From: Methanofollis sp. W23
GTDB taxonomy: Archaea; Halobacteriota; Methanomicrobia; Methanomicrobiales; Methanofollaceae
Reading direction: 5' to 3'
Length of the DNA stretch: 64,000 nucleotides
Assembly: GCF_017875325.1 (NCBI RefSeq)
Contig: NZ_JAGGMN010000001.1
Coordinates: 62,001-126,000, forward strand
Shown here: piece by piece, positions 1 through 64,000 of the stretch
How positions within the stretch are numbered: position 1 is the stretch's first letter
How the letters are laid out: each line of letters begins with the position of its first letter
The notes under the pieces: generated by a model
Told to the model about the DNA's origin: nothing
Seen by the model: only the letters and a program-made list of their open reading frames with translations
Database searches by the model: none
Made by a program: the position numbers and the translations under genes

Positions 1-231
1 ATCTCGCCCTGGGAGCACTCCTCCTGGAGGTCCCTCACGGCGAGGAGAGGGGTGGGGCGGCAGGTGAGTGGTGTCCTGCGCTCACGCGGGGGCCTGGAGA
101 CCCACTCATCTTCGTCCCGTATGCGTGAACCAGGGGTTCATGCCTGATTCTCCAGGGCTGATTTATCCCTGCCCCTCTCTCCTGATCAGCGAGAGATGGG
201 GGTGATCGACCCCCTGCAGTTCTGGGAAATT
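1..231. repeat. composite intergenic repeat (partial)
   Basis: Gene-free left edge of the window. It holds the right part of a composite repeat: a purine-rich block followed from about 118 by the palindromic module containing GCGTGAACC and GGGGTTCATGC, then a degenerate terminus near 152-165 (TTCTCCAGGGC). The same order of blocks recurs at 14.3-14.5 kb and 17.9-18.05 kb. The left end lies outside the window, so its flanking bases cannot be tested. Confidence 0.6.
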
Positions 232-1239
232 TTACCCTGGCGAAAAAAGACTTTTTAACGTTGCGATCCGCTTGAAACGGGGCGAACGAGTGGTTGCCCC
301 GTAGTACGGGACGAGACGTGCCCCGAAATTCATCGTAAATTCCGAGAGAAATGGGAGATTTGCCGTCATCATATTGACCTGCCCACACCCCTGTTCTTCC
401 AGTTCCCTGAGCGAGTCTCTGACCAGGAGAAACGAACCCCCGCATGCCCGTAATTCAGGAGAAGTGACGGCCGCCCACCGGCAGGCCTTCTGCAGAAATG
501 TGAGATAGAGATCCCCCCCGATCATCTCGCCGGACGCGTTCTCCGCGACCATCAGTCTGCACTGGCCAGAGCGGGAGAAGGTGTCGAACACCCCCTTGAG
601 GAACTCGATACTCACCGCAGGGGAGGTGCCGCGGCGCCTGAAGGTCTCGGCAAACAGGGAACAAAATTCGGCGATATCCTCTGACGCCCTTATTGAGATA
701 TTATTCTCTCCTGCTTTTTTCAGATTGCGCCTCGCATTTCTTGAGAGTTGAAGGGTCTCGGGGCTCAGGTAATAGGTGTAAAAGACGCCAGGGTCCCATC
801 CCTCCCAGAGGAATGGCCTGATGTCGGTGTACCCCGGGGTGTTGACGATGTGGATGCTGTCGACCCCACCGTTGCCGAGATTTTTGATAAGGGATTGGGT
901 TACAGTGGTTTTCCATCTCTCTTTTGCCATACTGGGGACCGAATCAGGGGGCGCGAAGAGAACCCCGCCAAATGGCGTCATCGGTGGGATGGAAGTGCCT
1001 ATGGTAAACATCCCCATCTTTCGCATAAACAGGGGGCACCCCCCCGCCAGGTTGTCCCCCACCCAGCACCCATAGATCCTGTATTCTACCCCTTGCAGGC
1101 TACTGACCGTCTTGAGCCATTGAGAGGTATGAAAAAGGGATCCAGACGGGGATGTATGGACATATTTGTCCCATAAAGGATATTCCCCGGGTTCCAATAC
1201 TCTAACAGGAAGATCGCGTGTACTGGCACTATTTTTCAT
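232..1239 (-). CDS. FemAB/BioF2-like GNAT-fold acyltransferase
   Basis: 335 residues, the usual size for stand-alone FemAB-like/BioF2-type acyltransferases, which transfer amino-acyl or acyl groups to sugar or peptide amines. The N-terminal half has the family pattern SGSLFHTSQWL (about 32-42), and the middle has LSRNARRNLKKA, like the charged helix of FemAB proteins. No signal peptide or membrane segment is visible, so the product is probably cytoplasmic. The ATG at 1239 is preceded by GGAAGG at good spacing. It is divergent from a polysaccharide deacetylase; the same gene pair recurs at 41.7-44.1 kb. The substrate is inferred, not shown: an amino sugar of a surface glycan. Confidence 0.75.
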   Translation of the reverse strand: MKNSASTRDLPVRVLEPGEYPLWDKYVHTSPSGSLFHTSQWLKTVSSLQGVEYRIYGCWVGDNLAGGCPLFMRKMGMFTIGTSIPPMTPFGGVLFAPPDSVPSMAKERWKTTVTQSLIKNLGNGGVDSIHIVNTPGYTDIRPFLWEGWDPGVFYTYYLSPETLQLSRNARRNLKKAGENNISIRASEDIAEFCSLFAETFRRRGTSPAVSIEFLKGVFDTFSRSGQCRLMVAENASGEMIGGDLYLTFLQKACRWAAVTSPELRACGGSFLLVRDSLRELEEQGCGQVNMMTANLPFLSEFTMNFGARLVPYYGATTRSPRFKRIATLKSLFSPG

Positions 1240-1435
1240 AATTTCCTTCCTGATCTATTACTCTGATATGCAGTTCTACTACGTATCTGGGGAGGGGGGC
1301 ATCAGCATGATCACAAAGAGATGCCCTCTCTTCCCCCTGTCGCAAAGTGTTCTCGCACGTCAGGATCCTCTCCATGCTGCATCATTCTTTCTGCAGACTG
1401 ACAATCGATCCAATCCGACGATATCTCACACGGGG

Positions 1436-1468
1436 GATATAATTATATGTATATAGATATTGCCATAT
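1436..1468 (+). promoter_or_regulatory. AT-rich TATA region upstream of deacetylase
   Basis: An island of TATA-like sequence (GATATAATTATAT, then CATATATG) in the 233-bp divergent spacer between the acyltransferase and the deacetylase. It is the only AT-rich block in the spacer. If it drives the deacetylase from the ATG at 1602, the leader would be roughly 130 nt. Confidence 0.4.
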
Positions 1469-1601
1469 ATGTATGGCGCCCGTCCTACGGCAGGGCACGC
1501 GAGTGGACCTTAGCCCTTCAGAACCAGATCCATTGGCCTCTTCGCTCACCAAAAAACGCCTGATCACCCAGAAAAGTACGGTCCATAGCTCGGGACAGAC
1601 T

Positions 1602-2639
1602 ATGCAGATACATGAGATCCTGCAACAGGACCCTGAGATCTGGCATCTCTTCACCTGCGAAGAGGAGTATGGGGCGCCATACAGGGACAGGTACGACCGC
1701 TTCCCCCACTATATGAGCAGCAACCGGCAGGTCTTCGAACCCAGGGTCTCACACTACCTCTTTGAGCGGGGGTATCATCCCGAATATCCTGAAGGCCAGC
1801 CCTTTGCGGTCTGCCTCACCCATGACATCGATGTCGTCTACCAGTCGTACCCGAAAAAAGGGCTCGACCTCCTCCTTGCCCTGGGACGCGGGAACAGGGC
1901 CGGTCTGATGCAGGGTGTCAGAGACCTGAGGGGCCCGAAATATCCCCTCTGCAACTTCGAGGAGATTATCGCACTTGAGGAGAAGTACGATGCTACGTCG
2001 ACTTTCTTCTTTCTCGCCCTCCAGGACGGCGACCAGGACCATTCCTATCAGGTAGAAGACCTGGGCCGCGAGATCGGGACGATCGCCGACCATGGATGGG
2101 AGGTGGGCCTCCATGGCGGGCATCAGGCCTATGCAGACCTACAGAAGTTGAAAGACGAGAAGGCGCGGATGGAGAGAGTTCTTGGCCGACCGGTCGCCGG
2201 ATACCGGAACCACTTCCTCAGGTTCAGGGCACCTGAGACCTGGGAACTCCTGGACCAGGCAGGGTTCCTCTATGACACGACATTTGGCTATGCCGATTGT
2301 GCCGGGTTCAGGAACGGAATGTGCTATCCTTTCAGGCCCTATCATGGTAGAAAACACCAGGAGATCGGGATCGTCGAGATCCCGCTCACGGTCATGGACC
2401 GCACCCTGGAGGTCTACATGCGCCTTGGTCCCAGGCAGTCCTGGGACCTCGTCAGGCATCTCATCGATACGGTGGAACGGTGCCATGGCGTCATCACTCT
2501 CCTCTGGCATAACACTTCCCTGAATGGGGACGGGATGAAATTTTATGAGAAGGTCTTGCGCTACTGCAGGGAGAAGGGTGCCTGGATGACAGGAGGCGAC
2601 GAGATCGCCACATGGGAAGGGTACAGTCGGCCTGAATAA
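1602..2639 (+). CDS. polysaccharide deacetylase-like protein (NodB fold)
   Basis: About 345 residues from the chosen ATG at 1602; the frame stays open to an ATG at 1473, but the extra 43 residues look non-conserved. Family features: metal-binding motif THDID (73-77), a second motif VGLHGGH (H171, H174), STFFFLA, and a C-terminal LLWHNTS histidine motif. Such enzymes remove acetyl groups from N-acetyl sugars. A second homologue at 41712 shares these motifs in the same order (THDVD, GWEVGVHG, YDSTFGY, LWHQVS). It is divergent from a FemAB-like acyltransferase. No signal peptide is seen, suggesting cytoplasmic action on lipid-linked or nucleotide sugar. Confidence 0.8.
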   Translation: MQIHEILQQDPEIWHLFTCEEEYGAPYRDRYDRFPHYMSSNRQVFEPRVSHYLFERGYHPEYPEGQPFAVCLTHDIDVVYQSYPKKGLDLLLALGRGNRAGLMQGVRDLRGPKYPLCNFEEIIALEEKYDATSTFFFLALQDGDQDHSYQVEDLGREIGTIADHGWEVGLHGGHQAYADLQKLKDEKARMERVLGRPVAGYRNHFLRFRAPETWELLDQAGFLYDTTFGYADCAGFRNGMCYPFRPYHGRKHQEIGIVEIPLTVMDRTLEVYMRLGPRQSWDLVRHLIDTVERCHGVITLLWHNTSLNGDGMKFYEKVLRYCREKGAWMTGGDEIATWEGYSRPE

Positions 2640-3361
2640 AAGTTCGGTGGAGGGTCTCACAAGAGTTCCCTGACTCCAGGAATGGCGGCGATAAGGAGAC
2701 ATCCCCCCGCCACAAAGATTCATCGAGGGGATCTGTGACAGGGCCGATCTTCGAGGGACCTGGTGGACGGTCCGAGGGAGTCGAGAAGAGGAGGAGCCAA
2801 AAATTCCTCCGCGGTCACTCCTCAAAGACCTTCAGTCATTTCGTACCGAAAATTGGGATAGAACCCCTCTATAGAATCGAGCATGACCCTGGGGCTCACG
2901 CAGATGGGATGAAGAGGATCGCGGGTCTCCAGAGTGTGTGGATCCGTGCCCGCCCCTTCAGCACGGGACACTCTGTGAGACCCCCGCCTCAGTGCCGTCT
3001 CCGGTGCGAGACGACGGTGACAGTGTTGCGCTGAGGGCGGGCGATCATTCTGAGAGCGTTTCTGGAGTTCGTATATCAGGTATGGAGGATCCCGGGGAGG
3101 AGGAATCATCATACAGATCTCCCTGGTCGATCGTCAGGATCATTTTCATGGAGATCATCCCAGCACTCTCCCGCCCTCCCCTACGCCCCTGCCGGGGGCG
3201 GCATGAGGCAAGATTTCTGGCCTGTCCCCTGTCCAGGGAGAATGACCACAGATCCTTCCACGCCCCGGACCCTGTGACATGAAATTTTCACCGCGTATGC
3301 CTGGGCCGGGGGTTCATGCCTGCGTCTACAGGGCCGATAGAAGATCGTAGTTCATATTCGG
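2640..3361. repeat. gene-free stretch with composite repeats
   Basis: No credible gene. At 2868-3020 there is a plus-oriented repeat beginning CTATAGAATCGAGCATGACCC, ending near GGTGCGAGACGACGG. At about 3125-3180 is the module with TTTTCATGGAGATCATCCCA and CACTCTCCCGCC, seen again near 32.65 kb. At 3270-3332 is a minus-oriented palindromic module ending TCTACAGGGCC. These are pieces of the dispersed element family described under findings. Confidence 0.6.
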
Positions 3362-3398
3362 AAAAAAAGAGTCTGGGCCCGGAGGCATGTCCGGGCCC
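3362..3398 (-). terminator. hairpin plus T-run terminator of manC-epimerase operon
   Basis: Reading the minus strand, a perfect 9-bp stem (GGGCCCGGA / TCCGGGCCC, 3375-3398) with a 6-base loop is followed by AGACTC and seven Ts. It sits 14 bp after the epimerase stop codon. The form resembles a bacterial intrinsic terminator; in archaea the T-run alone is usually the active part. Confidence 0.65.
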
Positions 3399-3411
3399 TG
3401 GGTCAGCGGGT

Positions 3412-4356
3412 TCAGAGGCGAGGGGATTGTTCCCCTTCATCTGTGCCCTGATCGCCCCACCGGATCGTCTCCCCAAGTCCGTCCACCAGCGTCCACTCGG
3501 GCGCCCACCCAAGCTCTTTGCGTGCGCGGGAGATATCGGCACGCGAATGGCGGACGTCGCCCTGGCGGACCGGGGCGTACTCCACCGGCACCTCGCGCCC
3601 TGCCGCCTCCATCACGCTCCTGGCCAGGGTGTTGAGGTCGGTCTGGCGTCCGCGTGCGATGTTGAAGACCCCGGTCACGTCCCGCTCCATCGCGAGGAGG
3701 TTTGCCCGCACCACGTCGGCCACATAGACGAAGTCGCGGGTCTGCCCGCCGTCGCCATGGATGGTGACCGGTCTGCCTGCCCTGACCCGGTCGGTGAAGA
3801 TAGAGATCACCCCCGAGTACTGGGAGGAAGGGTCCTGGCGCGGCCCGAAGACATTGAAGTAGCGGAGTGCCACGGTCTTGAGCCCGAAAAGTCTTGAGAA
3901 AACTGCCTCATAATGTTCGCCGGTCAGTTTGGAGATGGCGTACGGGGAGACCGGGGCCGGGAGCATCCCCTCGTGTTTGGGGAGAGTGGGCTCCTCGCCA
4001 TATACCGCCGATGAGGAGGCGAAGACGACCTTGCTCACCCCGGCGTCCCGTGCCGCGAGGAGGACCTTGAGCGTCCCGGTCTCGTTGACAGACTGGGTGG
4101 CAAGGGGGTCGTCGACCGATTTCGGGACCGAGGCGATCGCCGCCTGGTGGAAGACGCCGTCGGCACCCTTGAAGACCTCCTGAAGGAGGGAAAGATCGGT
4201 CACGCTCCCCTCGACGAACTCAAGGTCGAACTCCTGGATGTTCTCGCGGTGACCGGTGGAGAGGTCGTCGATGACCACGACCTCGTGCTCTCCTGCGAGG
4301 GCCTCTGCAATATGGGAGCCGATAAAACCCGCACCCCCTGTCACGACATATCTCAT
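3412..4356 (-). CDS. NAD-dependent epimerase/dehydratase (UDP-glucose 4-epimerase-like)
   Basis: 314-residue extended short-chain dehydrogenase. It has the NAD-binding GGAGFIGS (7-14), the DDLSTG segment after strand 2, a catalytic serine region (VFASSSAVYG) and YAISK, giving the Y-x3-K pair. Length and layout match archaeal UDP-sugar 4-epimerases; UDP-glucuronate epimerase or decarboxylase cannot be excluded by eye. It follows ManC on the same strand with 13 bp between stop and start, so the two are probably co-transcribed for sugar-nucleotide supply to surface glycans. A hairpin/T-run terminator follows. Confidence 0.85.
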   Translation of the reverse strand: MRYVVTGGAGFIGSHIAEALAGEHEVVVIDDLSTGHRENIQEFDLEFVEGSVTDLSLLQEVFKGADGVFHQAAIASVPKSVDDPLATQSVNETGTLKVLLAARDAGVSKVVFASSSAVYGEEPTLPKHEGMLPAPVSPYAISKLTGEHYEAVFSRLFGLKTVALRYFNVFGPRQDPSSQYSGVISIFTDRVRAGRPVTIHGDGGQTRDFVYVADVVRANLLAMERDVTGVFNIARGRQTDLNTLARSVMEAAGREVPVEYAPVRQGDVRHSRADISRARKELGWAPEWTLVDGLGETIRWGDQGTDEGEQSPRL

Positions 4357-4369
4357 ACGATCCGGTTCC

Positions 4370-5764
4370 TTAGTGTATCGTATGGGTACATAGCACTGCC
4401 GGTCTCACTTCTGGCCTGGACTCACGTTTGAAGTCGTCGTCGTACCTCACGATGTCGTCCTCGGTGATGTGCTCGCCGTTCTGGACCTCGATCACCTCGA
4501 GCGGGATCAGCCCTGGGTTCTCGAGCCGGTGTTTTACCCCGGCAGGGACATAGGTGCTCTCGCCTGAACGGACAAAGAACTGCTTTCCATTGTTGGAGAC
4601 AAGGGCCGTGCCCCTCACCACCACCCAGTGCTCGCTCCGGTGGTGGTGGAGCTGGAGGGAGAGCCGCCGGCCCGGGAGGACGGTGATCCGTTTGATGGAG
4701 AAGGAAGGCCCACGTTCGAGGAGGGTGTACGACCCCCAGGGCCTGAAGACCGTGGTGTGAGAGTCGCAGCGGGCGTCCCCCAGAGTGCGCAGTCTCTCGA
4801 CGACCTCGCCGACCCTCTGGGCCTCGGCCTTCGGGCAGACCAGGAGGACGTCCTTGGTATCGACGATCGCCATCTCAGAGACCCCGATGGTGGCGACGAG
4901 GCGGTCGGAGATGATGAAGTTCTCTCGCCCCCCGATCCCGAGGTGTTCGCCATGGACGACATTCCCCTCCTGATCTTTCCTGGCAAGGGTGTACAGGGCG
5001 TCGAAACTCCCCACATCGCTCCATGCCGAGGAGAGGGGGACGACCGCCGCCCGCTTTGTCCGCTCCATCACCCCATAGTCGACCGAGATCGCCGGTGTCA
5101 GCCTGAAGGCCTCTTCGGGTGGTTTTTCAAAGGCAGCGAGGGCTTCAGGGATATGGCGTCGGCATTCTTCAAGGAAGAGACGGGTGTTGAAGAGGAACAT
5201 CCCTGAGTTCCAGAGATACCCCTCGGCAAGATAGTGCTCTGCCGTCTTGCAGTCTGGTTTTTCGACAAAGGCGTCGACCCTGTACCCCCTTTCGACCCTG
5301 GTGCCTGGCCTGATGTAGCCGTAGCCCGTATGCGGCGAGCGGGGAGGGACCCCGAAGGTGACAAGATACCCCTCTGCCAGGCTCTCGGCCGCGTCCATCG
5401 TCTTACGGTAGGCCTCGTCGACCTCGACGAGATGGTCAGAGGGGAAGACCGCGACCGTCTCGTCACCAGGGAGATCTTTCACCCCATAGAGCACGGCAGG
5501 AAGAGTGTTTTTTCCCTCAGGTTCGACAAGGACCCTGCACTCCTCGGCGCCGACCCCTTTCATCTGGTCCATGACCAGGAACCGGTGATCGGCATTGGTG
5601 ACCACCGTCACCTCGTCGGGCGCCGAGAGGAGCATGGCCCTCTTGAGCGTCTTCTGGAAGAGCGACTCTCCCTCGAAGTACTGGAGAAACTGTTTTGGGA
5701 AATGGGAACGGCTCAAGGGAAAGAGCCTGGTCCCTGTCCCTCCTGCAAGGATCACGGTCTTCAT
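4370..5764 (-). CDS. manC: mannose-1-phosphate guanylyltransferase / mannose-6-phosphate isomerase
   Basis: 464 residues, the length of bifunctional ManC/AlgA-type enzymes that make GDP-mannose and interconvert fructose-6-P and mannose-6-P. The nucleotidyltransferase signature is at the N-terminus (LAGGTGTRLFPLSRSHFPKQF region, 7-27). The FVEKP motif follows mid-protein. The C-terminal 110 residues form a cupin-type isomerase domain with LQLHHHRSEHW metal ligands and VPAGVKHRLEN. A GAGGGGGG Shine-Dalgarno lies just upstream of the ATG. It is the first gene of a two-gene operon with the downstream epimerase. Confidence 0.92.
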   Translation of the reverse strand: MKTVILAGGTGTRLFPLSRSHFPKQFLQYFEGESLFQKTLKRAMLLSAPDEVTVVTNADHRFLVMDQMKGVGAEECRVLVEPEGKNTLPAVLYGVKDLPGDETVAVFPSDHLVEVDEAYRKTMDAAESLAEGYLVTFGVPPRSPHTGYGYIRPGTRVERGYRVDAFVEKPDCKTAEHYLAEGYLWNSGMFLFNTRLFLEECRRHIPEALAAFEKPPEEAFRLTPAISVDYGVMERTKRAAVVPLSSAWSDVGSFDALYTLARKDQEGNVVHGEHLGIGGRENFIISDRLVATIGVSEMAIVDTKDVLLVCPKAEAQRVGEVVERLRTLGDARCDSHTTVFRPWGSYTLLERGPSFSIKRITVLPGRRLSLQLHHHRSEHWVVVRGTALVSNNGKQFFVRSGESTYVPAGVKHRLENPGLIPLEVIEVQNGEHITEDDIVRYDDDFKRESRPEVRPAVLCTHTIH

Positions 5765-5817
5765 CTGTCCCCCCTCTCTGTGAATGGAAAAATTCCCTGA
5801 GGGCTATACCATGAAGA

Positions 5818-5828
5818 TCATATATAAT
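5818..5828 (-). promoter_or_regulatory. TATA box for manC operon
   Basis: On the minus strand, ATTATATATG stands about 55 bp before the manC ATG, compatible with an archaeal TATA box and a leader of roughly 30 nt carrying the GAGGGGGG ribosome site. It is the only TATA-like element in this spacer. Confidence 0.5.
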
Positions 5829-6760
5829 GGTGATGCCTCCCCTGGGGCCGGTCCTGGAGGAAGGGGGTGTGATCTCTCAGGTTTTGTGGAATCTGGTGTC
5901 TGTCGGGGGATCCCCTGGAGTTAGTGCATGGAAATGGTTCTGAGCAGATCTTTGTGGCATGCAGAGATTCCCGATCTCTCCAGATTGCGACAGGGGATGA
6001 TGGAAGACACTACGCAATCATGATCACTGCTATCTCTGTCATGGATGACGAAGTCTTCGAGTCCCCCCTACGGTGTGGGGAGATGGTGAAAATTCTGGCT
6101 CTGTAGAGACCCCCTCAGGACAGCTATCTCTGGGGGGGAGCCTGGCCGCCCGCCCCCCGGGCCCCCTGCTAACACGATTGGTCGTGGACGGCAATCCCTC
6201 TTCAGGGATTTCGAATATGCCTTCCCTGCCCGATCTTCATCCTGGAGCTGAAGATTCTGGCTGTGTAGACGTTCTCACCTGGTGGCAAGTCATGCATCAA
6301 ATGTCGGACCTTTCGAGACCTTTGATCGCGCTCCTCAGACGAGACAGTGGACAGGAACACAAGCCATCGCTGCCCCTCGCCTATCTTCATTCCAGAGGGG
6401 CCGGGGGGTTCCCCCGGCACGAGATGAAGGACAAAAAGCTCTGTAGAAATCCTCAGGACAGTTCTCTTTGGCGGGGGAGTGCGCCGCCCCCCGGTCCCCC
6501 CGCGCGAAGATAGGGGGTGGACGGCATTCTGATCTTCATGGCGACTGAAACTCTTTGTTTTTCTATGGGTGGCCTGTTTGATCGATGTGCCTTTCCTCAC
6601 CATACGCGCCGTGGGTGCGGCTCCCCCGGACCCCTGGGATGGCGATAGGGTCGGGAGGACAGAGATAAAACAAACCATGAAGATGGGGCGCAATCCTCCG
6701 CCCCTCTTCATCCGCGGGGGTCACGTTCGCGCCGGGAATTGTAAGGGGTTCTCCAGGGCC
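5829..6760. repeat. gene-free stretch with nested composite repeats
   Basis: No supportable gene. Repeated termini are visible: GGCTCTGTAGAG at 6097, GGCTGTGTAGAC near 6259 and AGCTCTGTAGAA near 6436, each followed by CTCAGGACAG or CTCACC and a GC-rich stem module. Halves of GCCTTCCC-bounded stem modules occur at about 6220 and 6590-6760. The arrangement looks like element copies inserted in or recombined with one another. Small open frames here follow the repeats and have no coding character. Confidence 0.6.
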
Positions 6761-6767
6761 AAAAAAA
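6761..6767 (-). terminator. T-run terminator after Hsp20-like gene
   Basis: Seven consecutive Ts on the minus strand, 11 bp after the stop codon of the Hsp20-like gene, the common form of archaeal terminator. No stem is evident. Confidence 0.4.
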
Positions 6768-6778
6768 GGTGAAATGAT

Positions 6779-7162
6779 TCACTCAGTCTTCACACAGACG
6801 ACGTCGAGGACGCCGTGGTTGCACGAGACTGAACTCTGCTCCTCGTCGACCTCGGTGTCAAGGTCGATCGTCTCCTGCGTCTCGCCGATCATGAGGGTGA
6901 CCACCTTCCCCTCGATCGCCGCGGAGACCTGGTCCTCGCACTCCGGGGGGATCGAGGCGGTGATATAGACGCACTGGTCGCTCTCTGTCACCTCGTAATC
7001 GATCCCGTCGTCGTCATGGGCCTCGGGCTCGGGCTCTGGCCCGCCCCCGCCGGTGATGATGGCACACCCGATGACCTTCGGCTTTCCACCGCTCTCATTC
7101 AGGGCGTCCTTCAGGATCTCTGCCAGGTGTTTGAATATTTCGTCATAGGGATTGTTTGACAT
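6779..7162 (-). CDS. Hsp20/CS-domain-like small protein
   Basis: 127 residues from the ATG at 7162. The N-terminus (MSNNPYDEIFKHLAEIL) is an amphipathic helix, followed by a low-complexity GGGGPEPEPEAHDDD linker and a beta-rich C-terminal half (YEVTESDQCVYITASIPPE ... KVVTLMI) typical of alpha-crystallin/CS-type sandwich domains. The C-terminus has a lone cysteine pair (SCNHGVLDVVC). The ATG overlaps the 3' end of the upstream ArsR-type regulator by 20 bp, so translation is probably coupled and the two act together. The family match is by fold pattern only; exact function is unknown. Confidence 0.6.
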   Translation of the reverse strand: MSNNPYDEIFKHLAEILKDALNESGGKPKVIGCAIITGGGGPEPEPEAHDDDGIDYEVTESDQCVYITASIPPECEDQVSAAIEGKVVTLMIGETQETIDLDTEVDEEQSSVSCNHGVLDVVCVKTE

Positions 7163-7778
7163 AAGGACCACGTAACATGTACTCGTTACCATTCTGTTCG
7201 ACGATACCCTTTATGATCAGGTCTCTGAGCATTCTCTCGACCGGCTCGGCGTCCATGCCGGTATATTCTTCAAGATCTCGCAGGGTGAGCGTGCAGCGTG
7301 CCAGGGCCAGCACCAGGTCCATCTCGGTCTCGTTGGTGAGGAGGGTATGGCTGTACCTGACGATGTCATTCATCTTGATATCGATCTCGCGCTCGACCAC
7401 TTCAAGGTCGGCGATCAGACGGTCGCGCGCCCTGAGCATCCTGGCAAGGGTGTATAAAGAGGCCAGGTATTTTCCCTCGGCGCTCTCGGCCGGCCTGAGG
7501 CGCGGGACCGGATCATCACTCTTGCTGAGATGGACATCAATCCTGATCTCCTGTGTCAGGCAATAATACTTCCGCCGCCGGTCGTCGTGGAAGGAGGAGA
7601 GGATCCGTTCCTGTTCCATCAACTGGAGATGTTCGATCACCGCCTTTGGCGAGATCATCAGTCGGTCAGAGATCTCGGTGACAAAACAGGGCTTCTGTCT
7701 GAGGAGATCAAGGATTCTTCTCCTGTTGCGGTTTCCCAGGATATCGAGGATGCGGGAGGTCTCGGTGCTCTCAAGCAT
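7143..7778 (-). CDS. ArsR-type winged-helix regulator
   Basis: 211 residues. The first 75 are a winged helix: ILDILGNRNRRRILDLLRQKP, recognition-helix region RLMISPKAVIEHLQLM, wing with DDRRRKYYCL. Then comes a helical region (YLASLYTLARMLRARDRLIADLEVVEREID), likely a dimerising coiled coil. The C-terminal third looks like a second winged helix (ALARCTLTLRDLEEYTG...MLRDLIIKGIVEQ). It heads a two-gene unit with the Hsp20-like gene, overlapping it by 20 bp. No metal-binding cysteine cluster is seen, so metal sensing is not supported. Confidence 0.75.
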   Translation of the reverse strand: MLESTETSRILDILGNRNRRRILDLLRQKPCFVTEISDRLMISPKAVIEHLQLMEQERILSSFHDDRRRKYYCLTQEIRIDVHLSKSDDPVPRLRPAESAEGKYLASLYTLARMLRARDRLIADLEVVEREIDIKMNDIVRYSHTLLTNETEMDLVLALARCTLTLRDLEEYTGMDAEPVERMLRDLIIKGIVEQNGNEYMLRGPYVKQSL

Positions 7779-7802
7779 CTTTACCTGATGTTAGTGTTCA
7801 TC

Positions 7803-7813
7803 GTATTTAAAAA
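7803..7813 (-). promoter_or_regulatory. TATA box for ArsR-type regulator
   Basis: Minus-strand TTTTTAAATACG is centred about 29 bp before the regulator ATG, in the 44-bp space after guaB. The spacing predicts a transcript starting at or just before the ATG, that is a very short leader or none. Confidence 0.5.
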
Positions 7814-7822
7814 ATGAGGAGT

Positions 7823-9298
7823 TTATCCCATCTGCCGGTAGTTCGGGGCCTCGTCGGTGATGAGGATATTGTGCGGGTGCGACTCGCCCATCCCTGCGGG
7901 GGTGATCCTGACAAACTGCGCCCTGGTCCTGAGGGCGTCGATTGTCTCTGATCCCGTATACCCCATCGCGGCCTTCAACCCGCCGATGAGCTGGTACACG
8001 ACCTCTGAGACCTTTCCGACATACGGGATCGCCCCTTCGACCCCTTCAGGGACGTACTTTGTCCTGCCAATCCCCTTCTTCTGGAAGTAGCGGTCAGAGG
8101 ACTCGCCGCCGCTCATCACGCCAAGCGATCCCATGCCGCGGTACTGCTTGTACTTCCTGCCCTGCATTGCGATGAGCCGTCCGGGTGCCTCGTCGGTCCC
8201 GGCAAGGAGACTGCCCATCATCACCGAGTTGGCACCTGCGGCGATGGCCTTGGCGATGTCGCCTGAGTAGCGCACCCCGCCGTCGGCGATGACCGGGATC
8301 CCGAGCGGCGAGGCCACCTCGGCGACACTCGCGATCGCCGTCACCTGCGGCACCCCGACCCCGGCCACGATCCTGGTGGTGCAGATCGAGCCGGGCCCGA
8401 TCCCTACCTTCAGCCCGTCGACCGTGTCGGCAAGGGCCTCGGCGGCCTCTGCCGTCGCAATATTGCCCGCGACGACGTCGGCCTTCACGCTACCCTTGAT
8501 GTTCCTGACGGCCTCGACCACATGCATGTTGTGGCCATGGGCGCAGTCCACGGCCACCACATCGACCCCGGCCTCGTCAAGCATTATTGCCCGCTCCAGG
8601 TCGAAAGGCCCAACCCCTGCGGCCACTCTCAGGCTTCCGGAGGCGTCGCGGTTTGCCTGCGGGAACGAACGCTTCTCCAGGATATCCTGCATCGTGATGA
8701 TCCCGAGGAGTCTCCCGTTGCCGTTGGTCACTGGCAGACGCTCGACCTTGTTGGCGTACATCGTCTCCAGTGCCTCAGAGGCGGTGACCTCCTCGCGGGC
8801 GGTGATCGGTTCTCTGGTCATGATCGAGGCGATCGGTTCGTCGCCGCGCACATGCAGGATCGCCCTGATGTCGCGCCTGGAGACGATCCCCACGAGCCGC
8901 TTCTCCTTGATCACCGGCACCCCGCTGATCCCGTGCCGGTTCATCAGCGCCTCCACCTCATTGAGGGTGGCGTCGGGCCCGACCGAGAGCACTTCGCGCT
9001 CGATAAGGTCCTCGGCATGCTTGACCCTGATCACCTCTTCGACCTGACGGTCGGGCTTCATGTTCCGGTGGATCACCCCGATCCCGCCGAGGCGGGCAAG
9101 GGCGATGGCCATTTCTGACTCGGTCACGGTATCCATCGCCGCGGAGACGATCGGGATGTTCAGCGGGACGTTCTTTGAGAAGACCGCGTGCACATCGGTG
9201 TTGTACGGCTCGACGTACGACGCCGCCGGCTTGAGAAGGACGTCGTCGAAGGTGAGGGCGGTTGGGATCTCAAGTTTTTCTGTGAACATCGTCTTCAC
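7823..9298 (-). CDS. guaB: inosine-5'-monophosphate dehydrogenase
   Basis: 491 residues, full length. Converts IMP to XMP with NAD+, the committed step to GMP. The TIM barrel is split by two CBS domains (about 104-150 and 160-210). The catalytic loop [17 protein letters not shown] places the active cysteine at 306, and LTFDDVLL plus [13 protein letters not shown] are family signatures. The first codon is a GTG at 9298 whose last bases form the mfnB stop (GTGA overlap); an ATG three codons in is an alternative. Translation is probably coupled to mfnB upstream. Confidence 0.96.
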
Positions 9299-9981
9299 CT
9301 GAGCATTGCCAGGGCCTTCTCCACCAGTTCGGGTCTGATGGAGTCGGACCGGTCCCCGCCGCAGACCATCCCGCGCACCCCGATGATCTCTGGGTCGATG
9401 GTCTTGAGGGCGGTGAGGTCCTCGAACTTCAATGAGCCCGCAAGCGCAGTCTCAAGCCCCCGGCTCCGGTTCTGTTCGGTGAAGGCGGCGAGCATATCTG
9501 CGTCCATGAAAGAGAAGGTGCTCTTGCCGTCTTTCTTCCCGGTGTCGATCATGGCGACATCGGCGCCGGCGTCTGCCGCGGCCTCTGCGGCGACGAAGGG
9601 CGAGATGGTGCCAAGGCGCTGGTAGTCGGAATATGCGGCGATGACGACGATCTTCTCGGGGAATTCATCCTTGACGGCCTTTACGATGGCCTTACTCAAC
9701 TCGTAGGCCTTTTCCTTGCCGTCGAACATGAGCCCGACCTTGATGTAGTCAGCACCGGCGCACGCCGCCCCGTATGCCGCGAGTGCGGCGGTTCCAGGTT
9801 TGTAGTCAAAATCGCCTATGGCAGCACTGACGGGCTTCTCTGCCATCTCCTTGATCGCACGGATCACCCAGGGGAAATTGGCGCCGAGCGAACCCTCTGA
9901 CGGCTTTTTCACGTCAACAATGTCTGCGGAGAGAGCGGATCGAGCCTCTTCGATACTGCTTGGGCTGACCAATAATCGCAT
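9295..9981 (-). CDS. mfnB: (5-formylfuran-3-yl)methyl phosphate synthase
   Basis: 228 residues. In methanogens MfnB condenses two glyceraldehyde-3-phosphates to the furan precursor of methanofuran, the C1 carrier of methanogenesis. The hallmark DVKKPSEGSLGAN stands at 23-35; Lys25 fits the Schiff-base lysine. AAIGDF and ADYIKVGLM complete the barrel signature. It overlaps guaB by 4 bp and is divergent from a HisA-related gene across 44 bp. The linkage of a cofactor gene with purine synthesis is the only regulatory clue. Confidence 0.9.
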   Translation of the reverse strand: MRLLVSPSSIEEARSALSADIVDVKKPSEGSLGANFPWVIRAIKEMAEKPVSAAIGDFDYKPGTAALAAYGAACAGADYIKVGLMFDGKEKAYELSKAIVKAVKDEFPEKIVVIAAYSDYQRLGTISPFVAAEAAADAGADVAMIDTGKKDGKSTFSFMDADMLAAFTEQNRSRGLETALAGSLKFEDLTALKTIDPEIIGVRGMVCGGDRSDSIRPELVEKALAMLR

Positions 9982-10025
9982 AGAAATTAATGATCTTTTA
10001 TCCTAATAGTGATTACGTTGAGCAC
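9982..10025. promoter_or_regulatory. divergent promoter region mfnB / HisA-like
   Basis: A 44-bp AT-rich spacer between two divergent genes. CTTTTATCC on the plus strand (about 9995-10003), read ATAAAAG on the minus strand, is the only TATA-like block. It lies about 26 bp before the plus-strand ATG at 10026, so that transcript may be leaderless. The same box is only about 17 bp from the mfnB ATG, too close for a standard archaeal start. Confidence 0.35.
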
Positions 10026-10691
10026 ATGGAATGTATTCTTGCAATGGACCTGAAGGGGGGTTGTGTTGTCCATGGCGCAAAAGGACAACGGGAGACGTAC
10101 GCCCCGCTTACATGGGGACTCTCCCCCACGGCAGAGCCTGAGGCCTACCTCAGGGAACTTGCGCCCCGGTCCCTGTATATCGCCGACCTCGACCGGATCG
10201 AGGGAGTAGGGGACCATGACGAAGTGATCAGACGCCTCGCGGGCATGGTGAAGCACTGTTATCTCGACCGCGGCTGCCGCACGCCTGCCGACCTGATGGA
10301 GGGGGTGACCAATGTCGTCGGGACCGAGACCGTTGGCGAGGACCTCTCCGGGTATGCGGGCTGTTTCCTCTCGGTGGACGTCAAAGACGGCCTCGTGATC
10401 CCGAAGGGCGAACCCCCGGTCGAGGTGCTGAAGCGAGCCGAATCTCTCCCCTTTGCCGGGTGTATCCTCCTCAATATCGGCGGGGTCGGGACCGGGTGCG
10501 GCCTCCCCGACGATCTCGAAGTCCTGCGCGCGGCGTATTCGGGCCGCCTCCTCTGGGGCGGCGGCGTGGCTGGAGTGCGCCACCTCGATATGCTTGAGGG
10601 CGCAGGGTTTGACGGGGCGATCGTGGCGACCGGGGTTCACAAGGGCGAGATCCCGCTCGAGTGGCTGCAGGAGGGGCGGACATGCTCGTGA
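10026..10691 (+). CDS. HisA/HisF-related TIM-barrel protein
   Basis: About 221 residues from the ATG at 10026; the frame opens earlier but upstream residues overlap the promoter. It resembles phosphoribosylformimino-AICAR isomerase (HisA): ILAMDLKGGCVVHGAKGQRE near the start mirrors the HisA pattern D-x-x-x-G-x-x-V, and LLWGGGVAG plus DGAIVATGVHKG match the C-terminal phosphate-binding loops. This is the archaeal HisA-like group of unassigned reaction (COG1411 type), not the histidine enzyme itself. The neighbours are mfnB (divergent) and tmk (10-bp overlap), so a role in cofactor or nucleotide chemistry is possible but inferred. Confidence 0.75.
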   Translation: MECILAMDLKGGCVVHGAKGQRETYAPLTWGLSPTAEPEAYLRELAPRSLYIADLDRIEGVGDHDEVIRRLAGMVKHCYLDRGCRTPADLMEGVTNVVGTETVGEDLSGYAGCFLSVDVKDGLVIPKGEPPVEVLKRAESLPFAGCILLNIGGVGTGCGLPDDLEVLRAAYSGRLLWGGGVAGVRHLDMLEGAGFDGAIVATGVHKGEIPLEWLQEGRTCS

Positions 10692-11278
10692 CCGTCGAGG
10701 GGATCGATGGGAGCGGAAAGAGCACGTTGGTGAAAGGGCTTGCCGGCGCCCTTGCCGACCTCGACCCCGTGGTCACGCGTGAGCCCGGGGCCACCTGGGT
10801 TGGGGAGGCCGTGCGCCGGTCCATCGCTGAGAACGACGACCCCATGACCGAGTGCCTCCTCTTCATCGCCGACCATGCCGCGCATCTCAGGCATGTCGTC
10901 AGGCCTGGGCTGGCCGCCGGGCGGGTCGTCGTCTCTGACCGCTACTCTGACTCGCGCTATGCCTACCAGGCGGTGACGCTCAAAGGTCTTCTTCCCGACC
11001 CTCTCGGGTGGCTCAAGGCGGTGCACGCTCCTTTCACGGTCGTCCCTGACCTCACCTTCCTTTGCGTCCTCCCGGTCGAGGAGGCGGTGACCAGGCTCAA
11101 AGCAAACCGAGAGCACTTCGAGGAGGCATCGGTCCTCGAAGAGGTCCAGCAGAATTTCCTGGCCCTCGCCGCGGCCGACCCCGAACGGTTCGTCCTGGTC
11201 GACGCCATGCTCCCTGCCGACGAAGTACGTGCGTTCGTCGCCGCCGAGGTCAGGCGGCGCGCGGGCGCGGCCAGGTGA
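10682..11278 (+). CDS. tmk: thymidylate kinase
   Basis: 198 residues from the ATG at 10682, chosen because GAGGGG lies just upstream and the protein then begins MLVTVEGIDGSGKST. Phosphorylates dTMP to dTDP. P-loop GIDGSGKS (8-15); VTREPG motif; DRYSDSRYAYQ (DRY-type motif binding dTMP); EHFEEASVLEEVQQNF near the lid. Full length for the archaeal enzyme. The start overlaps the end of the HisA-like gene by 10 bp, indicating co-transcription. Confidence 0.93.
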   Translation: MLVTVEGIDGSGKSTLVKGLAGALADLDPVVTREPGATWVGEAVRRSIAENDDPMTECLLFIADHAAHLRHVVRPGLAAGRVVVSDRYSDSRYAYQAVTLKGLLPDPLGWLKAVHAPFTVVPDLTFLCVLPVEEAVTRLKANREHFEEASVLEEVQQNFLALAAADPERFVLVDAMLPADEVRAFVAAEVRRRAGAAR

Positions 11279-13104
11279 TCGTTTCAACCTCAGTTTGCCA
11301 CCCCGCTCAAATCTCTCTGATTGTGGCGAAATAGAATTTGACGATCCCGGCTCTGTAGAATTCCTCAGGACAGGTATCTTTGGCGGGGGGCTTGGCCGCC
11401 CCCCGGTCCCCCCGCAATACGATAGGGCGAGGACTGCAACCCCAAATATTTGTCTATTGTGCCTTCCCTGCCCTATCTTCGTCTCTGGGGTCCGGGGGCG
11501 GAGCCCCCGGCGCGATATATATGGGAAGGCGTGAGTTACGGTCACACCAAGAATTTGTGAGGGTTTCTACAGAGCCACAATTCCAGGGATTTGGAAAAAC
11601 GGCTTTGTAGAATTGGGCATGAACCCCGGGCTCACGCATACGCGATGAAAATTCTTGGTGGTCTCCGGGTTATGGATCCTTGCTCTCTCTTCAGAGCAGG
11701 ACCTACATGGGACCACCACTTCATTGCCGCCCCCACCTCTCTCTTCGTCGTGGGAGGTCAGGGGGGTGCAACCCCCCGGCGCGAGATTCCAAGGAAGATT
11801 CTCCAATGAGGGCGGCCATCTGATCGACGTGCCTTCCCAAAGGCTTGCGCCAGCCTTCTCACGACTGATATGCAGAGGGCAGAAGCATCTTCTGAATGAT
11901 CAGCCCTTCGCCTTCCCGGCCCTCTCTTCATCCATGGGGTCTGGGGGCAGAGCCCCTGGGTGTGATCAAATCTTCATTCAAACCTATAGAGGGGATCTTC
12001 GAGATCATTTTCATGGTAAACCACTGTGATGGTTCTCTGTTCGCAAGGATGAAGGTCAAGACTCGATCCAGTTCTGAGATGATATTTTCATCCCATATGC
12101 TTGAGGCGTTCTTTCGCCTCATGAAAAATTCTACAGAGTCACTATTGTGGATATTTAAGAGGCATGAAGTACCTCCAGAAGCCAGATGGCAAACTCGAGT
12201 TTCAGCGATCGGTAAGAATCGTGCTGGTCCTCATTTTGAGGGGGGTATGTCTTTTTCCAGGACAGCCCAGAGGAGAAACAATTCTAATCTGCTCACGCGC
12301 GTCGGGAGCGACACTTCCGCACCTCAGAAGATTGAGCATGGAAGGCACCATTGATGACCATGAAGAGAAGAGGGTGTCTCCGTCCTCAGTCCTATCATGA
12401 TGTGGGATGACTGAAAAGAGCATGAAAACACGGGGAATCAAAGATTCCCGCTGAAAGAAAAATGTGGAGCATTTTCTTGGAAGGAAGATCTTCAATCTTC
12501 CGTGAATCAGCCCTGTGGAAACCCTCGTCAATTCTCGGTGCGAGCGCGATTTAACCACCTTCCTCTATCTTCTCGCCGGGGACGAGTGCCGCCCGGGCCC
12601 CCTGGATGGAGATGGGACTTGGAAGGCACATATTGAATATGAAGGGAGTATTACCGGCCCCCGCCACCGTGAGGAACTAGGAGAATTTCTACAGAGCCTG
12701 TGAATCCTTGATTTTCGAGGATCCGGGGGGCGGCAAGTGGCAAGTCAAGAACAAAAAGTTGCCAAAAGAATGCACCTGAACAATAGAAATTTTAGGGCGT
12801 AAAGAAATCGTCTGCACTGGTCTCTGTATGGGGGTCTGACTGTCCCATGGTCCCCCACATGAACAAAAGCGCCGGGGATGACAACACTTTCTTCATGCTC
12901 TCCCTGGAACCCCCCATGACAAAGATAGGGGAGGGACGGGGATTGTGGAGCACCCTCCCCGCCGCCCTGACATGAAGAAAGGGATCAGGGATCCTCCCCC
13001 ATCTTGGAACGCCGCTCAGAACAGTGCTCCTGCGATATGCCTGAGGCGTGCTCTCGGTTCATGCGTGATTCTCAGGGCCAAAAATGGAGGCCCCTGTGCC
13101 AGGT
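11279..13104. repeat. 1.8-kb gene-free stretch of dispersed elements
   Basis: No supportable gene in 1.8 kb. In order: a complete element at 11349-11576 (listed separately); a second starting 11601 (GGCTTTGTAGAATTGGGCATG) and running to about 11790 with a GTGCAACCCCCCGGCGCGAG end; a GCCTTCCC stem half near 11910-11960; a TTTTCATGG module near 12003; a minus-oriented palindromic end at 12060-12135; a terminus TTTCTACAGAGCC ending at about 12700; and a degenerate palindromic module at 13030-13080. Short open frames here change with the repeats and lack codon bias. Confidence 0.6.
11349..11576. mobile_element. MITE-like element, 228 bp, degenerate 8-bp flanks
   Basis: Starts GGCTCTGTAGAATTCCTCA and ends GTGAGGGTTTCTACAGAGCC, so the two ends are inverted copies. 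Inside are two GC-rich stem modules, the second bounded by GCCTTCCC and GGGAAGGC. Flanks are ACGATCCC (left) and ACAATTCC (right), matching at 6 of 8 positions, both differences being transitions. No coding capacity. A second element begins only 24 bp to the right. Confidence 0.65.
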
Positions 13105-13944
13105 TCAGTCCTCGACCGGGTACTGGATCTCGGTCATGAGGTCTGCGGCCGCGGACTCTGCCGGGTCATTGAGATAGACCTCACGCTCAGGCCCGGTCTG
13201 GTGCAGGGCGTGGGCGTCGAGATACTCTCTCACCTGCCGGTGGGCCCGCGGGAGGTTCTCATGCGGTCCCTGGTACAGCACAGAGAGGACCTGGCACCCT
13301 GGCAGCCTTCGCACCTCGACGCCCGGGTCCCTGACCGTCACCGCTCCCGCGACCGGGAGGGCCACCTCGATATCGCAGTCGCTTCCGTTCTCGTCTCCGG
13401 CATGACAGATCGAGATGACGGTGCCGGTGACCTTCACCATGGCGTTTCTGTTCTCCGGGAGGGCGACCTCCTGGCAGAGCCGCTCGATCATCGGGCCGGT
13501 GACCTCTGCATATGCTCCTTTCTTGCGGGTTGAGATGACGCGCAGGGGCGCGACTTCCTTGATTGTCCATTCAGAGAGTGACATCTTGAACAACTCCTTC
13601 AACGGGTCTGCTGACGACAGCACCCGTTCCACACCATGCAACCGATCGATCTCCTGCCTGACGGCACGGCGCCGCATCTGCATGAGTCCTGCAATGGCCT
13701 CGGTCTCCTCTTTGTCCATGGCGTCGAGGACGGCCTCCACCTCGTCCAACGAGAACCCGAGGCCAGCAAGGGTGCGGATCCTGACGGCCCGGTCGATCTG
13801 GGCGATCGCATAATACCGGTAGCCCGAACAGAGGTCCTTTGCCACCGGCACCAGCAGCCCCTTCTGGTCGTAGCAGTGCAGGGCTTTCTTCGAGAGCCTG
13901 GTCAGGTGCGAGAACTTCCCGATCGGGATCTGATCGATTGGCAT
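13105..13944 (-). CDS. MerR-type regulator with GyrI-like effector domain
   Basis: 279 residues from the ATG at 13944 (another ATG lies five codons upstream at 13959). The N-terminal part is a MerR winged helix (IGKFSHLTRLSKKALHCYDQKGLL ... GYRYYAIAQID, first 50 residues), followed by a dimerisation helix. The C-terminal 150 residues are a GyrI/BmrR-like ligand-binding domain (VISTRKKGAYAEV, VLSVLYQGPHENLPRAHRQVREYLDA, TEIQYPVED). It would sense a small hydrophobic or cationic compound. A decayed copy of its 3' end lies at 18260-18400. No target gene is adjacent. Confidence 0.85.
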   Translation of the reverse strand: MPIDQIPIGKFSHLTRLSKKALHCYDQKGLLVPVAKDLCSGYRYYAIAQIDRAVRIRTLAGLGFSLDEVEAVLDAMDKEETEAIAGLMQMRRRAVRQEIDRLHGVERVLSSADPLKELFKMSLSEWTIKEVAPLRVISTRKKGAYAEVTGPMIERLCQEVALPENRNAMVKVTGTVISICHAGDENGSDCDIEVALPVAGAVTVRDPGVEVRRLPGCQVLSVLYQGPHENLPRAHRQVREYLDAHALHQTGPEREVYLNDPAESAAADLMTEIQYPVED

Positions 13945-13959
13945 GGTATGATCACTCAT

Positions 13960-14587
13960 GGAGAGGAGTGATAATAGGTCCTGGTTCTCTTCCCCAGGGG
14001 TGAGTCTGCAGGGTCATAGTGAAGGGGGATTGCCGTCCACGACCTATCTTCAAGCGGCACGCCTGCCGCCAAAAAAGACCATCCAGGGGATTTATCATGG
14101 AAATGATCGCGAAGATCATCTCTCCTGATATCCATAATAGGTTGAATTCACCAGATCTCTTCATGACTGATGCATACATAAATTGCAGATGCCTCTCCTG
14201 AATGATCAAGCCTCTGCTTTCCCGTCCCTATCACCGTCCCGGTGCGGTGGTGCGGGAAGGCACGTCGATCTGATCGGCCGCCCCCAATCGCAGGATCTTC
14301 ACTGACGTCTCGTGCCGGGGGGTTGCACCCCCCGGACCCCCCACGATGAGTATAGGGGTGGGGCGGCAGATGAGTGGTGGTCCCCCCGTGGTGTCCTGCT
14401 CTTGAAGAAGCGCATTGATCAGTGCACGACTCCGAGCCCCACGATCATGTTCATCCCCTATGTCTGAACCAGGGGTTCATGCCTGATCCTACCCACCCGA
14501 TATCCCCTGGTCACGGCTGTGAAGAGACCGGGCCCCGAGTACCCCAGGGCCAAATGATTATTGAGATATTCCTCATAAGATCAACCT
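13960..14587. repeat. gene-free stretch with composite repeats
   Basis: No gene seen. About 14030-14160 carries an element fragment (CCAGGGGATTTATCATGG followed by TGATCGCGAAGATCATCTC) with a counterpart at 32.93-33.0 kb. About 14300-14505 holds a minus-oriented composite repeat: GTGCCGGGGGGTTGCACCCC stem, purine block GGGGTGGGGCGGCAG, then CTGAACCAGGGGTTCATGCC and a degenerate terminus. Confidence 0.55.
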
Positions 14588-16066
14588 GTGCTCTCCCCAT
14601 CTCGCTCCCTCTCCCACTTCATGGGCATCGACCCGGTCCGTCGGCAGAGCCTGATCAGTCTTGCTTCTACGATCAGCCTCACCATGGCCGGGTTTGTCGC
14701 CACGATGTACTTCACCCATGTGCTCGGGAAGGCGACCTATGGTGCGTATGCGCTCTTCCTTGCGTACTACGGGATCTTCAATCTCATCGGCGACGGCGGG
14801 TTTGGCGGGGCGGCGGTCAAGCGGATCTCAGAGGGGAGTGAACGCAACGAATATTTCACGGCCTTTCTCGTGCTCAGGGTGTTCCTCCTTGCGGCCTCCG
14901 TGACTGCACTCCTCGCCCTCAGGCCGTTTATCGACGACCTCCAGGGCGAAGGGATGTTGTTCTGGCTGGTGCTTGCGCTGGTCATCGGGGTGTTTTCCGG
15001 GGTCACGGGAAACGGGGTCTATGGCGAAGGGAAGGTCGGCGTGAACCAGAGCGGAGGGCTCCTGAACAATCTTGTAAAGATTCTTCTCCAGGTTGTCGCC
15101 GTCTTCCTGGGGTATGGTGCCGCCGGGCTTGTCGGCGGGTTCGTCGCTGGTCTTTTTGCCGGGGGGATCTTCAACTTCAAGTTCCTCACTCTCAGACCGG
15201 CATGGTTCACCTGGCGCCACCTGCGAAACCTCAGCACCTTCTCCTTCTGGATCTTTCTTGCGTCAAGCGGCGTGATCGTCTTCTCACACGTCGATACGGT
15301 CCTTATCGGTTACTTCATGACCGACGCCGACGTCGGGGTCTACCAGATCGCCTTTCAGTTCACCACGGCTGCGGCCTTCACCACCACTGCCCTCCGCACG
15401 ACCCTGTATCCAAAGATCAGCCGCTGGCATGCCGACAGGCACCTCGGCTGGATCGTCAATGCCCTCTCCCGCGCCTTTACCTATGCGCTCCTCCTCGCGG
15501 TCCCGGTGGCGGTCGGGGGGTGGATCCTTGGTGAACGCCTCCTCTACTTCTTCTACGGTGCAGGGTTTGCCGAAGGGGCGGCGGTGCTTGGCATCCTCCT
15601 CCTGGTGCAGGTGGTCAACGTCTTCATGTACCTCCAGACGATGGCCCTCAACGCCCTCGACCGCCCAAGGGAGTCTTTCCATGCCACCGGGACGGCGGCG
15701 GTCGTGAACATCGTCCTCGACCTCGCCCTCATCCCCACCCTCGGGATCGAGGGGGCGGCGATCGCCACGCTCGTGACGATGCTCGTCAATGCCGCAATCG
15801 CCCGCCACTATCTCTCAAAACAGATCGCGGTGTCCATTGAGCGCGGCCCTACCCTCCACATCCTCCTCGCCGCAGGAGCGATGGCCCTCGTCGTCCTCGC
15901 CTACTGCGCCCTCATCCCCCTCTCGAACGTTTTCCTTGTCCTTGCCGCCGTCGTCCTCGGCGGGACCGTCTATGGGCTGGTGCTCCTGAAAACCGACCGC
16001 GGGATCCACGACGAACTCCGCGACCTCGTCGTCCAACTCGGGGTGCCCTGGCCGCGGTGGTTGTGA
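14588..16066 (+). CDS. Wzx-type polysaccharide flippase, copy 1
   Basis: 492 residues with about 12-14 hydrophobic helices across the length, typical of the oligosaccharide flippase (MATE/MOP) superfamily that moves lipid-linked sugars across the membrane. A GTG start is chosen because copy 2 at 53715 also starts with GTG and keeps an 11-residue leader before MGIDPVRRQSL; the ATG at 14621 is the alternative. GC-rich codon use throughout, unlike the 5' part of copy 2. The two copies share a 133-bp identical tract (15681-15813). A T-run follows the stop. It is isolated from other glycan genes. Confidence 0.88.
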   Translation: MLSPSRSLSHFMGIDPVRRQSLISLASTISLTMAGFVATMYFTHVLGKATYGAYALFLAYYGIFNLIGDGGFGGAAVKRISEGSERNEYFTAFLVLRVFLLAASVTALLALRPFIDDLQGEGMLFWLVLALVIGVFSGVTGNGVYGEGKVGVNQSGGLLNNLVKILLQVVAVFLGYGAAGLVGGFVAGLFAGGIFNFKFLTLRPAWFTWRHLRNLSTFSFWIFLASSGVIVFSHVDTVLIGYFMTDADVGVYQIAFQFTTAAAFTTTALRTTLYPKISRWHADRHLGWIVNALSRAFTYALLLAVPVAVGGWILGERLLYFFYGAGFAEGAAVLGILLLVQVVNVFMYLQTMALNALDRPRESFHATGTAAVVNIVLDLALIPTLGIEGAAIATLVTMLVNAAIARHYLSKQIAVSIERGPTLHILLAAGAMALVVLAYCALIPLSNVFLVLAAVVLGGTVYGLVLLKTDRGIHDELRDLVVQLGVPWPRWL

Positions 16067-16088
16067 GAGTGGTTTCTAAGGCTGGATA

Positions 16089-16096
16089 TTTTTTTT
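16089..16096 (+). terminator. T8 terminator after flippase 1
   Basis: Eight Ts, 22 bp after the flippase stop codon, the usual archaeal termination signal. No stable stem precedes it. Confidence 0.45.
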
Positions 16097-16918
16097 GAGG
16101 GGGGACTCTTGGGACGATAAGATCTCTGCAACATTTTGATAGTCTTTTGGAGGTCATCCCAAAACTACTCTGATCCTGAGAGGCGAGTGGAGGGAGTTTC
16201 TGAAGCATGGTGTCGTTCAAGAGGTTGTGCCGCCCCTATCCTCATCATAGGGGGGTCCGGGGGGTCTCCCCCGGCATGAGAGAGCAAAGAATCATTCTTT
16301 ATCTGGCTCTGTAGAAACCCTCACCTCTTGTGTGGGTGAGATGTGTGTTCCCCCCCTTCCCACCTCTTTGGCCGGGGACTCTGCCCCCCTGGACCTCCGG
16401 GACCACGATAGGGTCGGGAAGGCAGAATAGATGACCATAAAGAGAATGCTGCCATCCTCGGCCTATCGTGTCGTGGGGGACCGGGGGGCGGCACGCCCCC
16501 CCGAGAGATTCATCAGGAGGATTTCTACAGAGCCCTTTATCCTTTCTGTGGGCGGTACGTCTGATCGGTCTGTCTTTCTTCCGTCGTTCGCACCGGAAAC
16601 GCCCCCCAAACCCCGAAGAGTGGCGATTAAACCGTGTGAGGCAGAGCAATGGCCAGAAAGTGTCCTGACCCCCAGGATTGATCGAGCCAAGGGTATTTTA
16701 AGAATGTGCTTTTTTTTAAAAAATATAAAATTAGATATATTTATTGCCCTCAAGAATGGAATTGAATTGTGGTGGAGGGCTGTTGCATTGACGATGCCGA
16801 TGATTCATGGAATACAGACGACCCGGAAGATCCTACAGGTGACGGCATCCTAAGTTACGCAGATTTCAGAACACAGACTCACCCCGGAGAGGTTCCGAGG
16901 TATAATTAAACATTTTTT
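16097..16918. repeat. gene-free stretch with a complete element
   Basis: No gene supported. A module TTTTGGAGGTCATCCCA lies at about 16146-16162, a GC-rich stem at 16220-16285, the complete element at 16305-16534 (separate entry), and an AT-rich block at 16695-16750 whose role is unclear. TATAATTAAA at 16901-16910 is only 9 bp before the next ATG, too close to be its standard TATA box. Confidence 0.55.
16305..16534. mobile_element. MITE-like element, 230 bp, with 7/8 target duplication
   Basis: Begins GGCTCTGTAGAAACCCTCACC and ends AGGATTTCTACAGAGCC, inverted termini of the same family as 11349-11576 but with the internal modules in reverse order. Flanks are CTTTATCT (left) and CTTTATCC (right), an 8-bp direct repeat with one mismatch. 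Internal landmarks are CTTCCCACCTCTTTGGCC, the GGGAAGGCAGAA counterpart, and GATGACCATAAAGAG. No open frame of interest. Confidence 0.75.
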
Positions 16919-17797
16919 ATGTCAAAATTCACCGCCCTTCTGATCATCGGGCTTCTGGTTGCAGAATTCTTCATTATCGTTCCGGTATCTGCCGCAGTGC
17001 AGACACCTCTTCTAGGTCAAGGAAACCAGACCTTGATCCTGTACGGCATTCATCCCAACGCCCAGAAGAACGAGACCATCAGGACATTCATCGAAGAACA
17101 CGGTGATATCGAATGGTGGGAACAGGGGGGGAATCGGACACACCGGTATGTGTGTATCGTCCCGGTCAATGCGAGCGAAAAGAAACTCTTCTATCTCAAC
17201 AACCAGACTGCTTTGGGACATGATCAGGAACCTTCGATTGTGTTTGTCAAAATCATAGACCGCGACGAGCCACTGCCCATCCCGACCCCTGATCCCGATC
17301 CATTCAAGGCACTTTATCTGAAGTACCCAGTGCTCGAAGAGGATGAGGACGTCCAGACCTATATCGAAGATCACTCCCCAGAACGCTATAAGGAAGAGCC
17401 GATCGGAATGTCACGGTCCAGAGTGTACTTCATCGATGAGGAGGGGACGTTTTCGGAATATATCGTTGACCTTGAGGACGGGAATATCGTTTCAGGCAGG
17501 TATCTCTCTGAAGACCACCTTGCGGTCAACAGGTCGGAGGCGATTGAACAGGCTCTCGGTCGTCAGCCTGAAGATGCCCTGGTCGAGAGCGTGCTGCTTA
17601 CGGTCTATGATGGCGACATATACTGGGAGATTGCGGTTCTTAACGGGCCGAGGATGGAGTATGTCCTTATCCCGGCGGAAAAGAAAGACCTCACTCCGCA
17701 TCCGACCACGACAGCGCCGGGCTTTGGAGGGGGTTTAGCTCTCTATAGCATCGGTATGGGTCTGGTGATCTCGTGGATGCGGCGATGGAGGCATTAA
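16919..17797 (+). CDS. secreted protein with PGF-CTERM-like anchor
   Basis: 292 residues. The N-terminus is a Sec signal peptide (hydrophobic LLIIGLLVAEFFIIVPVSA, cleavage expected after VSA-A, about 26). The body is acidic with several N-x-S/T sequons (NET, NRT, NAS, NQT, NRS), fitting an N-glycosylated exported protein. The tail has Thr/Pro spacer TTTAPGFG, then a hydrophobic helix and a basic end RRWRH, closely resembling PGF-CTERM signals processed by archaeosortase. The body has no recognised domain, though RSEAIEQALGRQ ... GDIYWEIAVLNG resembles a PepSY-like repeat. The stop codon lies inside the target duplication of the following element. Confidence 0.75.
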   Translation: MSKFTALLIIGLLVAEFFIIVPVSAAVQTPLLGQGNQTLILYGIHPNAQKNETIRTFIEEHGDIEWWEQGGNRTHRYVCIVPVNASEKKLFYLNNQTALGHDQEPSIVFVKIIDRDEPLPIPTPDPDPFKALYLKYPVLEEDEDVQTYIEDHSPERYKEEPIGMSRSRVYFIDEEGTFSEYIVDLEDGNIVSGRYLSEDHLAVNRSEAIEQALGRQPEDALVESVLLTVYDGDIYWEIAVLNGPRMEYVLIPAEKKDLTPHPTTTAPGFGGGLALYSIGMGLVISWMRRWRH

Positions 17798-17800
17798 TTC

Positions 17801-18049
17801 GGCTCCGTAGAAATTCTCACCCATTCCTGGTATGAGAGTGACTTATCCATCTTCCCCACACCAAACGTGCCAGGGGCGCTGCCCCCGGACACCCCCACGG
17901 TGAGGAGAGGTGGGGGCGGCAGGTGAGTGGTGTCCCCCCTGTGGTGTCCTGCGCGAAAGGAGGAGCGCAGGTCCACAAATCCTGGAGACCAACGATCATG
18001 TTCATGCCGTATGCGTGAACCGGGGATTCATGCCTGATTCTACAAAGCC
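17801..18049. mobile_element. MITE-like composite element, 249 bp, with 7/8 target duplication
   Basis: Begins GGCTCCGTAGAAATTCTCACC and ends GCCTGATTCTACAAAGCC. Left flank ATTAATTC, right flank ATTCATTC: 8-bp direct repeat with one mismatch. The left part has the stem GGGGCGCTGCCCCC; the right part has the palindrome GCGTGAACC / GGGGATTCATGC. It therefore joins modules that occur separately elsewhere. It sits immediately after the stop codon of the PGF-CTERM-like gene, so the mRNA probably reads into it. Confidence 0.75.
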
Positions 18050-18250
18050 ATTCATTCGTCAATCGAGTGAATAGGTTCATCTCTTTCCCCTATCTTTGCG
18101 CTGGGTTTTTCCATCGAAAAATATAGTCCAGGGCTTTTGCATCCGCCTTCCCCCCACCTGGAGAGCCTATTCCGGATCTCGCATCATGGGTGGTGATTGA
18201 ACTGCAGCGGATATAACGCGAAGACCTCTACACAGTTGAAAAATGAGCAC
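18050..18250. other. short unassigned spacer
   Basis: Nothing recognised between the element and the regulator relic, apart from modest AT content near 18100-18125. Confidence 0.4.
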
Positions 18251-18254
18251 CTTT

Positions 18255-18400
18255 CGCCGTGGGCACCCCTTGACCAGGTACTGGATCTCGGTCATGGGAT
18301 CTCTGCCCGGTCGTTGAGATCTCCCACACCTGCCGATGGGCCACGAGAAGGTTCTCTGCGGTCCCTGGTACAGCACTGAATCTGGCACTCAGGCAGCACC
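18255..18400 (-). pseudogene. relic of a MerR/GyrI-type regulator 3' end
   Basis: On the minus strand, pieces translating to VLYQGPQ and MTEIQYLVKG match the C-terminal part of the regulator at 13105-13944 (VLYQGPHENLPRAHRQV ... MTEIQYPVED), with the middle shortened and out of frame. At DNA level GGTACTGGATCTCGGTCATG and GCGGTCCCTGGTACAGCAC are shared with that gene. No N-terminal DNA-binding part is present. It is a truncated, decayed paralogue. Confidence 0.75.
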
Positions 18401-18480
18401 GCACCGCAGCGCCACAGTTCCTGTGCACACTCGATCAGTATTATCTCCCTGGAGGGTGATGATCCCCTGGTGGCGAGATC

Positions 18481-18693
18481 ATGAAGACATTCACAGCCGT
18501 GCTCTACAGGGAAGAGGATATGTACGTTGCGGAATGCCCGGAAGTGGGCACCGTCAGTCAGGGAGAGACGGTGGAAGAGGCGGTCGCAAACCTCAGGGAA
18601 GCCACGGAGTTGTATCTTGCTGAATTCCCACTTGAAGAGGGAAGAAAGCCCATCATCACGACATTTGAGGTGACCGGGAGTGCCGGGGCGTAA
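18481..18693 (+). CDS. hicB: HicB-type antitoxin
   Basis: 70 residues. Single HicB partial RNase-H-like fold: FTAVLYREEDMYVAECPEVGTVSQGETVEEAVANLREATELYLAEF is the standard family pattern. It neutralises the HicA mRNA-cleaving toxin and usually autoregulates its operon; no separate DNA-binding domain is visible, so repression, if any, is by the complex. The end overlaps the start of hicA by 14 bp. The antitoxin-first order differs from many hicAB loci but is common in archaea. Confidence 0.88.
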   Translation: MKTFTAVLYREEDMYVAECPEVGTVSQGETVEEAVANLREATELYLAEFPLEEGRKPIITTFEVTGSAGA

Positions 18694-18910
18694 ACCGGTC
18701 TCTGGTGAGACGGTGATAAAAATCCTTTCAAAAGAGTACGGTTTCACCGTCAGCGGACGATCAGGAAGCCATGTACGTCTCTCAAAAGAGACACCAGCAG
18801 GAAAAGTGGGGACTGTCGTCCCATTGCACAGAGAGTTGAAGACCGGCACTCTTCGCGGCGTCCTGAAACTGGCGAAGATCGACCCGGACGATTTTGCGCA
18901 GTACCTGTAA
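18680..18910 (+). CDS. hicA: HicA-type mRNA interferase toxin
   Basis: 76 residues from a GTG start. The double-stranded-RNA-binding-like fold is apparent: KPVSGETVIKILSKEYGF, then the active-site histidine in GRSGSHVRLSK, VVPLHRELKTGTLRGVLKLAKI and DDFAQYL. Length is normal and the histidine is retained, so this module appears functional. It is translationally coupled to hicB by the 14-bp overlap. Compare the frameshifted copy at 58.4-58.85 kb. Confidence 0.88.
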   Translation: MPGRKPVSGETVIKILSKEYGFTVSGRSGSHVRLSKETPAGKVGTVVPLHRELKTGTLRGVLKLAKIDPDDFAQYL

Positions 18911-19378
18911 ATGCTCCTCTCTGGCGTCCTATTTCCGAGGAGTTAATCGAAGATATTCTGGTTCTGTAGAATTCGACATGAAGGGAAAGCACATCTCAAG
19001 CATATGGGATGAAAATATCTCGTCGCTTGATCGCTCTTTTCGAGACTGAAGAACCGATGGGGATCGTGTTCCATCGCCGCCACCACCTATTCTCGTCGTG
19101 GGGATCCGGGGGTGCAACCCCCCGGCGCGAGACGACGGTGAAGATTCGACGCTTGGGGGCGGCCTTCTAATCGGGGTGCCTTCCTCCACCCTTGTGCCGG
19201 GGGCGCTGCCCCCTGACCCCCGGGACGAAGATAGGGCCGGGAAGGCAGAAGAGAAATCGTGACGAAGTTCGTCCCTACCTCTACTTATCAGGCAGGGGGG
19301 GCCGCGTGCGGTCGCCGCCGGTTCCCTCTCCAGAAGAGTAATTCTCCAGAGCCACGCCCGTCAGAAATCAACAGCACC
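18911..19378. repeat. gene-free stretch with composite repeats
   Basis: No gene. At 18960-19150 a plus-oriented repeat starts GGTTCTGTAGAATTCGACATG, passes through a CACCTATTCTCGTCGTGG block and ends GGCGCGAGACGACGGTGAAG. At 19160-19260 is a stem module with GCCTTCC and GGGAAGGC ends (GGGGGCGCTGCCCCC). A terminus-like TTCTCCAGAGCC ends near 19355. Confidence 0.6.
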
Positions 19379-19386
19379 AAAAAAAA
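19379..19386 (-). terminator. T8 terminator after valS
   Basis: Eight Ts on the minus strand start 8 bp after the valS stop codon; no stem is needed in archaea. Confidence 0.45.
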
Positions 19387-19394
19387 GTGAGAAC

Positions 19395-21986
19395 TCAGTC
19401 ACGCCGCAGCGTGACCGTCACCTCGTCGAAGTCGAGGACCTCGACCTCTTCGCCCTCCACCGAGAAGGCGAACTTCGGGGTGAAAGCGTCCTCCGGCACC
19501 GCGACCTCTTCGCCGTCGATGCTCACCGTCGCCGGCGGGGTGACGATGTCCTCGGGCGGCAGGGCCTCGACCGCCTGCATGAAGGCCTTCGCCTGCTTGC
19601 GCAGCGTCGGGCCGACCACTGCCATGTTGAAGGCGACGCCGGCCACCGACTTCTCGAGTTTCGGCTCGCCGGTCTTCCAGGCGACCGTGGCATTCAGGGC
19701 ACGGGCTACATCGCCTGAGTCGTCGATCCGTTCAGGCGCATAGATGTTCACCTTCCCGAAGGGGGCGTTCAGGGCAAGCCCGGCGTCGTGCTTGTACCGC
19801 CGGAGTTCTGCGGTGAGGGCGACGACGTGGGCGCCGACCCGCTCGGCCTCAGGGTCCTCGACCGCGAACTCCACCCACGGCTGTTTCAGCACCGAGCCCT
19901 CCATGAACTGGGACCAGCACTCCTCGGCGAAGTGCGGGGTATAAGGGGCGATCATCCGGCAGAGAGCGTCGACCGTGATGGTCAGGGCGCGGCAGGCGCT
20001 CGCCCGCTCTGGGGCGTCGGAGTACAGCCGCCCCTTCACCAGTTCGATATAGTCGTCGGCAAGGATATTTTTCGTGAAGTCCCTGATCGCCTTGAGCCCC
20101 TGGTCGAACTGATAGGTCTCAAAGGCGTTCGTGACCTCGGCCGCCGTCTGTGAGAGTTTCACCAGGAGCCAGCGGTCCAGGAGTTCGGTCACCTCGGGCG
20201 CCTCGTCCACCGGCTCGCGCTCGATCTGGGTCAGCACAAACCGGATGATATTCCACATCTTGGTCTGGAACCTGGACGCCGCGACGACGTCCTTCCAGTT
20301 GAACATGATGTCCTGCCCGGTGGCAGAGCCCATCGCCCCCCACTGCCTGAAGGCGTCGGCGCCGTACTTGTCGAGCACGGTCTCAGGCGGGATGATATTG
20401 TTGCGGCTCTTGGACATCTTGTAGCCGTCCTCGCCCAGCACCATCCCGTTGACCAGGATCCCGTCCCATGGCCGCTGGCCGGTGAGGGCCACCGAGCGGA
20501 GGATGGTGTAGAAGGCCCAGGTCCTGATGATGTCATGTCCCTGGGGGCGCAGCTGCGCCGGGAAGATCGCCGGCGTCCCGCTCCCGTCCCATCCGGTGAG
20601 GTTGAGCACCGAGATCGAGGAGTCCATCCAGGTGTCCAGGACATCGTCCTCGCCCACAAACTCCTCTGACCCGCACTTCGGACAGGGATGGCGGGGGCGG
20701 TCCACCGTCGGGTCGACCGGCAGGTCGGCCTCGTCAGGCAGGACCATCTCGCCGCACTGCGCGCAGAACCAGACCGGGATCGGGGTGGCGAAGATCCGCT
20801 GGCGCGAGATGCACCAGTCCCACTCCATCTGCTCGACCCAGTTCTCGAGGCGCATCAGCATGTGCTCAGGATACCAGTGAACTTCCCTTGCGGCCTCCAG
20901 GATCTTCTCGGGCTTGATCCGCACAAACCACTGCCTCTCAGAGAGGATCTCGATCGGGGTCTTGCACCGCCAGCAGGTCCCGACCCGCTGCTCGATCGTC
21001 TCCTGCCTCTTGAGGACCCCGGCCTCCTCCATGTCGCCGAGGATCGCCGTGCGGCACTCCTCCGCCGTCATCCCCTCATATTTGTCGCAGAGCGCGGTCA
21101 TCCTGCCCTTCCGATCGATCGCCTTTCTGAGGGGGAGACCATATTTCTTCCACCAGTGGACGTCCTGCTTGTCGCCAAAGGTACAGATCATCACGGCGCC
21201 TGACCCGAAGGAGGGGTCGACGTCCTCGTCCTTGATCACAGCGACCTCATGGCCGAAGAGAGGTACGGTCAGGGTCTTGCCGACGAGGTCGGTATAACGC
21301 TCGTCATCTGGATGGACGGCGACGGCCACGCAGGCCGCAAGAAGTTCGGGTCTGGTGGTCGCGATCTCCAGGCCATCGAAGTCGAAGTAGTTGAGTTTCG
21401 TCTCCCTGGCCTCGTGGTTGACCTCGGCAAAGGCGATCGCCGTCTCGCAGCGGGTGCAGAAGTTCACCGGGTGCTCGCTCTGGTAGATGTAGTCTTTTTC
21501 GAGCATCCGCAGGAACGAGAGCTGCGTCTTCCCGAAGTACTCAGGGAGCATCGTGATGTACTCGTGGCTCCAGTCGGTCGAGAACCCGCACCGCCGCAGG
21601 GTGGTCCGCATCTTTGCGATGTTCTCGTGGGTGAGTTCCCGGCAGAGCCGCCTGAACTCCTCACGCGGGACATCGTTCTTGGTGATGCCATGGATCTCCT
21701 CGACCTTGACCTCGGTGGGGAGGCCGTGGCAGTCCCAGCCCTGTGGGAACATGACGTTGTAGCCGCACATCCGCTTGTAGCGGGCGATGAAGTCGATATA
21801 ACACCAGTTCAGGGCGTTTCCGATATGGAAGTTGCCGGTGGGGTAGGGTGGCGGGGTATCGATGATGAACCTCGGCTTTTTTGAGTCGGGGTCAAAGTAA
21901 TTGTCCTCGTCGCGCCACGTGCGCTGCCACCGCTCCTCCACTTCCCGAAAGTCGTAATTTTTGGGGATCGTATGCGAGGATGACAT
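19395..21986 (-). CDS. valS: valyl-tRNA synthetase
   Basis: 863 residues, full length for the archaeal enzyme that charges tRNA-Val. Class I signatures: [14 protein letters not shown] near residue 52 and KMSKS near 524. Zinc-ligand cysteine pairs typical of archaeal Val[27 protein letters not shown] and CPKCGSEEF. The editing (CP1) domain lies between. It is monocistronic: a spacer with repeats lies upstream and a T8 run follows the stop. Confidence 0.97.
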
Positions 21987-22867
21987 CTTCTTTCCTATTG
22001 TATTTTCAAGTTTTTAACTCGTAGGGATGGGGGGGCAGGGCGTGGAGTCGCCGCTCTGGATATTCTCTCCAGAGTAGAGCCCTAATATCTGCGTGTTTTG
22101 CATCATACGGACCATCAGGATCTATTTGCGGCGATGAATATTTTCTGGGTAGATATTCTCGTAATGAGATGGGGAAGTTGTCCTGAAACTCTCCAGGGCA
22201 TGACCCCGCGCCGGGATCACGCGTGCGCTCTCCCGCGGGGTGTGTCGCCCCTAAATACTCCCACAGAAGATAGGGAGGAGGATGGGCACACCCTCTTCTG
22301 GATCATCAAATGTGCGTTCCCACCTCAATCGTCATCCCTGGAGCCCTGGGAATGCGACTGAAGGGATCTTGAGAAAATTTTCGGTTTTGTAGACGAACGT
22401 GATTCTCCCCCCTTCCCCTATCATACGCACCGGGTGCTCTGCCGCCGGTCCCACCGGATGAAGATGGGGATGGGACGACAGCATGGACGACCATGAAGAG
22501 GGGGTTGCGATTCCTCGTCCAATCTTGACGCGGGGGGTTCGAGGGGCGGCCAAGCCCCCCGCAGAGAGAGCCACCTTGAGGAATTTTACAAAGCTTTTAC
22601 AAAGCTGAATCTTCAATTTTCGAGAGAGCCTCCGGTGCGGGATGAGAGAAGGCGATGGGTTGATTGATGGGTGCGCGACAGAGAGGTGAGAACCTCTCCA
22701 CCATCCTTTCCCTCTCTCTTCAGAGAGAGGGACCAGGGGAGGGTATCATCTCATGTAGTGTGAAACTCCCTAGAGTAGGCGCGGGGGTGTTTCCAGGAAG
22801 GGGGCGCCACGAGATCAGGGGTGGCCGCCCCTCTCCCGACTACAAAGTTCATTTTGGTGGACCCCCA
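21987..22867. repeat. gene-free stretch with composite repeats
   Basis: No gene supported; a longer in-frame extension of the following DUF92 gene overlaps repeats and is not believed. Includes a palindromic fragment near 22190-22235 and an element-like unit at 22383-22595 that starts GGTTTTGTAGAC, carries GACGACCATGAAGAGG and the stem GGGGCGGCCAAGCCCCCC, and ends GAGGAATTTTACAAAGC, with TTTTACAAAGC then repeated once more in tandem. No clear 8-bp flank match was found for it. Confidence 0.55.
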
Positions 22868-24076
22868 ATGATCATCTGGATGACTCAGGAGATCGGACCC
22901 GCGCTGGCTGCTGTCCTTGCGATCTTTGGGATCCTTATCGCTCCCCTGGTCCAGCCTGCATGGCTCCTCTCCCTGCTGGTGATCCTCTTCTCCGGCGTCC
23001 TCCTCCTCATCAAGGGGACGCGCTATGTCTCGGTCTCGATCATCGTCACGGCCCTGCTGTACGGCCTCGGACTTCTTTCGCTGGCGGTCTTTGCCTCGAC
23101 CCTCGCGATCGTCGTCCTCGGTGAGTTCGCCTTCAGGGTGACCGGGGCGACGCCCAGGTCATATCTTGCCTACATCGTCACAGGGAGCGCGGGAGCGGTC
23201 CTTGCGATGGCCTATATCGGGATCTTCTCCCCGCTTATCGTCATGATCGGGGCGCTCGTCGCAGTATTCTTGAGGGCCGCCCTTGTCGGCCGCGAAGACG
23301 CCCTGATGATCGAGGCCCTTGGCGTGGCCATGGCCCAGCAGCTCTTCTTTGAGATCGGCTACTCGGTCGATCCCTGGTCGCTCATGCTGGCACTGGTCAT
23401 CGCCCTGGCCTTTGGCTATCTTTCATACCATTTCAAGGCCGCCGACCTCTCAGGCCTCTTCTCAGGGGCGATCATCGGGCTTCTCCTCATTGTCTTTGCC
23501 GATGTCCGCTGGTTCTTTGTCATGCTGGTCTTTTTCATCCTGGGGTCCGCGACGACGAAGTTCAAGTACAGGGAGAAGATAGACCTCGGGGTCGCTCAGT
23601 CCCATGGCGGGGTGCGGGGCTACCTGAACGTCTTTGCCAACGGGCTTGTCGCCACAGTCGGGGCGGTGCTGTACGGGATCACCGGGCACCCGGCCTGTGT
23701 CGCCCTCTTCCTTGGGAGCGTGGCCTCGGCCGCGGCCGATACGGTGGCCTCAGAGGTCGGGGTGATGGGCGGGACGCCGCGCCTCATCACCACTCTCAGG
23801 CCGGTGCCCCCGGGCACAAACGGCGGGGTGACCTTCCTTGGTGAGGCGACGGGCCTGGGTGCGGCGGCGGTCGTCTCCCTCACTGCCTGGGCGCTCGGGG
23901 TGGCCGACCCCTGGATCGCGCTCGTCGGGACGCTTGCAGGGTTTGTCGGCACCAACCTGGACAGCCTGGTCGGGGCGACCCTGGAGAACCGCGGGGTCTT
24001 TGGGAACGCGGGCACCAATTTCATCGCCACCCTGGGCGGCGGGCTCTGTGCGGCGGTGCTGGTGCTCGTGCTATAA
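22868..24076 (+). CDS. DUF92 family multi-pass membrane protein
   Basis: About 402 residues from the ATG at 22868 (MIIWMTQEIGPAL). Around ten hydrophobic helices. The C-terminal half carries the DUF92 signature: SHGGVRGYLNVFANG, SVASAAADTVASEVG, LRPVPPGTNGGVTFLGE and GTNLDSLVGATLENRG. DUF92 proteins include plant phytyl-phosphate kinase; archaeal members may act on polyprenyl phosphates, but that is inferred. The N-terminal third is an additional membrane region. A T8 run follows directly. Confidence 0.8.
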   Translation: MIIWMTQEIGPALAAVLAIFGILIAPLVQPAWLLSLLVILFSGVLLLIKGTRYVSVSIIVTALLYGLGLLSLAVFASTLAIVVLGEFAFRVTGATPRSYLAYIVTGSAGAVLAMAYIGIFSPLIVMIGALVAVFLRAALVGREDALMIEALGVAMAQQLFFEIGYSVDPWSLMLALVIALAFGYLSYHFKAADLSGLFSGAIIGLLLIVFADVRWFFVMLVFFILGSATTKFKYREKIDLGVAQSHGGVRGYLNVFANGLVATVGAVLYGITGHPACVALFLGSVASAAADTVASEVGVMGGTPRLITTLRPVPPGTNGGVTFLGEATGLGAAAVVSLTAWALGVADPWIALVGTLAGFVGTNLDSLVGATLENRGVFGNAGTNFIATLGGGLCAAVLVLVL

Positions 24077-24079
24077 GGG

Positions 24080-24087
24080 TTTTTTTT
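24080..24087 (+). terminator. T8 terminator after DUF92 gene
   Basis: TAA stop, GGG, then eight Ts. The run is followed directly by a repeat terminus GCTCTGTAGAG. Confidence 0.5.
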
Positions 24088-24524
24088 GCTCTGTAGAGAT
24101 CCTCCTGAACCTTTACGGGGGGATTGTACCCTCCTGCCCTCCCCCGCACGATAATGGCAAGGACAACAGTACTCTCGTCATGGGCATCTTGATCGGCGTG
24201 AAAATGGGAGGAGACGGATCAGGCCATAGAATGAGCCTGATAGAAACAGGTAGGGGTGCTGTGTAAAACCCCGCGTTATTTTTCCGGTTTTTTAGAATCA
24301 CTTATGAAGCGAACGCACGCCCCAGGAATACGTGATGAAAATATATCGTCATTTGATCTTTTTTTCAGGACTGAAAAATCGGTGGAGGGATCGTGTCCTC
24401 TTTGCCGCCCCCCCCTCTCCTCGTCGTGGAGGGTTCCAGGGGGTGCACCCCCCAGGCGCAAGACTATAGGAAGGAGGGTGACCCTCCCCCCCCCATGAGA
24501 TGTGAGGGGTTCTACAGTGCCCAA
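24088..24524. repeat. gene-free stretch with composite repeats
   Basis: No gene. A terminus GCTCTGTAGAGATCCTCC starts at 24088. A unit from 24286 (GGTTTTTTAGAATC) passes a CTCCTCGTCGTGG block and the stem GGGGTGCACCCCCC and ends GGGTTCTACAGTGCC at 24521, immediately before the stop of the minus-strand membrane protein. Flanks of this unit do not match as an 8-bp repeat. Confidence 0.55.
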
Positions 24525-25382
24525 TTAATACTTATACCACCGCCCCTTCTCGTCGTACTCGCCCTGCATCGGGGCTTCAGCGCCCTCGATCTCATCACCC
24601 TGCCTGGCATAGAAGGCGGTCTTGAAGGCGAGGGCGAAGGGGACGAAGAGGACGACGATCGCCGCATAGGTGATCGCGGTGATCATGGCCCCATCTGGTC
24701 CGAGGAGAGCAGTGAACTGCGCCTGGGCGGCAGTGGCGTTTGCGGCGTCGAAGACAAACGTCTCCCCGCCCTCGATGAGAGGCGCGAGTTTCTCGTACAT
24801 GAGCATGCTCCACGCGGTGAGCACCCCAAAGCCCAGGACAAAGAGGACGGCGAGAGTGGTGACATAGAAGAGGAGCACCTGCCAGAGTCTGGTGAGCACC
24901 ACGGCAGCGCTCCGCTGGAGGGAGGCAAAGACCCCGAGTCCTTCGGTCACCGCTGCTACGTCGTAGAAGTAGGCGAAGAAGGCGAAGGAGAGGATGACGC
25001 CAAAGACGGCCGATCCGGCCGCGGCGATGGCGCTCTCTCCCAGGATCAGGGTGATCGGGATCGCAAGGAGAATGAGCGTTACTACGGTGGCAAGCAGGAG
25101 GACGATTGCCGGCAGGAGGATCCTGAAGTAGCCTTTCTTCCCTTCTTCAAGGAAAACGCCCATACTCCGGTCCTCGCGCTGGGCGCCCCCATAGGCCCCG
25201 GCCGCAAAGAAGGGGACGAGGAGCAGGCCGAGCAGCAGGATCTTGCTCGCAAAGAAGACCTCCCCGGTGAACTCAAGGTAGAGGTCGATGCCGAGGGCCG
25301 CGCCGGCGACGAGGCCCGCCGCCCAGAATGCCGGGTATGTTTTGAGCAGGGCGGCGGCGTCACGGAGGGATGCAACTACCAT
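24525..25382 (-). CDS. six-helix membrane protein of unknown function
   Basis: About 285 residues from the ATG at 25382, chosen because it follows an AGGAA site and starts 7 bp after the upstream stop; a longer frame reads into that gene. Six hydrophobic segments (AAGLVAGAALGI, ILLLGLLLVPFFAAGAYGG, LLPAIVLLLATVVTLILLAIPITLI, SAVFGVILSFAFFAYFY, VLLFYVTTLAVLFVLGFGVL, ITYAAIVVLFVPFAL) resemble archaeal DUF7847/DUF4013-type proteins, an uncertain match. C-terminus is polar and likely cytoplasmic. Co-oriented and closely spaced with the pyruvate-kinase-C-like gene. Confidence 0.65.
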   Translation of the reverse strand: MVVASLRDAAALLKTYPAFWAAGLVAGAALGIDLYLEFTGEVFFASKILLLGLLLVPFFAAGAYGGAQREDRSMGVFLEEGKKGYFRILLPAIVLLLATVVTLILLAIPITLILGESAIAAAGSAVFGVILSFAFFAYFYDVAAVTEGLGVFASLQRSAAVVLTRLWQVLLFYVTTLAVLFVLGFGVLTAWSMLMYEKLAPLIEGGETFVFDAANATAAQAQFTALLGPDGAMITAITYAAIVVLFVPFALAFKTAFYARQGDEIEGAEAPMQGEYDEKGRWYKY

Positions 25383-25389
25383 TTCCTGG

Positions 25390-25980
25390 TCACCGGTTCC
25401 GTGGCATGGCGACGATCTCGCGCACCTGGAGGTCGAAGTACGAGGCCGTGTGCGACGGCCTGATGACACAGACGGTGTCGGCACCAGTAGCGGTCCCGCC
25501 GACGGCGACGACCTCCTCGTCCACCCTGACCGCGCCCTGGTCGGCGGCGATGAGCGAACACTCGACGGCCACCTTCAGCCCGACGGCGACGGTCCGCCTG
25601 AGTGCCTCGGCGATCGCCTCGGTCCTTGAGGACCCGCCGAGTTTCGGCGACCTGGAGATCGCCCGCTCCAGGCCAGAGAGGGCATGGGTGCCGGTGACGA
25701 TCTCGGCCCCTGCTGCTCGCAGACACGCGGCCGCCCCGGGATCAAAGTCCCAGACCCCAGGTTTGGAGAACCCGACGACGTGGGTGACGACCACGAGATG
25801 GAGGTCGGTCCCTTCCATCGCCTTCAGGAAGGCGAGGGCGGTCTTCCCGGTGGAGGAGGCCACGACGACCGTCCTGATCCCCGCGTCTTCTGCGCGCTCG
25901 ACCGCGAACCTGGCGGCGTCCCCGGTGTTTGCCTCACCGGGTTCGTCGAAATAATACGTCTTCCGTGTAATATAGCCCAT
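25390..25980 (-). CDS. pyruvate kinase C-terminal-domain-like protein
   Basis: 196 residues consisting only of a fold like the pyruvate kinase C-terminal (alpha/beta) domain: FAVERAEDAGIRTVVVASSTGKTALAFL near 25-52, then LVVVTHVVGFSKPGVWDF and a late AVGGTATGADTVCVIRPSH. No catalytic barrel is present, so it is not a pyruvate kinase. Conserved stand-alone in archaea, function not assigned. Divergent by 42 bp from the YchF-type GTPase; followed at 7 bp by the six-helix membrane protein. Confidence 0.75.
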   Translation of the reverse strand: MGYITRKTYYFDEPGEANTGDAARFAVERAEDAGIRTVVVASSTGKTALAFLKAMEGTDLHLVVVTHVVGFSKPGVWDFDPGAAACLRAAGAEIVTGTHALSGLERAISRSPKLGGSSRTEAIAEALRRTVAVGLKVAVECSLIAADQGAVRVDEEVVAVGGTATGADTVCVIRPSHTASYFDLQVREIVAMPRNR

Positions 25981-26022
25981 GGTACCAGATTAATAAGAGT
26001 ACAAAGGTAAAAGTGAATTGTT

Positions 26023-27195
26023 ATGATTACGCTTGCACTGGCAGGAAAACCGAACTGCGGCAAATCGACATTCTTCAAGGCCGCGACCATGGCGCAGGTT
26101 GAGATCGCCAATTATCCGTTCACCACCATCGATGCCAACCACGGCGTCGCCTATGTGCGGACGACATGCCCGTGCAAAGAACTCGGCATCGAAGGCTGCA
26201 CCCAGTGTCAGGACGGCGTGCGCTTTGTCCCGGTCGCTTTCATCGACGTGGCGGGCCTGGTGCCCGACGCCCACAAGGGGCGGGGGCTTGGCAACCAGTT
26301 CCTCGACAACCTCAGGCAGGCCGACGCGATCCTCCATGTGGTGGACGCGAGCGGCGCTACCGACGAGGAAGGCAACCCGGTCGACCCGGGGAGCCATGAC
26401 CCCAGGGAGGATATCGAGTTCCTGGGCGTCGAGATGACGATGTGGGTCCATGGCATCCTTGCAAAGCACTGGCCTCGCATCCGTCGCCAAGCTCAGTCGA
26501 AGAATTACAATATCCACGACGGTGTGGCCGACGTGCTCGCAGGCCTCGGGATCACCTATGAGGACTCGCTGCACGCGGAGAGCGAACTCGGGATCGACCT
26601 GCAGCGCTCAGAGGTCGAGGACCTCGTCCCCTTCTGTGAACTGCTGCTTGCAAAGAACAAGCCCGTCCTCTTTGTCGCCAACAAGATGGACACCGCGGAC
26701 AGGGCCCTTCTTGCCGACCTCACCGAGAAGGGGGGGATCGTCAGCAGCGCCGCCGCCGAACTTGCCCTGCGAATGGCCGCAGAAGGGGGGTTCATCCACT
26801 ATATCCCTGGCGACCCCTCGTTTACGATCAATGAAGACGCCAACCTCTCTGCCCAGCAGCGTGCCGGGCTCGAGCACCTCGCCGCTCTGATGGCAGAGCA
26901 CGGGGGGACCGGGGTCCAGCAGGCGATCGACCGTGCGGTCTTCGAACTCCTCGACCAGATCATCGTCTACCCGGTCGAAGACGAGCGCCATTTCACCGAC
27001 AAACAGGGCCGCGTCCTCCCTGACGCCTTCCTGATGCCGAAGGGCTCCACCCCCAGGGATCTCGCCTATCAGGTCCACACCGATATCGGCGAGGGGTTCC
27101 TGTACGCCGTCGATGCAAGGACCGATATGCGGATCAAGGAGAGCACTGAACTGAAACACGGCGACATCATCAAGATCGTAAGCACCAAGAAGTGA
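26023..27195 (+). CDS. ychF: Obg/YchF-type translation-linked GTPase
   Basis: 390 residues. G1 GKPNCGKST (8-16), G3 DVAGLVPDAHKGRGLGNQFL, G4 NKMD. The segment TTCPCKELGIEGCTQCQDG places several cysteines after the G2 region, a known archaeal variant. The C-terminal TGS domain is DAFLMPKGSTPRDLAYQVHTDIGEGFLYAVDA. Members bind ribosomes and hydrolyse nucleotide; symbol given by family, archaeal orthologues being Obg-related. Divergent from the pyruvate-kinase-C-like gene. Confidence 0.9.
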   Translation: MITLALAGKPNCGKSTFFKAATMAQVEIANYPFTTIDANHGVAYVRTTCPCKELGIEGCTQCQDGVRFVPVAFIDVAGLVPDAHKGRGLGNQFLDNLRQADAILHVVDASGATDEEGNPVDPGSHDPREDIEFLGVEMTMWVHGILAKHWPRIRRQAQSKNYNIHDGVADVLAGLGITYEDSLHAESELGIDLQRSEVEDLVPFCELLLAKNKPVLFVANKMDTADRALLADLTEKGGIVSSAAAELALRMAAEGGFIHYIPGDPSFTINEDANLSAQQRAGLEHLAALMAEHGGTGVQQAIDRAVFELLDQIIVYPVEDERHFTDKQGRVLPDAFLMPKGSTPRDLAYQVHTDIGEGFLYAVDARTDMRIKESTELKHGDIIKIVSTKK

Positions 27196-27588
27196 GCGGG
27201 GCCTTGGTGGCACCTCGTCCGGGCGCTGTAGGATCGAGCATGAACCCCCGGCTCACGCATACGCGATTGAACATGATCCATCGCGCTTCTCCAGAGTGTG
27301 TGGGCCTGTACTTCCCCTTCAGCGCTGGACGCGCTGTGAGACCGCCCCCGCATATCCTCGTCATGGGGGGTCCGGGGACGCCGCGCCCCCGGCGCGAGAA
27401 GGCCGCCCCCCGAACTCCCGGCCACACAGGAGGTCGAGGAGGGCGGCACACGTTCTCTCCACACAATAGGTGAGGGTTTCTACAGGGCCGATCTCGTTCA
27501 ATTGCATCGGGGCGACGATTTTTCGTTCTCGATCTGACACTCGTATCAAACCGCTATCTTTTTCACTCTCAGAGGAGGATCTTCACCC
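27196..27588. repeat. gene-free stretch holding one composite element
   Basis: A unit from 27222 (GGCGCTGTAGGATCGAGCATG) to 27489 (GAGGGTTTCTACAGGGCC), 268 bp, with the palindromic module, a GCGTGGGG-type block and GGACGCCGCGCCCCC stem. Its ends match the element family. The 8-bp flanks CTCGTCCG and GATCTCGT do not match in register, so transposition is not shown for this copy. GAGGAGG just before 27589 serves the next gene. Confidence 0.55.
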
Positions 27589-27909
27589 ATGGGTGGCGAG
27601 GTCTACCAGGCGCAGGTGCTCAAGAACTTTTTTGAGACGATCACCGGACCTGACCGGAACCTCACCAGGATCTTCATGTGCGTCCTTTCCCTTGCAAAAC
27701 TCAGGATGGAACCCCCCGAGACAGTGGCGCACCTCACCGACCAGCTCCGTAAGAGCCGCCAGCACCGCGAGCTCTCCATTGATATTTTAGATTATATGTG
27801 CTCGTGCGCGGGTGAACTCGAGATGGTCCCGGTCCAGACAGCCTTCGGGGTCAAGGACGTCAGGGAGATCGCCGAGACGTTTGAGGGGATCTCGATCGAC
27901 TCGTTCTGA
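27589..27909 (+). CDS. conserved small protein of unknown function
   Basis: 106 residues, preceded by a strong GAGGAGG site at 27571, which fixes the ATG. Predicted largely helical (VYQAQVLKNFFETIT ... RIFMCVLSLAKL) with a CSCAGELEMV motif near 70. No recognised domain, no membrane segment. Coding character is supported by the ribosome site and GC-rich third positions. The stop is followed by a repeat. It stands alone. Confidence 0.6.
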   Translation: MGGEVYQAQVLKNFFETITGPDRNLTRIFMCVLSLAKLRMEPPETVAHLTDQLRKSRQHRELSIDILDYMCSCAGELEMVPVQTAFGVKDVREIAETFEGISIDSF

Positions 27910-28230
27910 GGGTATGGGGTTGCACCCCCAGGACCCCCCGCGGATGAAGAGTGGCGGGGGGTCGCACCCCGTCGTCACGATCATCGCTCTGCCTTCCCGC
28001 TCCCATCGCCATCCCGGGGGTCCGGGGGCACACCGAAAAGCGGAGGATTTCCTCACCATATCTCCTGCTCTCTTCTGGGTGGGGGAGGTCTGGAGAATAT
28101 TGGGATGACCTCTACGAAAAATCATCATGACTACCGCGGGGGATATCCATGTGGTCTATCCATGGCGTGCTCTCGCCTCCACGCGTGAGACTCTGGTGTA
28201 CCTGGACGAATGAAGCACCGATCCCCTCAA
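27910..28230. repeat. gene-free stretch with element fragments
   Basis: Plus-oriented stem module with GGGGTTGCACCCCC and GGACCCCCCGCGGATGAAGAG from about 27920, then CTGCCTTCCCGCTCCCATC and GGGGGTCCGGGGGCAC to about 28045, a truncated unit without right terminus. ATATTGGGATGACCTC near 28097 is the reverse of the GGAGGTCATCCCA module. No gene is seen. Confidence 0.5.
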
Positions 28231-28233
28231 ACC

Positions 28234-28240
28234 CTATATA
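28234..28240 (+). promoter_or_regulatory. TATA box of coiled-coil protein gene
   Basis: CTATATA is centred 26 bp before the ATG at 28263. This spacing puts the expected transcript start at about the ATG, so the message is probably leaderless; no GGAGG-type site precedes the start. Confidence 0.6.
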
Positions 28241-28262
28241 CCCCGCCACCGATAGATCGGTG

Positions 28263-29567
28263 ATGTTCAGGTTTCTCAGGGGTCTTTTCGGGAAGAATGA
28301 GGAAGAAATCCTCGCCCTTCACGTCGACGGGGTGGAAGAGTGGTTGGAGGCACATGAAAGGGAACTGGAAGAGCAACTGGTGGCCAAAACCGGCGAGACC
28401 AGGGTGACGGTTGTCGAGTCGCTCCAGGAACTCGAAGGAACCCTCAACACATTGAAGGACGCGGAGGGACGGGAAGATATTCCGTCGCGGTTGAAGACCG
28501 TCACCGAACGTTCGCTCCCCTCTTTTCTCACAGCAATGGATCAGCAGATCGCAAAGCCCCTGCCAGAAGATCCGGACGGGTTCTATGCCGCCGCCGCCGA
28601 CCTGATCACCGGGATCCTCAAGGTCCAGCGCGGCCAGGGGCGCTACCTGGCCGGGGCCTTCCCTGAAGAGATGAAGGAGTTCAGGCATGTCATCAGTCTC
28701 ATCGGCAATGCCGTCAACGACCTTACGGTCGTGGTAAAAGAGGCGCGGGACGCCCAGAAGCAGATCGATACTGCACGCGCCGCTCTCGACGCCCTCAAGG
28801 CGGCAAAGACCGGGATCACGGAAGCCGGCGAGCATGCGGCCGACCTGGAAAAGAGGATCGCGGCGGCCGAGCAGAACTTGCAGGAGAAGACCGCGGCGCT
28901 CCAGGGCCTCAGAGAGGGACAGCCCTACCAGGATGCTCTCAGGTCCAGGGACGCGGCAAAAGAACGCATCGAGAGGAGAGACGAGGCCGAGCGTGCAGTG
29001 CAGAGCCTTGGGGCCCAGGCCGCACGGGTCATCAGGAAGGCCGCACGGGTCTCGACCAGGGCAGACCGAAAAGAGGAGGCAAAGATGCTGAATGCATGCA
29101 TCGCTCTCCTCGACGATCCCGTGAGTGCAGGGGCCGAGAGGGTCGTCGCCGCCCTCCCCCCTGCGGTCAGGGCGGTCAGAGACCAGTTCGAGAGCGAAGA
29201 CCTGGCCATCAAGAGCAAGGAAGACCGGGGCCTCTTCTCAGAGGATGGAAAGATTGAGAAGGCGTTCACCGACGCCTTCGCCCATCTTGAGAGGATGAAG
29301 AAAGAGGCGGAAGAGGCAGAGGCACAGGCGCGTGCATACACGGCCCTTCATGAGGCTGAAGACCTTGAAAATGAGTGCGAGGCTCTCAAGGCCGGGGTGG
29401 CCGCCGACCAGACCGCCAGAAAAGAGGCAGAGGAACAGGTCGCGTCAGAGACCGAGCATATCCCCGAGCGGGCGCGCCGGCTCAGGGACACCCTTGTGCC
29501 GGTCGCAGGTGTCGAGGTGACCCTGGAGGGCGAGGGGTTCACCATACCTGCAGAAACCAGAACCTGA
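28263..29567 (+). CDS. large coiled-coil protein of unknown function
   Basis: 434 residues from the ATG at 28263, selected by the TATA spacing. The sequence is mostly charged helix: an N-terminal FLRGLFGKNEEEI segment, a central coiled coil rich in Ala/Glu/Lys (about 150-280; AEQNLQEKTAALQGLREG), and a second coiled region at about 340-400. A short beta-like tail GVEVTLEGEGFTIP ends it. No signal peptide. It may be a scaffold or DNA/cytoskeleton-associated protein; function unknown. Its last 29 bp overlap a convergent phosphoesterase gene. Confidence 0.7.
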   Translation: MFRFLRGLFGKNEEEILALHVDGVEEWLEAHERELEEQLVAKTGETRVTVVESLQELEGTLNTLKDAEGREDIPSRLKTVTERSLPSFLTAMDQQIAKPLPEDPDGFYAAAADLITGILKVQRGQGRYLAGAFPEEMKEFRHVISLIGNAVNDLTVVVKEARDAQKQIDTARAALDALKAAKTGITEAGEHAADLEKRIAAAEQNLQEKTAALQGLREGQPYQDALRSRDAAKERIERRDEAERAVQSLGAQAARVIRKAARVSTRADRKEEAKMLNACIALLDDPVSAGAERVVAALPPAVRAVRDQFESEDLAIKSKEDRGLFSEDGKIEKAFTDAFAHLERMKKEAEEAEAQARAYTALHEAEDLENECEALKAGVAADQTARKEAEEQVASETEHIPERARRLRDTLVPVAGVEVTLEGEGFTIPAETRT

Positions 29568-30273
29568 CAAAATCAGTCACCGCAAACTCTGGATGCGCCC
29601 CGCGGCAGGCCCCCACCCTGAGGATGGTGGGGGCGTCCAGTTCGACCAATGCGCCCCTGAGCGGGAAGGCAGGCATGGGCGTGAATGTCAGGGGGCGGGG
29701 CACGACCTCTTCCTTGTGTCTCTGGCAGCAGAGCGGGACGTGCTGGTGCCCGCAACAGAGATGGGAGAGTCCTCGGCGTTCGAGTTCGGCAAAGGCCATC
29801 TCAGGGGTGTAGTGGTACCCGGAAAAGGAAGGGCCTGGCCGGTGGGAGAGACGCTGCCAGAAGGGGCGGTCGGTGAGGGCGTTGCCAGGACGGATCGGGC
29901 CGCCATGCACAAAGAGAGTGGCGTCAAGCACCCACTCCTCAGGAAGGTCCCTGACCTCCTCCAGGAGAGGGGACCCCTCAAGGGCGCGGTGGGCGGCAAG
30001 ACTCGCGACATCGCTCCCGCTCACCGGAATGTCGTGGAGGAAGGCATGGTCATGGTTGCCGAGGATCGAGACGACCGGCATCTCCTGTCTGAGGTCTCGC
30101 ACCCCCCTGAGGGTGTCCATCGGGGCATATCCCCGGCCGAGGAGGTCGCCGAGGTTGACGGCTCCCTCGACTTCCCCGAAATATGACTGGAATGCCGGAT
30201 CTTTTACGAGAGCAATCATTTTCAAGAGTGCAGGGGCGTCGGCATGGACGTCGGAGAAGATGAGCGTCGCCAC
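29539..30273 (-). CDS. calcineurin-like metallophosphoesterase
   Basis: 244 residues. Two-metal phosphoesterase motifs in order: FSDVHAD (6-12), NLGDLLGRG (GD motif), GNHDHAF, FVHGGP, CCGHQHVP. The residues match YfcE/YfcE-like and archaeal phosphodiesterase members; substrate unknown. It is cytosolic in appearance. Its 3' end overlaps the convergent coiled-coil gene by 29 bp, giving complementary mRNA ends. Near the start, an oppositely oriented gene for a small membrane protein begins within about 60 bp. Confidence 0.85.
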   Translation of the reverse strand: MATLIFSDVHADAPALLKMIALVKDPAFQSYFGEVEGAVNLGDLLGRGYAPMDTLRGVRDLRQEMPVVSILGNHDHAFLHDIPVSGSDVASLAAHRALEGSPLLEEVRDLPEEWVLDATLFVHGGPIRPGNALTDRPFWQRLSHRPGPSFSGYHYTPEMAFAELERRGLSHLCCGHQHVPLCCQRHKEEVVPRPLTFTPMPAFPLRGALVELDAPTILRVGACRGAHPEFAVTDFVRFWFLQVW

Positions 30274-30333
30274 ACCATGATCTCACCACAACCTCCAATA
30301 AATGTGCGCCCCCATCTCTCTCTATTGAAGAAC

Positions 30334-30678
30334 ATGGAGTTGCAGGATATACGCAGGAGATTGTGGGCGGTCGTCCCGGCGGTGGCGTTCGGAGGGTTGC
30401 TCGTCTCGGTGGTGGCGCTTCTCGTCGCAGGGGAATCGGTCATGAATGTCTACCACCCGTACTGGGCGGCCGGCAAATGGGGGTGTATCATCGCCTCCTT
30501 TGTCCTCGGGTATGCGGCGTATCAGAAGAAGAGAAAAGATCTCGTCTCCCTCCTGGCCCCCCTGTACGCGGTGCTCATCTTTCTCACCGGCGACTTCTCG
30601 GGGGGGCCGATCATGCAGGTGGCCTATGCGGCGACGATCACTATCCTTGCGGTGAGGCTTGAGAAAAGATTTGAATGA
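30334..30678 (+). CDS. small four-helix membrane protein
   Basis: 114 residues from the ATG at 30334 (MELQDIRRRLWAVVP); an in-frame start at 30244 would overlap the divergent phosphoesterase. Four predicted helices (AVAFGGLLVSVVALLVAG, WGCIIASFVLGYAAY, LVSLLAPLYAVLIFLTGDF, PIMQVAYAATITILAV). No known domain. It is followed by another conserved gene 19 bp downstream, likely as a two-gene unit. Confidence 0.6.
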   Translation: MELQDIRRRLWAVVPAVAFGGLLVSVVALLVAGESVMNVYHPYWAAGKWGCIIASFVLGYAAYQKKRKDLVSLLAPLYAVLIFLTGDFSGGPIMQVAYAATITILAVRLEKRFE

Positions 30679-30697
30679 GCGCAGAGAGGTAGAGGAT

Positions 30698-31183
30698 ATG
30701 GGACGTGCAGATTCCTATCTTGACGCATATATCGAGCGGGTCAGGTCGGCGTTCATGGGCCTGGATGATGAGACGGCGCATACCGTCGCTTCCGCCCTCC
30801 TTGGGTTCAAGTTTGGGCTCTACGGGAATGTGGTTGCAAAGGCAGAGGCGGCCCTCACCCGCCTGGAAGGAGAAACGGTGCCTGGCGCAGGGGCATTGAA
30901 GACCGCCCTGCAGGTCCTGCGGCAGCGGGCACGTGACCTCAAGGCCTCGGTCCTGGTCTCGACCGGGCTCCCCCCCTTCTCTGAAGGAGCGCGGCAGTAC
31001 CTTGCAATAACTCTCCCGCCTGGCGAGATCGAGGACGAGGCCACGTTCACCCTGGACAACGCCCTCCTCCTCCTGTACGCCGTGGGTGCGGTCGCCTCCC
31101 CTGACGACGAGCAGGCGCTCGACGAACACCGTGGCCTTCCCCTCCAGGTCCTCTCCTCGTACAAGAAACAGCTGCGTCTATGA
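30698..31183 (+). CDS. conserved hypothetical helical protein
   Basis: 161 residues from the ATG at 30698, preceded by GAGAGGTAG. Predicted helical: YLDAYIERVRSAFMGLDDETAHTVASALLGFKFGLYGNVVAKAEAAL, then a central helix pair and a C-terminal region with NALLLLYAVGAV. No membrane segment, no recognised domain. It follows the small membrane protein by 19 bp and may partner it. Lineage-specific function is unknown. Confidence 0.55.
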   Translation: MGRADSYLDAYIERVRSAFMGLDDETAHTVASALLGFKFGLYGNVVAKAEAALTRLEGETVPGAGALKTALQVLRQRARDLKASVLVSTGLPPFSEGARQYLAITLPPGEIEDEATFTLDNALLLLYAVGAVASPDDEQALDEHRGLPLQVLSSYKKQLRL

Positions 31184-31602
31184 GATCTTAGTCCGGAGCG
31201 GTGATCTGGGGTTTTGCGCGGGAGCGGACGCGTTAAGGTAATGTTGGGGCTGGAATGCCTTCACCGGGTTCTGCACGCTCTCCCTGCCACAGAAAAGCCG
31301 TCATCTGGATTTTTCAGGGCCTGAACAGTATCTTTATATGTCCCCTCAAAAAGATCGCGCTGAATTCCAGGCAGACACCACGCCCATATTTCCGCGTTCT
31401 GGGAGTTCTGGTTTTGGGTATCATCTGTGCTTTTTTCGGCCATCCTGGGGCGGGAAGGGCCCTCGCTTCTCACTGGATTTCATGAAATACCTGCACGCTA
31501 CCGAGATAAAAAATATGCCCGTTCTGACCCCGGATCCCGGGGGCAGAACCCAAAACCAGGGCCGTATCGGCCAGATCTGTTCAGGTGTCAGGGTGGAGGA
31601 GG
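31184..31602. other. gene-free stretch, no element termini seen
   Basis: 419 bp between a stop codon and the stop of the convergent membrane protein. There is a TATA-like CTTTATATG at about 31331 with a following open frame of 96 codons, but that frame lacks codon bias and a ribosome site. The typical dispersed repeat modules are not recognisable here, which is unusual for this genome segment. A small RNA or a decayed gene is possible; neither is shown. Confidence 0.4.
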
Positions 31603-32199
31603 TCACGAGATCCCCTTCCCTGCCCTGAGTGCAAGGATGATGAAGAGAATCCCGATGACCGGGAGGCCGATGACACCATACAACCATAAAAAGCCGATGA
31701 GCGGGATGATGGAGTCGCTTGCGAGCATGAACGGCCCGACCAGGAGGAGGGTCAGGAGAGCAAAGAGACTCACCACTCCCGTGACCCCCATGGCGGCCCT
31801 GACCGCTGCTGTCCTTTCCGGGAGAGAGAAAAGAAACAGGACGGAGCAGGGGGGGAGGAGAAGGAATGCGACAGTCCAGAGAGACGGGATGAGACCAGAA
31901 CCCCCGATGAGACGACTGAACCCCAGGGGGACCGAGAGGAAGGTGGTGGCGACGATCACCCCGATCACAAGAAGGAGAGGGAGACCGAAGTACCATCGTC
32001 GGCCTCCAGAGCCACTGAGCAGGAGTGCTGCTCCGACAAGAGAGATGCTCCCGAGGAGGAGCGGCAGGACCACTTCAAGCATAGTGGGAGGGAGAGGTGT
32101 AACCACCATGAGGACGGAGAAGACCCAGGGATAGAAGAAAAGGAAGGAGGTGTATATGAGGGCTGTGGCGGATATATTCACTTCGTCTAGGTCTGTCAT
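31603..32199 (-). CDS. six-helix membrane protein, unknown
   Basis: 198 residues with six clear hydrophobic stretches (ALIYTSFLFFYPWVFSVLMVV, MLEVVLPLLLGSISLVGAALL, WYFGLPLLLVIGVIVATTFL, LWTVAFLLLPPCSVLFLF, GVTGVVSLFALLTLLLVGPFM, IIPLIGFLWLYGVIGLPVIGILFIIL). No family recognised. Minus-strand TATA-like GATATATACA lies about 70 bp upstream near 32265-32275. Convergent with the hypothetical gene at 30698. The coding call rests on the regular hydrophobic pattern. Confidence 0.6.
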   Translation of the reverse strand: MTDLDEVNISATALIYTSFLFFYPWVFSVLMVVTPLPPTMLEVVLPLLLGSISLVGAALLLSGSGGRRWYFGLPLLLVIGVIVATTFLSVPLGFSRLIGGSGLIPSLWTVAFLLLPPCSVLFLFSLPERTAAVRAAMGVTGVVSLFALLTLLLVGPFMLASDSIIPLIGFLWLYGVIGLPVIGILFIILALRAGKGIS

Positions 32200-33784
32200 C
32201 TCCCACTCCAGTGTGTTTGAGAATGTGCAGGTCTTTCTTGATTATGCGATCAATTTTCCTGTATATATCGTGTGTGATATGATTCTGGACGTTTGTTCTC
32301 CGGAAAAAAGCCATGGGCAAGAATTTCGACTCTATAGAATTGGGCATGATCCCCAGGTTCAAAAGAATCGTGGATCTTCTGGGTCGTGCACCGATTGATA
32401 GCCAACTCCCGTCTCTCCTCGTCGAGATACCGATGACAGTTCTGTGATGCGGGCGGCATGTCTGATGATCATCACGTCTCCCCACATCCGCAGGATGAAG
32501 ACGGGGTCGGGAAGGCAGAATCGATGACCATGAAGAGGGCACCGCCGTCCTGAACCTATCGTGTGGCAGGGGTCCGGGGGGGCGGCACTCGCCCCCGTCA
32601 GAGATTTATCAAGATTATTTCTACAGAACCGGAGTAACAGTTTTCGGGATAATTTTCATGGAGGTCATCCCAACACTCTCCCGCCTTCCCCTTCGCAGAA
32701 GATAGCAATGGATGTGGTGGGGTGTTCCTCCGCTTTTCGGTGAGCCCCCATGTGTTCATGCCTTCCCACACCATTGGCTGGGGGCGCTGCCCCCGGACCC
32801 CAGGGATGGCGATGGGAGCAGGAAGGCAGAGTAATGATCAAGAAGACGGGCTGCGATCCCCCGCCACTCTTCATCCGTGGGGGGTTCGTGGGCTGGCACG
32901 CCCGCCGGCAGAGAGAGACATCAAGAGGATTTACTATGAAAGTGATCTGAAGATCATCTCTTTCGGTTTGCATGATGATCATTTGAACTCCCCATATCCC
33001 GTTGAATCAATCCTACACAAATAGGATGGACCCTCCCTCATTGTGATCGGCGCTCTGCCTTCCTGACCCCATCTTCATGCCAGGGGGTCCGGGCGGCACC
33101 CGCTCCCGGCATCGGGATCTGGGGCGGCGTGATGATCTGGTGTGCCGCTCTCACCGCAGAACCTTCATCCTCGTCTCGCGCCGGGGGAACCCCCACCCCC
33201 CACGACGAAGATGGTCGAGAGGCGGCGATGAACCCAGATCTTCCAGATGTCCTGTCATGAGGAAAAGGATCCCTCTCCATCTCGAAACGCCGCTCAAAGA
33301 AATTTTCATCGCGTATGCTTGAAGCCTGGGTTCATGATCGATTCTACAGAGCCGAGCACTGGAACCATCATACAAACCTCCCAGGTCGATCGCCAGGATT
33401 ATTTTCATGGAACATATCCCACAACTCTCATGGGGGAAATATCTCCTCGACCTGAAATGCATCCTTTCTGAAATTCGAAACGCTCTCCTCCACGGGGAGA
33501 CTCCGCCCCCCGGACCCCCGCAGGGGCGATTGATCAGGGATGGCAGAGCAATGGATCAGACGAGGATCATCTGTTCTGGATCGAGTGCGTGCCGTCTGCT
33601 TCAATTTTCATGAGAAGGGGCTACTGTCATTCTCCCAATCGTGTGGCGGGGGGACTGGGGGGCGGCGAGCCCCCCAGCATAAACTATGCATTCAAAATTT
33701 CTGGAAAGGAATGTTTCGGTTTGAGGGGATCTTCACCCCAAGAGTGTTTTGGGATATCCTTCTCTTCAAAAAAAGAGCGTAACC
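32200..33784. repeat. 1.6-kb gene-free stretch rich in dispersed elements
   Basis: No credible gene. Units: palindromic module from 32327 (CTCTATAGAATTGGGCATG); reverse unit 32455-32627 with GATGACCATGAAGAGG, stem and terminus TTTCTACAGAACC; TTTTCATGGAGGTCATCCCA at about 32653; a unit 32755-32945 with GCCTTCCC/GGAAGGCAGAG and GGGGGCGCTGCCCCC; a similar half at 33055-33115; a minus-oriented composite from about 33160 to 33353 ending ATTCTACAGAGCC; another TTTTCATGG module near 33400; and a stem GGGGGGCGGCGAGCCCCCC near 33660-33680. This is the densest array in the window. Confidence 0.6.
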
Positions 33785-35587
33785 CTACACAAATGGCAGG
33801 ACCACTCTTTTCTTATCATCCACGCCCTTGAGGTCGATGAACCCGCCGCCTGTCCCGGCATATGTTGCCCGCCAGCGCTCGCCTGCAGGCAGGGAAAAGG
33901 ACCAGACGCGGGTGTACTCCCCGTCGGTCCCGCTCGAAAACGAGGGCGCCGGGGCGGCGTCCTCGCCGGCGTCAGGGGAGAGGTCGTAGACCGTGAGGTC
34001 GACCGCCTGGTCGGTGTGGTTCCTCACCTCGACGACGACGCGGCCGTCATGGACCTGTTTTCTCGCGACGACCTTGCGCATGATCCGCCCCTCCAGGGCC
34101 GAGATGTCAGGGACCGGTTTGTCCACGACCTCCGCGACCTTCTCGGCGATCGCGGGCATCACCGCGCAGACCGCCCGCGCCCGGTCCTGGCGCTGCTTGT
34201 TCTTCTCCCGGCGGGCAAGCCAGGCCTTCAGTTCCCGTCCCAGTTCCTGGAGGACCAGGGTGACCTCGCGCTCGATCTCAGGGATAGAGGCGACGGCGTC
34301 CTTGCTCTCCGAAGTGAAGGGGACATTGGTGGAGGCCACGTGCACGAGGATGAGCACCGGACCGGTCGGGAGGCCAGACTGGGAGAGGTTGTAGTTCTTC
34401 CAGTTCACCCCGGCCACCGCCCCGGTGATCGCGCACGCCCCCTGCTGGTAGATGAGAGGGACGCGGTTTGCAAACCGCATCAACTGCGCCGAACCCTCGG
34501 GGTCGAGTCTGCCCCCATACCCGATCGCCGCCTCGACCACGAATGGATGGCCTGAGAAGACCGCGGCCGGCCTGGTGCGGGCCCTGACAAAGTCGAGTTG
34601 GAACTCCTTCTCAAGCCCTCTTGCCATGAGTTCCTCGCCGATGGGAGAGAGACAGACACTTGTCGGCGGCGGCGGGACATGGACCTCCTGCATCCCGGCA
34701 TGGAGCGCCTTCAGATGTGCGGCGCCAAGGGCGCCTACCGAGATCTCGGGCGCGAGCCCGGCCGTCTCCGCGATTGTAAGCGCCGTCTTTTGTCCCACCC
34801 TGGAGAAGGAGTCGACCAGGAACTCGAGGAGCGACTGCTCTGGTGCGGCCGACGCCATCCGCTTGAGGGTGCCGAGTTCGGTGCCGTGCGGGTGGGGCTT
34901 GATCGACTCTGGCGGCCTGATCGGTTCGGCCGAGACCCGTTCAAAAGTCTCGGCCTCGCCGTCGATCTCCACCCTGACCCGTGCGTGCGGGTTGACGACC
35001 GAGGTATATTTGAGATATTCGAGGAGGCGCTTCCTGGCTGCGAGGGTCGAGGCGAACTCGAGTTCGATCCTCGTCCCATGGGTCCGGTCCCAGACGACCT
35101 CCTCGTGGCTGAGCACCTGGGGTTCGTTCGTCTCGGTCCTGATCATCAGGGCGAAGCGGTGGGCCTGGACCTTTGCCGAGGTCCGCGAGGTCACCACCGC
35201 CGGCGTCCCGGTGGTGAGCTGGGCATACAGCACCGCCGCCGAGATCCCGATCCCCTGCTGTCCGCGGCTCTGCCTGATCTGGTGGAAGCGCGAGCCGTAC
35301 AGGAGTTTGCCAAAGACGTTCGGGACATTTTCCGGGACGATGCCCGGCCCATTGTCCTCGACCGCCACCCGGTACGCCCCCTGTCCGCTCTTCCTGATGC
35401 TCACATAGATGTCAGGGAGGACCTCGGCCTCCTCGCAGGCGTCCAGGGCATTGTCCACCGCCTCCTTGATGGTGGTGATGATCCCGCGGGTCGGGGAGTC
35501 GAAGCCCAGCAGGTGCTTGTTCTTCTCGAAGAACTCAGCGACCGAGATGCTGCGCTGCTCTTTTGCCAGGTTTTCAGCGATCCCCAC
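33785..35587 (-). CDS. top6B: DNA topoisomerase VI subunit B
   Basis: 600 residues. ATPase subunit of the archaeal type IIB topoisomerase that relaxes and decatenates DNA. GHKL motifs: [12 protein letters not shown] (N box), VEDNGPGI, and [23 protein letters not shown] (lid). The transducer region follows, and the last 90 residues have an immunoglobulin-like beta pattern ([23 protein letters not shown]), as in methanogen subunits. Its stop-proximal neighbour is repeat DNA; its start overlaps the end of hisS by 14 bp. Subunit A is not adjacent: it lies on the other strand at 40.6 kb. Confidence 0.96.
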
Positions 35588-36809
35588 CGGCCTTCACCCC
35601 GGCAACAACCTCAGAGAGGTCCATCTCCCGCTGATCCCCGGTGTGCAGGTCCTTGAGGGTGACGGTCCCTGCTTCGGCCTCGCGCTGGCCGATGATACAG
35701 GCGAAGTCGGCGGTCTTTGCGGCATGGGAGAGCTGCCCCCCGATCCCGCGCTCAAGCAGGTTCAGTTCGGCGGTGACTCCGGCCGCACGGAGGGCGCGGG
35801 CGGTCCTGAAGGCCGCCGCCTGAAACCCGGGCTGCGAGAGGACGGCGACCAGGGGCGGTCTGGATATCGGGGTCTCGCCGAGGGCGACCATCACGCGGTC
35901 GAACCCGATGGCAAACCCGCAGCTGGCCGCATCGTCCCCACCAAAAAGTTTGGCCAGACGGTAGTTGCCGCCACCGACGACCTGGCTCTCGGCGCCGAGG
36001 TTGGGAGCAAAACCCTCGAAGACCATCCCGGTATAATAGTCCAGGCCCCTGACGATCCCGAAGTTGAGAGTGTACTCGGTCTCTGAGTCGTCGAGGATGG
36101 AGAAGATCTCCTCGATCCGTGCTTTCTCCGGGATGTCGCCGCAGATCTCGAAGGCCTCCTCTGGGGTCTGGCAGGAGACCAGGCCGGTGAGGGCGTCCTC
36201 GAGTTCGTCCTGGCCACAGGTCTGGAGACAGGCTGAGAGCCCTTCAAAGTCGCGCTTGTCCAGGAGCCCCATCACCTGCCGCTGGAGCCCTGGCTCGATC
36301 CCTGCGAGGAGATGCTTCATCGGGGCAAGGAACCCGACCTTGAGGTCGTACTCCAGCCCGACCGACCTGAGGATGTCGTCTGCCACCATCACCACCTCGG
36401 CATCGGCCGCCGCCGAGTCGGCCCCGATCAGCTCCACGCCGAACTGCCAGAACTGGCGGTACCGCCCCTTCTGCGGGCGTTCATACCTGAAACAGTCTGC
36501 CACATAGAACCACCTGAGGGGCTTGGGGAGAGAGCGCCCTTCATTGACATACATCCGCGCCACCGAGGCGGTCACCTCAGGGCGGAGGGTCATCTGCCGC
36601 CCGCCCTTGTCCTCGAAGGTGTACATCTCTTTCTTGATGTTCTCGCCCGAGCGCATGGTGAAGAGTTCCACATGCTCGAAGATCGGGGTACAGACCTCGC
36701 CATACCCCCACCTGGCGACGGCCTCGCGCATTGTCACTTCCGCGGCTCGCCGACGCGCCATCTCGTCGGGCAGAAAGTCCCTGGTTCCACGTGGTTTCTG
36801 AAGCATCAC
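35574..36809 (-). CDS. hisS: histidyl-tRNA synthetase
   Basis: 411 residues. Charges tRNA-His. Class II features: [14 protein letters not shown] start, [18 protein letters not shown], and the family signature [14 protein letters not shown]. The C-terminal anticodon-binding domain begins about 320 ([10 protein letters not shown]). First gene before top6B on the same strand; the 14-bp overlap makes translational coupling likely. The upstream spacer of 38 bp separates it from a membrane protein gene on the same strand. Confidence 0.96.
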
Positions 36810-36847
36810 TACGTCTCCTCTCTAAGTATTTCGGCCAGGACCTTATC

Positions 36848-37228
36848 TTACCTGCGTCCGGCGCTGCCCAGGAACCGATCCACGGCGCTCTCGCTGCCCT
36901 TCCAGACCTTTTCCCGCTCCATGCGCCCCTGGAGGTACAGGGCAAGCAGGACCGCACCCAGGGCAAGGAACTCAAGATCCTCAGAGGTGTACGCCATCAA
37001 AAATCCAAAGAGCGAAAGGGCCGAGTACAGGACGCCCCTGTACGCCGCCTGCCGGTAGCCAGGGAGGGCGGTGCGCCAGAAGATCCTGGCGTCCCGCAGC
37101 CAGAGGAAGAAGGTGACCGCCGTCCCGAAACCGGCCACATAGAGGAGATAGGTCATTGCCGAGAGGTGGTCTGCGCATCGGTTTATGCCTGTCGCCAGGG
37201 GGAGCATGATATACAGGAGCGATGCCAT
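36848..37228 (-). CDS. small four-helix membrane protein
   Basis: 126 residues from 37228, or 102 if translation begins at the ATG at 37156 (MTYLLYVAGFGTAV). Three to four hydrophobic segments (TYLLYVAGFGTAVTFFLWL, GVLYSALSLFGFLMAYT, LEFLALGAVLLALYL), then a basic tail MEREKVWKG ... GSAGRR. No family recognised. It precedes hisS on the same strand by 38 bp and is divergent from larB. Confidence 0.6.
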   Translation of the reverse strand: MASLLYIMLPLATGINRCADHLSAMTYLLYVAGFGTAVTFFLWLRDARIFWRTALPGYRQAAYRGVLYSALSLFGFLMAYTSEDLEFLALGAVLLALYLQGRMEREKVWKGSESAVDRFLGSAGRR

Positions 37229-37246
37229 CTAATGTATGAGGGGAAT

Positions 37247-38023
37247 ATGTCGTCAGACCGAGACCTGAGGGAGGTGCTCGACGCCTATGCCGCCGGGGAA
37301 CTCTCCCTCGACGATACCATAGAGAGAATATCAGGGCTCAGAATCGCAAAGGTCGGGGAACTTGCACGGATTGATCTCGGACGCGAGGTGCGGTGCGGGA
37401 TCCCTGAGGTGGTCCTTGCCGAGGGGAAGGACACCCAGGACCTCGTCGAGATCATGCTCCGCCACACCGGGGCGGCCGGGCGGTGTCTGGCGACGCGGGT
37501 GAGCGCCGCGCAGGCTACGGCGGTGGAGGAGGCCGCAGTGAAGGCCGGGTTCTCCTTCCGTCATGAAGAACGGGCGCGGACCCTTGTGCTCTCCAAGGGC
37601 GGTGCGCCTGAAAAGCACACGGGGGTCGTCGCCGTGCTCACCGCAGGGACGGCCGACATCAGGGTCGCCGAGGAGGCGCGGGTCGTCGCCGAGGAGATGG
37701 GGTGCACCGTGAAGACCGCCTACGACGTCGGCGCCGCCGGGGTCCACCGCCTCTTCCCGGCCCTCCAGGACCTGGCCGGGGCGCATGTCTATGTGGTGGC
37801 CGCCGGACGGGAGGGGACCCTGCCCGCGGTCGTCGCGGGGCTCGTGGACAAACCGGTGATCGGCGTCCCGGTCTCGACTGGATACGGGTATATGGGCGCC
37901 GGCGAGGCGGCACTTGCCAGCATGCTCCAGTCCTGCTCGGTGCTGACCGTGGTGAACATCGATGCCGGGTTTGTGGCCGGAGCACATGCCGCACAGATCG
38001 CGGCCCTGACGAGGCATGCATGA
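37247..38023 (+). CDS. larB: LarB-type nickel-pincer cofactor carboxylase
   Basis: 258 residues from the ATG at 37247, chosen for the GAGGGG site just upstream; ATG at 37232 is an alternative. The C-terminal two-thirds is an AIR-carboxylase (PurE-like) domain: VVAVLTAGTADIRVAEEARVVAEEMG, YDVGAAGVHRLF, AGREGTLPAVVAGLVDKPVIGVP and GYGYMGAGEAALASMLQSC. LarB carboxylates and hydrolyses nicotinic acid adenine dinucleotide to start nickel-pincer cofactor synthesis. ATGA overlap with an NMN adenylyltransferase gene fits that substrate. LarC is not in this window; LarE is at 62.8 kb. Confidence 0.85.
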   Translation: MSSDRDLREVLDAYAAGELSLDDTIERISGLRIAKVGELARIDLGREVRCGIPEVVLAEGKDTQDLVEIMLRHTGAAGRCLATRVSAAQATAVEEAAVKAGFSFRHEERARTLVLSKGGAPEKHTGVVAVLTAGTADIRVAEEARVVAEEMGCTVKTAYDVGAAGVHRLFPALQDLAGAHVYVVAAGREGTLPAVVAGLVDKPVIGVPVSTGYGYMGAGEAALASMLQSCSVLTVVNIDAGFVAGAHAAQIAALTRHA

Positions 38024-38532
38024 CCCGCGGGTTTTACATCGGGCGGTTCCAGCCCTACCATATCGGCCACCACACGGTGATCGAGCAGATCGCCTCTGAG
38101 GTGGACGAACTCGTGATCGGGGTTGGGAGCGCCCAGTTCTCCCACGAGATCGAGAACCCGTTCACTGCGGGCGAGCGGGTGATGATGATCTCGGCGGCCA
38201 TGAAAGAGATCGGGATCCCCTTCTATGCCATCCCGATCGAGGACCTGCGCAGGAACGCCCTCTGGGTCTCGCACGTCTACTCGATGACCCCGTACTTCGA
38301 CGTGGTCTACTCGAACAACCCCCTGGTCATCCGCCTCTTCTCAGAGATGGGGATGAAGGTGCGCACGATGCCGATGGTGATGCGCAAGACCCTCTCAGGT
38401 ACAGAGATCCGCCATCGGATGATCGAAGACGAGGACTGGCAGAGCCTTGTGCCCGGGCGGGTTGCGGAGGAGATCGACAGGATCCGCGGGGTGGAGCGGA
38501 TGAAGCAGATTGCCTCCTCTGACGTGATCTGA
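38020..38532 (+). CDS. nicotinamide-nucleotide adenylyltransferase, archaeal type
   Basis: 170 residues, the length of archaeal NMN adenylyltransferases, which join NMN or NaMN with ATP to NAD or NaAD. Nucleotidyltransferase motif GRFQPYHIGHHTVI (8-21) contains HxGH; LSGTEIRHRM near 126-135 stands for the ISxTxxR motif. The start ATG overlaps the larB stop (ATGA). Supplying NaAD for LarB is a reasonable inference from this coupling. A T8 run lies 20 bp after the stop. Confidence 0.9.
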   Translation: MTRGFYIGRFQPYHIGHHTVIEQIASEVDELVIGVGSAQFSHEIENPFTAGERVMMISAAMKEIGIPFYAIPIEDLRRNALWVSHVYSMTPYFDVVYSNNPLVIRLFSEMGMKVRTMPMVMRKTLSGTEIRHRMIEDEDWQSLVPGRVAEEIDRIRGVERMKQIASSDVI

Positions 38533-38552
38533 GCGACAGGGGACTTCACTAC

Positions 38553-38560
38553 TTTTTTTT
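38553..38560 (+). terminator. T8 terminator after larB operon
   Basis: Eight Ts beginning 20 bp downstream of the adenylyltransferase stop codon. Confidence 0.5.
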
Positions 38561-39043
38561 GGATCTTTGCTCTCAGGCTTCATCGTAGGACGAGAGTCTG
38601 ATGGTGAGTCAAGAACGAAAGGTCGCCACCATGATGCGATAGAACAAGATCTCTCTCCTCGCGTGAAGAGAGCGTAGGGAGTGACCCCATCCGCTTCATG
38701 ATCCTCCCCTCTGCCTTCTTGCCCCCATCGCCATCCCGGTGGTCCGGGGGCGGCGCCCCCGGCGCAAGGATATGGGAAGACATGATGACCAGACATGCCG
38801 CCCCCCAATCGCAGCATCTTCCCTGGAATCTCGCACCGGGGGGCGAGTGCCCCCCGGACCCCCCCACGACGAAGAGAGGCGGGGGCGGCGAGTGAACACG
38901 ATCCTCACCTGCTCTTCAGTCTTAAAAAAGAGAGACCACGTGACAGGAAATTATCATCCCGTATGCTTGAGCCTGGGGTTCATGCCCGATTCTACACACC
39001 CCATTTAACATGATGTTCTGATCCTCCCGTCTCCAGATCCATA
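38561..39043. repeat. gene-free stretch with composite repeats
   Basis: Contains a GCCTTCTTGCCCCCATCGCC stem module with GGGGGCGGCGCCCCC to about 38785, then a minus-oriented composite from 38825 (GCACCGGGGGGCGAGTGCC) through the purine block to the palindrome GGGGTTCATGCC and degenerate terminus TTCTACACACC at about 38999. No gene is present. Confidence 0.55.
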
Positions 39044-39053
39044 TTTTTATATT
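39044..39053 (+). promoter_or_regulatory. TATA box of FkbM methyltransferase gene
   Basis: TTTTTATATT is centred about 28 bp before the ATG at 39077, giving a predicted transcript start within a few bases of the ATG. Confidence 0.55.
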
Positions 39054-39076
39054 CCGTCTCTCCTCTCCACAAACCA

Positions 39077-39769
39077 ATGAACATCGTCTTCCTGCTCAAG
39101 GACCTGCTCCAGACCAGGGATCTCCAGGCATGGGTGAACCGACGGTTCAGGGACGAGCACCGCGTCCCGCTGGACCGCCGGGTTTTCAGGACGGTCTCGA
39201 CCCATGACGGCACGCGCTATCTGCTCTCGCATGAGGTCGGGTCGGTGAGCGATGCGGCAGTGAGGTACCGCCTCTCCGGGATCAGGAAGGACGATATCGT
39301 CATCGATCTCGGGGCAAATGTGGGGGGCTTCTGCATCCCGGCCTCCAGGTACTCAGCGCATGTCTATGCCGTCGAGCCGATGACCGCCGACGAGTTGCGC
39401 CAGAACATCGCCCTCAATGGAGTGGAGGTCACGGTGATCGAGGCGGGCCTCGGCGACGGGACCGAGCAGGAGATCGCCTGGGGGGAGGAGGTACGGCGGG
39501 TCAAGACGATGACGCTAGGGCACCTCAAGGAGGTCTGCGGTGGGTGCGATGTCCTCAAGTGCCACTGCGAAGGGGGGGAGTGGTCTGTCAGGCCCGAGGA
39601 ACTCGACGGGATCCGCCGGATCGAACTTGCCTACCATCCGAAGAATCTGAATGGGGCTGACCCGGAGGTGTTGCTTGGCTTCATCAGGTCGCACTATGTC
39701 GTTGAGTGGGAGGAGGTCGATGGCCATGCCCTCCTCCATGCTCGACTGATGGATGAATGGGAACTGTAG
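39077..39769 (+). CDS. FkbM-family methyltransferase
   Basis: 230 residues. SAM-binding motif I IVIDLGANVGGFCIPAS and post-I VYAVEPM; CDVLKCHCEGGEW corresponds to the LKIDxEG motif of FkbM O-methyltransferases, with Cys replacing the usual Asp (KCHCEG). These often methylate sugars of surface glycans; substrate not shown. The terminus CTGTAGAAATCCT runs through the stop codon, as if a repeat end supplied the last codons. The gene stands alone next to top6A. Confidence 0.75.
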   Translation: MNIVFLLKDLLQTRDLQAWVNRRFRDEHRVPLDRRVFRTVSTHDGTRYLLSHEVGSVSDAAVRYRLSGIRKDDIVIDLGANVGGFCIPASRYSAHVYAVEPMTADELRQNIALNGVEVTVIEAGLGDGTEQEIAWGEEVRRVKTMTLGHLKEVCGGCDVLKCHCEGGEWSVRPEELDGIRRIELAYHPKNLNGADPEVLLGFIRSHYVVEWEEVDGHALLHARLMDEWEL

Positions 39770-40590
39770 AAATCCTGGCTCTGTTAAAAATTTCTTCAGA
39801 AGTGTGAATCCAGAGCTGACCACGTCTCCACCCTGTGTGGACTTGATAGGCAGAGGGCGTCACAAATCTTTGAAACGTCCCCATCTCTGCCTTCCCCGCC
39901 CCATCGCCATCCTGGGGGTTCCGGGGGCAGCGCCCCCGGCGCGAGCGCATGGGAAGGCGTGAGAATAGGAACAATGGAGAGGGTGGATGGCAGGTGATCA
40001 GGGGGTCGCCCTTATCGTAATTCACCGTCGTCTCGCACCGGGGGGCGAGTGCCCCCCGGACCCCCCACGACGAAGATAGGTGGGGGCGGCGATGAAACCG
40101 CATTTTCTAGATGTCCTGTTGTGAGAATAGGGATCCGCGTAGCACTCTGTAGCGCTGTTCAGAGCAATATTCATCAGGAGGTCATCCCAAAACTCTCCAG
40201 CCCTTCTCCTCACCGATGAAGCGCGATGGATGACAATGAAGAGATCCCAACTTTTTCATCGCTCACCCATGCATTCATCGCCTTCCCACCTCTTTGGCCG
40301 GGGACTCTGCCCCCGGACCCCCGGGATGGCGATGGGGACAGGAAGGTAGAGCGATGATCATGAAGACGGAACGCAATTCTCTGCCAATCTTCATCAGCGG
40401 GGGGTCCGGGGGGCGGCAAGCCCCCGGTTGAGGAGAGCGTTGAGAATTTCTGGAGGGAAGCACTTCAGTTCGAGGAGATCTTCAACCATAGAGAGTTTTG
40501 GGATATGCTCCAGGTATGCTTGGGCCCATCATGCCCGACTCTACAGAATCAATGAATGGATTAATCCGTACCTGGACGCAAACAATGGGG
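39770..40590. repeat. gene-free stretch with composite repeats
   Basis: A terminus GGCTCTGTTAAAAATTTC starts at 39777; stem module with GCCTTCCCCGCCCC and GGGAAGGCGTGAG at 39889-39965; CACCGGGGGGCGAGTGCC block at 40037-40105; CAGGAGGTCATCCCA near 40175; reverse stem unit 40268-40450 with AAGGTAGAGCGATGATCATG; and a palindromic end at 40505-40540 (GACTCTACAGAATC). No gene is seen. Confidence 0.55.
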
Positions 40591-40598
40591 GTATAAGA
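40591..40598 (+). promoter_or_regulatory. possible TATA box of top6A
   Basis: GTATAAGA centred 22 bp before the ATG at 40616. If used, the transcript would begin at or just inside the ATG, so the start may be leaderless; the upstream GTG (40604) would then not be translated. Confidence 0.4.
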
Positions 40599-40615
40599 GG
40601 CCGGTGACGTTGGCG

Positions 40616-41707
40616 ATGAGAGGGCAGGTGGAGACAGAACAGAGAGCTGCAGAACGGCTCTATGCGATCGCGGAGCGGTGGTATGGGCAACTCAGCGAGG
40701 GACAGATCCCCTCGATCGCCCTCCCGACCAGGACCAAGCAGAATATCGAGTACGATGAGGAGAGCGGGGTCTGGAAGTACGGGAACCGCGAGAGTGTGCG
40801 GTCGGCGCAGACGGCGAAGGGTGCGGTCCATCTCCTGAAGATGGCATATGTGGTCGGGTTCCTGAAGCAGCAACTTGCCGAGAACCGTTCTTCGACCTTG
40901 AGGGAGATGTACTACATCTCTGAGGGCTGGAAGCAGGCGAAGTTCTCGGCGCAGGACGAGTCCAACAGGCTTGTCGAGGACCTGGAGATCCTCACCGACA
41001 TCCAGCGCGAGGTCTACCATCTCCGCCCTGAGGAGGACGGCGCCTCGCTCTTCGGGCCGATCCGGGTGCGCGAGGAGACCAGACGGGGGATGCGCGAGAT
41101 CCACTGTCAGGACGACGTGGGGGAGACCGGGTATCAGATCCCGAACAATGTCGACGCCCTGGAGTTCGTGGACCATGACGCCAACTTCGTCATCGCCCTG
41201 GAGACCGGCGGTATGTATGCACGTCTCATTGAGAACGGGTTCGACGAGAAGTACGGCGCCGCCCTCGTCCACCTGAAGGGCCAGCCGGCGCGTTCCACCC
41301 GCCGACTTCTCAAGCGCCTCCACGAGGAGTTCACACTCCCGGTGATCGTCTTCACCGACGGCGACCCCTGGTCGTACCGGATCTATGCCTCGGTGGCCTA
41401 CGGCTCGATCAAGGCGGCGCATATGTCTGAATTGCTCGCCACGCCGCAGGCGCAGTTTGTCGGGGTGCAGCCTTCGGATATCCGGGACTATGACCTGCCC
41501 GCGGATCACCTCTCCGACCAGGACGTGAATGCGCTGAAGGCGGAGCTGACCGATCCGCGCTTCGCGACCGACTACTGGCGGGAGCAGATCGGGCTGCAAC
41601 TGGAGATGGGGCTGAAGGCGGAACAGCAGGCGTTTGCGGCGCAGGGGCTGGATTTTGTGACGAGGGAGTATTTGCCGGCGCGGTTGTCAGAGATGGGGGT
41701 GCTGTAG
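40616..41707 (+). CDS. top6A: DNA topoisomerase VI subunit A (Spo11-like)
   Basis: 363 residues from the ATG at 40616; the frame also has a GTG at 40604. The winged-helix domain includes [13 protein letters not shown] with catalytic tyrosine expected as the second Tyr (Tyr100). The Toprim domain shows [11 protein letters not shown] and [15 protein letters not shown] (acidic metal ligands). Cleaves DNA in complex with subunit B, which is encoded 5 kb away on the opposite strand (33785-35587), although the two genes are adjacent in many archaea. The deacetylase gene starts 4 bp after its stop. Confidence 0.95.
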
Positions 41708-41711
41708 GGCC

Positions 41712-43130
41712 GTGGCCGAGCAGCGGGCGCTGATCGGGGTGAAGTATGACGATTCCTACGCGGTCGAGGAGACCTTCCAGCTCTTCAAGATCCCCTGGGA
41801 ATGGTACAATCCCTCACACACCTATGACGTGGTCATCGCCCGCAGAGGGGAGGTCGAGACGGGCGGGGCCTATCTCGTCGACCTCTCAGAGAAAGACTAT
41901 TTTGCTGAGATCGCACGGATCTTGAACGAGGGTCTCCCTCACTGCCACGAACCGGCGGTCGAGATCCTCATCGATGAACTGCGCCAGATCTTGAAGGAAC
42001 ATACCCTCCTCGTGGAGATCCCGCCGGTGCCATGGGGTTACTCGTACATCGTCGCCCTGACCCATGACGTGGACATCACCTCGGTGCGTGAGCGACGCTG
42101 GATCTCGGTGGGGTATGCGGTGTACCAGTGCCTGCGGAAGGGCATGGTGCAGGACGCCGCCAGGATCCTCGGTGCGAAATGCGGGGTCGGAAAAGACCCC
42201 TGGAACTGCTTTGAGGAGTGGATGCGCCTAGAGGAAGACCTCGGCGTGCGCTCGACCTGGTTCTTCCTGCCCGAGAAGGAGAAGGCGGGGGAGGGTGCGC
42301 CCGCGATCCGGGCGGGGTATTACGACCTCGACCCTGCGTTGATCAAGACGTTGACCGACGGCGGCTGGGAGGTCGGGGTGCACGGGCTTGACAACTGGCA
42401 TGACGCCAGTGCGGCGCGGGAAGAGTTGCAGAAGGTTTCAGCCCTCTCCTGTGCGGAGGTGGGGACGCGCGTCCACTGGTTGCTCTTTGATGCCGACTCC
42501 TGGAAGAAACTTGACGAGGCCAGCTATGCCTATGACTCGACCTTTGGGTACAACGACGATGTGGGCTTCAGGGCGGGGACGATGCAGCCCTACCGGCCGC
42601 GCGGGTGTGAGCGCTTGCTGGAGGTGCCGTTGATCATCCAGGACGGCGGTCTGTTTGGGGGAAAGACCTGGAACTCGTCTGATGACGGGGGCCGTGGGGC
42701 GTGCCTCCGCCTCTCCGAGGAGGAAGGGATGCGCCGGTGCGAAGAGATGCTGGCGTATGCGAAACAGTATGGGGGGGTCGTCACTGTTCTCTGGCATCAG
42801 GTGAGCATGGCGGCACCGAAGAGATGGGGGGAGTTTTATCGGGTGCTGGTGGAGAAGGCGATCGCGGATGGGGCGTGGGTGGCGCCGGTTGAGGATGTCG
42901 CGCGATGGTTTGATCAGAGGAGAGAGAGTTTTCCCGATTATCATTGGAATGAAGATGTTATATCAACCTCTATTATGGGCATAGAGGCAAGTGCTGACAT
43001 GCCATCTTTTTCTTTTCGTCTGCATGTAAAACCTGGTTCTCTGCGATCGATCTCTGGAACCCATCGGAGGGGAGATACTTCTGTAGATCTGAAATATGAA
43101 CAGAAAGATATCAGGATTGGTTTATTATGA
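41712..43130 (+). CDS. polysaccharide deacetylase-like protein, island-edge copy
   Basis: 472 residues, GTG start with VKYDDSYAVEE retained. NodB-type motifs: ALTHDVDI (115-122), STWFFLP, GWEVGVHGLDNWH (219-230; H224 and H230) and VLWHQVS; the same series as the deacetylase at 1602. An N-terminal domain of 110 residues precedes it. The codon composition is GC-rich to about 42.92 kb; the last 65-70 codons (from about YHWNEDV) turn AT-rich, so the C-terminus looks recombined. The stop overlaps the following FemAB-like gene by 4 bp (ATGA), so they are coupled. Confidence 0.8.
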   Translation: MAEQRALIGVKYDDSYAVEETFQLFKIPWEWYNPSHTYDVVIARRGEVETGGAYLVDLSEKDYFAEIARILNEGLPHCHEPAVEILIDELRQILKEHTLLVEIPPVPWGYSYIVALTHDVDITSVRERRWISVGYAVYQCLRKGMVQDAARILGAKCGVGKDPWNCFEEWMRLEEDLGVRSTWFFLPEKEKAGEGAPAIRAGYYDLDPALIKTLTDGGWEVGVHGLDNWHDASAAREELQKVSALSCAEVGTRVHWLLFDADSWKKLDEASYAYDSTFGYNDDVGFRAGTMQPYRPRGCERLLEVPLIIQDGGLFGGKTWNSSDDGGRGACLRLSEEEGMRRCEEMLAYAKQYGGVVTVLWHQVSMAAPKRWGEFYRVLVEKAIADGAWVAPVEDVARWFDQRRESFPDYHWNEDVISTSIMGIEASADMPSFSFRLHVKPGSLRSISGTHRRGDTSVDLKYEQKDIRIGLL

Positions 43131-44119
43131 TCAAATTTGAGATGCTCGACGATGGGGATGAATGGAATCGAGTTGTTAGGGCATCGCCGTATGGAACAGT
43201 CTTCCATACATTTGAGTGGATGGATGTTCTTGAGCAACAGTATAAGGTACAAAAGATACCCCTGGGCATTTTTGAGAATGGGGATCTGATCGGGGTATTT
43301 CCTGCGTTTTTGCAAAGGAAAGGTATCTTTAATATTCTTGTGTCCCCATTGCATGAGGCGGCTACCCCCTATGCGGGTCCGGTTGTTGGGAATAATAAAT
43401 TAAGTGATGTAATCCGAGCTTTTGATATCTATTCGGAATGTGCAGATTATTATGATATTACATTCTCACCCGGATATGTTTATGACGACAATGTCTTGGA
43501 AAATCTCGATTTTCAGGAGCGTTATACGTATATCTTGAATCTTGATCAGTCAATTGATATAATCTGGAAAAATCTTAACAAAAAATGTCGGAATGCAATT
43601 CGAAAGGCAAAAAAATCAGATGTCACGATTGTTGAAGGTAATTCTCAAAGGGATCTTGAAGACTTCTGGGAAATGATAGAAGTTACCTTTCAAAAATGGG
43701 ATACCGAATCTCCGATTTCGGTTGACTATACCAGAGCGGTTTATGATGCTTTTTCCCAGAATGAGCAGTTCAAAATGATTTTCGCAGAGCGTGATGGAGA
43801 ACGTATTGGAGGAGCAATTTTTCTGTGCTTTGCTGACAAGATCTATTATTGGCAAGGTGCTTCATATCCAGACTATTATCGGTATGCACCGAACAATCTG
43901 ATCCAGTGGCATATCATCCAATGGGCTGTACAGAATGGGTTCAGGATATATGATATGCTTGGAGCAAATATCCCTAGTATTGCAAAGTTTAAGAGTAGCT
44001 TTGGTGGTGATCTGGTCAGTTATTCATATCTCTATAAATCACACTCATCACTTGCAGATGCAGGGAGGGGTGCATATGTATGGTGGCGTAAAAATGTTAA
44101 ACGAGATCTCTATAGATGA
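43127..44119 (+). CDS. FemAB/BioF2-like GNAT-fold acyltransferase
   Basis: 330 residues, a homologue of the acyltransferase at 232-1239. ASPYGTVFHTFEWMDVL matches SPSGSLFHTSQWL; LNKKCRNAIRKAKKS matches the helical signature; C-terminal YYWQGASYPDYYRYAPNNLIQWHIIQWA is the second GNAT motif. Translationally coupled to the deacetylase through ATGA. Base composition is low GC, unlike the upstream part of the deacetylase. Likely acylates an amino group of a sugar. Confidence 0.8.
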   Translation: MIKFEMLDDGDEWNRVVRASPYGTVFHTFEWMDVLEQQYKVQKIPLGIFENGDLIGVFPAFLQRKGIFNILVSPLHEAATPYAGPVVGNNKLSDVIRAFDIYSECADYYDITFSPGYVYDDNVLENLDFQERYTYILNLDQSIDIIWKNLNKKCRNAIRKAKKSDVTIVEGNSQRDLEDFWEMIEVTFQKWDTESPISVDYTRAVYDAFSQNEQFKMIFAERDGERIGGAIFLCFADKIYYWQGASYPDYYRYAPNNLIQWHIIQWAVQNGFRIYDMLGANIPSIAKFKSSFGGDLVSYSYLYKSHSSLADAGRGAYVWWRKNVKRDLYR

Positions 44120-44181
44120 TGTTTGCTTGGAATCTTAGGGTTCTATGACCATAAATATCTATATCATACTTTCTGGAGGGT

Positions 44182-44949
44182 ATGATGGTAAAATTTAGTA
44201 GATTCTGGCAAAATCATTGGGATAGTAAGGCAAGACACCAGATATCAGATTACGAACTCGATCGTGGTTCCGCCTTGAAAAATGGGAGATCTGATTCACT
44301 TAATGATCCTATATACGATTTCTGTGACCTTGGACACGGCGAATGTCTTCTTGACGCTGGTTGTGGAACTGGAATAAATATTAGAAGGTTTGGACCACAA
44401 TTTAAGAGGATTATTGGTGTAGATATCTCATATGAAATGCTAAAGAGAGCAAAAAAGAGAATAGATTCTGAAAATTTAGAGAATTCCGAAGTGGTTGTTG
44501 GTACTATCAATTGCTTGGGGTTCAAGAACGATTGTTTTGATAAAACTATATGTTATAGTGTCCTTCAGTATCTCTGTGATGAGGTAAGTGAAGCAGCATT
44601 GATGGATCTTATCAGGGTATCAAAAGAAAATTCAGTAATAATTATTCATGTAAAAAATAAGTTTTCGCTCTATGGATTGACCTTATGTTTCTCAAAAACT
44701 ATTGCTCGTTTACTGAAATATGATGTAATTCCTGAGTATTATCGGCCCTATTGGTATTATAAGAATATTATGGGCGATCTTGGTGCTCAGTTTGTGGATT
44801 CTAGTTCATCCGGTTTGTTTCAGGTATTTTTCTTTCCCGAATCATGCAGGAGATTTTTGTACCGTTTTGAGATCCCATTCAAAAATAATTTCTTTTTTAA
44901 AAATCTCGGAGTTGACTGCTGGATGAAGTTCATAGTTGTCAGGAAGTGA
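44182..44949 (+). CDS. class I SAM-dependent methyltransferase
   Basis: 255 residues; two ATG codons in tandem at the start, GGAGGG 2-4 bases upstream. Motif I ECLLDAGCGTGINIRRF, post-I IIGVDISYEML; LDLLLC-type late region with YPEYYRPYWYYKN-like aromatic residues. Methylates a small molecule or sugar, unassigned. AT-rich (island gene). Its end overlaps by 19 bp the upstream open frame of the next glycosyltransferase, whose ATG is 44954. Confidence 0.75.
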   Translation: MMVKFSRFWQNHWDSKARHQISDYELDRGSALKNGRSDSLNDPIYDFCDLGHGECLLDAGCGTGINIRRFGPQFKRIIGVDISYEMLKRAKKRIDSENLENSEVVVGTINCLGFKNDCFDKTICYSVLQYLCDEVSEAALMDLIRVSKENSVIIIHVKNKFSLYGLTLCFSKTIARLLKYDVIPEYYRPYWYYKNIMGDLGAQFVDSSSSGLFQVFFFPESCRRFLYRFEIPFKNNFFFKNLGVDCWMKFIVVRK

Positions 44950-44953
44950 TCAT

Positions 44954-46093
44954 ATGAAGGTATGTATGCTTACAACGGTTCATGCTCCGTTTGATGACCG
45001 TATATTTCATAAAGAAGCGAAAAGTCTTGCGAAAGTGTATGATGTCGTACTTATCGCACCGTCTGATGAAGTTATCAATACGAGAATTGATGGTGTCAGG
45101 GTCATAACCGTTAAAAAACCAAAAGATAAATTACTTCATCCTCTTACGCTGTGGCGAGTATTTATTGCAGGTCTGAAACAGGACTGTGATGTTTATCACT
45201 GCCATGAACCAAGTTCACTTCTCGTTGCTACAATGCTGAAATTCATCCGGAGAAAAAAAATTATTTATGATGTACATGAATATTATCCTTCAATAATTGC
45301 AGGAGATCTGTTATTCCCCCCTATAATACGTCCATTTATTCATCGTATCGCTGATATAGGGGAAACATTGATGGCACGATGTGCAGATGCGATTATTATT
45401 GTTAGAGACGATCTAAAAAAGAGATTTTCTACTGTGTCTAATAGAGATGTTGAAACAATATTTGTTTATCCGGATTCTAGATTATTTCTTGAAATTGAAC
45501 GGTCTCCGGCTCTCTATAGTCCTAGGTCTGTGATATATGAAGGGGGGGTAGATATCCGAAAAAGAGGGCTTGATAAATATTTATATGCACTGAAATCGCT
45601 CTCTAAAAAATATCCTGATATTATTTTTAAGATCGTTGGAGTGATCCCGGGATCTGATTTAGAATGGGCAAACCAATTTGTGATGAGGAATGGTCTTGAA
45701 TCCAACTTTGATGTCCATGATTGGGTGAACTATGCGGATGTTCCTAAATATTTGGTCAATTCAGGTGTGGGGGTGATTCTTTTCCAACCTGTGAGTTATA
45801 ATAACATTATGGGGATCCCGAATAAGTTATTTGACTACATGGCCGCGGGAATCCCGGTTGTTGCAAGTAACAATCCAAATATATCTCGTATAGTTGAGGA
45901 TTCAAATTGTGGAATTCTCGTTGACCCCATGGATGACCATATGATCGCAGATGCGATTGATTATCTGTTTGAAAATCCAGATGTTGCACGGCAATTTGGG
46001 AAAAATGGTCGAGATGCTATTAAAACAAAATATAACTGGATTAATATGGAGAAAAAACTGTTGGGTCTATATAAAAAAATTGCTGTACATTAA
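44954..46093 (+). CDS. GT4-type glycosyltransferase
   Basis: 379 residues from the ATG at 44954. GT-B fold: N-terminal MKVCMLTTVHAPFDDRIFHKEAKSLAK; Lys/Glu donor loop region near 290-300 (GIPNKLFDYMAAGIPVVASNNPNISRIVEDSN), which is the EX7E-like motif of GT4. It transfers a sugar from a nucleotide donor to the growing glycan on the cytoplasmic face. Neighbours: methyltransferase upstream and wecC downstream after 262 bp. Confidence 0.85.
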   Translation: MKVCMLTTVHAPFDDRIFHKEAKSLAKVYDVVLIAPSDEVINTRIDGVRVITVKKPKDKLLHPLTLWRVFIAGLKQDCDVYHCHEPSSLLVATMLKFIRRKKIIYDVHEYYPSIIAGDLLFPPIIRPFIHRIADIGETLMARCADAIIIVRDDLKKRFSTVSNRDVETIFVYPDSRLFLEIERSPALYSPRSVIYEGGVDIRKRGLDKYLYALKSLSKKYPDIIFKIVGVIPGSDLEWANQFVMRNGLESNFDVHDWVNYADVPKYLVNSGVGVILFQPVSYNNIMGIPNKLFDYMAAGIPVVASNNPNISRIVEDSNCGILVDPMDDHMIADAIDYLFENPDVARQFGKNGRDAIKTKYNWINMEKKLLGLYKKIAVH

Positions 46094-46355
46094 ATGAGGT
46101 TCCGTGGATTTTTTCAATCATGGCAGTAATTTATAGATCCCAACTTCTTTCTTGATGGTGTGAGGAATCATTTTGATTCTTTCTTCCTCCTACCTGGACA
46201 AGAGACCTTCTACAGAACCGCCCTGTATTCATATTGGCGTTAGTATAGGTTATTATATAGCATATTAATACATTACATATATTTACGCAAACTTAGAATC
46301 GAAGGCTTGTTAACAGAATGTACAGGTTACTGAATTCATTAAATGCAGAGATACC
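46094..46355. promoter_or_regulatory. island spacer with TATA region before wecC
   Basis: 262 bp without a gene. Contains an isolated element terminus CTTCTACAGAACC near 46209-46221 with no partner, so a fragment of the dispersed element lies even inside the AT-rich island. TTATTATATAGC near 46250 and further TATA-like blocks could promote the wecC-wecB unit. Confidence 0.4.
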
Positions 46356-47630
46356 ATGAAAAAGATATGTGTTGTTGGTTTAGGTTATATAGGCCTCCCA
46401 ACGTCGCTACTGTTTGCTACAAATGGATATGATGTCGTTGGAATAGATGTCGACGCCAATAAAGTCGAGTCTATAAATCGTGGAACAATGCCATTTGAAG
46501 AGGCAGGCTTTCAGTGTCTTCTTGATGAGGCTCTGGATGCAAACACTTTCAGAGCATCAAAAATACCTGAAGAGTCTGATATTTTCTTAATTGCAGTTCC
46601 TACACCGTTTGATAAGGGAAATCGAATGGCGGATCTGCATTATGTTATTGAAGCCTGTCGGAGTATTGCGCCATTTATTAAAAAATCGGACCTAATCGTT
46701 ATTGAATCAACTATACCTCCAGGTACCTGTGAAAATTGTGTGGTGCCTATTCTGGAAAATATGTGCAATGGAGGAAAAGGTGGATTGAAGGTTCAGCAAG
46801 ACTTTTATCTTGCTCATTGCCCTGAAAGGGCGATTCCAGGAAATACCTACTATGAAATGGTTCATAACGATCGGGTTGTTGGAGGGATTGATGAAAAATC
46901 TGCTCTGTTAACGAAAAAAATATATCAAAGTTTTGTGAAGGGAGATATCTTCACGACGTCTGTAAAAATCGCTGAGATAGTCAAGCTTATGGAGAATACA
47001 TATCGGGATATCAATATTGCACTTGCAAATGAGTTCGCTCAGATTGCTGATGAAGTTGGAATAAATGTATGGGAAGCGATTGAACTTGCCAATAAGCATC
47101 CTCGTGTCAGTATTCTAAAACCTGGGCCAGGTGTAGGAGGTCATTGTATTGCAGTCGACCCCTGGTTTTTAACCGAAGATTCGACAAAAAGCCGAATAAT
47201 ATCCCTTTCACGGGATATTAATGATGGTATGCCAAAATATGTATTGCGCACCATAAAAGAAATTATTAAAAATTTAAATCCAAGAGATATTATAATTACC
47301 GTATTTGGTGTGGCATATAAGGGGAATATTGATGATACAAGAGAAACACCGGCATTAAAGTTTATTTTGTTAGCGGAAAAAGAGGGTTATACGGTGAATG
47401 TTTATGATCCCCATGTAAAAGATCGACGTTTTAACCTCCTTCCTCTTAAGGATGCAGTTAAGAATAGTGATTGTATTGTAGTCATTACTGATCACAATGA
47501 ATTTAATTCACTTCCTGTTGAAGAAATTGGAGATATTATGAAGACAAAAAATATCTATGACACACGAAATTGTCTTGATCATAAAAGGTGGGAAAACGCT
47601 GGGTTTGTTGTAAAAGTCCTGGGGAAATAA
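46356..47630 (+). CDS. wecC: UDP-N-acetyl-D-mannosamine dehydrogenase
   Basis: 424 residues. UDP-glucose/ManNAc dehydrogenase family: NAD motif GLGYIGLPTSLLFA (8-21), ESTIPPGTCE, active-site cysteine in PGPGVGGHCIAVDPWF, and late GVAYKGNIDDTRETPAL. With WecB it makes UDP-ManNAcA from UDP-GlcNAc. The stop lies 2 bp before the wecB ATG, an operon. AT-rich codon use. Confidence 0.9.
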   Translation: MKKICVVGLGYIGLPTSLLFATNGYDVVGIDVDANKVESINRGTMPFEEAGFQCLLDEALDANTFRASKIPEESDIFLIAVPTPFDKGNRMADLHYVIEACRSIAPFIKKSDLIVIESTIPPGTCENCVVPILENMCNGGKGGLKVQQDFYLAHCPERAIPGNTYYEMVHNDRVVGGIDEKSALLTKKIYQSFVKGDIFTTSVKIAEIVKLMENTYRDINIALANEFAQIADEVGINVWEAIELANKHPRVSILKPGPGVGGHCIAVDPWFLTEDSTKSRIISLSRDINDGMPKYVLRTIKEIIKNLNPRDIIITVFGVAYKGNIDDTRETPALKFILLAEKEGYTVNVYDPHVKDRRFNLLPLKDAVKNSDCIVVITDHNEFNSLPVEEIGDIMKTKNIYDTRNCLDHKRWENAGFVVKVLGK

Positions 47631-47632
47631 CA

Positions 47633-48706
47633 ATGCTGTCAATAGTCGTAGGTACACGTCCAGAAATCATAAAAATGTCTCCGATAATAAGGTACTGCCA
47701 AGAAAAAAATATTGAATTCAACATTATTCATACTAACCAGCATTACTCATATGATATGGACAGGATTTTTTTTGAAGATCTGAATCTGCCTGAACCGAAC
47801 TTCAATCTTGAGATCGGATCAGGTACTCCCGGTGATCAGACCGGGAAAATGCTGTCTAAAATTGAAACTGTCCTGATGAAAGAGAAACCAGGAATTGTTT
47901 TGGTTCAAGGGGATACAAATAGTGTCCTTGCAGGGGCACTTGCCGCATCCAAATTGCATATCCCTGTTGCTCATGTAGAGGCGGGATTACGTTCATTCGA
48001 TAGAAATATGCCTGAAGAAATAAATCGTATTCTGACAGATCACATTGCGGATTATCTTTTCGCACCAACAAATATCTCGAAGGAGAATCTCATACATGAG
48101 GGAATAATCTCTGGAGTTTCTGTTGTTGGGAATACAATTGTTGATGCAACTTATCAAAATCTTAATATTGCAAATGATAAATCCACTATCCTTCAGGATC
48201 TCGGTCTGAAAAAAGGGGATTATTTTTTAGTTACTTTACACAGAGCAGAAAATGTTGATGATAAGGATATATTGAGCAATATATTATCTTCATTGAGTAA
48301 TCTCTCTAAAATCTATGCGGAACCAATACTATTCCCTGTACATCCCAGAACTGAAAAGATGATACAGACGTTCAACTTAAGTTCTTCTTTGAATGGAATT
48401 ACCTGTATTAAACCAGTTGGATATCTGGATTTTTTAGTACTGGAGGGTAATGCACGATTAGTACTGACTGATTCTGGTGGTGTTCAGGAAGAAACCTGTA
48501 TCTTGAATATTCCTTGTGTAACTTTACGGGATACTACAGAACGTCCTGAAACTATTGACGCTGAAAAGAATATTCTTGCAGGTCGGGAGCCAGGGACTAT
48601 TATCTCATGTGTTAAAAGTATGTTCGTCAAAAAAATCTCCAATCAAAATCCCTTTGGGAGCGGGGATTCTGGAAAGCAAATTGTTGAGATTTTAACGAAG
48701 TGTTGA
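47633..48706 (+). CDS. wecB: UDP-N-acetylglucosamine 2-epimerase (island copy)
   Basis: 357 residues from the ATG at 47633, directly after wecC. Non-hydrolysing epimerase motifs: VVGTRPEIIKM, VQGDTNSVLAGALAASKLHIPVAHVEAGLRSFDRNMPEE, LTLHRAEN-like VTLHRAEN and DSGGVQEET. Converts UDP-GlcNAc to UDP-ManNAc for WecC. A second copy lies at 56979 with GC-rich codon use. The two are orthologous in motif order but clearly diverged. Confidence 0.93.
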   Translation: MLSIVVGTRPEIIKMSPIIRYCQEKNIEFNIIHTNQHYSYDMDRIFFEDLNLPEPNFNLEIGSGTPGDQTGKMLSKIETVLMKEKPGIVLVQGDTNSVLAGALAASKLHIPVAHVEAGLRSFDRNMPEEINRILTDHIADYLFAPTNISKENLIHEGIISGVSVVGNTIVDATYQNLNIANDKSTILQDLGLKKGDYFLVTLHRAENVDDKDILSNILSSLSNLSKIYAEPILFPVHPRTEKMIQTFNLSSSLNGITCIKPVGYLDFLVLEGNARLVLTDSGGVQEETCILNIPCVTLRDTTERPETIDAEKNILAGREPGTIISCVKSMFVKKISNQNPFGSGDSGKQIVEILTKC

Positions 48707-48732
48707 GATGCACATAATATGAGAATTATACT

Positions 48733-49995
48733 ATGACGATTGATCCAGAAAATCCGATGCCATTGCATGTTGCAATTACAGGGGTATCTGATACTTTTAA
48801 TTATGGCACTATGATGATGGGTATTAATTTTATGTACTACCTAAAAAAAAAAGTGCCTAACATACATTATTTTACCGATGCGATGACTGAAGAGGATCTT
48901 CTTCGCTTGCGATATGAAACAGGTATAAACAGCGAAATAAAACAATTAAATGAATTTGAATGTATTAACCTGACAATTAAACGGCCTTTTTCTTATTTGG
49001 TGGCATATTGTCGATTTTTCCGTTCTCTGAAAAAAAATGCTATAAATAACATTGTTGTCTTGGGTGGGGATACTCTATCTGAATATTATGCAACAAGTTA
49101 TCTTGGATTAATAAAGAGACTTGTAATGAATATATATGTTCCATCTCTGTTTTGTGATCATATCTTTCTGATAGGGCATACTATTGGTCCATTTCATTCA
49201 TGGAGAGTTCCAGCTGTTCGAATGATATTTAATAGAAAAAAAATTCTTATTTCTACCCGGGATTATTTGAATTATACTTATTCCCAGCAGATATTGGGAT
49301 TAAATAATATTTTTGACAGTGCTGATCTTGCATTTCTAGATTTGCCAAAGCAAAGTGAAGCGTCATTTGAGAGCATACTCTCTACCTATGAATTGAAAAA
49401 AAATCGGTACATTTCTGTTGTTCCCTCAGGATTATGGAGACATTATCATAATAACTGGGATGAGTATATTCAAATGTGGTGTGATATTATCCAATATTTG
49501 AACACATCTGAGAAAACTTCCCATTATAATATCGTTCTGTTACCTCATGTAGTTAGGCCCGAGCATCTCGATGATCGACGAGTTATCAGAGAGATCTGTC
49601 AGCGAATAGATTCTAACAATATAATCCCTATTTATGATGAATTGATGCCCAGTCAGGCAAGATGTATCCTTGGGAATGGTTATTTCACAATAACAGGGAG
49701 GATGCATGCTGCTGTGTCAACATTTCAGATGAATAAACCTGCAATTTGCCTTTCATATTCGGCAAAATATAAAGGTGTTATTGGTGAGGGGCTAAAAAGG
49801 AATGATCTGATCATTGAGGCGACAGATGATAGTTTATATCGCAACAGGGTATTGGCCAAGGTCGTTGCAGACAAGGTGGATTATATTGATAATAACTACC
49901 CTTCGTTAATCAGGGAAATAAAATCTGAAGTGATGAAGGCCCGGGAAAATGCTATCTTTCAGATTGATCTTGTTAAAGATACATTGATAAGGTAA
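48733..49995 (+). CDS. polysaccharide pyruvyltransferase-like protein
   Basis: 420 residues. Family pattern: N-terminal HVAITGVSDTFNYGTMMMG, mid VVLGGDTLSEYY, and C-terminal GYFTITGRMHAAVSTFQMNKPAICLSYSAKYKGV with the conserved R/H of pyruvyl transferases (CsaB/WcaK type). Adds pyruvate ketals to surface sugars from phosphoenolpyruvate. Next to an FrhB-like protein, a combination common in glycan clusters. Start ATG 26 bp after wecB. Confidence 0.8.
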   Translation: MTIDPENPMPLHVAITGVSDTFNYGTMMMGINFMYYLKKKVPNIHYFTDAMTEEDLLRLRYETGINSEIKQLNEFECINLTIKRPFSYLVAYCRFFRSLKKNAINNIVVLGGDTLSEYYATSYLGLIKRLVMNIYVPSLFCDHIFLIGHTIGPFHSWRVPAVRMIFNRKKILISTRDYLNYTYSQQILGLNNIFDSADLAFLDLPKQSEASFESILSTYELKKNRYISVVPSGLWRHYHNNWDEYIQMWCDIIQYLNTSEKTSHYNIVLLPHVVRPEHLDDRRVIREICQRIDSNNIIPIYDELMPSQARCILGNGYFTITGRMHAAVSTFQMNKPAICLSYSAKYKGVIGEGLKRNDLIIEATDDSLYRNRVLAKVVADKVDYIDNNYPSLIREIKSEVMKARENAIFQIDLVKDTLIR

Positions 49996-49999
49996 TAGT

Positions 50000-51202
50000 G
50001 TGACCTCAAAGTTGTTACATCTTGCAAAAGATGCTTGTGTCGGTTGTTTTGGTTGTTTTTCTTCCTGCCCGTTCGATGCAGTTGAAATGAGATTGGATGA
50101 TTACGGTTTTTATTATCCTTACTTTGATAGTTCTAAGTGTAAGAATTGTGGGAAGTGTGAAAATTACTGCCCTGTTTTGAATTATGAGTATTCTAATTGG
50201 GTAGAACCAGAGGTCTTCGCTGCGAGAAGTAATGATTTTGAGTTACTTATGAAGGGTTCCTCTGGTGGGATTTTTGGAGAGATTGCATTGAGTGTACTAC
50301 AGGCTGGAGGTGTAGTGTATGGTGCTGGGTGGGATGATAATTTTCAACTAAGGCATGTATCTGTGGATTGTCCCGATAAACTCGAGAAACTTTTTGGTTC
50401 TAAATATGTCCAGAGTTATACTGGGAAAGTGTATTCTGAAATAATAACATTGGCGAAAAAAGGTCGATTTGTTCTTTTTTGTGGAACCCCATGCCAGGTG
50501 GCAGCATTAAAAATTGCAATTAATAAAATGAAAGATGTGCGGCAGAATATAATATTATGTGATCTTATTTGTCAGGGCGTAGGTTCTTCTGCAGTGTTCA
50601 GAAAGTACCTTGATCATCACAAAAAAAAATTCTGTGGAGATATTACTTCGATATCATTTCGATCCAAAAAACACGGTTGGATGGATTTTTCTATGGAGAT
50701 TTGTTTCTCAAATCATGAAAAATACATCTGTAGCAGAAAGTTTGATCCCTATCTTGTTGGTTACTCAAATGCATTATATTTGAGACCCTCCTGTTATGAT
50801 TGTCCATTTTCTAAGATCCCGCGCCAGGGGGATATAACGTTGGGAGATTTTTGGAGATCTCCAAAGGAAGTTTATAATCATTGGGGTACTTCATTGGTTG
50901 TTATTAATAATCAATGGGGCAAGAAGGTATTTGACAGGGTGTGCAAAGAAAGAAAAATCGAAGTAAAAGCGTATCTCCTAGATGCCGCTCTGCAATCCAA
51001 CAAGAGATTGTCGTGTGGCAAACTTTCTATCCCTGATAACCGTGCTGATTTTTTTTCTGACCTAAAGTGTCAAACATTTGATAGGATCATTGAGGGTTAC
51101 TTAAAAAGAAACATCTCTGTGGATTATTTGAAACACAAGGTGAATCAATACGTATTGTGGGGATTAAGTTCTTCCAGATTGCGTAGATTTTTCCTAAAAT
51201 AG
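50000..51202 (+). CDS. FrhB-like (coenzyme F420 hydrogenase beta family) iron-sulfur protein
   Basis: 400 residues, GTG start. The N-terminus has two [4Fe-4S] ferredoxin motifs: CVGCFGCFSSCPFDAV and CKNCGKCENYCPVL (residues 12-60). Then an FrhB/FdhB core: GSSGGIFGEIALSVL, FCGTPCQVAALK, and C-terminal domain with CYDCPFSKIPRQGDITLGDFW. Family members in F420 hydrogenases bind flavin and F420. In glycan clusters such proteins accompany pyruvyltransferases and are thought to reduce a sugar intermediate; substrate is inferred. Confidence 0.82.
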   Translation: MTSKLLHLAKDACVGCFGCFSSCPFDAVEMRLDDYGFYYPYFDSSKCKNCGKCENYCPVLNYEYSNWVEPEVFAARSNDFELLMKGSSGGIFGEIALSVLQAGGVVYGAGWDDNFQLRHVSVDCPDKLEKLFGSKYVQSYTGKVYSEIITLAKKGRFVLFCGTPCQVAALKIAINKMKDVRQNIILCDLICQGVGSSAVFRKYLDHHKKKFCGDITSISFRSKKHGWMDFSMEICFSNHEKYICSRKFDPYLVGYSNALYLRPSCYDCPFSKIPRQGDITLGDFWRSPKEVYNHWGTSLVVINNQWGKKVFDRVCKERKIEVKAYLLDAALQSNKRLSCGKLSIPDNRADFFSDLKCQTFDRIIEGYLKRNISVDYLKHKVNQYVLWGLSSSRLRRFFLK

Positions 51203-51303
51203 GTTGAGGTTTGTTATCCTTTTCATTCCTTGTGAGATCTTGCTATCTTTTTTAAAACTGATAATTGTAGGTCTTGGAGTGATATAGGGATATTCTAGGT
51301 TAT
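51203..51303. terminator. convergent terminator region
   Basis: A 101-bp spacer between convergent genes with TCCTTTTCATT (about 51218-51229) and CTTTTTTAAAA (51247-51258); oligo-T runs on the plus strand, fitting termination of the island's forward operon. Confidence 0.35.
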
Positions 51304-52548
51304 TTATTGCAGATATTTTTCAACTTCTTTGGATAAGTTACGATAACTGAAATCTTCCAGTTTGATGGTTTCTATTTCATAACTCGGGTTAGATTTCCAA
51401 AGATCATATAATTTGAATATTGAATCTTTAATCTCTTGGTAATTATCTCCATTTGTGCTTATTCCAAGATTGTGTTCTTTTATGAGTTTATCAATTTCTC
51501 CTCCATAATTAATGCTTAGTGTTGGACGTTTTAGAGCTCCGTATTCATATATTTTGGTCGATACAAGATATGGATATTTTCTGGCGTTAAATTGTAAACA
51601 CACGAAGGATTTGGAGATATGTCTTAGAATTTCCTGGGGAGAGATGGGGTTTGAAATTGTAATATGTCCTTTTTCAAAGAGTCTATTGTAATGTTTTTCG
51701 ATCGATGCATCAACATAACCATATATCTCAATGTTCATTTCAGGGATATTGTCGATTATATCATCCACTACGTTTAAAAATGATGATAATGGCTCTTCAC
51801 GCCCTTCAAACAGATTTCCTGCATATATAAATGAGAAGTCCCTATTTTCTGTAGGTATCTGTTCCAGTCCAGTTAGATCGTAGCCGTTTGGGAGGACGAT
51901 CTTTTCGACAGGATTAACTATTCTATCCGATAATCTCTCTAAAAGGCCTGATGTTACAGTAAATAGGACGTCACAGTTATTTAACGCATATCTCTCGTGC
52001 GATTCTGATCTTTTTTTAATGGTGGCTAGATAATATTTATGCGACGGGTCATCGTTCCATGGATCCTGAATATCCTGAATTAGTTTGATCTTAGGAATTT
52101 CTGATTTCAATTTAGCGGCCCAATAATTTACCATAAATGGATGGCCTGTTGCAATTACTGTTTTTATGCCTTCTTTTTCTATGATCTTTTTACAGTATGG
52201 GATCATATTGTATCCCCAATACTGTGCTTCATCCTCATACCAGATTATATTTAGCAAATTTAATAATCCAAATCGGACTATTTTTTTTAGTCCCCCGAAT
52301 AAATTTGATGGATATTTTTTATATTTGTAGTTGTGGAAATATGATGATGGAATACGATGAATTATGATATTTGGTGAATCTATATCATTCTGATTGGTAT
52401 TCAAACCCAGGTTCCGCCATTTAACTGTTATTACATGGATTTTATATCCTCGTTCTGCCAGATATTTGCTGAGCTTTGCCCATCGGAAACCCCCTACGCC
52501 AGCAAAAGGGGGGAATTTGTACGCAATCAGTAAAATAGACTTTTCCAT
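51304..52548 (-). CDS. GT-B type glycosyltransferase
   Basis: 414 residues. N-terminal ILLIAYKFPPFAGVGGFRWAKLSKYLAERGYKIHVIT typical of GT4/5 enzymes; TVIATGHPFMVNYWAA and late TKIYEYGALKRPTLSINYGGEIDKLIKEHNLGI resembles the donor-binding glutamates. Transfers a sugar to the surface glycan. Oriented against the main island operon, followed by a methyltransferase upstream on the same strand with a 130-bp gap. Confidence 0.8.
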   Translation of the reverse strand: MEKSILLIAYKFPPFAGVGGFRWAKLSKYLAERGYKIHVITVKWRNLGLNTNQNDIDSPNIIIHRIPSSYFHNYKYKKYPSNLFGGLKKIVRFGLLNLLNIIWYEDEAQYWGYNMIPYCKKIIEKEGIKTVIATGHPFMVNYWAAKLKSEIPKIKLIQDIQDPWNDDPSHKYYLATIKKRSESHERYALNNCDVLFTVTSGLLERLSDRIVNPVEKIVLPNGYDLTGLEQIPTENRDFSFIYAGNLFEGREEPLSSFLNVVDDIIDNIPEMNIEIYGYVDASIEKHYNRLFEKGHITISNPISPQEILRHISKSFVCLQFNARKYPYLVSTKIYEYGALKRPTLSINYGGEIDKLIKEHNLGISTNGDNYQEIKDSIFKLYDLWKSNPSYEIETIKLEDFSYRNLSKEVEKYLQ

Positions 52549-52678
52549 GCTCCACCTCTAACATTGGGTGTCATTGTTATATTAGATGTACTCTTCTGTT
52601 TGGTTTAAGATAGAAACGATCCCCTCAGAATAAAAAAGGTGATCTATTGTTTGTTTTCTTTATATCCTGTGTGGGTTG

Positions 52679-53281
52679 TTAAATACAAATGGGGGGTTCC
52701 TGGTTGGATATATCATGTGACAATACATATATATTCCAGTGACCAAATCTCGATTTAATTGGGATTATTAGATGTTTATTTTTGTATGTGGGTATGACAA
52801 TATTGAATCTCTCTATCTTTTCGATTTTTAATGAAGACCGCCGGGATAACTGCTTTATTTCATTCTCACCGAAGAGATTAACATGGTAGGGGGCGTTTGT
52901 ATTTCGATTTCGAATTATGAGCGTTGCTAACTCTATAATGCTGTACGGATTTGGGACTGAGATTACTATTGTTGATCTACTTACACGAGCTGCTTCTTTC
53001 AATGCAGCTAAGGGGTTTTCAAGATGTTCCAATACTTCAAATAATGTAACGGTGTCGAAGCTCTGGTTTTTAAATGGCAAGTTATAGAGGTTGCCCTGTA
53101 TGTCGCAACCATCACCTTTCATATCCAATCCAATATAATTTGTTCTGTTTTTGTCTAGATATTGTTTTAATTCGCCTTTGTTACATCCTAAATCGAGTAT
53201 TCTCCCTGAACAGTATTTTGACACGGTTTTTAGACGTAGCTCATCTTCCGTGTGCCGATGTACATCCATGTCGGGCATCAT
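52679..53281 (-). CDS. class I SAM-dependent methyltransferase (COQ5/UbiE-like)
   Basis: 200 residues. Motif I GRILDLGCNKGELKQYL and DxxGxx region VIGLDMKGDGC; TVTLFEVLEHLENPLAALKEAARVSRSTIVISVPNP is a classic methyltransferase-fold sequence. AT-rich. Two Met at the start (53281, 53278). Located at the right of the island before the flippase on the other strand. Confidence 0.78.
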   Translation of the reverse strand: MMPDMDVHRHTEDELRLKTVSKYCSGRILDLGCNKGELKQYLDKNRTNYIGLDMKGDGCDIQGNLYNLPFKNQSFDTVTLFEVLEHLENPLAALKEAARVSRSTIVISVPNPYSIIELATLIIRNRNTNAPYHVNLFGENEIKQLSRRSSLKIEKIERFNIVIPTYKNKHLIIPIKSRFGHWNIYVLSHDISNQEPPICI

Positions 53282-53714
53282 ACTATAGTCTGTCGTGCCA
53301 GTAATTAAGTTTCATTTTGAATACATAGAAATACACAGACGCAATAATTGAGTTGCCCAAATTTGGTGCTTTATATCCTAATTTCTGATTTTTTGAAATT
53401 ATTGAGTTTGAGATGTTGCACATCTGATTGAATCGGTAAAAATCCTCTTAACGGGGTACTGGGGAACAGAAGTTTGGGTGATCAAAATGTCTGGGAAAAA
53501 GAGAATGATATGTCATATGTTGTTTTGAGGGGGGGAATTTGTTCTCTGGTTATCTTGAGGAACACTAAGTATTCTAGAGTTTGTGTTCTCCCTTCAGATA
53601 TCTCCTATATCCACTGAGAGGAACGCAGGACTATTTACTGAATGCAGTAAATAGTGTGTACAAAGAGTTTCTAGAGGGCCAAGTTATTATTGGGATTCCC
53701 TCATATATCAAACC
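53282..53714. other. AT-rich island spacer
   Basis: 433 bp divergent region between a methyltransferase and flippase copy 2. No repeat element of the dispersed family is recognised. Short T-runs and TATA-like blocks occur (for example TTATATCC near 53372). It may hold promoters for both sides, none convincingly mapped. Confidence 0.35.
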
Positions 53715-55193
53715 GTGTTTTCTCGATTTCGCTACTTCTCTCGCATCATGGGTATCGATCCAGTCCGTCGGCAGAGCCTGATCAGTCTCGCCTCTGCTGT
53801 AGGGCTTACTTTTTTTGGATTCCTTGCCACGATGTATTTTGCTCACGTACTTGGTAAGGCTGCATATGGGGTCTATGCCCTTTTTCTTGCTTATTATGGT
53901 ATTTTTAATCTTATCGGAGATGGGGGCTTTGGTGGCGCAGCAGTAAAGCGGATTTCTGAAGGAAGAGAACAGAATGAGTATTTCACAGCTTTTCTCGTAC
54001 TCAGGGTGATCCTTCTTGCGCTCTCGGTGACCGCGCTCCTTGCCCTCCGCTCGTTCATCGACGATCTTCAGGGTGAAGGGATAGTGTTCTGGGTGATGCT
54101 TGCACTTATCATTGCTGTGTTCCTGGGAGTTACTGCAAATGGTATCTATGGCGAAGGGAAGGTTGGCGTGAACCAGAGCGGGGCTTTCCTGAATAACCTT
54201 GTAAAAATTGTTCTCCAGGTTGTTGCCGTCTTCTTTGGGTATGGTGCCGCCGGACTTGCCGGCGGGTTCGTCGCTGGTCTTTTTGCTGGGGGTCTCTTCA
54301 ACCTCAGGTTCCTCTCTCTCAAACTGGCACGGTTCACCGGGCACCACTTGCGGAACCTCATCACTTTCTCCTTCTGGATCTTTCTTGCTTCCAGCGGTGC
54401 TACCATCTTCTCGTACGCCGACACGGTCCTCATTGGCTACTTCATGTCCACTGCCGACGTCGGGGTCTACCGGATCGCCTTCCAGTTCACCGCGGCCGCC
54501 ACCTTCACCACCACAGCGCTCCGTACTACTCTGTATCCAAAGATCAGCCGCTGGCACGCCGACCGGCACCCCACCTGGATCGCCAATTCCCTCTCCCGTG
54601 CCTTCACCTACTCCCTCCTCCTCGCCGTCCCCGTCGCAGTCGGCGGCTGGATCCTCGGCGACCGCCTCCTCTACTTCTTCTATGGTGCAGGGTTTGCCGA
54701 AGGGGCGGCGGTGCTCGGGATCCTCCTCCTGGTGCAGGTGGTCAACGTCTTCATGTACCTCCAGACGATGGCCCTCAATGCCATCGACCGCCCCCGCGAA
54801 TCCTTCTATGCCACCGGGACGGCGGCGGTCGTGAACATCGTCCTCGACCTCGCCCTCATCCCCACCCTCGGGATCGAGGGGGCGGCGATCGCCACGCTCG
54901 TGACGATGCTCGTCAATGCCGCAATCGCCCGCCACTATCTTGCAAAACAGATCTCGGTGCACCTCGAGCGCGGCCCCACCTTCCACATCCTTCTCGCGGC
55001 CGGGCTGATGGCCCTCGTAATCCTCCTGTACCGTTTGCTCGTCCCCCTCGCCAACGTCTTCGTCGTCCTCGCCGCCGTCGCCCTCGGCGGGATTATCTAC
55101 GGCCTGGTGCTCCTGAAAGCCGACCGCGGTATCCACGACGAACTCCGCGACCTAGTCGTGCAACTCGGGGTGCCCTGGCCGCGGTGGCTGTGA
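53715..55193 (+). CDS. Wzx-type polysaccharide flippase, copy 2 (mosaic)
   Basis: 492 residues, GTG start, same length and architecture as copy 1 at 14588. The first 250-300 bp use AT-rich codons (for example line 53881-53940, 24 GC of 60 by hand count) and the rest is GC-rich. The region 54808-54940 is identical to 15681-15813 over 133 bp, including third positions. This looks like an AT-rich allele joined to the local GC-rich copy by gene conversion. The function is export of lipid-linked oligosaccharide. It marks the right border of the island. Confidence 0.9.
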   Translation: MFSRFRYFSRIMGIDPVRRQSLISLASAVGLTFFGFLATMYFAHVLGKAAYGVYALFLAYYGIFNLIGDGGFGGAAVKRISEGREQNEYFTAFLVLRVILLALSVTALLALRSFIDDLQGEGIVFWVMLALIIAVFLGVTANGIYGEGKVGVNQSGAFLNNLVKIVLQVVAVFFGYGAAGLAGGFVAGLFAGGLFNLRFLSLKLARFTGHHLRNLITFSFWIFLASSGATIFSYADTVLIGYFMSTADVGVYRIAFQFTAAATFTTTALRTTLYPKISRWHADRHPTWIANSLSRAFTYSLLLAVPVAVGGWILGDRLLYFFYGAGFAEGAAVLGILLLVQVVNVFMYLQTMALNAIDRPRESFYATGTAAVVNIVLDLALIPTLGIEGAAIATLVTMLVNAAIARHYLAKQISVHLERGPTFHILLAAGLMALVILLYRLLVPLANVFVVLAAVALGGIIYGLVLLKADRGIHDELRDLVVQLGVPWPRWL

Positions 55194-56125
55194 AGGCTGG
55201 AGAATAGAGTGCAAAAGAGTTGATCTGCTGCTGGTGCCAGAAATATTCAGGTAGTTTCCCGCGGCTTGCACGGGGCACTCTTCTCCATAAGAAGATCTCT
55301 CAACTTTTCCTGCCCATAGGGCTCTTCTCAGGGGCTAGTGATTGGGACCGCCGGACTCCTGTGTGGAGATTAGGCGAGGTAGACCACGTTGAAGAGCCTA
55401 TCCCGATCTACTCAGGCAATCATTGATCTCAAGAATGACTGACGCCTACCATTCATGCTCCTGGAGAATGATTATCAGGGGTCGAATGCCCCTCTGAACT
55501 CAAAAATCAAAGATTATCTCGACTACCTCCGGTCGTCACCCTCAGGATGGAGAGTGGTGATGGACGGCACCACCTCTTCATGATCATCTCTCCGTCTTCG
55601 CCTTCCCGTTCCTATCGCTATCCTGGGGTCTGGGGGATGTGAGCGACGGCGAACTTGAGAAAATCCGTGATTTTCGATAACGTCCCCAGTGCGATCTGAT
55701 GAGAAGGCGATGAGTGTGTGTTCATGTTGTGAAGAAATGAAGGTTTTTCGGCTTTGTAGAAATCCTCTTGATCGAATCTCTCAGACGGGGGGGTTGCACC
55801 CCCCGAACCCCCGCCACACGATAGGTCGAGGACGGCATCCCGTATTTCAAGATCTTCTATTCAGCCTTCCCGCCCCAATCTTCATCCCGGGGGTCCGGGG
55901 GCAGCGCCCCCGGCGTGACTGTGTGGGAAGGCGATTGAGTCATCCTTGCACCGAGAGGAAGTGAGGGATTCTACAGAGTCACTATCTCCTTTTTTTATCT
56001 TCTGTGGGGGTGGGGGAGGAGAGTTTTTGAGATGACATAAAGGTCAGGATATGATTGAACCAGATCCAGAGACCATGATGAACATGGTGAGATACCACCG
56101 GAATGGTTAATATTCTAGCAACAGA
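55194..56125. repeat. gene-free stretch with a complete element unit
   Basis: No gene. Fragments at 55590-55640 (GCCTTCCCGTTCC and CCTGGGGTCTGGGG). A full element unit is at 55750-55979: starts GGCTTTGTAGAAATCCTC, contains GGGGGGTTGCACCCCCC, and ends GAGGGATTCTACAGAGTC. Its 8-bp flanks (GGTTTTTC; ACTATCTC) do not match. A T7 run follows at about 55987. Confidence 0.6.
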
Positions 56126-56461
56126 ATGGGATGCATGGTTGGCACCGTCGAAACTATCCCTGAGACGTGGGAAGTACGGTGGATCCTTGACGTCCTCAGG
56201 CAGGCAAAGCCTGATCTCCAGAGAGAGTATGGCGTCAGAGAGATTGGTGTCTTTGGATCTTATTCTCGGAATGAGCAGGTCGAAGGGAGTGATGTGGATA
56301 TTCTGGTCGATCTTGCCTCTCCTATTGGGTGGGATGTCGTGGATCTGCGGGATGACCTGGAACATCTTCTTGGCCTCAAGGTCGACCTTGTCCTGAAGGG
56401 AGGGATCCGCCAGCGCAGGAACCTCGTCAGATCTGTCTCCAGAGATATCGTCTATGTCTGA
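56126..56461 (+). CDS. minimal nucleotidyltransferase (MNT) of a HEPN module
   Basis: 111 residues. Nucleotidyltransferase motif IGVFGSYSRNEQVEGSDVDILVDL (about 41-64), G-S then D-x-D; helical rest. MNT antitoxins modify HEPN tyrosines to silence their RNase activity. The stop overlaps the HEPN start by 8 bp. The ATG at 56135 is an alternative start. Coordinates and order match a MNT-HEPN operon. Confidence 0.85.
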   Translation: MGCMVGTVETIPETWEVRWILDVLRQAKPDLQREYGVREIGVFGSYSRNEQVEGSDVDILVDLASPIGWDVVDLRDDLEHLLGLKVDLVLKGGIRQRRNLVRSVSRDIVYV

Positions 56462-56771
56462 ACGTGAAGTCGTCTTCTTCCTCGACGACATTCTGGAAGG
56501 CATCGGATTCATTGAGGAATATACTCACGGCCTCTCTGAAGAGGAATTTCCCGCCGATCGAAAGACCTTTGATGCCGTGATCAGGAACCTTGAGGTGATC
56601 AGTGAGGCGTGTAGCAATATTCCTGCTCATCTCAGGGAGCAATACGCCCAGATCCCCTGGCGAAAAATCGTCGGCCTCAGGAATGTGGTCATCCATCATT
56701 ACTTTGGTGTCGACCCTGGCACGGTCTGTCTGGTTTATCGTCACCAGGCAACTCCCTGGATTGAAACGTGA
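56454..56771 (+). CDS. HEPN-family toxin, C-terminally frameshifted
   Basis: 105 residues. HEPN fold with RNase motif RNVVIHHYF near 86 (R-x4-H). The family normally continues GVD...VW.IV...LPGLK..IE. That sequence (VWFIVTRQLPGLKREIEKM) exists in another reading frame from about 56728, so the natural C-terminus is lost by a 1-nt shift and ends instead at IET. The core motif is intact, so activity may persist or not. A sequencing error is possible. Confidence 0.75.
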   Translation: MSEREVVFFLDDILEGIGFIEEYTHGLSEEEFPADRKTFDAVIRNLEVISEACSNIPAHLREQYAQIPWRKIVGLRNVVIHHYFGVDPGTVCLVYRHQATPWIET

Positions 56772-56978
56772 AATCGAGAAGATGCGTTGCGCACTGGAGT
56801 CCCCGCTGAGTGAGTGATCGATCCGCACACTGTCACCCAGATGATCTTCATGAAAGGTGCCCTCTGTCAGAACGCTCGACACATGTTCTCTACTGTTTTG
56901 TAGCCCGTCCCTCCTGTGCCCTACACCGCACCACAGTATCGCAACCCTCATCCTCCCCCCGCCCAAACCATCTTCAGC

Positions 56979-58040
56979 ATGAAGATCCTCACCGTCGTCG
57001 GCGCCCGCCCCCAGTTCATCAAGTGCGCCCCGGTCTCACGCGCCCTCCGGAAAGAGCACGAAGAAGTCCTCGTCCACACTGGCCAGCACTATGACCGCGA
57101 GATGTCAGACCTATTCTTTGAGGAACTTGGGATCCCGCGCCCTGACCACAACCTCGGGATCGGTTCAGGCACCCATGGCCACCAGACCGGGGCGATGCTC
57201 GCAGGCATCGAGGACCTGATCCTGCAAGAGGAACCTGATTGTGTCCTCGTGTACGGCGACACCAACTCCACCCTGGCAGGTGCCCTCGCGGCGGCCAAAC
57301 TCCACGTGCCGGTGGCGCACGTCGAGGCTGGGTTGCGGAGTTTTGACCGGCGAATGCCTGAGGAGATCAACCGCGTCCTTACCGACCACTGTTCCGACCT
57401 CCTCCTCGCCCCGACGAGAACCGCGGTGGAGAATCTGGCCTCTGAAGGGATCACCCGCGGCGTCCACCTCACCGGCGACGTGATGGTCGATGCCCTCCTC
57501 GACCACGCCGAACAGGCGCGTCGCTCCTCCTTCCTCGACGACCTCGGCTTGACCGCCGGAGAATATCGCCTCGCCACTGTCCACCGCGCCGAGAACACCG
57601 ACGATCCTGAAAAACTCACTGCGATCGTCAGGGCATTGACCGAGATCGGCAATATCGTCCTCCCCTGCCACCCGAGGACCGAGAAGATGCTCAAGAGTTT
57701 CTGGCTCTGGGAGGAGGCGAACGAAGGCATCAGGATCATCTCGCCGGTCGGCTACCTGGAGATGCTTGCCCTTGAGGCCGGCGCAGCTCAGATCCTCACC
57801 GACTCGGGAGGCGTCCAGAAGGAGGCCTATGTCCTCGGCGTCCCGTGCATCACCATGCGTGAGAGCACCGAGTGGGTCGAGACCGTGCAGGACGGATGGA
57901 ACGTGCTGGTCGGGAGCGATTACGGGGCGATCGTGCGGGCCGCCCGTGAGTTTGTGCCTGAGAAGGAGCGCTCAGATGTTTTCGGGAAGGGGGACGCCGC
58001 AGCGGTGATCGCGAGGGTGATCAGGGAGATGGAGATCTGA
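56979..58040 (+). CDS. wecB: UDP-N-acetylglucosamine 2-epimerase (second copy)
   Basis: 353 residues from the ATG at 56979; upstream in-frame codons are ignored because MKILTVVGARPQFIK is the normal start. Motifs as in the island copy: GARPQFIK, VYGDTNSTLAGALAAAKLHVPVAHVEAGLRSFDRRMPEE, ATVHRAEN, DSGGVQKEA. The GC-rich composition suits the host chromosome. No wecC is adjacent. It may be the ancestral gene while the island brought its own. Confidence 0.93.
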   Translation: MKILTVVGARPQFIKCAPVSRALRKEHEEVLVHTGQHYDREMSDLFFEELGIPRPDHNLGIGSGTHGHQTGAMLAGIEDLILQEEPDCVLVYGDTNSTLAGALAAAKLHVPVAHVEAGLRSFDRRMPEEINRVLTDHCSDLLLAPTRTAVENLASEGITRGVHLTGDVMVDALLDHAEQARRSSFLDDLGLTAGEYRLATVHRAENTDDPEKLTAIVRALTEIGNIVLPCHPRTEKMLKSFWLWEEANEGIRIISPVGYLEMLALEAGAAQILTDSGGVQKEAYVLGVPCITMRESTEWVETVQDGWNVLVGSDYGAIVRAAREFVPEKERSDVFGKGDAAAVIARVIREMEI

Positions 58041-58081
58041 ATAACATTTTTCTCTCCAGTCAGGAGAAGGATAGATTTTTG

Positions 58082-58347
58082 GGCTCTGTAGAATCGGGCA
58101 TGGGGCGAGAGCACGCCTCAGGCATTAAAACCTCTTGATGAATATCTCTGCGGGGGGCTAGCCGCCTCCCGGTCCCCACGCGCGAAGATAGGCGGTGGAC
58201 GGCAGTACGCTCTTCATGGCGATTGATTTTGCCTTCCCAGCCCTATCTTCATCCCGGGGGTCCGGGGGCAGAGCCCCCGGCGAGAAGATGGGGGAAAGCG
58301 GTTGAATCGCGCTCGCACCCAGAAAAGGTGAGGGTTTCTACAGGGCC
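58082..58347. mobile_element. MITE-like element, 266 bp, perfect 8-bp target duplication
   Basis: Starts GGCTCTGTAGAATCGGGCATG, ends GAGGGTTTCTACAGGGCC, and is flanked on both sides by GATTTTTG (58074-58081 and 58348-58355), identical 8 of 8. The left half is the palindromic module; the right half is the stem module GGGGGCAGAGCCCCC. No gene. It is the best evidence that this repeat family transposes. It lies upstream of a broken HicBA. Confidence 0.88.
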
Positions 58348-58389
58348 GATTTTTGATGATGTGCAGGGTAGATCCGACTATCAGGATAG

Positions 58390-58602
58390 CGTGAAATGAC
58401 CCGATCAGATTCATCTCCCGGTTCTTGTCGAAAAAGATGAAGATGGCTTCTATGTGGTGGAGTGTCCCCTCCTTCCTGGGCGTTATACGCAGGGGAAGAC
58501 CCTGGACGAAGCATTGAAGAACATCCATGAGGTCATCGAACTCTATCTTGAGGAGCAGCCTGAAGAGGCCATCAGGCATCTGAAATCCATCCGGGATCTA
58601 TA
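58390..58602 (+). pseudogene. hicB: HicB-type antitoxin, start lost
   Basis: The frame reading QIHLPVLVEKDEDGFYVVECPLLPG, then YTQGKTLDEALKNIHEVIELYLEE, is a clear HicB, but it has no usable start: TGA stands in frame at about 58397, and the ATG at 58396 is in another frame that ends quickly. A 1-2 nt change at the 5' end would restore it. The element insertion lies about 35 bp upstream. Probably non-functional. Confidence 0.7.
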
Positions 58603-58627
58603 GTTATCATGTCATCTCGCTAGAGAT

Positions 58628-58853
58628 ATGACCGGATTGCCTGTTATCTCAGGGGACAGTGCGATACGATGTTTTGAAAAACTGGGATATCAGGTTGTGG
58701 CAGAAAGGCAGCCATGTCTGCATGATCCATCCCGATCGGAGCAAGAACCCGTTGACCATCCCGCGGCATGCCGTTCTCGGGAAAGGGTTGCTCAGGAAAC
58801 TTCTGAAAGATGCTAAGATCAGCCTTGAAGAGTTTTCCGCCCTGCTGCAATGA
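58628..58853 (+). pseudogene. hicA: HicA-type toxin, frameshifted
   Basis: MTGLPVISGDSAIRCFEKLGYQVV starts at 58628; then the frame shifts near 58702-58705, because WQKGSHVCMIHPDRSKNPLTIPRH and GKGLLRKLLKDAKISLEEF continue in another frame to 58853. A 2-nt loss is the simplest cause. The catalytic histidine (GSH) is present only in the shifted frame, so the toxin is likely inactive. Together with hicB it forms a dead HicBA copy, unlike the intact one at 18.5 kb. Confidence 0.8.
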
Positions 58854-58963
58854 AGTTACGGGCATTATAGGGGGCGAGGTCTACACTGATCCTCATCTCC
58901 CCGGGAGGATCGAGATCCTCTACAATAATGATTATATTCATAATAATAATATTCATAATCACT

Positions 58964-60346
58964 ATGAGGTTCTACGGCAGGGAGGCGGAACTCGGGCTGA
59001 TGGAGCACCTGTATGCCACCGCGCCCTCATTTCTGGTCATCACCGGCAGACGGCGGGTCGGGAAGACCGAACTGATCAAGGAGTTCTGCAAAGGAAAACA
59101 AACCCTTTATTTCTACGTGGATGCGAACAAGAGCATCGACGTTATGATCGAGGAGTTTGGACGTCTGATGGCGAGGACGCTCGATCTGCCCGGATACATC
59201 AGGCCCGAAACCCCTGAAGACTTCCTCGAATTCCTCTTCTCCTATGAAAAACCCCTCGTTGTCGTCTTCGATGAGTTCCAGCGTTTCCAGAAGGTTTACC
59301 CCTCGTTCATCTCCCAGATGCAACGGTTCTGGGACCTCAAAGGTAGGGAATCAAACCTCTTTCTCATCGTCTCGGGGTCGTCGGTCGGGATGATCAGGAA
59401 GATCTTCCTGGACGGCGACGCCCCCCTTTTCAGGCGGGCCGACAACATCCTCACGCTCCGTCCCTTCGGGCCGGGAGACTGTCTTTCCATCCTCGAAGAC
59501 CTTGGTGTCAGGGATCCTGCGGCACGGCTCGACCTCTATCTTCTCTTTGGCGGGACGATCTACTACTACACCTTCCTGGAGAAGTACGGGTGCACTGATC
59601 TTTCCAGTGCCCTTGACTGTCTCATCCTCAACGACCTCGCCCCGCTCAGGCGGGAGATGAGCGACGTGATGATCGAGGAGTTCGGGCGCGAGCACGCCAC
59701 CTATTACGAGATCCTCGCTGCGATCGCAGAGGGGAAGCAGTCCCAGAAGGAGATCGCCGACGTCATCCATCGCGCCCCGACCTCCCTCCCGCCGTACCTG
59801 CGTGACCTTGTCGATCTCATCGGGATTCTGGAATACCGGGTTCCTGTCACCGAAAAAGGGCGGCGGTCGAAAATGGGGAGATATGTCTTTTCAGACAACT
59901 TCTTCCGGTTCTACGCGCGCTATATCTATCGGAATATGAGCCTGTATGAGGGAGGGCGCTACGACCTCCTGAAGGCCAGGATCCTCTCGGAATGGAAAGG
60001 ATTTTCGGGCTGGGCCTTTGAGGAGATGGTGAAGGCTCTCCTCGCGGTAGAACTGAAGACGCAGTATGAGCAGATGGGCGCGTGGTGGAATCGGCGCGGG
60101 GACGAGATCGACCTCCTGGCCCTGGGGCCGGAGGGGAACCTTGCGGTGGAGATCAAACACCGCGACCTGACACTTCCAGAGGCACGGGGCATCCTCTCCG
60201 CCCTCGAAAAGAAGATCCCTCTGGTGAAAGGACTGTCGGGCCCGACGAGGTTGGGGCTCGTCTGTCGGGCGGTTCAGGAGAAAGAGACGCTGAGAGAGGA
60301 GGGGTATTGTATCAGAGAACTCTCGGACTTCGAGTTTGCGCAGTGA
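58964..60346 (+). CDS. archaeal ATPase with DUF234 nuclease-like C-terminus
   Basis: 460 residues from the ATG at 58964; an upstream AT-rich repeat TATTCATAATAATAAT is promoter-like. Walker A GRRRVGKTELI (about 26-36), Walker B VVVFDEFQRF; then a winged-helix region. The C-terminal DUF234 domain has WAFEEMVKALL, GDEIDLLALG and AVEIKHRD, a PD-(D/E)xK-like E-D-ExK set. These are linked to mobile or defence functions but without a firm role. Lies between toxin-antitoxin modules. Confidence 0.85.
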   Translation: MRFYGREAELGLMEHLYATAPSFLVITGRRRVGKTELIKEFCKGKQTLYFYVDANKSIDVMIEEFGRLMARTLDLPGYIRPETPEDFLEFLFSYEKPLVVVFDEFQRFQKVYPSFISQMQRFWDLKGRESNLFLIVSGSSVGMIRKIFLDGDAPLFRRADNILTLRPFGPGDCLSILEDLGVRDPAARLDLYLLFGGTIYYYTFLEKYGCTDLSSALDCLILNDLAPLRREMSDVMIEEFGREHATYYEILAAIAEGKQSQKEIADVIHRAPTSLPPYLRDLVDLIGILEYRVPVTEKGRRSKMGRYVFSDNFFRFYARYIYRNMSLYEGGRYDLLKARILSEWKGFSGWAFEEMVKALLAVELKTQYEQMGAWWNRRGDEIDLLALGPEGNLAVEIKHRDLTLPEARGILSALEKKIPLVKGLSGPTRLGLVCRAVQEKETLREEGYCIRELSDFEFAQ

Positions 60347-60438
60347 TGGATGTTTCTTCCTGATAGAATCATGTGTGGAGTGTATGAGAGACCACTGCCT
60401 AAGGTATATCTACTGCGAAACCTCAATGAGAGTTGAGC

Positions 60439-60855
60439 ATGCCAGGAACAACAATAGGGCAGCACTTTGGTATCTCTGATGAGGCATGGTCCGAGATGCT
60501 CGGGGCCTGTGCCAGACATCCTGCTGTCCTTGCTGTCTATCTCTTTGGTTCTTCGGCCCGGGGTACCAGAAGGCCCTTCTCAGACGTCGATCTCTGTATC
60601 ATCTCTTCACGCCATCTGAGTAGGGCTGAGAAGGAGGATCTGTTCAGCCATGCCGCACCTGGCTTTGACATCTCTTTTTTCGAGAACCTGCCCTTGAATA
60701 TCAGGTACCGCATCTTCAGAGAGGGAAAAGTACTCTTCTGCCGTGATGAACTGCAGTTACAGCGCGTCCAGGGTGCCACCGTCAGCAGGTATCTGGACTT
60801 CTCTCATCTTCTGAGACGATGTTGTGCCCGTGTACTGGGGGAGCGCGATGTTTGA
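60439..60855 (+). CDS. nucleotidyltransferase (MNT) of second HEPN module
   Basis: 138 residues from the ATG at 60439; a TTG at 60433 is in frame. VYLFGSSARGTRRPFSDVDLCIIS gives G-S and D-x-D. The C-terminus is helical. The stop overlaps the start of the HEPN partner by 8 bp. Expected to inactivate it by nucleotide transfer. Confidence 0.85.
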   Translation: MPGTTIGQHFGISDEAWSEMLGACARHPAVLAVYLFGSSARGTRRPFSDVDLCIISSRHLSRAEKEDLFSHAAPGFDISFFENLPLNIRYRIFREGKVLFCRDELQLQRVQGATVSRYLDFSHLLRRCCARVLGERDV

Positions 60856-61267
60856 TCACGAGCGCATTGCTGTGATACTTGCCGATATTCAGACCTATTG
60901 CGCTGACCTTAAGGAATTTGGGATTGCATCATCAGATGATCTCCGGGATAAAAAGACCTATTATGCCGTCTCGATGGTTCTCTTCTCTCTCCTCAATAGA
61001 GTGATCGATCTCGGCAGCGAGGTCGTCATGGGTGCGGATCTTGGGATTCCTGCAACCTATAGGGACATATTTCGTCTGCTTGAAAAAGGGGGGTACATCG
61101 ACAGAAAGATGGCTCACTCTCTCTCGTCTCTTGTCTACTATCGAAATTTGCTCTCGCACGAGTATCATACTTTCGAACGCGACGACCTCATGGCGGTCAT
61201 CTCGCATCTCCCTGAGATCACCCGGTTTGTCGCCTGCACCCGCGAGATCGTAAAAAAGAGATTGTGA
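60848..61267 (+). CDS. HEPN-family toxin (DUF86-like), intact
   Basis: 139 residues from the ATG at 60848. Helical HEPN fold; RNase motif YYRNLLSHEYHTF (R-x4-H-x-Y), including the tyrosine that MNT partners modify. Full length in contrast to the shifted copy at 56454. Convergent with the DUF5814-type gene, separated by 5 bp. Confidence 0.85.
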   Translation: MFDHERIAVILADIQTYCADLKEFGIASSDDLRDKKTYYAVSMVLFSLLNRVIDLGSEVVMGADLGIPATYRDIFRLLEKGGYIDRKMAHSLSSLVYYRNLLSHEYHTFERDDLMAVISHLPEITRFVACTREIVKKRL

Positions 61268-61272
61268 ACAGT

Positions 61273-61725
61273 CTACCGCTCCACGGCCCTGATATGGTCT
61301 TCGGTCTTCTTGGCCAGGTCTTTTTTCCCCTCGATCCGTGCGACCTCGCGCACCACCTCAAGGGCATGGACCGACTCCTCCAGAAAACCCAGGATATCTG
61401 CCGGGAAGACCTCGATCCCGTATTCTTCCAGGATTGTCTCGCTGATCTGGCGGTGGTCGAGCCCGGTCTCGCGGTATTCAAGGATCGTCTTCGCAAATTT
61501 TCGTTCTGGACACCCGCAGTTGGGGTTGTCTTTGCATTTGCAGGCGAGGAAGTCTCGGTGAATGTTGAGGAGTTGTTCCCTGATATGGTGGTCAAGGGAC
61601 CGGGTGGTCATCGCCAGGGGGATCACCTCAAGAAACGCCGAGTTGAAGACGCGGTCAGGGACCCTGACCTTGATCACCCGCTCGATCTTTCTGGACGAAC
61701 GGAACCTCGCCTTTTCTGCGATCAC
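61273..61725 (-). CDS. DUF5814-type archaeal protein
   Basis: About 150 residues if it begins at the GTG at 61725 that overlaps the DUF2150 stop (GTGA), with GGAG at good spacing; ATG start at 61803 would overlap the upstream gene by 82 bp. Contains a cysteine cluster ACKCKDNPNCGCPERK suggesting a metal site, then helical TILEYRETGLDHRQISETILEEYGIEVFPADILGFLE. Resembles the DUF5814 region found as a helicase C-terminal domain in archaea; function unknown. Translationally coupled to the DUF2150 gene. Confidence 0.65.
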   Translation of the reverse strand: MIAEKARFRSSRKIERVIKVRVPDRVFNSAFLEVIPLAMTTRSLDHHIREQLLNIHRDFLACKCKDNPNCGCPERKFAKTILEYRETGLDHRQISETILEEYGIEVFPADILGFLEESVHALEVVREVARIEGKKDLAKKTEDHIRAVER

Positions 61726-62348
61726 GCCGTTTCTCCAGGCACTTCGTCGAACTTTTTGAGCGACTTCACCGCCTCGACCATCGTCTCGATCTCGGCAAGC
61801 CACTCGTCAAAGATCGTCGGTTCGGCCTTGCTCTTCAGATAGGTCTTGCTCCACTTCCCGCCGTCGATGACCTGAGCCCCGATCGTGGCGGCGATCTCGA
61901 GCGCCGCCTCGGGGTCTTCTGCGGCCACTTTCCGTCCTTCTTTCACCAGTTCTTTCGTCTCGCCCTCGAACTCTCCTGCAAGGAAGGTCTTGCACGCGGC
62001 GAAGAGCGTGATCAGGGAGAGCTGCACGCCATCGACGATCTCGGCAACTTCGTCGTCTTCAGCGAGCGGCTGCATCACGATGGTCTCGACGCCTTCCAGT
62101 TTTTCGAGCGTTTCCTCCTGGGTGAACCGGCCGTTCTGGTGGAGTTTGACGATCTTGAGCACCGAGATGGTGATGTCCTCGACAAAACTCTTGAGGACCT
62201 GGAACCCCTCAGGCATCTCCTCAGATTCTGGGTCTCCTTCGAAGTCGGATTCCCTGAGCGTTCCAAGCCAGTTATTCCAGCGTTCTTCACTGTAGAAAAT
62301 ATAGAATAACTTCATGGGCTCCTGATTTTTTCCCCTCTTTTTGGCCAT
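61722..62348 (-). CDS. DUF2150-type archaeal protein
   Basis: 208 residues, acidic, mainly helical: MKLFYIFYSEERWNNWL near 12-28, LQLSLITLFAACKTF, and C-terminal FDEWLAEIETMVEAVKSLKKF. Matches the archaea-specific DUF2150 pattern; no assigned role. An RNA or DNA repair link through the coupled DUF5814-type gene is speculation. The two genes form a tight unit conserved as neighbours in related archaea according to general knowledge. Confidence 0.7.
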   Translation of the reverse strand: MAKKRGKNQEPMKLFYIFYSEERWNNWLGTLRESDFEGDPESEEMPEGFQVLKSFVEDITISVLKIVKLHQNGRFTQEETLEKLEGVETIVMQPLAEDDEVAEIVDGVQLSLITLFAACKTFLAGEFEGETKELVKEGRKVAAEDPEAALEIAATIGAQVIDGGKWSKTYLKSKAEPTIFDEWLAEIETMVEAVKSLKKFDEVPGETA

Positions 62349-62467
62349 TGCAATAGAGGTAGAATACCTCGAATTAAAGAACTTTCTATCAGTGAAGAGC
62401 GGACCGGGGTTCTTTCAGGCAGGTTGGGGGAAAAGTGCTATATCTGATGCGAGGGATAGGGGGTTGC

Positions 62468-62806
62468 ATGGAAATCGTTGTCGCAACTGACGGGGCTGGA
62501 GGGCTTGATGCCGTCGCTGCCACCGACTTTGGCCGGGGCGAGACCTTCACCTTTGTCACGGCCGCGGAGGGGGAGATCAGCGCAGTCAGGGTCGTCGAGA
62601 ATGCCGGACACCGGGTCGCGGAGGGGGCGGGAATCGTCGCGGCCGAGCAGGTGGCCAGAGAAGGGGTCGAAGTGGCGGCCGCCGGGCACTTTGGCCCTCA
62701 TGCCCAGGAGATCCTGGGTGAGGAAGGGGTCGTGATCGCCCTCGTCCCGAAAGTGACGGTGCGCGAGGCGGTCGAGCGTGTCCTGGCCCGTCTGGACGAC
62801 GAGTGA
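62468..62806 (+). CDS. NifX/NifB-associated (dinitrogenase cofactor) family protein
   Basis: 112 residues from the ATG at 62468. MEIVVATDGAGGLDAVAATDFGRGETFTFV and AAEQVAREGVEVAAAGHFGPHAQEIL are the pattern of Mo-Fe cofactor-binding proteins of the NifX/NafY type (Nitro_FeMo-Co). Such stand-alone archaeal members bind metal-sulfur clusters; no nitrogenase genes are in the window. Next gene is larE, 42 bp on. Confidence 0.75.
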   Translation: MEIVVATDGAGGLDAVAATDFGRGETFTFVTAAEGEISAVRVVENAGHRVAEGAGIVAAEQVAREGVEVAAAGHFGPHAQEILGEEGVVIALVPKVTVREAVERVLARLDDE

Positions 62807-62848
62807 TCTCCCCAATCTTCTTTTGGTCAAAACGCCCACCCTCAGGGC

Positions 62849-63577
62849 ATGCTTCCTGACTGTCTCCTGACCTACCTGAGGGCGCACGCCCCACTCGTCG
62901 TCGCGCTCTCTGGCGGGACCGACAGCGCCGTCCTTCTGGCCGTCGCGGTGACGGCCGGGGTGAAGGTGGCGGCGGTGACCGTGGATACCGGACTTGTCCC
63001 TGCTGAGGAGGTTGAGGTGGCGGCGCGGACCGCCCGGGCGTGTGGGGTGAGGCACGAGACGCTCTCTGTCGAGATGTGTGCGCAGGAGGCGGTGCGCGAG
63101 AACACTCCTGAGCGCTGTTATGTCTGTAAGAGGACGATGATGGAGCGGGTCATCGAGTGGGCAAGGGCGCATGGCTACCAGTATGTCGCGGACGGCACCC
63201 ATGCCGATGACGTTCCCGAAGGGAGGCCAGGGATGCGGGCCCTTGCCGAACTCGGGGTGTTCAGTCCGTTTGCGGCCTGCGGGATTGGACGGGACGAGAT
63301 CCGTCGGCTCGCGGATATATTAGGGGTCGAGGTGCGTCCTTCCTCCTCGTGCATGGCCACGCGCATCCCTGAGGGGGCCACCGTCACTGCCGGGGCGATG
63401 CGCCGGGCGTATGAGGCTGAGGAACTCCTGCGACGCGCCGGGATCCCTGGCAGGGTCAGGGTGCGGGTTTCCGGGCGGTCGGCACGAGTCGAGGTGCCTG
63501 AAGGATACAGGGGACAGGTGCGGTCGCTCGTGCCGGACATAAAGACGGTTGGGTTTGACGAGGTTGAGGTGGTCTGA
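62849..63577 (+). CDS. larE: LarE-type sulfur transferase of the nickel-pincer cofactor
   Basis: 242 residues. PP-loop ATPase: VALSGGTDSAVLLAVAV (18-34; Thr replaces the common Val), adenylating the cofactor precursor before sulfur insertion. Cysteines C90 and C93 (ERCYVCKR) and C168 (SSSCMATRIPEG) are three, which would fit the LarE type carrying a [4Fe-4S] cluster rather than a sacrificial cysteine; this is a reading of motif, not proof. larB is 25 kb away. The stop and the thiI ATG are 1 bp apart. Confidence 0.85.
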   Translation: MLPDCLLTYLRAHAPLVVALSGGTDSAVLLAVAVTAGVKVAAVTVDTGLVPAEEVEVAARTARACGVRHETLSVEMCAQEAVRENTPERCYVCKRTMMERVIEWARAHGYQYVADGTHADDVPEGRPGMRALAELGVFSPFAACGIGRDEIRRLADILGVEVRPSSSCMATRIPEGATVTAGAMRRAYEAEELLRRAGIPGRVRVRVSGRSARVEVPEGYRGQVRSLVPDIKTVGFDEVEVV

Positions 63578-63578
63578 G

Positions 63579-64000
63579 ATGGGGACGGTGTTGGTGCGTT
63601 TTGGAGAACTCTTTCTTAAGAGCGAGAATGTGCGCAGGCTGTACCTGAGAAAACTTCATCATAATATGGACCTGGCCCTCACCGCCTGTGAGGTTGAGCA
63701 CGAGTTCGAGGTGCACCGTGACCGTCTCCTGGTCCATGGCCCTGACCCTGCGGCGATCGTACGAGTGGCGGCCCGGACCTTCGGGCTTGTCGACGCCGCG
63801 GTCTGCACCCAGATCGGGGCCACCATTCCCCAGATGGGGGCAGCGGCCCTCGCCCTTGCAGAGCGACACCTGCGGGCGGGGATGAGTTTTGCGGTGCGGG
63901 CCAGGCGCCAGGATGTCGAGGGGATGACAAGCCAGCAGATCGGGGCCGAGGTCGGGAGCGTGATCTATGATGCGATCCCTGGCCTCAGGGTCGACCTCTC
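63579..64000 (+). CDS. thiI: tRNA 4-thiouridine synthetase ThiI (truncated by window)
   Basis: 140 codons visible to the right edge, no stop. N-terminus GTVLVRFGELFLKSENVRRLYLRKL is the ferredoxin-like domain of ThiI; RAGMSFAVRARRQDVEGMTSQQIGAEVGSVIYDAIPGLRVDL is the THUMP RNA-binding domain. The PP-loop domain lies beyond the window. Makes 4-thiouridine in tRNA. Linked to larE, another PP-loop sulfur enzyme. Confidence 0.88.
   Translation, partial: MGTVLVRFGELFLKSENVRRLYLRKLHHNMDLALTACEVEHEFEVHRDRLLVHGPDPAAIVRVAARTFGLVDAAVCTQIGATIPQMGAAALALAERHLRAGMSFAVRARRQDVEGMTSQQIGAEVGSVIYDAIPGLRVDL

Follow-up and report, generated by a model that had tools for sequence, protein, structure and literature searches.

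The stretch between the gene for topoisomerase VI subunit A (top6A) and the DUF2150/ThiI region is very probably a replacement-type surface-glycan island, whose place in the chromosome stays the same while the genes in it are exchanged together. The window that we analyzed comprises 64,000 nt of a 2.87-Mb chromosome from the genus Methanofollis, and the island stands out in it as an AT-rich block at 42,905 to about 54,400, with a GC content of 0.36 versus about 0.60 outside. GC falls at about 42,905 from about 0.62 to 0.34-0.40 and recovers between about 54,015 and 54,440; when the whole window is read in 1-kb steps, the lowest step elsewhere is at least 0.486. The left composition border lies inside the ORF at 41712-43130 and the right border inside the flippase gene at 53715-55193 (Table 1). 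An AT-rich cassette with borders inside genes had been proposed in a first-pass annotation of this DNA, and both the GC and the GC3 profiles confirm it. The right border is more gradual than the left, being spread over a zone from about 54,015 to 54,440, and several smaller exchange events are a possible cause of this.

Table 1. Genes and gene segments of the cassette and its flanks, in window coordinates.
Feature	Position	Strand	Role or place	Family evidence
top6B (topoisomerase VI subunit B)	33785..35587	-	Conserved left flank	Pfam
Histidyl-tRNA synthetase	35574-36809	-	Conserved left flank	
top6A (topoisomerase VI subunit A)	40604..41707	+	Constant left anchor	Pfam
Polysaccharide-deacetylase-like gene, conserved body	41712..42905	+	Left homology arm	
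Deacetylase gene, cassette-specific 3' tail (last 75 codons)	42906..43130	+	Recombination border at ~42,905	
FemAB/GNAT-type acyltransferase	43127..44119	+	Cassette	Pfam PF13480, PF02388; NCBIfam pepcterm_femAB below cut-off
SAM-dependent methyltransferase	44182..44949	+	Cassette	Pfam PF13649/PF08241
GT4-type glycosyltransferase	44936..46093	+	Cassette	Pfam PF00534
WecC-type UDP-ManNAc dehydrogenase	46356..47630	+	Cassette	Pfam PF03721/00984/03720; NCBIfam TIGR03026 above cut-off
WecB UDP-GlcNAc 2-epimerase	47588..48706	+	Cassette	Pfam PF02350; TIGR00236 above cut-off
Polysaccharide pyruvyl transferase	48733..49995	+	Cassette	Pfam PF04230
FrhB/FdhB-like Fe-S protein	50000..51202	+	Cassette	Pfam PF04432/PF04422
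GT4-type glycosyltransferase	51304..52548	-	Cassette	Pfam PF13439
SAM-dependent methyltransferase	52679..53281	-	Cassette	Pfam PF13489
Wzx-type flippase, 5' half	53715..54400	+	Cassette-proximal; AT-rich, divergent	Pfam PF13440
Wzx-type flippase, conserved 3' half	54401..55193	+	Right homology arm; GC3 about 0.8-0.97	
WecB-type epimerase no. 2 (WecB2)	56916..58040	+	Conserved right flank	Pfam
DUF234/ATPase_2 protein	58928..60346	+	Right flank in several congeners	Pfam
Gene 61273-61803	61273-61803	-	Right flank, DUF2150 neighbor	
DUF2150 protein	61722..62348	-	Outer right anchor	

The gene in which the left border falls looks, from its sequence, like a polysaccharide deacetylase. It has no Pfam match, its match to the NCBIfam VimE-deacetylase model is far below the cut-off, and a search of solved structures with it returned no match. 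The body of the gene is well conserved, with 84-88% nucleotide identity to five orthologs over 41812-42600 and 81-90% amino acid identity between the window and five congeneric copies, while the last 75 codons are only 17-24% identical to these same five copies at the amino acid level and 33-40% identical to every ortholog at the nucleotide level, which is the level of chance. Within the one reading frame, GC3 drops from 0.81 in the body to 0.31 in the tail, and identity to M. formosanus (G004) drops from 89% to 41% between adjacent 100-bp steps at 42,912. The genome G002 departs from the window deacetylase at about 42600, some 300 bp earlier, and M. aquaemaris (G001), G005, and G008 have a different tail in common (60-68%). 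A fast-evolving tail was considered and rejected: in L165-L168, a related group outside the genus, body (82-85%) and tail (76-88%) diverge together, so a high rate of evolution in the tail is not a sufficient explanation.

A comparable split is found in the flippase at the right border. In flippases linked to the cassette, the proximal half is 66.7% identical at the nucleotide level versus 84.0% for the distal half (28 pairs), making the cassette-facing half 17 points more divergent, whereas in flippases located elsewhere the two halves are about equally conserved (88.5% proximal versus 87.0% distal, 15 pairs). The 3' half is 79-93% identical across the cassette-linked copies. The window flippase is closer to the type located elsewhere in these genomes, to which its own second copy belongs, than to the type found at the same site in other species. 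M. aquaemaris and M. formosanus have no flippase at the border, which indicates that the right crossover point varies between genomes; M. formosanus has also lost WecB2 there.

Three further flippase arrangements were observed. The window genome encodes a second flippase at 14588-16066, 38 kb from the cassette flippase, and the two are identical over 133 bp (54808-54940), which suggests local gene conversion. In G010 (L059:6212-7083) an internal flippase piece is inverted beside the 3' part, with no 5' part present, reflecting either an inversion or a draft misassembly. Two flippases flank an asparagine-synthase-type gene in G011 (L054:14113-19101, L055:969-1742).

The inverted piece beside the G010 core, and the local gene conversion made possible by the second flippase of the window with its 133-bp identical stretch, are what would be offered in favor of a phase-variable or invertible locus that flips within one genome. 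We regard such a locus as extremely unlikely, given that a repeat search found no long inverted repeats spanning the window core, that the core contains no recombinase, and that no alternative cassette lies nearby. An additive genomic island, in which an integrase or a transposon would insert and excise cassettes at a fixed attachment site downstream of top6A, is highly unlikely as well. This explanation would fit the fixed site, the empty site seen in Methanogenium, and a gene for an IS21-type IstB ATPase in the G011 core. Yet neither an integrase nor a transposase was detected by Pfam in the window core, a tRNA scan found no tRNA genes in the 64-kb window, and a border repeat search found no repeats pairing the left and right borders, so that neither the enzymes nor the att-type border repeats of an additive island were found; moreover, the borders lie in-frame inside homologous ORFs, at positions that vary, as in G002. 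An Rfam scan of the 64-kb window returned no families.

For the genes between the borders, Pfam and NCBIfam recover the content listed in the first-pass annotation. After TIGR03026, the next best NCBIfam models for WecC are UDP-ManNAc dehydrogenases. The TIGR00236 match to WecB begins at amino acid 17, and the real wecB start is probably at about 47636, a few codons downstream of the start of the listed ORF, which overlaps wecC. The pyruvyltransferase and the adjoining FrhB-like gene occur as the same pair in the M. aquaemaris core. The predicted product would be a surface glycan containing ManNAcA, made by WecB and WecC, and decorated with pyruvyl, methyl, and acyl groups; the flippase would export it, and exchange of the cassette would thus alter the sugar coat. 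The only STT3/AglB-type match of the genome is about 2.4 Mb from the cassette in contig coordinates, and a family search of the window genome did not find the initiating GlcNAc-1-P transferase PF00953.

We compared the interval after top6A in the eight Methanofollis genomes whose core was mapped, one genome per species, counting a gene of at least 150 aa as shared if the other genome had, at the corresponding place, a homolog at least 60% identical to it. Core genes were shared in 10 of 441 comparisons (2%), while left flank genes were shared in 137 of 308 (44%) and right flank genes in 195 of 553 (35%); spurious ORFs in the GC-rich DNA probably depress both flank figures. None of the 56 comparisons of window core genes with congeners yielded a shared gene. 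The cores range from 3.7 to 13.6 kb and are lower in GC than the flanks in all genomes (0.37-0.46 versus 0.59-0.67), and they consist mostly of glycosyltransferases, nucleotide-sugar enzymes, methyltransferases, pyruvyltransferases, and hexapeptide acetyltransferases. Cores differ despite similar flanks, as between G005 and G011, with flanking genes at 90-95% nucleotide identity, and among G002, G006, and G008 (93-98%); in the closest pairs the flanks are about 95-98% identical and the cores different. Conserved flanks around a differing core, the check that had been set for this locus, were therefore seen in eight congeneric genomes, each from a different species.

On the left, top6A is 82-92% identical at the nucleotide level in 9 congeners and adjoins the variable core in each congener where the locus could be read. 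The right neighbors are those of the WecB2/DUF2150/ThiI region, though some are lost locally in G002 and G004, and WecB2 is full-length in 7 congeners (80-90% amino acid identity). The bounding genes had initially been described as conserved, and this holds for top6A and the DUF2150/ThiI region, the steadiest anchors; the deacetylase and flippase are better described as mosaic transition genes. Two local features of the flanks may be added: in the window genome, unlike its relatives, the block of top6B and histidyl-tRNA synthetase (33785-36809) lies in inverted orientation with respect to top6A, and the G002 match to WecB2 (L038:15090-15371) covers 94 codons only, 91% identical to those of the window, and is probably a remnant.

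The donor of the window core was not found by DNA comparison in 232 genomes of the order, in which the best matches to the core are short wecC/wecB/glycosyltransferase stretches, mostly 63-75% identical. About 80 kb upstream of the cassette, the window genome contains a block (L062, window coordinates -38067 to -34403) with 76-80% amino acid identity to a GT2/pyruvyltransferase block that adjoins the top6A cassette in M. formosanus.

A core that appears to have been transplanted is found in G010. The left flank of this genome is 93% identical at the nucleotide level to G006 and G008 over 3.1 kb and 84-85% identical to G011, and its right flank is 86-93% identical to G002 and G006 and 77-82% identical to G011. 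The G010 core, by comparison, is 93.8% identical to that of G011 over 4,990 bp; G010 is a draft genome in which the flippase is rearranged and the core is split between contigs. The match of G010 to G006 and G008 stops at the top6A stop codon. Since core identity exceeds flank identity between these distant species, replacement of the core is indicated. Like islands in divergent backgrounds are thus present in a relaxed sense, with a core at 94% against flanks at about 77-85%, and the G010/G011 event is older than those described in PMC4033161.

Vertical descent with piecemeal gain and loss in an ancestral glycan locus that is AT-rich for reasons of its own, without block exchange, would also generate differing cores. 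G001 and G005 have a deacetylase/ATP-grasp/PHP/GT block in common at 73-87% amino acid identity, about what vertical descent would predict, and G002 and G006 have only two core genes in common, from which it follows that modules also change singly. The transplanted G010/G011 core and the sudden fall in identity inside individual genes argue against this explanation, which we judge very unlikely.

Exchange of the cassette by homologous recombination is well supported by the sequence comparisons, since the border genes are mosaic, a core has been transplanted, and flank identity falls toward the cassette. This fall was from 100% to 95% between G006 and G008 and from 98% to 91% between G006 and G002, scored with synonymous and nonsynonymous changes pooled. 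The same three observations support the variation by recombination that the first-pass annotation had proposed. We envisage that a donor chromosome fragment with a different cassette and homologous border genes would enter the cell and pair with the resident chromosome, on the left via top6A and the conserved deacetylase body and on the right via the 3' half of the flippase and the WecB2 region. A double crossover would then replace everything between the paired arms.

Outside Methanofollis, glycan genes that differ from locus to locus are found downstream of top6A in Methanoregula and Methanocalculus, where the 48 genes scanned included 11 GT4-type and 6 GT2-type glycosyltransferases and several sugar-nucleotide enzymes. 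Methanocorpusculum has no glycan genes of this kind downstream of top6A, and at three Methanogenium loci and one Methanomicrobiales locus the site is empty, top6A being followed immediately by homologs of 61273-61803 and DUF2150. A Methanoregula locus (L108) carries at the same place a deacetylase/hexapeptide/AMP-binding/LuxE/LuxC set of the G004 type (31-63% amino acid identity), and a Methanomicrobiales MAG (L104) carries, again at the same place, a methyltransferase/deacetylase/ATP-grasp/PHP/GT set of the G001/G005 type (40-62%). The likeness of these two loci to Methanofollis cassettes may reflect either inter-family exchange or old shared ancestry. It is quite possible, though we propose it only tentatively, that glycan exchange takes place at the site after top6A throughout the order and that a common cassette pool circulates among Methanomicrobiales. 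A full-text search, outside of which most subscription journals lie, found no paper on topoisomerase VI with polysaccharide clusters in Methanomicrobiales.

Bacterial capsule and O-antigen loci combine constant flanks with a variable glycan core, recombination in the flanks, and a Wzx-type flippase. The Methanofollis site has each of these features, and the constant flanks and variable core of the eight congeners agree with the likeness to bacterial serotype-switching loci that had been suggested at the outset. Pneumococcal cps is an example of such a switching locus (PMC5850285). The Methanofollis site differs in its archaeal host, and the cassette is known here from its sequence. With regard to a Wzx/Wzy-type locus, a flippase and glycosyltransferases are present, and Wzy was not among the families recognized in the general Pfam scan. 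Among archaea, N-glycosylation gene clusters vary in Haloferax (PMC5867893). Both there and here the glycan gene clusters of archaea vary from species to species, but no oligosaccharyltransferase was seen in the Methanofollis cassette.

The closest parallel is provided by replacement flexible genomic islands (Lopez-Perez et al. 2014, PMC4033161), including the cell-wall island GI1 of Haloquadratum walsbyi (PMC4535781). As in those islands, an equivalent position with the same neighboring genes holds different genes of similar function, divergence rises at the borders, near-identical islands occur in divergent backgrounds, and there is no integrase hallmark. Unlike them, the Methanofollis island is found in methanogens, the exchange seen is between species where theirs is among strains of a single species, its breakpoints lie inside two border genes, and the site is used in several genera of the order. 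It is therefore a known type of island, with the methanogen host, the inter-species range, and the multi-genus site as features of its own.

Replacement glycan islands have so far come mainly from bacteria and one haloarchaeon (PMC4033161, PMC4535781). By analogy with the islands and clusters described in other organisms (PMC4033161, PMC4535781, PMC5867893), selection by viruses on the cassette is plausible, and M. aquaemaris has been reported to be virus-infected (PMC9583781). With a well-bounded case in a methanogen, with in-gene breakpoints and a transplanted core, surface variation and virus sensitivity become directly testable, and the cassette may find use as a typing locus.

What the first reader, a model, noticed from the sequence alone, without database searches (positions are those of the whole stretch)
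58074..58355. A 266-bp non-autonomous transposon-like element with perfect 8-bp target duplication
The unit at 58082-58347 has inverted termini (GGCTCTGTAGAAT left; complement of TTTCTACAGGGCC right) and is bracketed by GATTTTTG on both sides, 8 of 8. That is seen directly. It carries no gene, so any movement needs a transposase in trans. 8-bp duplications are known for the IS6 and IS1595 families; which family mobilises it is unknown. It is the best-preserved member of a repeat family that fills gene-free stretches across the window.
Basis: partly seen in the sequence, partly recalled or inferred. Interest (0 to 1): 0.85.

Follow-up and report, generated by a model that had tools for sequence, protein, structure and literature searches.

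The report
Archaeal MITE, orphaned from its transposase
This is a short gene-less jumping element in a methane-producing archaeon (Methanofollis-type); it demonstrably inserted at this spot, belongs to a family of probably a few hundred copies, and its ends match a transposon (IS5 family) that still lives in related species but is not found in this genome.

Summary
It is no isolated case. The genome holds 302 exact copies of the end GGCYCTGTAGAAW (0 for the reversed control). In an 844-kb sample, 39 end pairs carry a 7-8/8 duplication against 0.19 expected. The duplication is exactly 8 bp and AT-rich. So this is a MITE that transposed. IS1595, IS6 and ISL3 transposases are not detected in this genome. 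A ~1008-bp IS5-family element with the same two ends and 8-bp duplications is present in relatives. In this near-complete genome that transposase is not detected, not even as a recognisable fragment. The window copy is a variant: the standard ~231-bp element with 35 bp added just inside its left tip. A structured-RNA function is not supported (1 of 32 pairs compensates). Overall: a new, large member of a well-known kind (MITE), with an orphaned transposase and one probable MITE-bounded composite carrying an acetyltransferase gene.

The parts
58074..58081 (.). left target-site duplication GATTTTTG
   Evidence: single copy (AGTTTTTG / GTTTTTTG) at the empty site in G002 and G009
58082..58347 (+). 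266-bp MITE, C-type left end and B-type right end
58082..58094 (+). left terminal inverted repeat GGCTCTGTAGAAT
58092..58126 (+). 35-bp extra segment absent from the 26 other copies aligned; the first 44 bp of the element resemble the C-type (GGGCATG...) end class
58127..58347 (+). standard family core and right end, about 71-91% identical to dozens of other copies
58335..58347 (-). right terminal inverted repeat (GGCCCTGTAGAAA on the - strand), B type
58348..58355 (.). right target-site duplication GATTTTTG
16305..16534 (-). standard 230-bp copy of the family, duplication 7/8 (CTTTATCT/CTTTATCC)
11349..11576 (+). standard 228-bp copy, duplication 6/8
17801..18049 (-). 249-bp member with one C-type end, duplication 7/8
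55741..56000 (.). related copy (tips GGCTTTGTAGAA / GACTCTGTAGAA), strongly repeated sequence

Best explanation
[quoted passage not shown] An IS5-family DDE transposase supplied in trans recognises the ~12-bp tip GGCTCTGTAGAA plus subterminal sequence at both ends and inserts the element at an AT-rich 8-bp site, which staggered cutting and repair duplicate. This copy landed 33 bp after the wecB stop codon (element plus its duplication), next to a hicB/hicA remnant, after the lineage split from G002 and G009. Shown: ends, duplication, empty site, family, autonomous relatives with the same ends and the same duplication length. Inferred: that this particular transposase lineage moved the family; that the source element was later lost from this genome, so that the copies are now immobile and decaying unless an IS of this type is re-imported.
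For: 8/8 duplication and ends. 39 of 258 end pairs with 7-8/8 against 0.19 expected, exactly 8 bp, AT-rich. Empty site in G002 and G009, alignment continuous across the junction with one copy of the target. IS5-family elements of 1007-1009 bp with the same kind of ends and 8/8 duplications: L169 in same-genus G005 (GGCTCTGTAGAATTCCT / GGCCCTGTAGAAACCCT, GAACAATC), several copies in G020 (L167, L179, L191, L195), a decayed 954-bp copy in G009 (L183). Transposase assigned by NF033579 (IS5, 180 bits, cut-off 140) and PF01609. The two IS ends match the two commonest MITE end classes: A (IS GGCTCTGTAGAATTCCT, MITE GGCTCTGTAGAAATCCT) and B (GGCCCTGTAGAAACCCT in both).
Against: No transposase of this type is detectable in the window's own 2.9-Mb genome (tblastn E<=1e-3; PF01609 finds only an unrelated interrupted transposase), so the donor is inferred from relatives. 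MITE and IS share only ~17 bp at each end; the cores look unrelated. No autonomous element with C-type ends was found. The hybrid structure is single-copy, so its left end could have been replaced in place after insertion.
Confidence: 0.87

Rival explanations
1. A MITE mobilised by an IS6- or IS1595-family transposase.
For: 8-bp duplications and GG-initial ends; IS6 ends carry a conserved GG tip and cTGTt motif (PMC7986276).
Against: No IS1595 or IS6 transposase in the own genome. The two IS6 hits among 20 relatives (G020) have no GGCTCTGTAGAA ends nearby. The conserved IS6 'caaa' motif is missing from the end. An IS5 element with matching ends and duplications exists.
Confidence: 0.03
2. A functional structured RNA or regulatory hairpin family whose repeats merely look like a transposon.
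For: The 266 nt fold better than shuffles (z -4.3); the core holds G+C-rich hairpins shared by the copies.
Against: Only 1 of 32 consensus pairs shows a compensatory change across 27 copies and the covariation term is nil. No Rfam match. Duplications and empty site show insertion. Hairpin content is usual for MITEs.
Confidence: 0.04
3. The copy was inserted as a standard A/B element and its left tip was later replaced (gene conversion or a small insertion), so that the 266-bp hybrid itself never moved.
For: The 35-bp addition is absent from the 26 other copies aligned, and no other genome hit spans the whole element.
Against: Mixed-end elements with duplications occur elsewhere (C/B, C/A, C/C), so such hybrids can evidently be mobilised.
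Confidence: 0.35

Closest known systems
IS5-family insertion sequence of about 1008 bp in Methanofollis-type relatives and G020 (8-bp duplications; ISH1-like subgroup from memory, not tested)
   Same: Same 12-bp tips, the same two subterminal end types over about 17 bp, same 8-bp duplication.
   Different: The IS carries a ~300-aa DDE transposase; the MITE has no gene and an unrelated G+C-rich core.
Haloquadratum walsbyi MITEs (PMC3119063)
   Same: Archaeal MITEs sharing only terminal bases with a resident IS; at least one family there also lacks a functional transposase.
   Different: 55 MITEs over 5 families per strain there; here a single end family with 302 exact ends, and the transposase not even found as a fragment.
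Chunjie (Geobacter), Correia (Neisseria), ERIC MITEs (review PMC10969869)
   Same: About 200-240 bp for the first two, multicopy, largely intergenic.
   Different: Different ends, hosts and transposases.
TIME-COMP composites (Tn3-derived miniature elements, PMC13367494 abstract)
   Same: Two miniature elements bounding cargo, as in the 1998-bp unit at L220:12756-14753.
   Different: IS5-type ends and 8-bp duplication; archaeal host; acetyltransferase cargo.

Membership tests
MITE (miniature inverted-repeat transposable element) | short (<~600 bp), no transposase gene | tested here: met
   266 bp, no transposase ORF
MITE (miniature inverted-repeat transposable element) | terminal inverted repeats | tested here: met
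   GGCTCTGTAGAA / GGCCCTGTAGAA
MITE (miniature inverted-repeat transposable element) | target-site duplication of fixed length | tested here: met
   8 bp at this copy and 39 sampled pairs at 7-8/8
MITE (miniature inverted-repeat transposable element) | multicopy | tested here: met
   302 exact ends; 77 BLAST matches to the element
MITE (miniature inverted-repeat transposable element) | empty site in relatives | tested here: met
   G002 and G009
MITE (miniature inverted-repeat transposable element) | ends and duplication length shared with an autonomous element | tested here: met
   IS5-family elements in G005, G020 and a remnant in G009; none in the own genome
IS5-family-derived (mobiliser) | transposase in the autonomous partner scores as IS5 | tested here: met
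   NF033579 180 bits over cut-off 140 for the G018 copy; PF01609 for the G018 and G005 copies
IS5-family-derived (mobiliser) | the transposase acts on these MITE ends | not testable with these tools
   needs a mobilisation assay
IS5 ISH1 subgroup | subgroup placement by transposase phylogeny | not tested
   8-bp duplication fits, from memory; no ISfinder reference set at hand
IS6-derived MITE | IS6 transposase with matching ends | tested here: not met
IS1595-derived MITE | IS1595 transposase in the genome | tested here: not met
ISL3-derived MITE | ISL3 transposase in the genome | tested here: not met
structured non-coding RNA family | compensatory covariation | tested here: not met
   1 of 32 pairs, covariation term 0.2; no Rfam match

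The most novel reading that the evidence does not exclude
In this archaeon a large MITE family evolves by swapping ends: any two of at least three end types (A, B, C) that share the 12-bp tip can be moved together by an IS5-type transposase. This yields hybrids like the window copy and composites in which two MITEs carry a foreign gene (an A+T-rich double-GNAT acetyltransferase gene in a 1998-bp unit with an 8/8 duplication). The transposase source has since been lost, leaving roughly 9% of the genome as orphaned, nested repeat debris.
Probability: 0.4. Interest if true: 0.5.

Novelty: new member of a known kind. Interest (0 to 1): 0.33.

Why it matters
It also shows a large archaeal MITE load (302 exact ends, about 9% of sampled bases matched at five or more other sampled places) in a genome with no detectable cognate transposase, a clean case for studying MITE boom, orphaning and decay, and whether MITEs can move genes between archaea and bacteria.

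Tried and rejected
IS1595 (PF12762), ISL3 (PF01610) and IS6 (PF13610) as mobilisers: not found in the own genome. Structured RNA: fold z -4.3 but no covariation, no Rfam match. A test of whether tips co-vary with the resident transposase: G003 carries the sister IS with GGCTTYGTTGAA tips and no GGCYCTGTAGAAW, but its GGCTTYGTTGAA ends mostly belong to full IS copies, so no matching MITE expansion was seen; inconclusive. The own genome's only PF01609 hit (L196) is another transposase type (IS1634-like by eye); GGCTCTGTTGAA tips near it have unmatched flanks. Searches of the open paper library gave no paper describing MITEs in Methanofollis among those listed; subscription journals and ISfinder were not searchable.

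Full report
What was checked. The window lies in a 2.87-Mb chromosome with a 37-kb second contig.

More than chance. GGCYCTGTAGAAW occurs 302 times exactly in this genome and its reversed control never. The whole element has 77 BLAST matches in the genome, the long ones covering mostly positions ~46-266. In a systematic sample (39 stretches of 20 kb plus the window, 844 kb) there are 258 pairs of inward-facing tips within 2.5 kb. Of these, 39 have a 7/8 or 8/8 flank match, against 0.19 expected from displaced flanks. Column by column, identity is 34-39 of 39 inside the 8 bp and 7-13 of 39 just outside. The duplication is therefore exactly 8 bp. Targets are AT-rich at the middle six positions, with AT-rich flanks. 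Subtracting the chance distribution from the histogram leaves roughly 88 real pairs in the sample (my arithmetic), i.e. very roughly 300 two-ended elements per genome. About 9% of sampled bases are matched at five or more other sampled places.

Empty site. A query of joined flanks (one duplication copy kept) was searched in all twelve genomes of the genus, the own one included. G002 aligns across the junction (query 2-699, 80%) and G009 likewise (259-706, 82%). In the multiple alignment the relatives read ...agata-AGTTTTTGATGA... and ...ta-GTTTTTTGATGA... where the window has GATTTTTG-element-GATTTTTGATGA. G003 also aligns through this stretch but with a deletion around the target, so it is not counted.

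Which transposase. IS1595, ISL3 and IS6 profiles found nothing in this genome. Following end pairs about 1 kb apart in relatives led to IS5-family elements: a 1017-bp copy in G018 (flanks not matching), a decayed 954-bp copy in same-genus G009 with CGAAAATC on both sides, and, by protein search, 1007-1009-bp copies in G005, G020 and G003 with 8/8 duplications. The transposase is IS5 by NCBIfam (NF033579, 180 bits, cut-off 140) and PF01609. Its two ends in G005, GGCTCTGTAGAATTCCT and GGCCCTGTAGAAACCCT, correspond to the two commonest MITE end classes here, GGCTCTGTAGAAATCCTC and GGCTCTGTAGAAACCCTC. Beyond about 17 bp MITE and IS ends do not match by eye. In the window's own genome, 99.7% complete, the transposase gives no match at E<=1e-3 and PF01609 gives only an unrelated interrupted transposase. 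Sister genome G001 also has 340 tips and no transposase, but it is an 81%-complete draft, so that absence is weak. An orphaned MITE family has a precedent in Haloquadratum, where a family's cognate transposase copies are all broken (PMC3119063).

Anatomy of this copy. Aligned with 26 other copies it is the standard ~231-bp element with 35 extra bases after position 10. Its first 44 bp resemble a third end class, C (GGCTCTGTAGAATCGGGCATGAACC...), which is common in the genome. Mixed-end elements (C/B, C/A, C/C) also carry perfect duplications, so the common 12-bp tip appears to be enough to pair ends; this is inference. Whether the hybrid moved as a hybrid or was altered in place is open, because the junction is single-copy.

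Age. Copies are 60-94% identical pairwise, mean 74%. Many pairs have 6-7/8 duplications. Both fit an older, decaying family; the window copy is one of its better-preserved insertions.

RNA reading. The element folds well (z -4.3), but across 27 copies only 1 of 32 pairs has a compensatory change, and Rfam is silent. Hairpins are usual in MITEs; no RNA function is supported.

Verdict. A real, ordinary-in-kind MITE in an unusually loaded archaeal genome, with its mobiliser family identified in relatives. New member of a known kind; interest moderate.

Noticed in passing
L220:12756-14753 (G000:C1:652756-654753): 1998-bp unit bounded by MITE-type ends with a perfect 8/8 duplication TATTTTGT, enclosing a 28-41% G+C segment with a ~375-aa double-GNAT acetyltransferase gene (best plasmid matches 30-46%, partial): a probable MITE-bounded composite transposon with foreign cargo. 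About 0.015 such 8/8 pairs expected by chance among 534 tested.
   Followed up: partly
window:58360-58853: Remnant hicB/hicA toxin-antitoxin genes next to the element. The hicB start region lacks 5 nt relative to G002 and G003, and the same gap is present in G009, which has no insertion, so that frame change predates the MITE. hicA also looks frameshifted (read by eye).
   Followed up: partly
G001 (81% complete draft, same genus): 340 exact tips in only 2.4 Mb and no transposase match: an even denser family than in the window's genome.
   Followed up: no
L278:1501-1745 (G003:C1:143213-143457): 245-bp element with GGCTTCGTTGAA/GGCTTTGTTGAA tips whose right part is the 3' end of the IS5 transposase gene and whose left part is a G+C-rich segment: looks like an intermediate in the birth of a MITE from its IS; flanks do not match in register.
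   Followed up: partly
window:14580-14879 and 53707-54006: 300-nt direct repeat, 74% identical (family D4), inside coding regions; probably paralogous genes, unrelated to the MITEs.
   Followed up: no
window:11345-12698, 27221-28120, 32480-33760, 38606-40516: Gene-poor stretches made largely of nested or truncated pieces of the same repeat families; repeat runs total about 6.5 kb of the window.
   Followed up: partly
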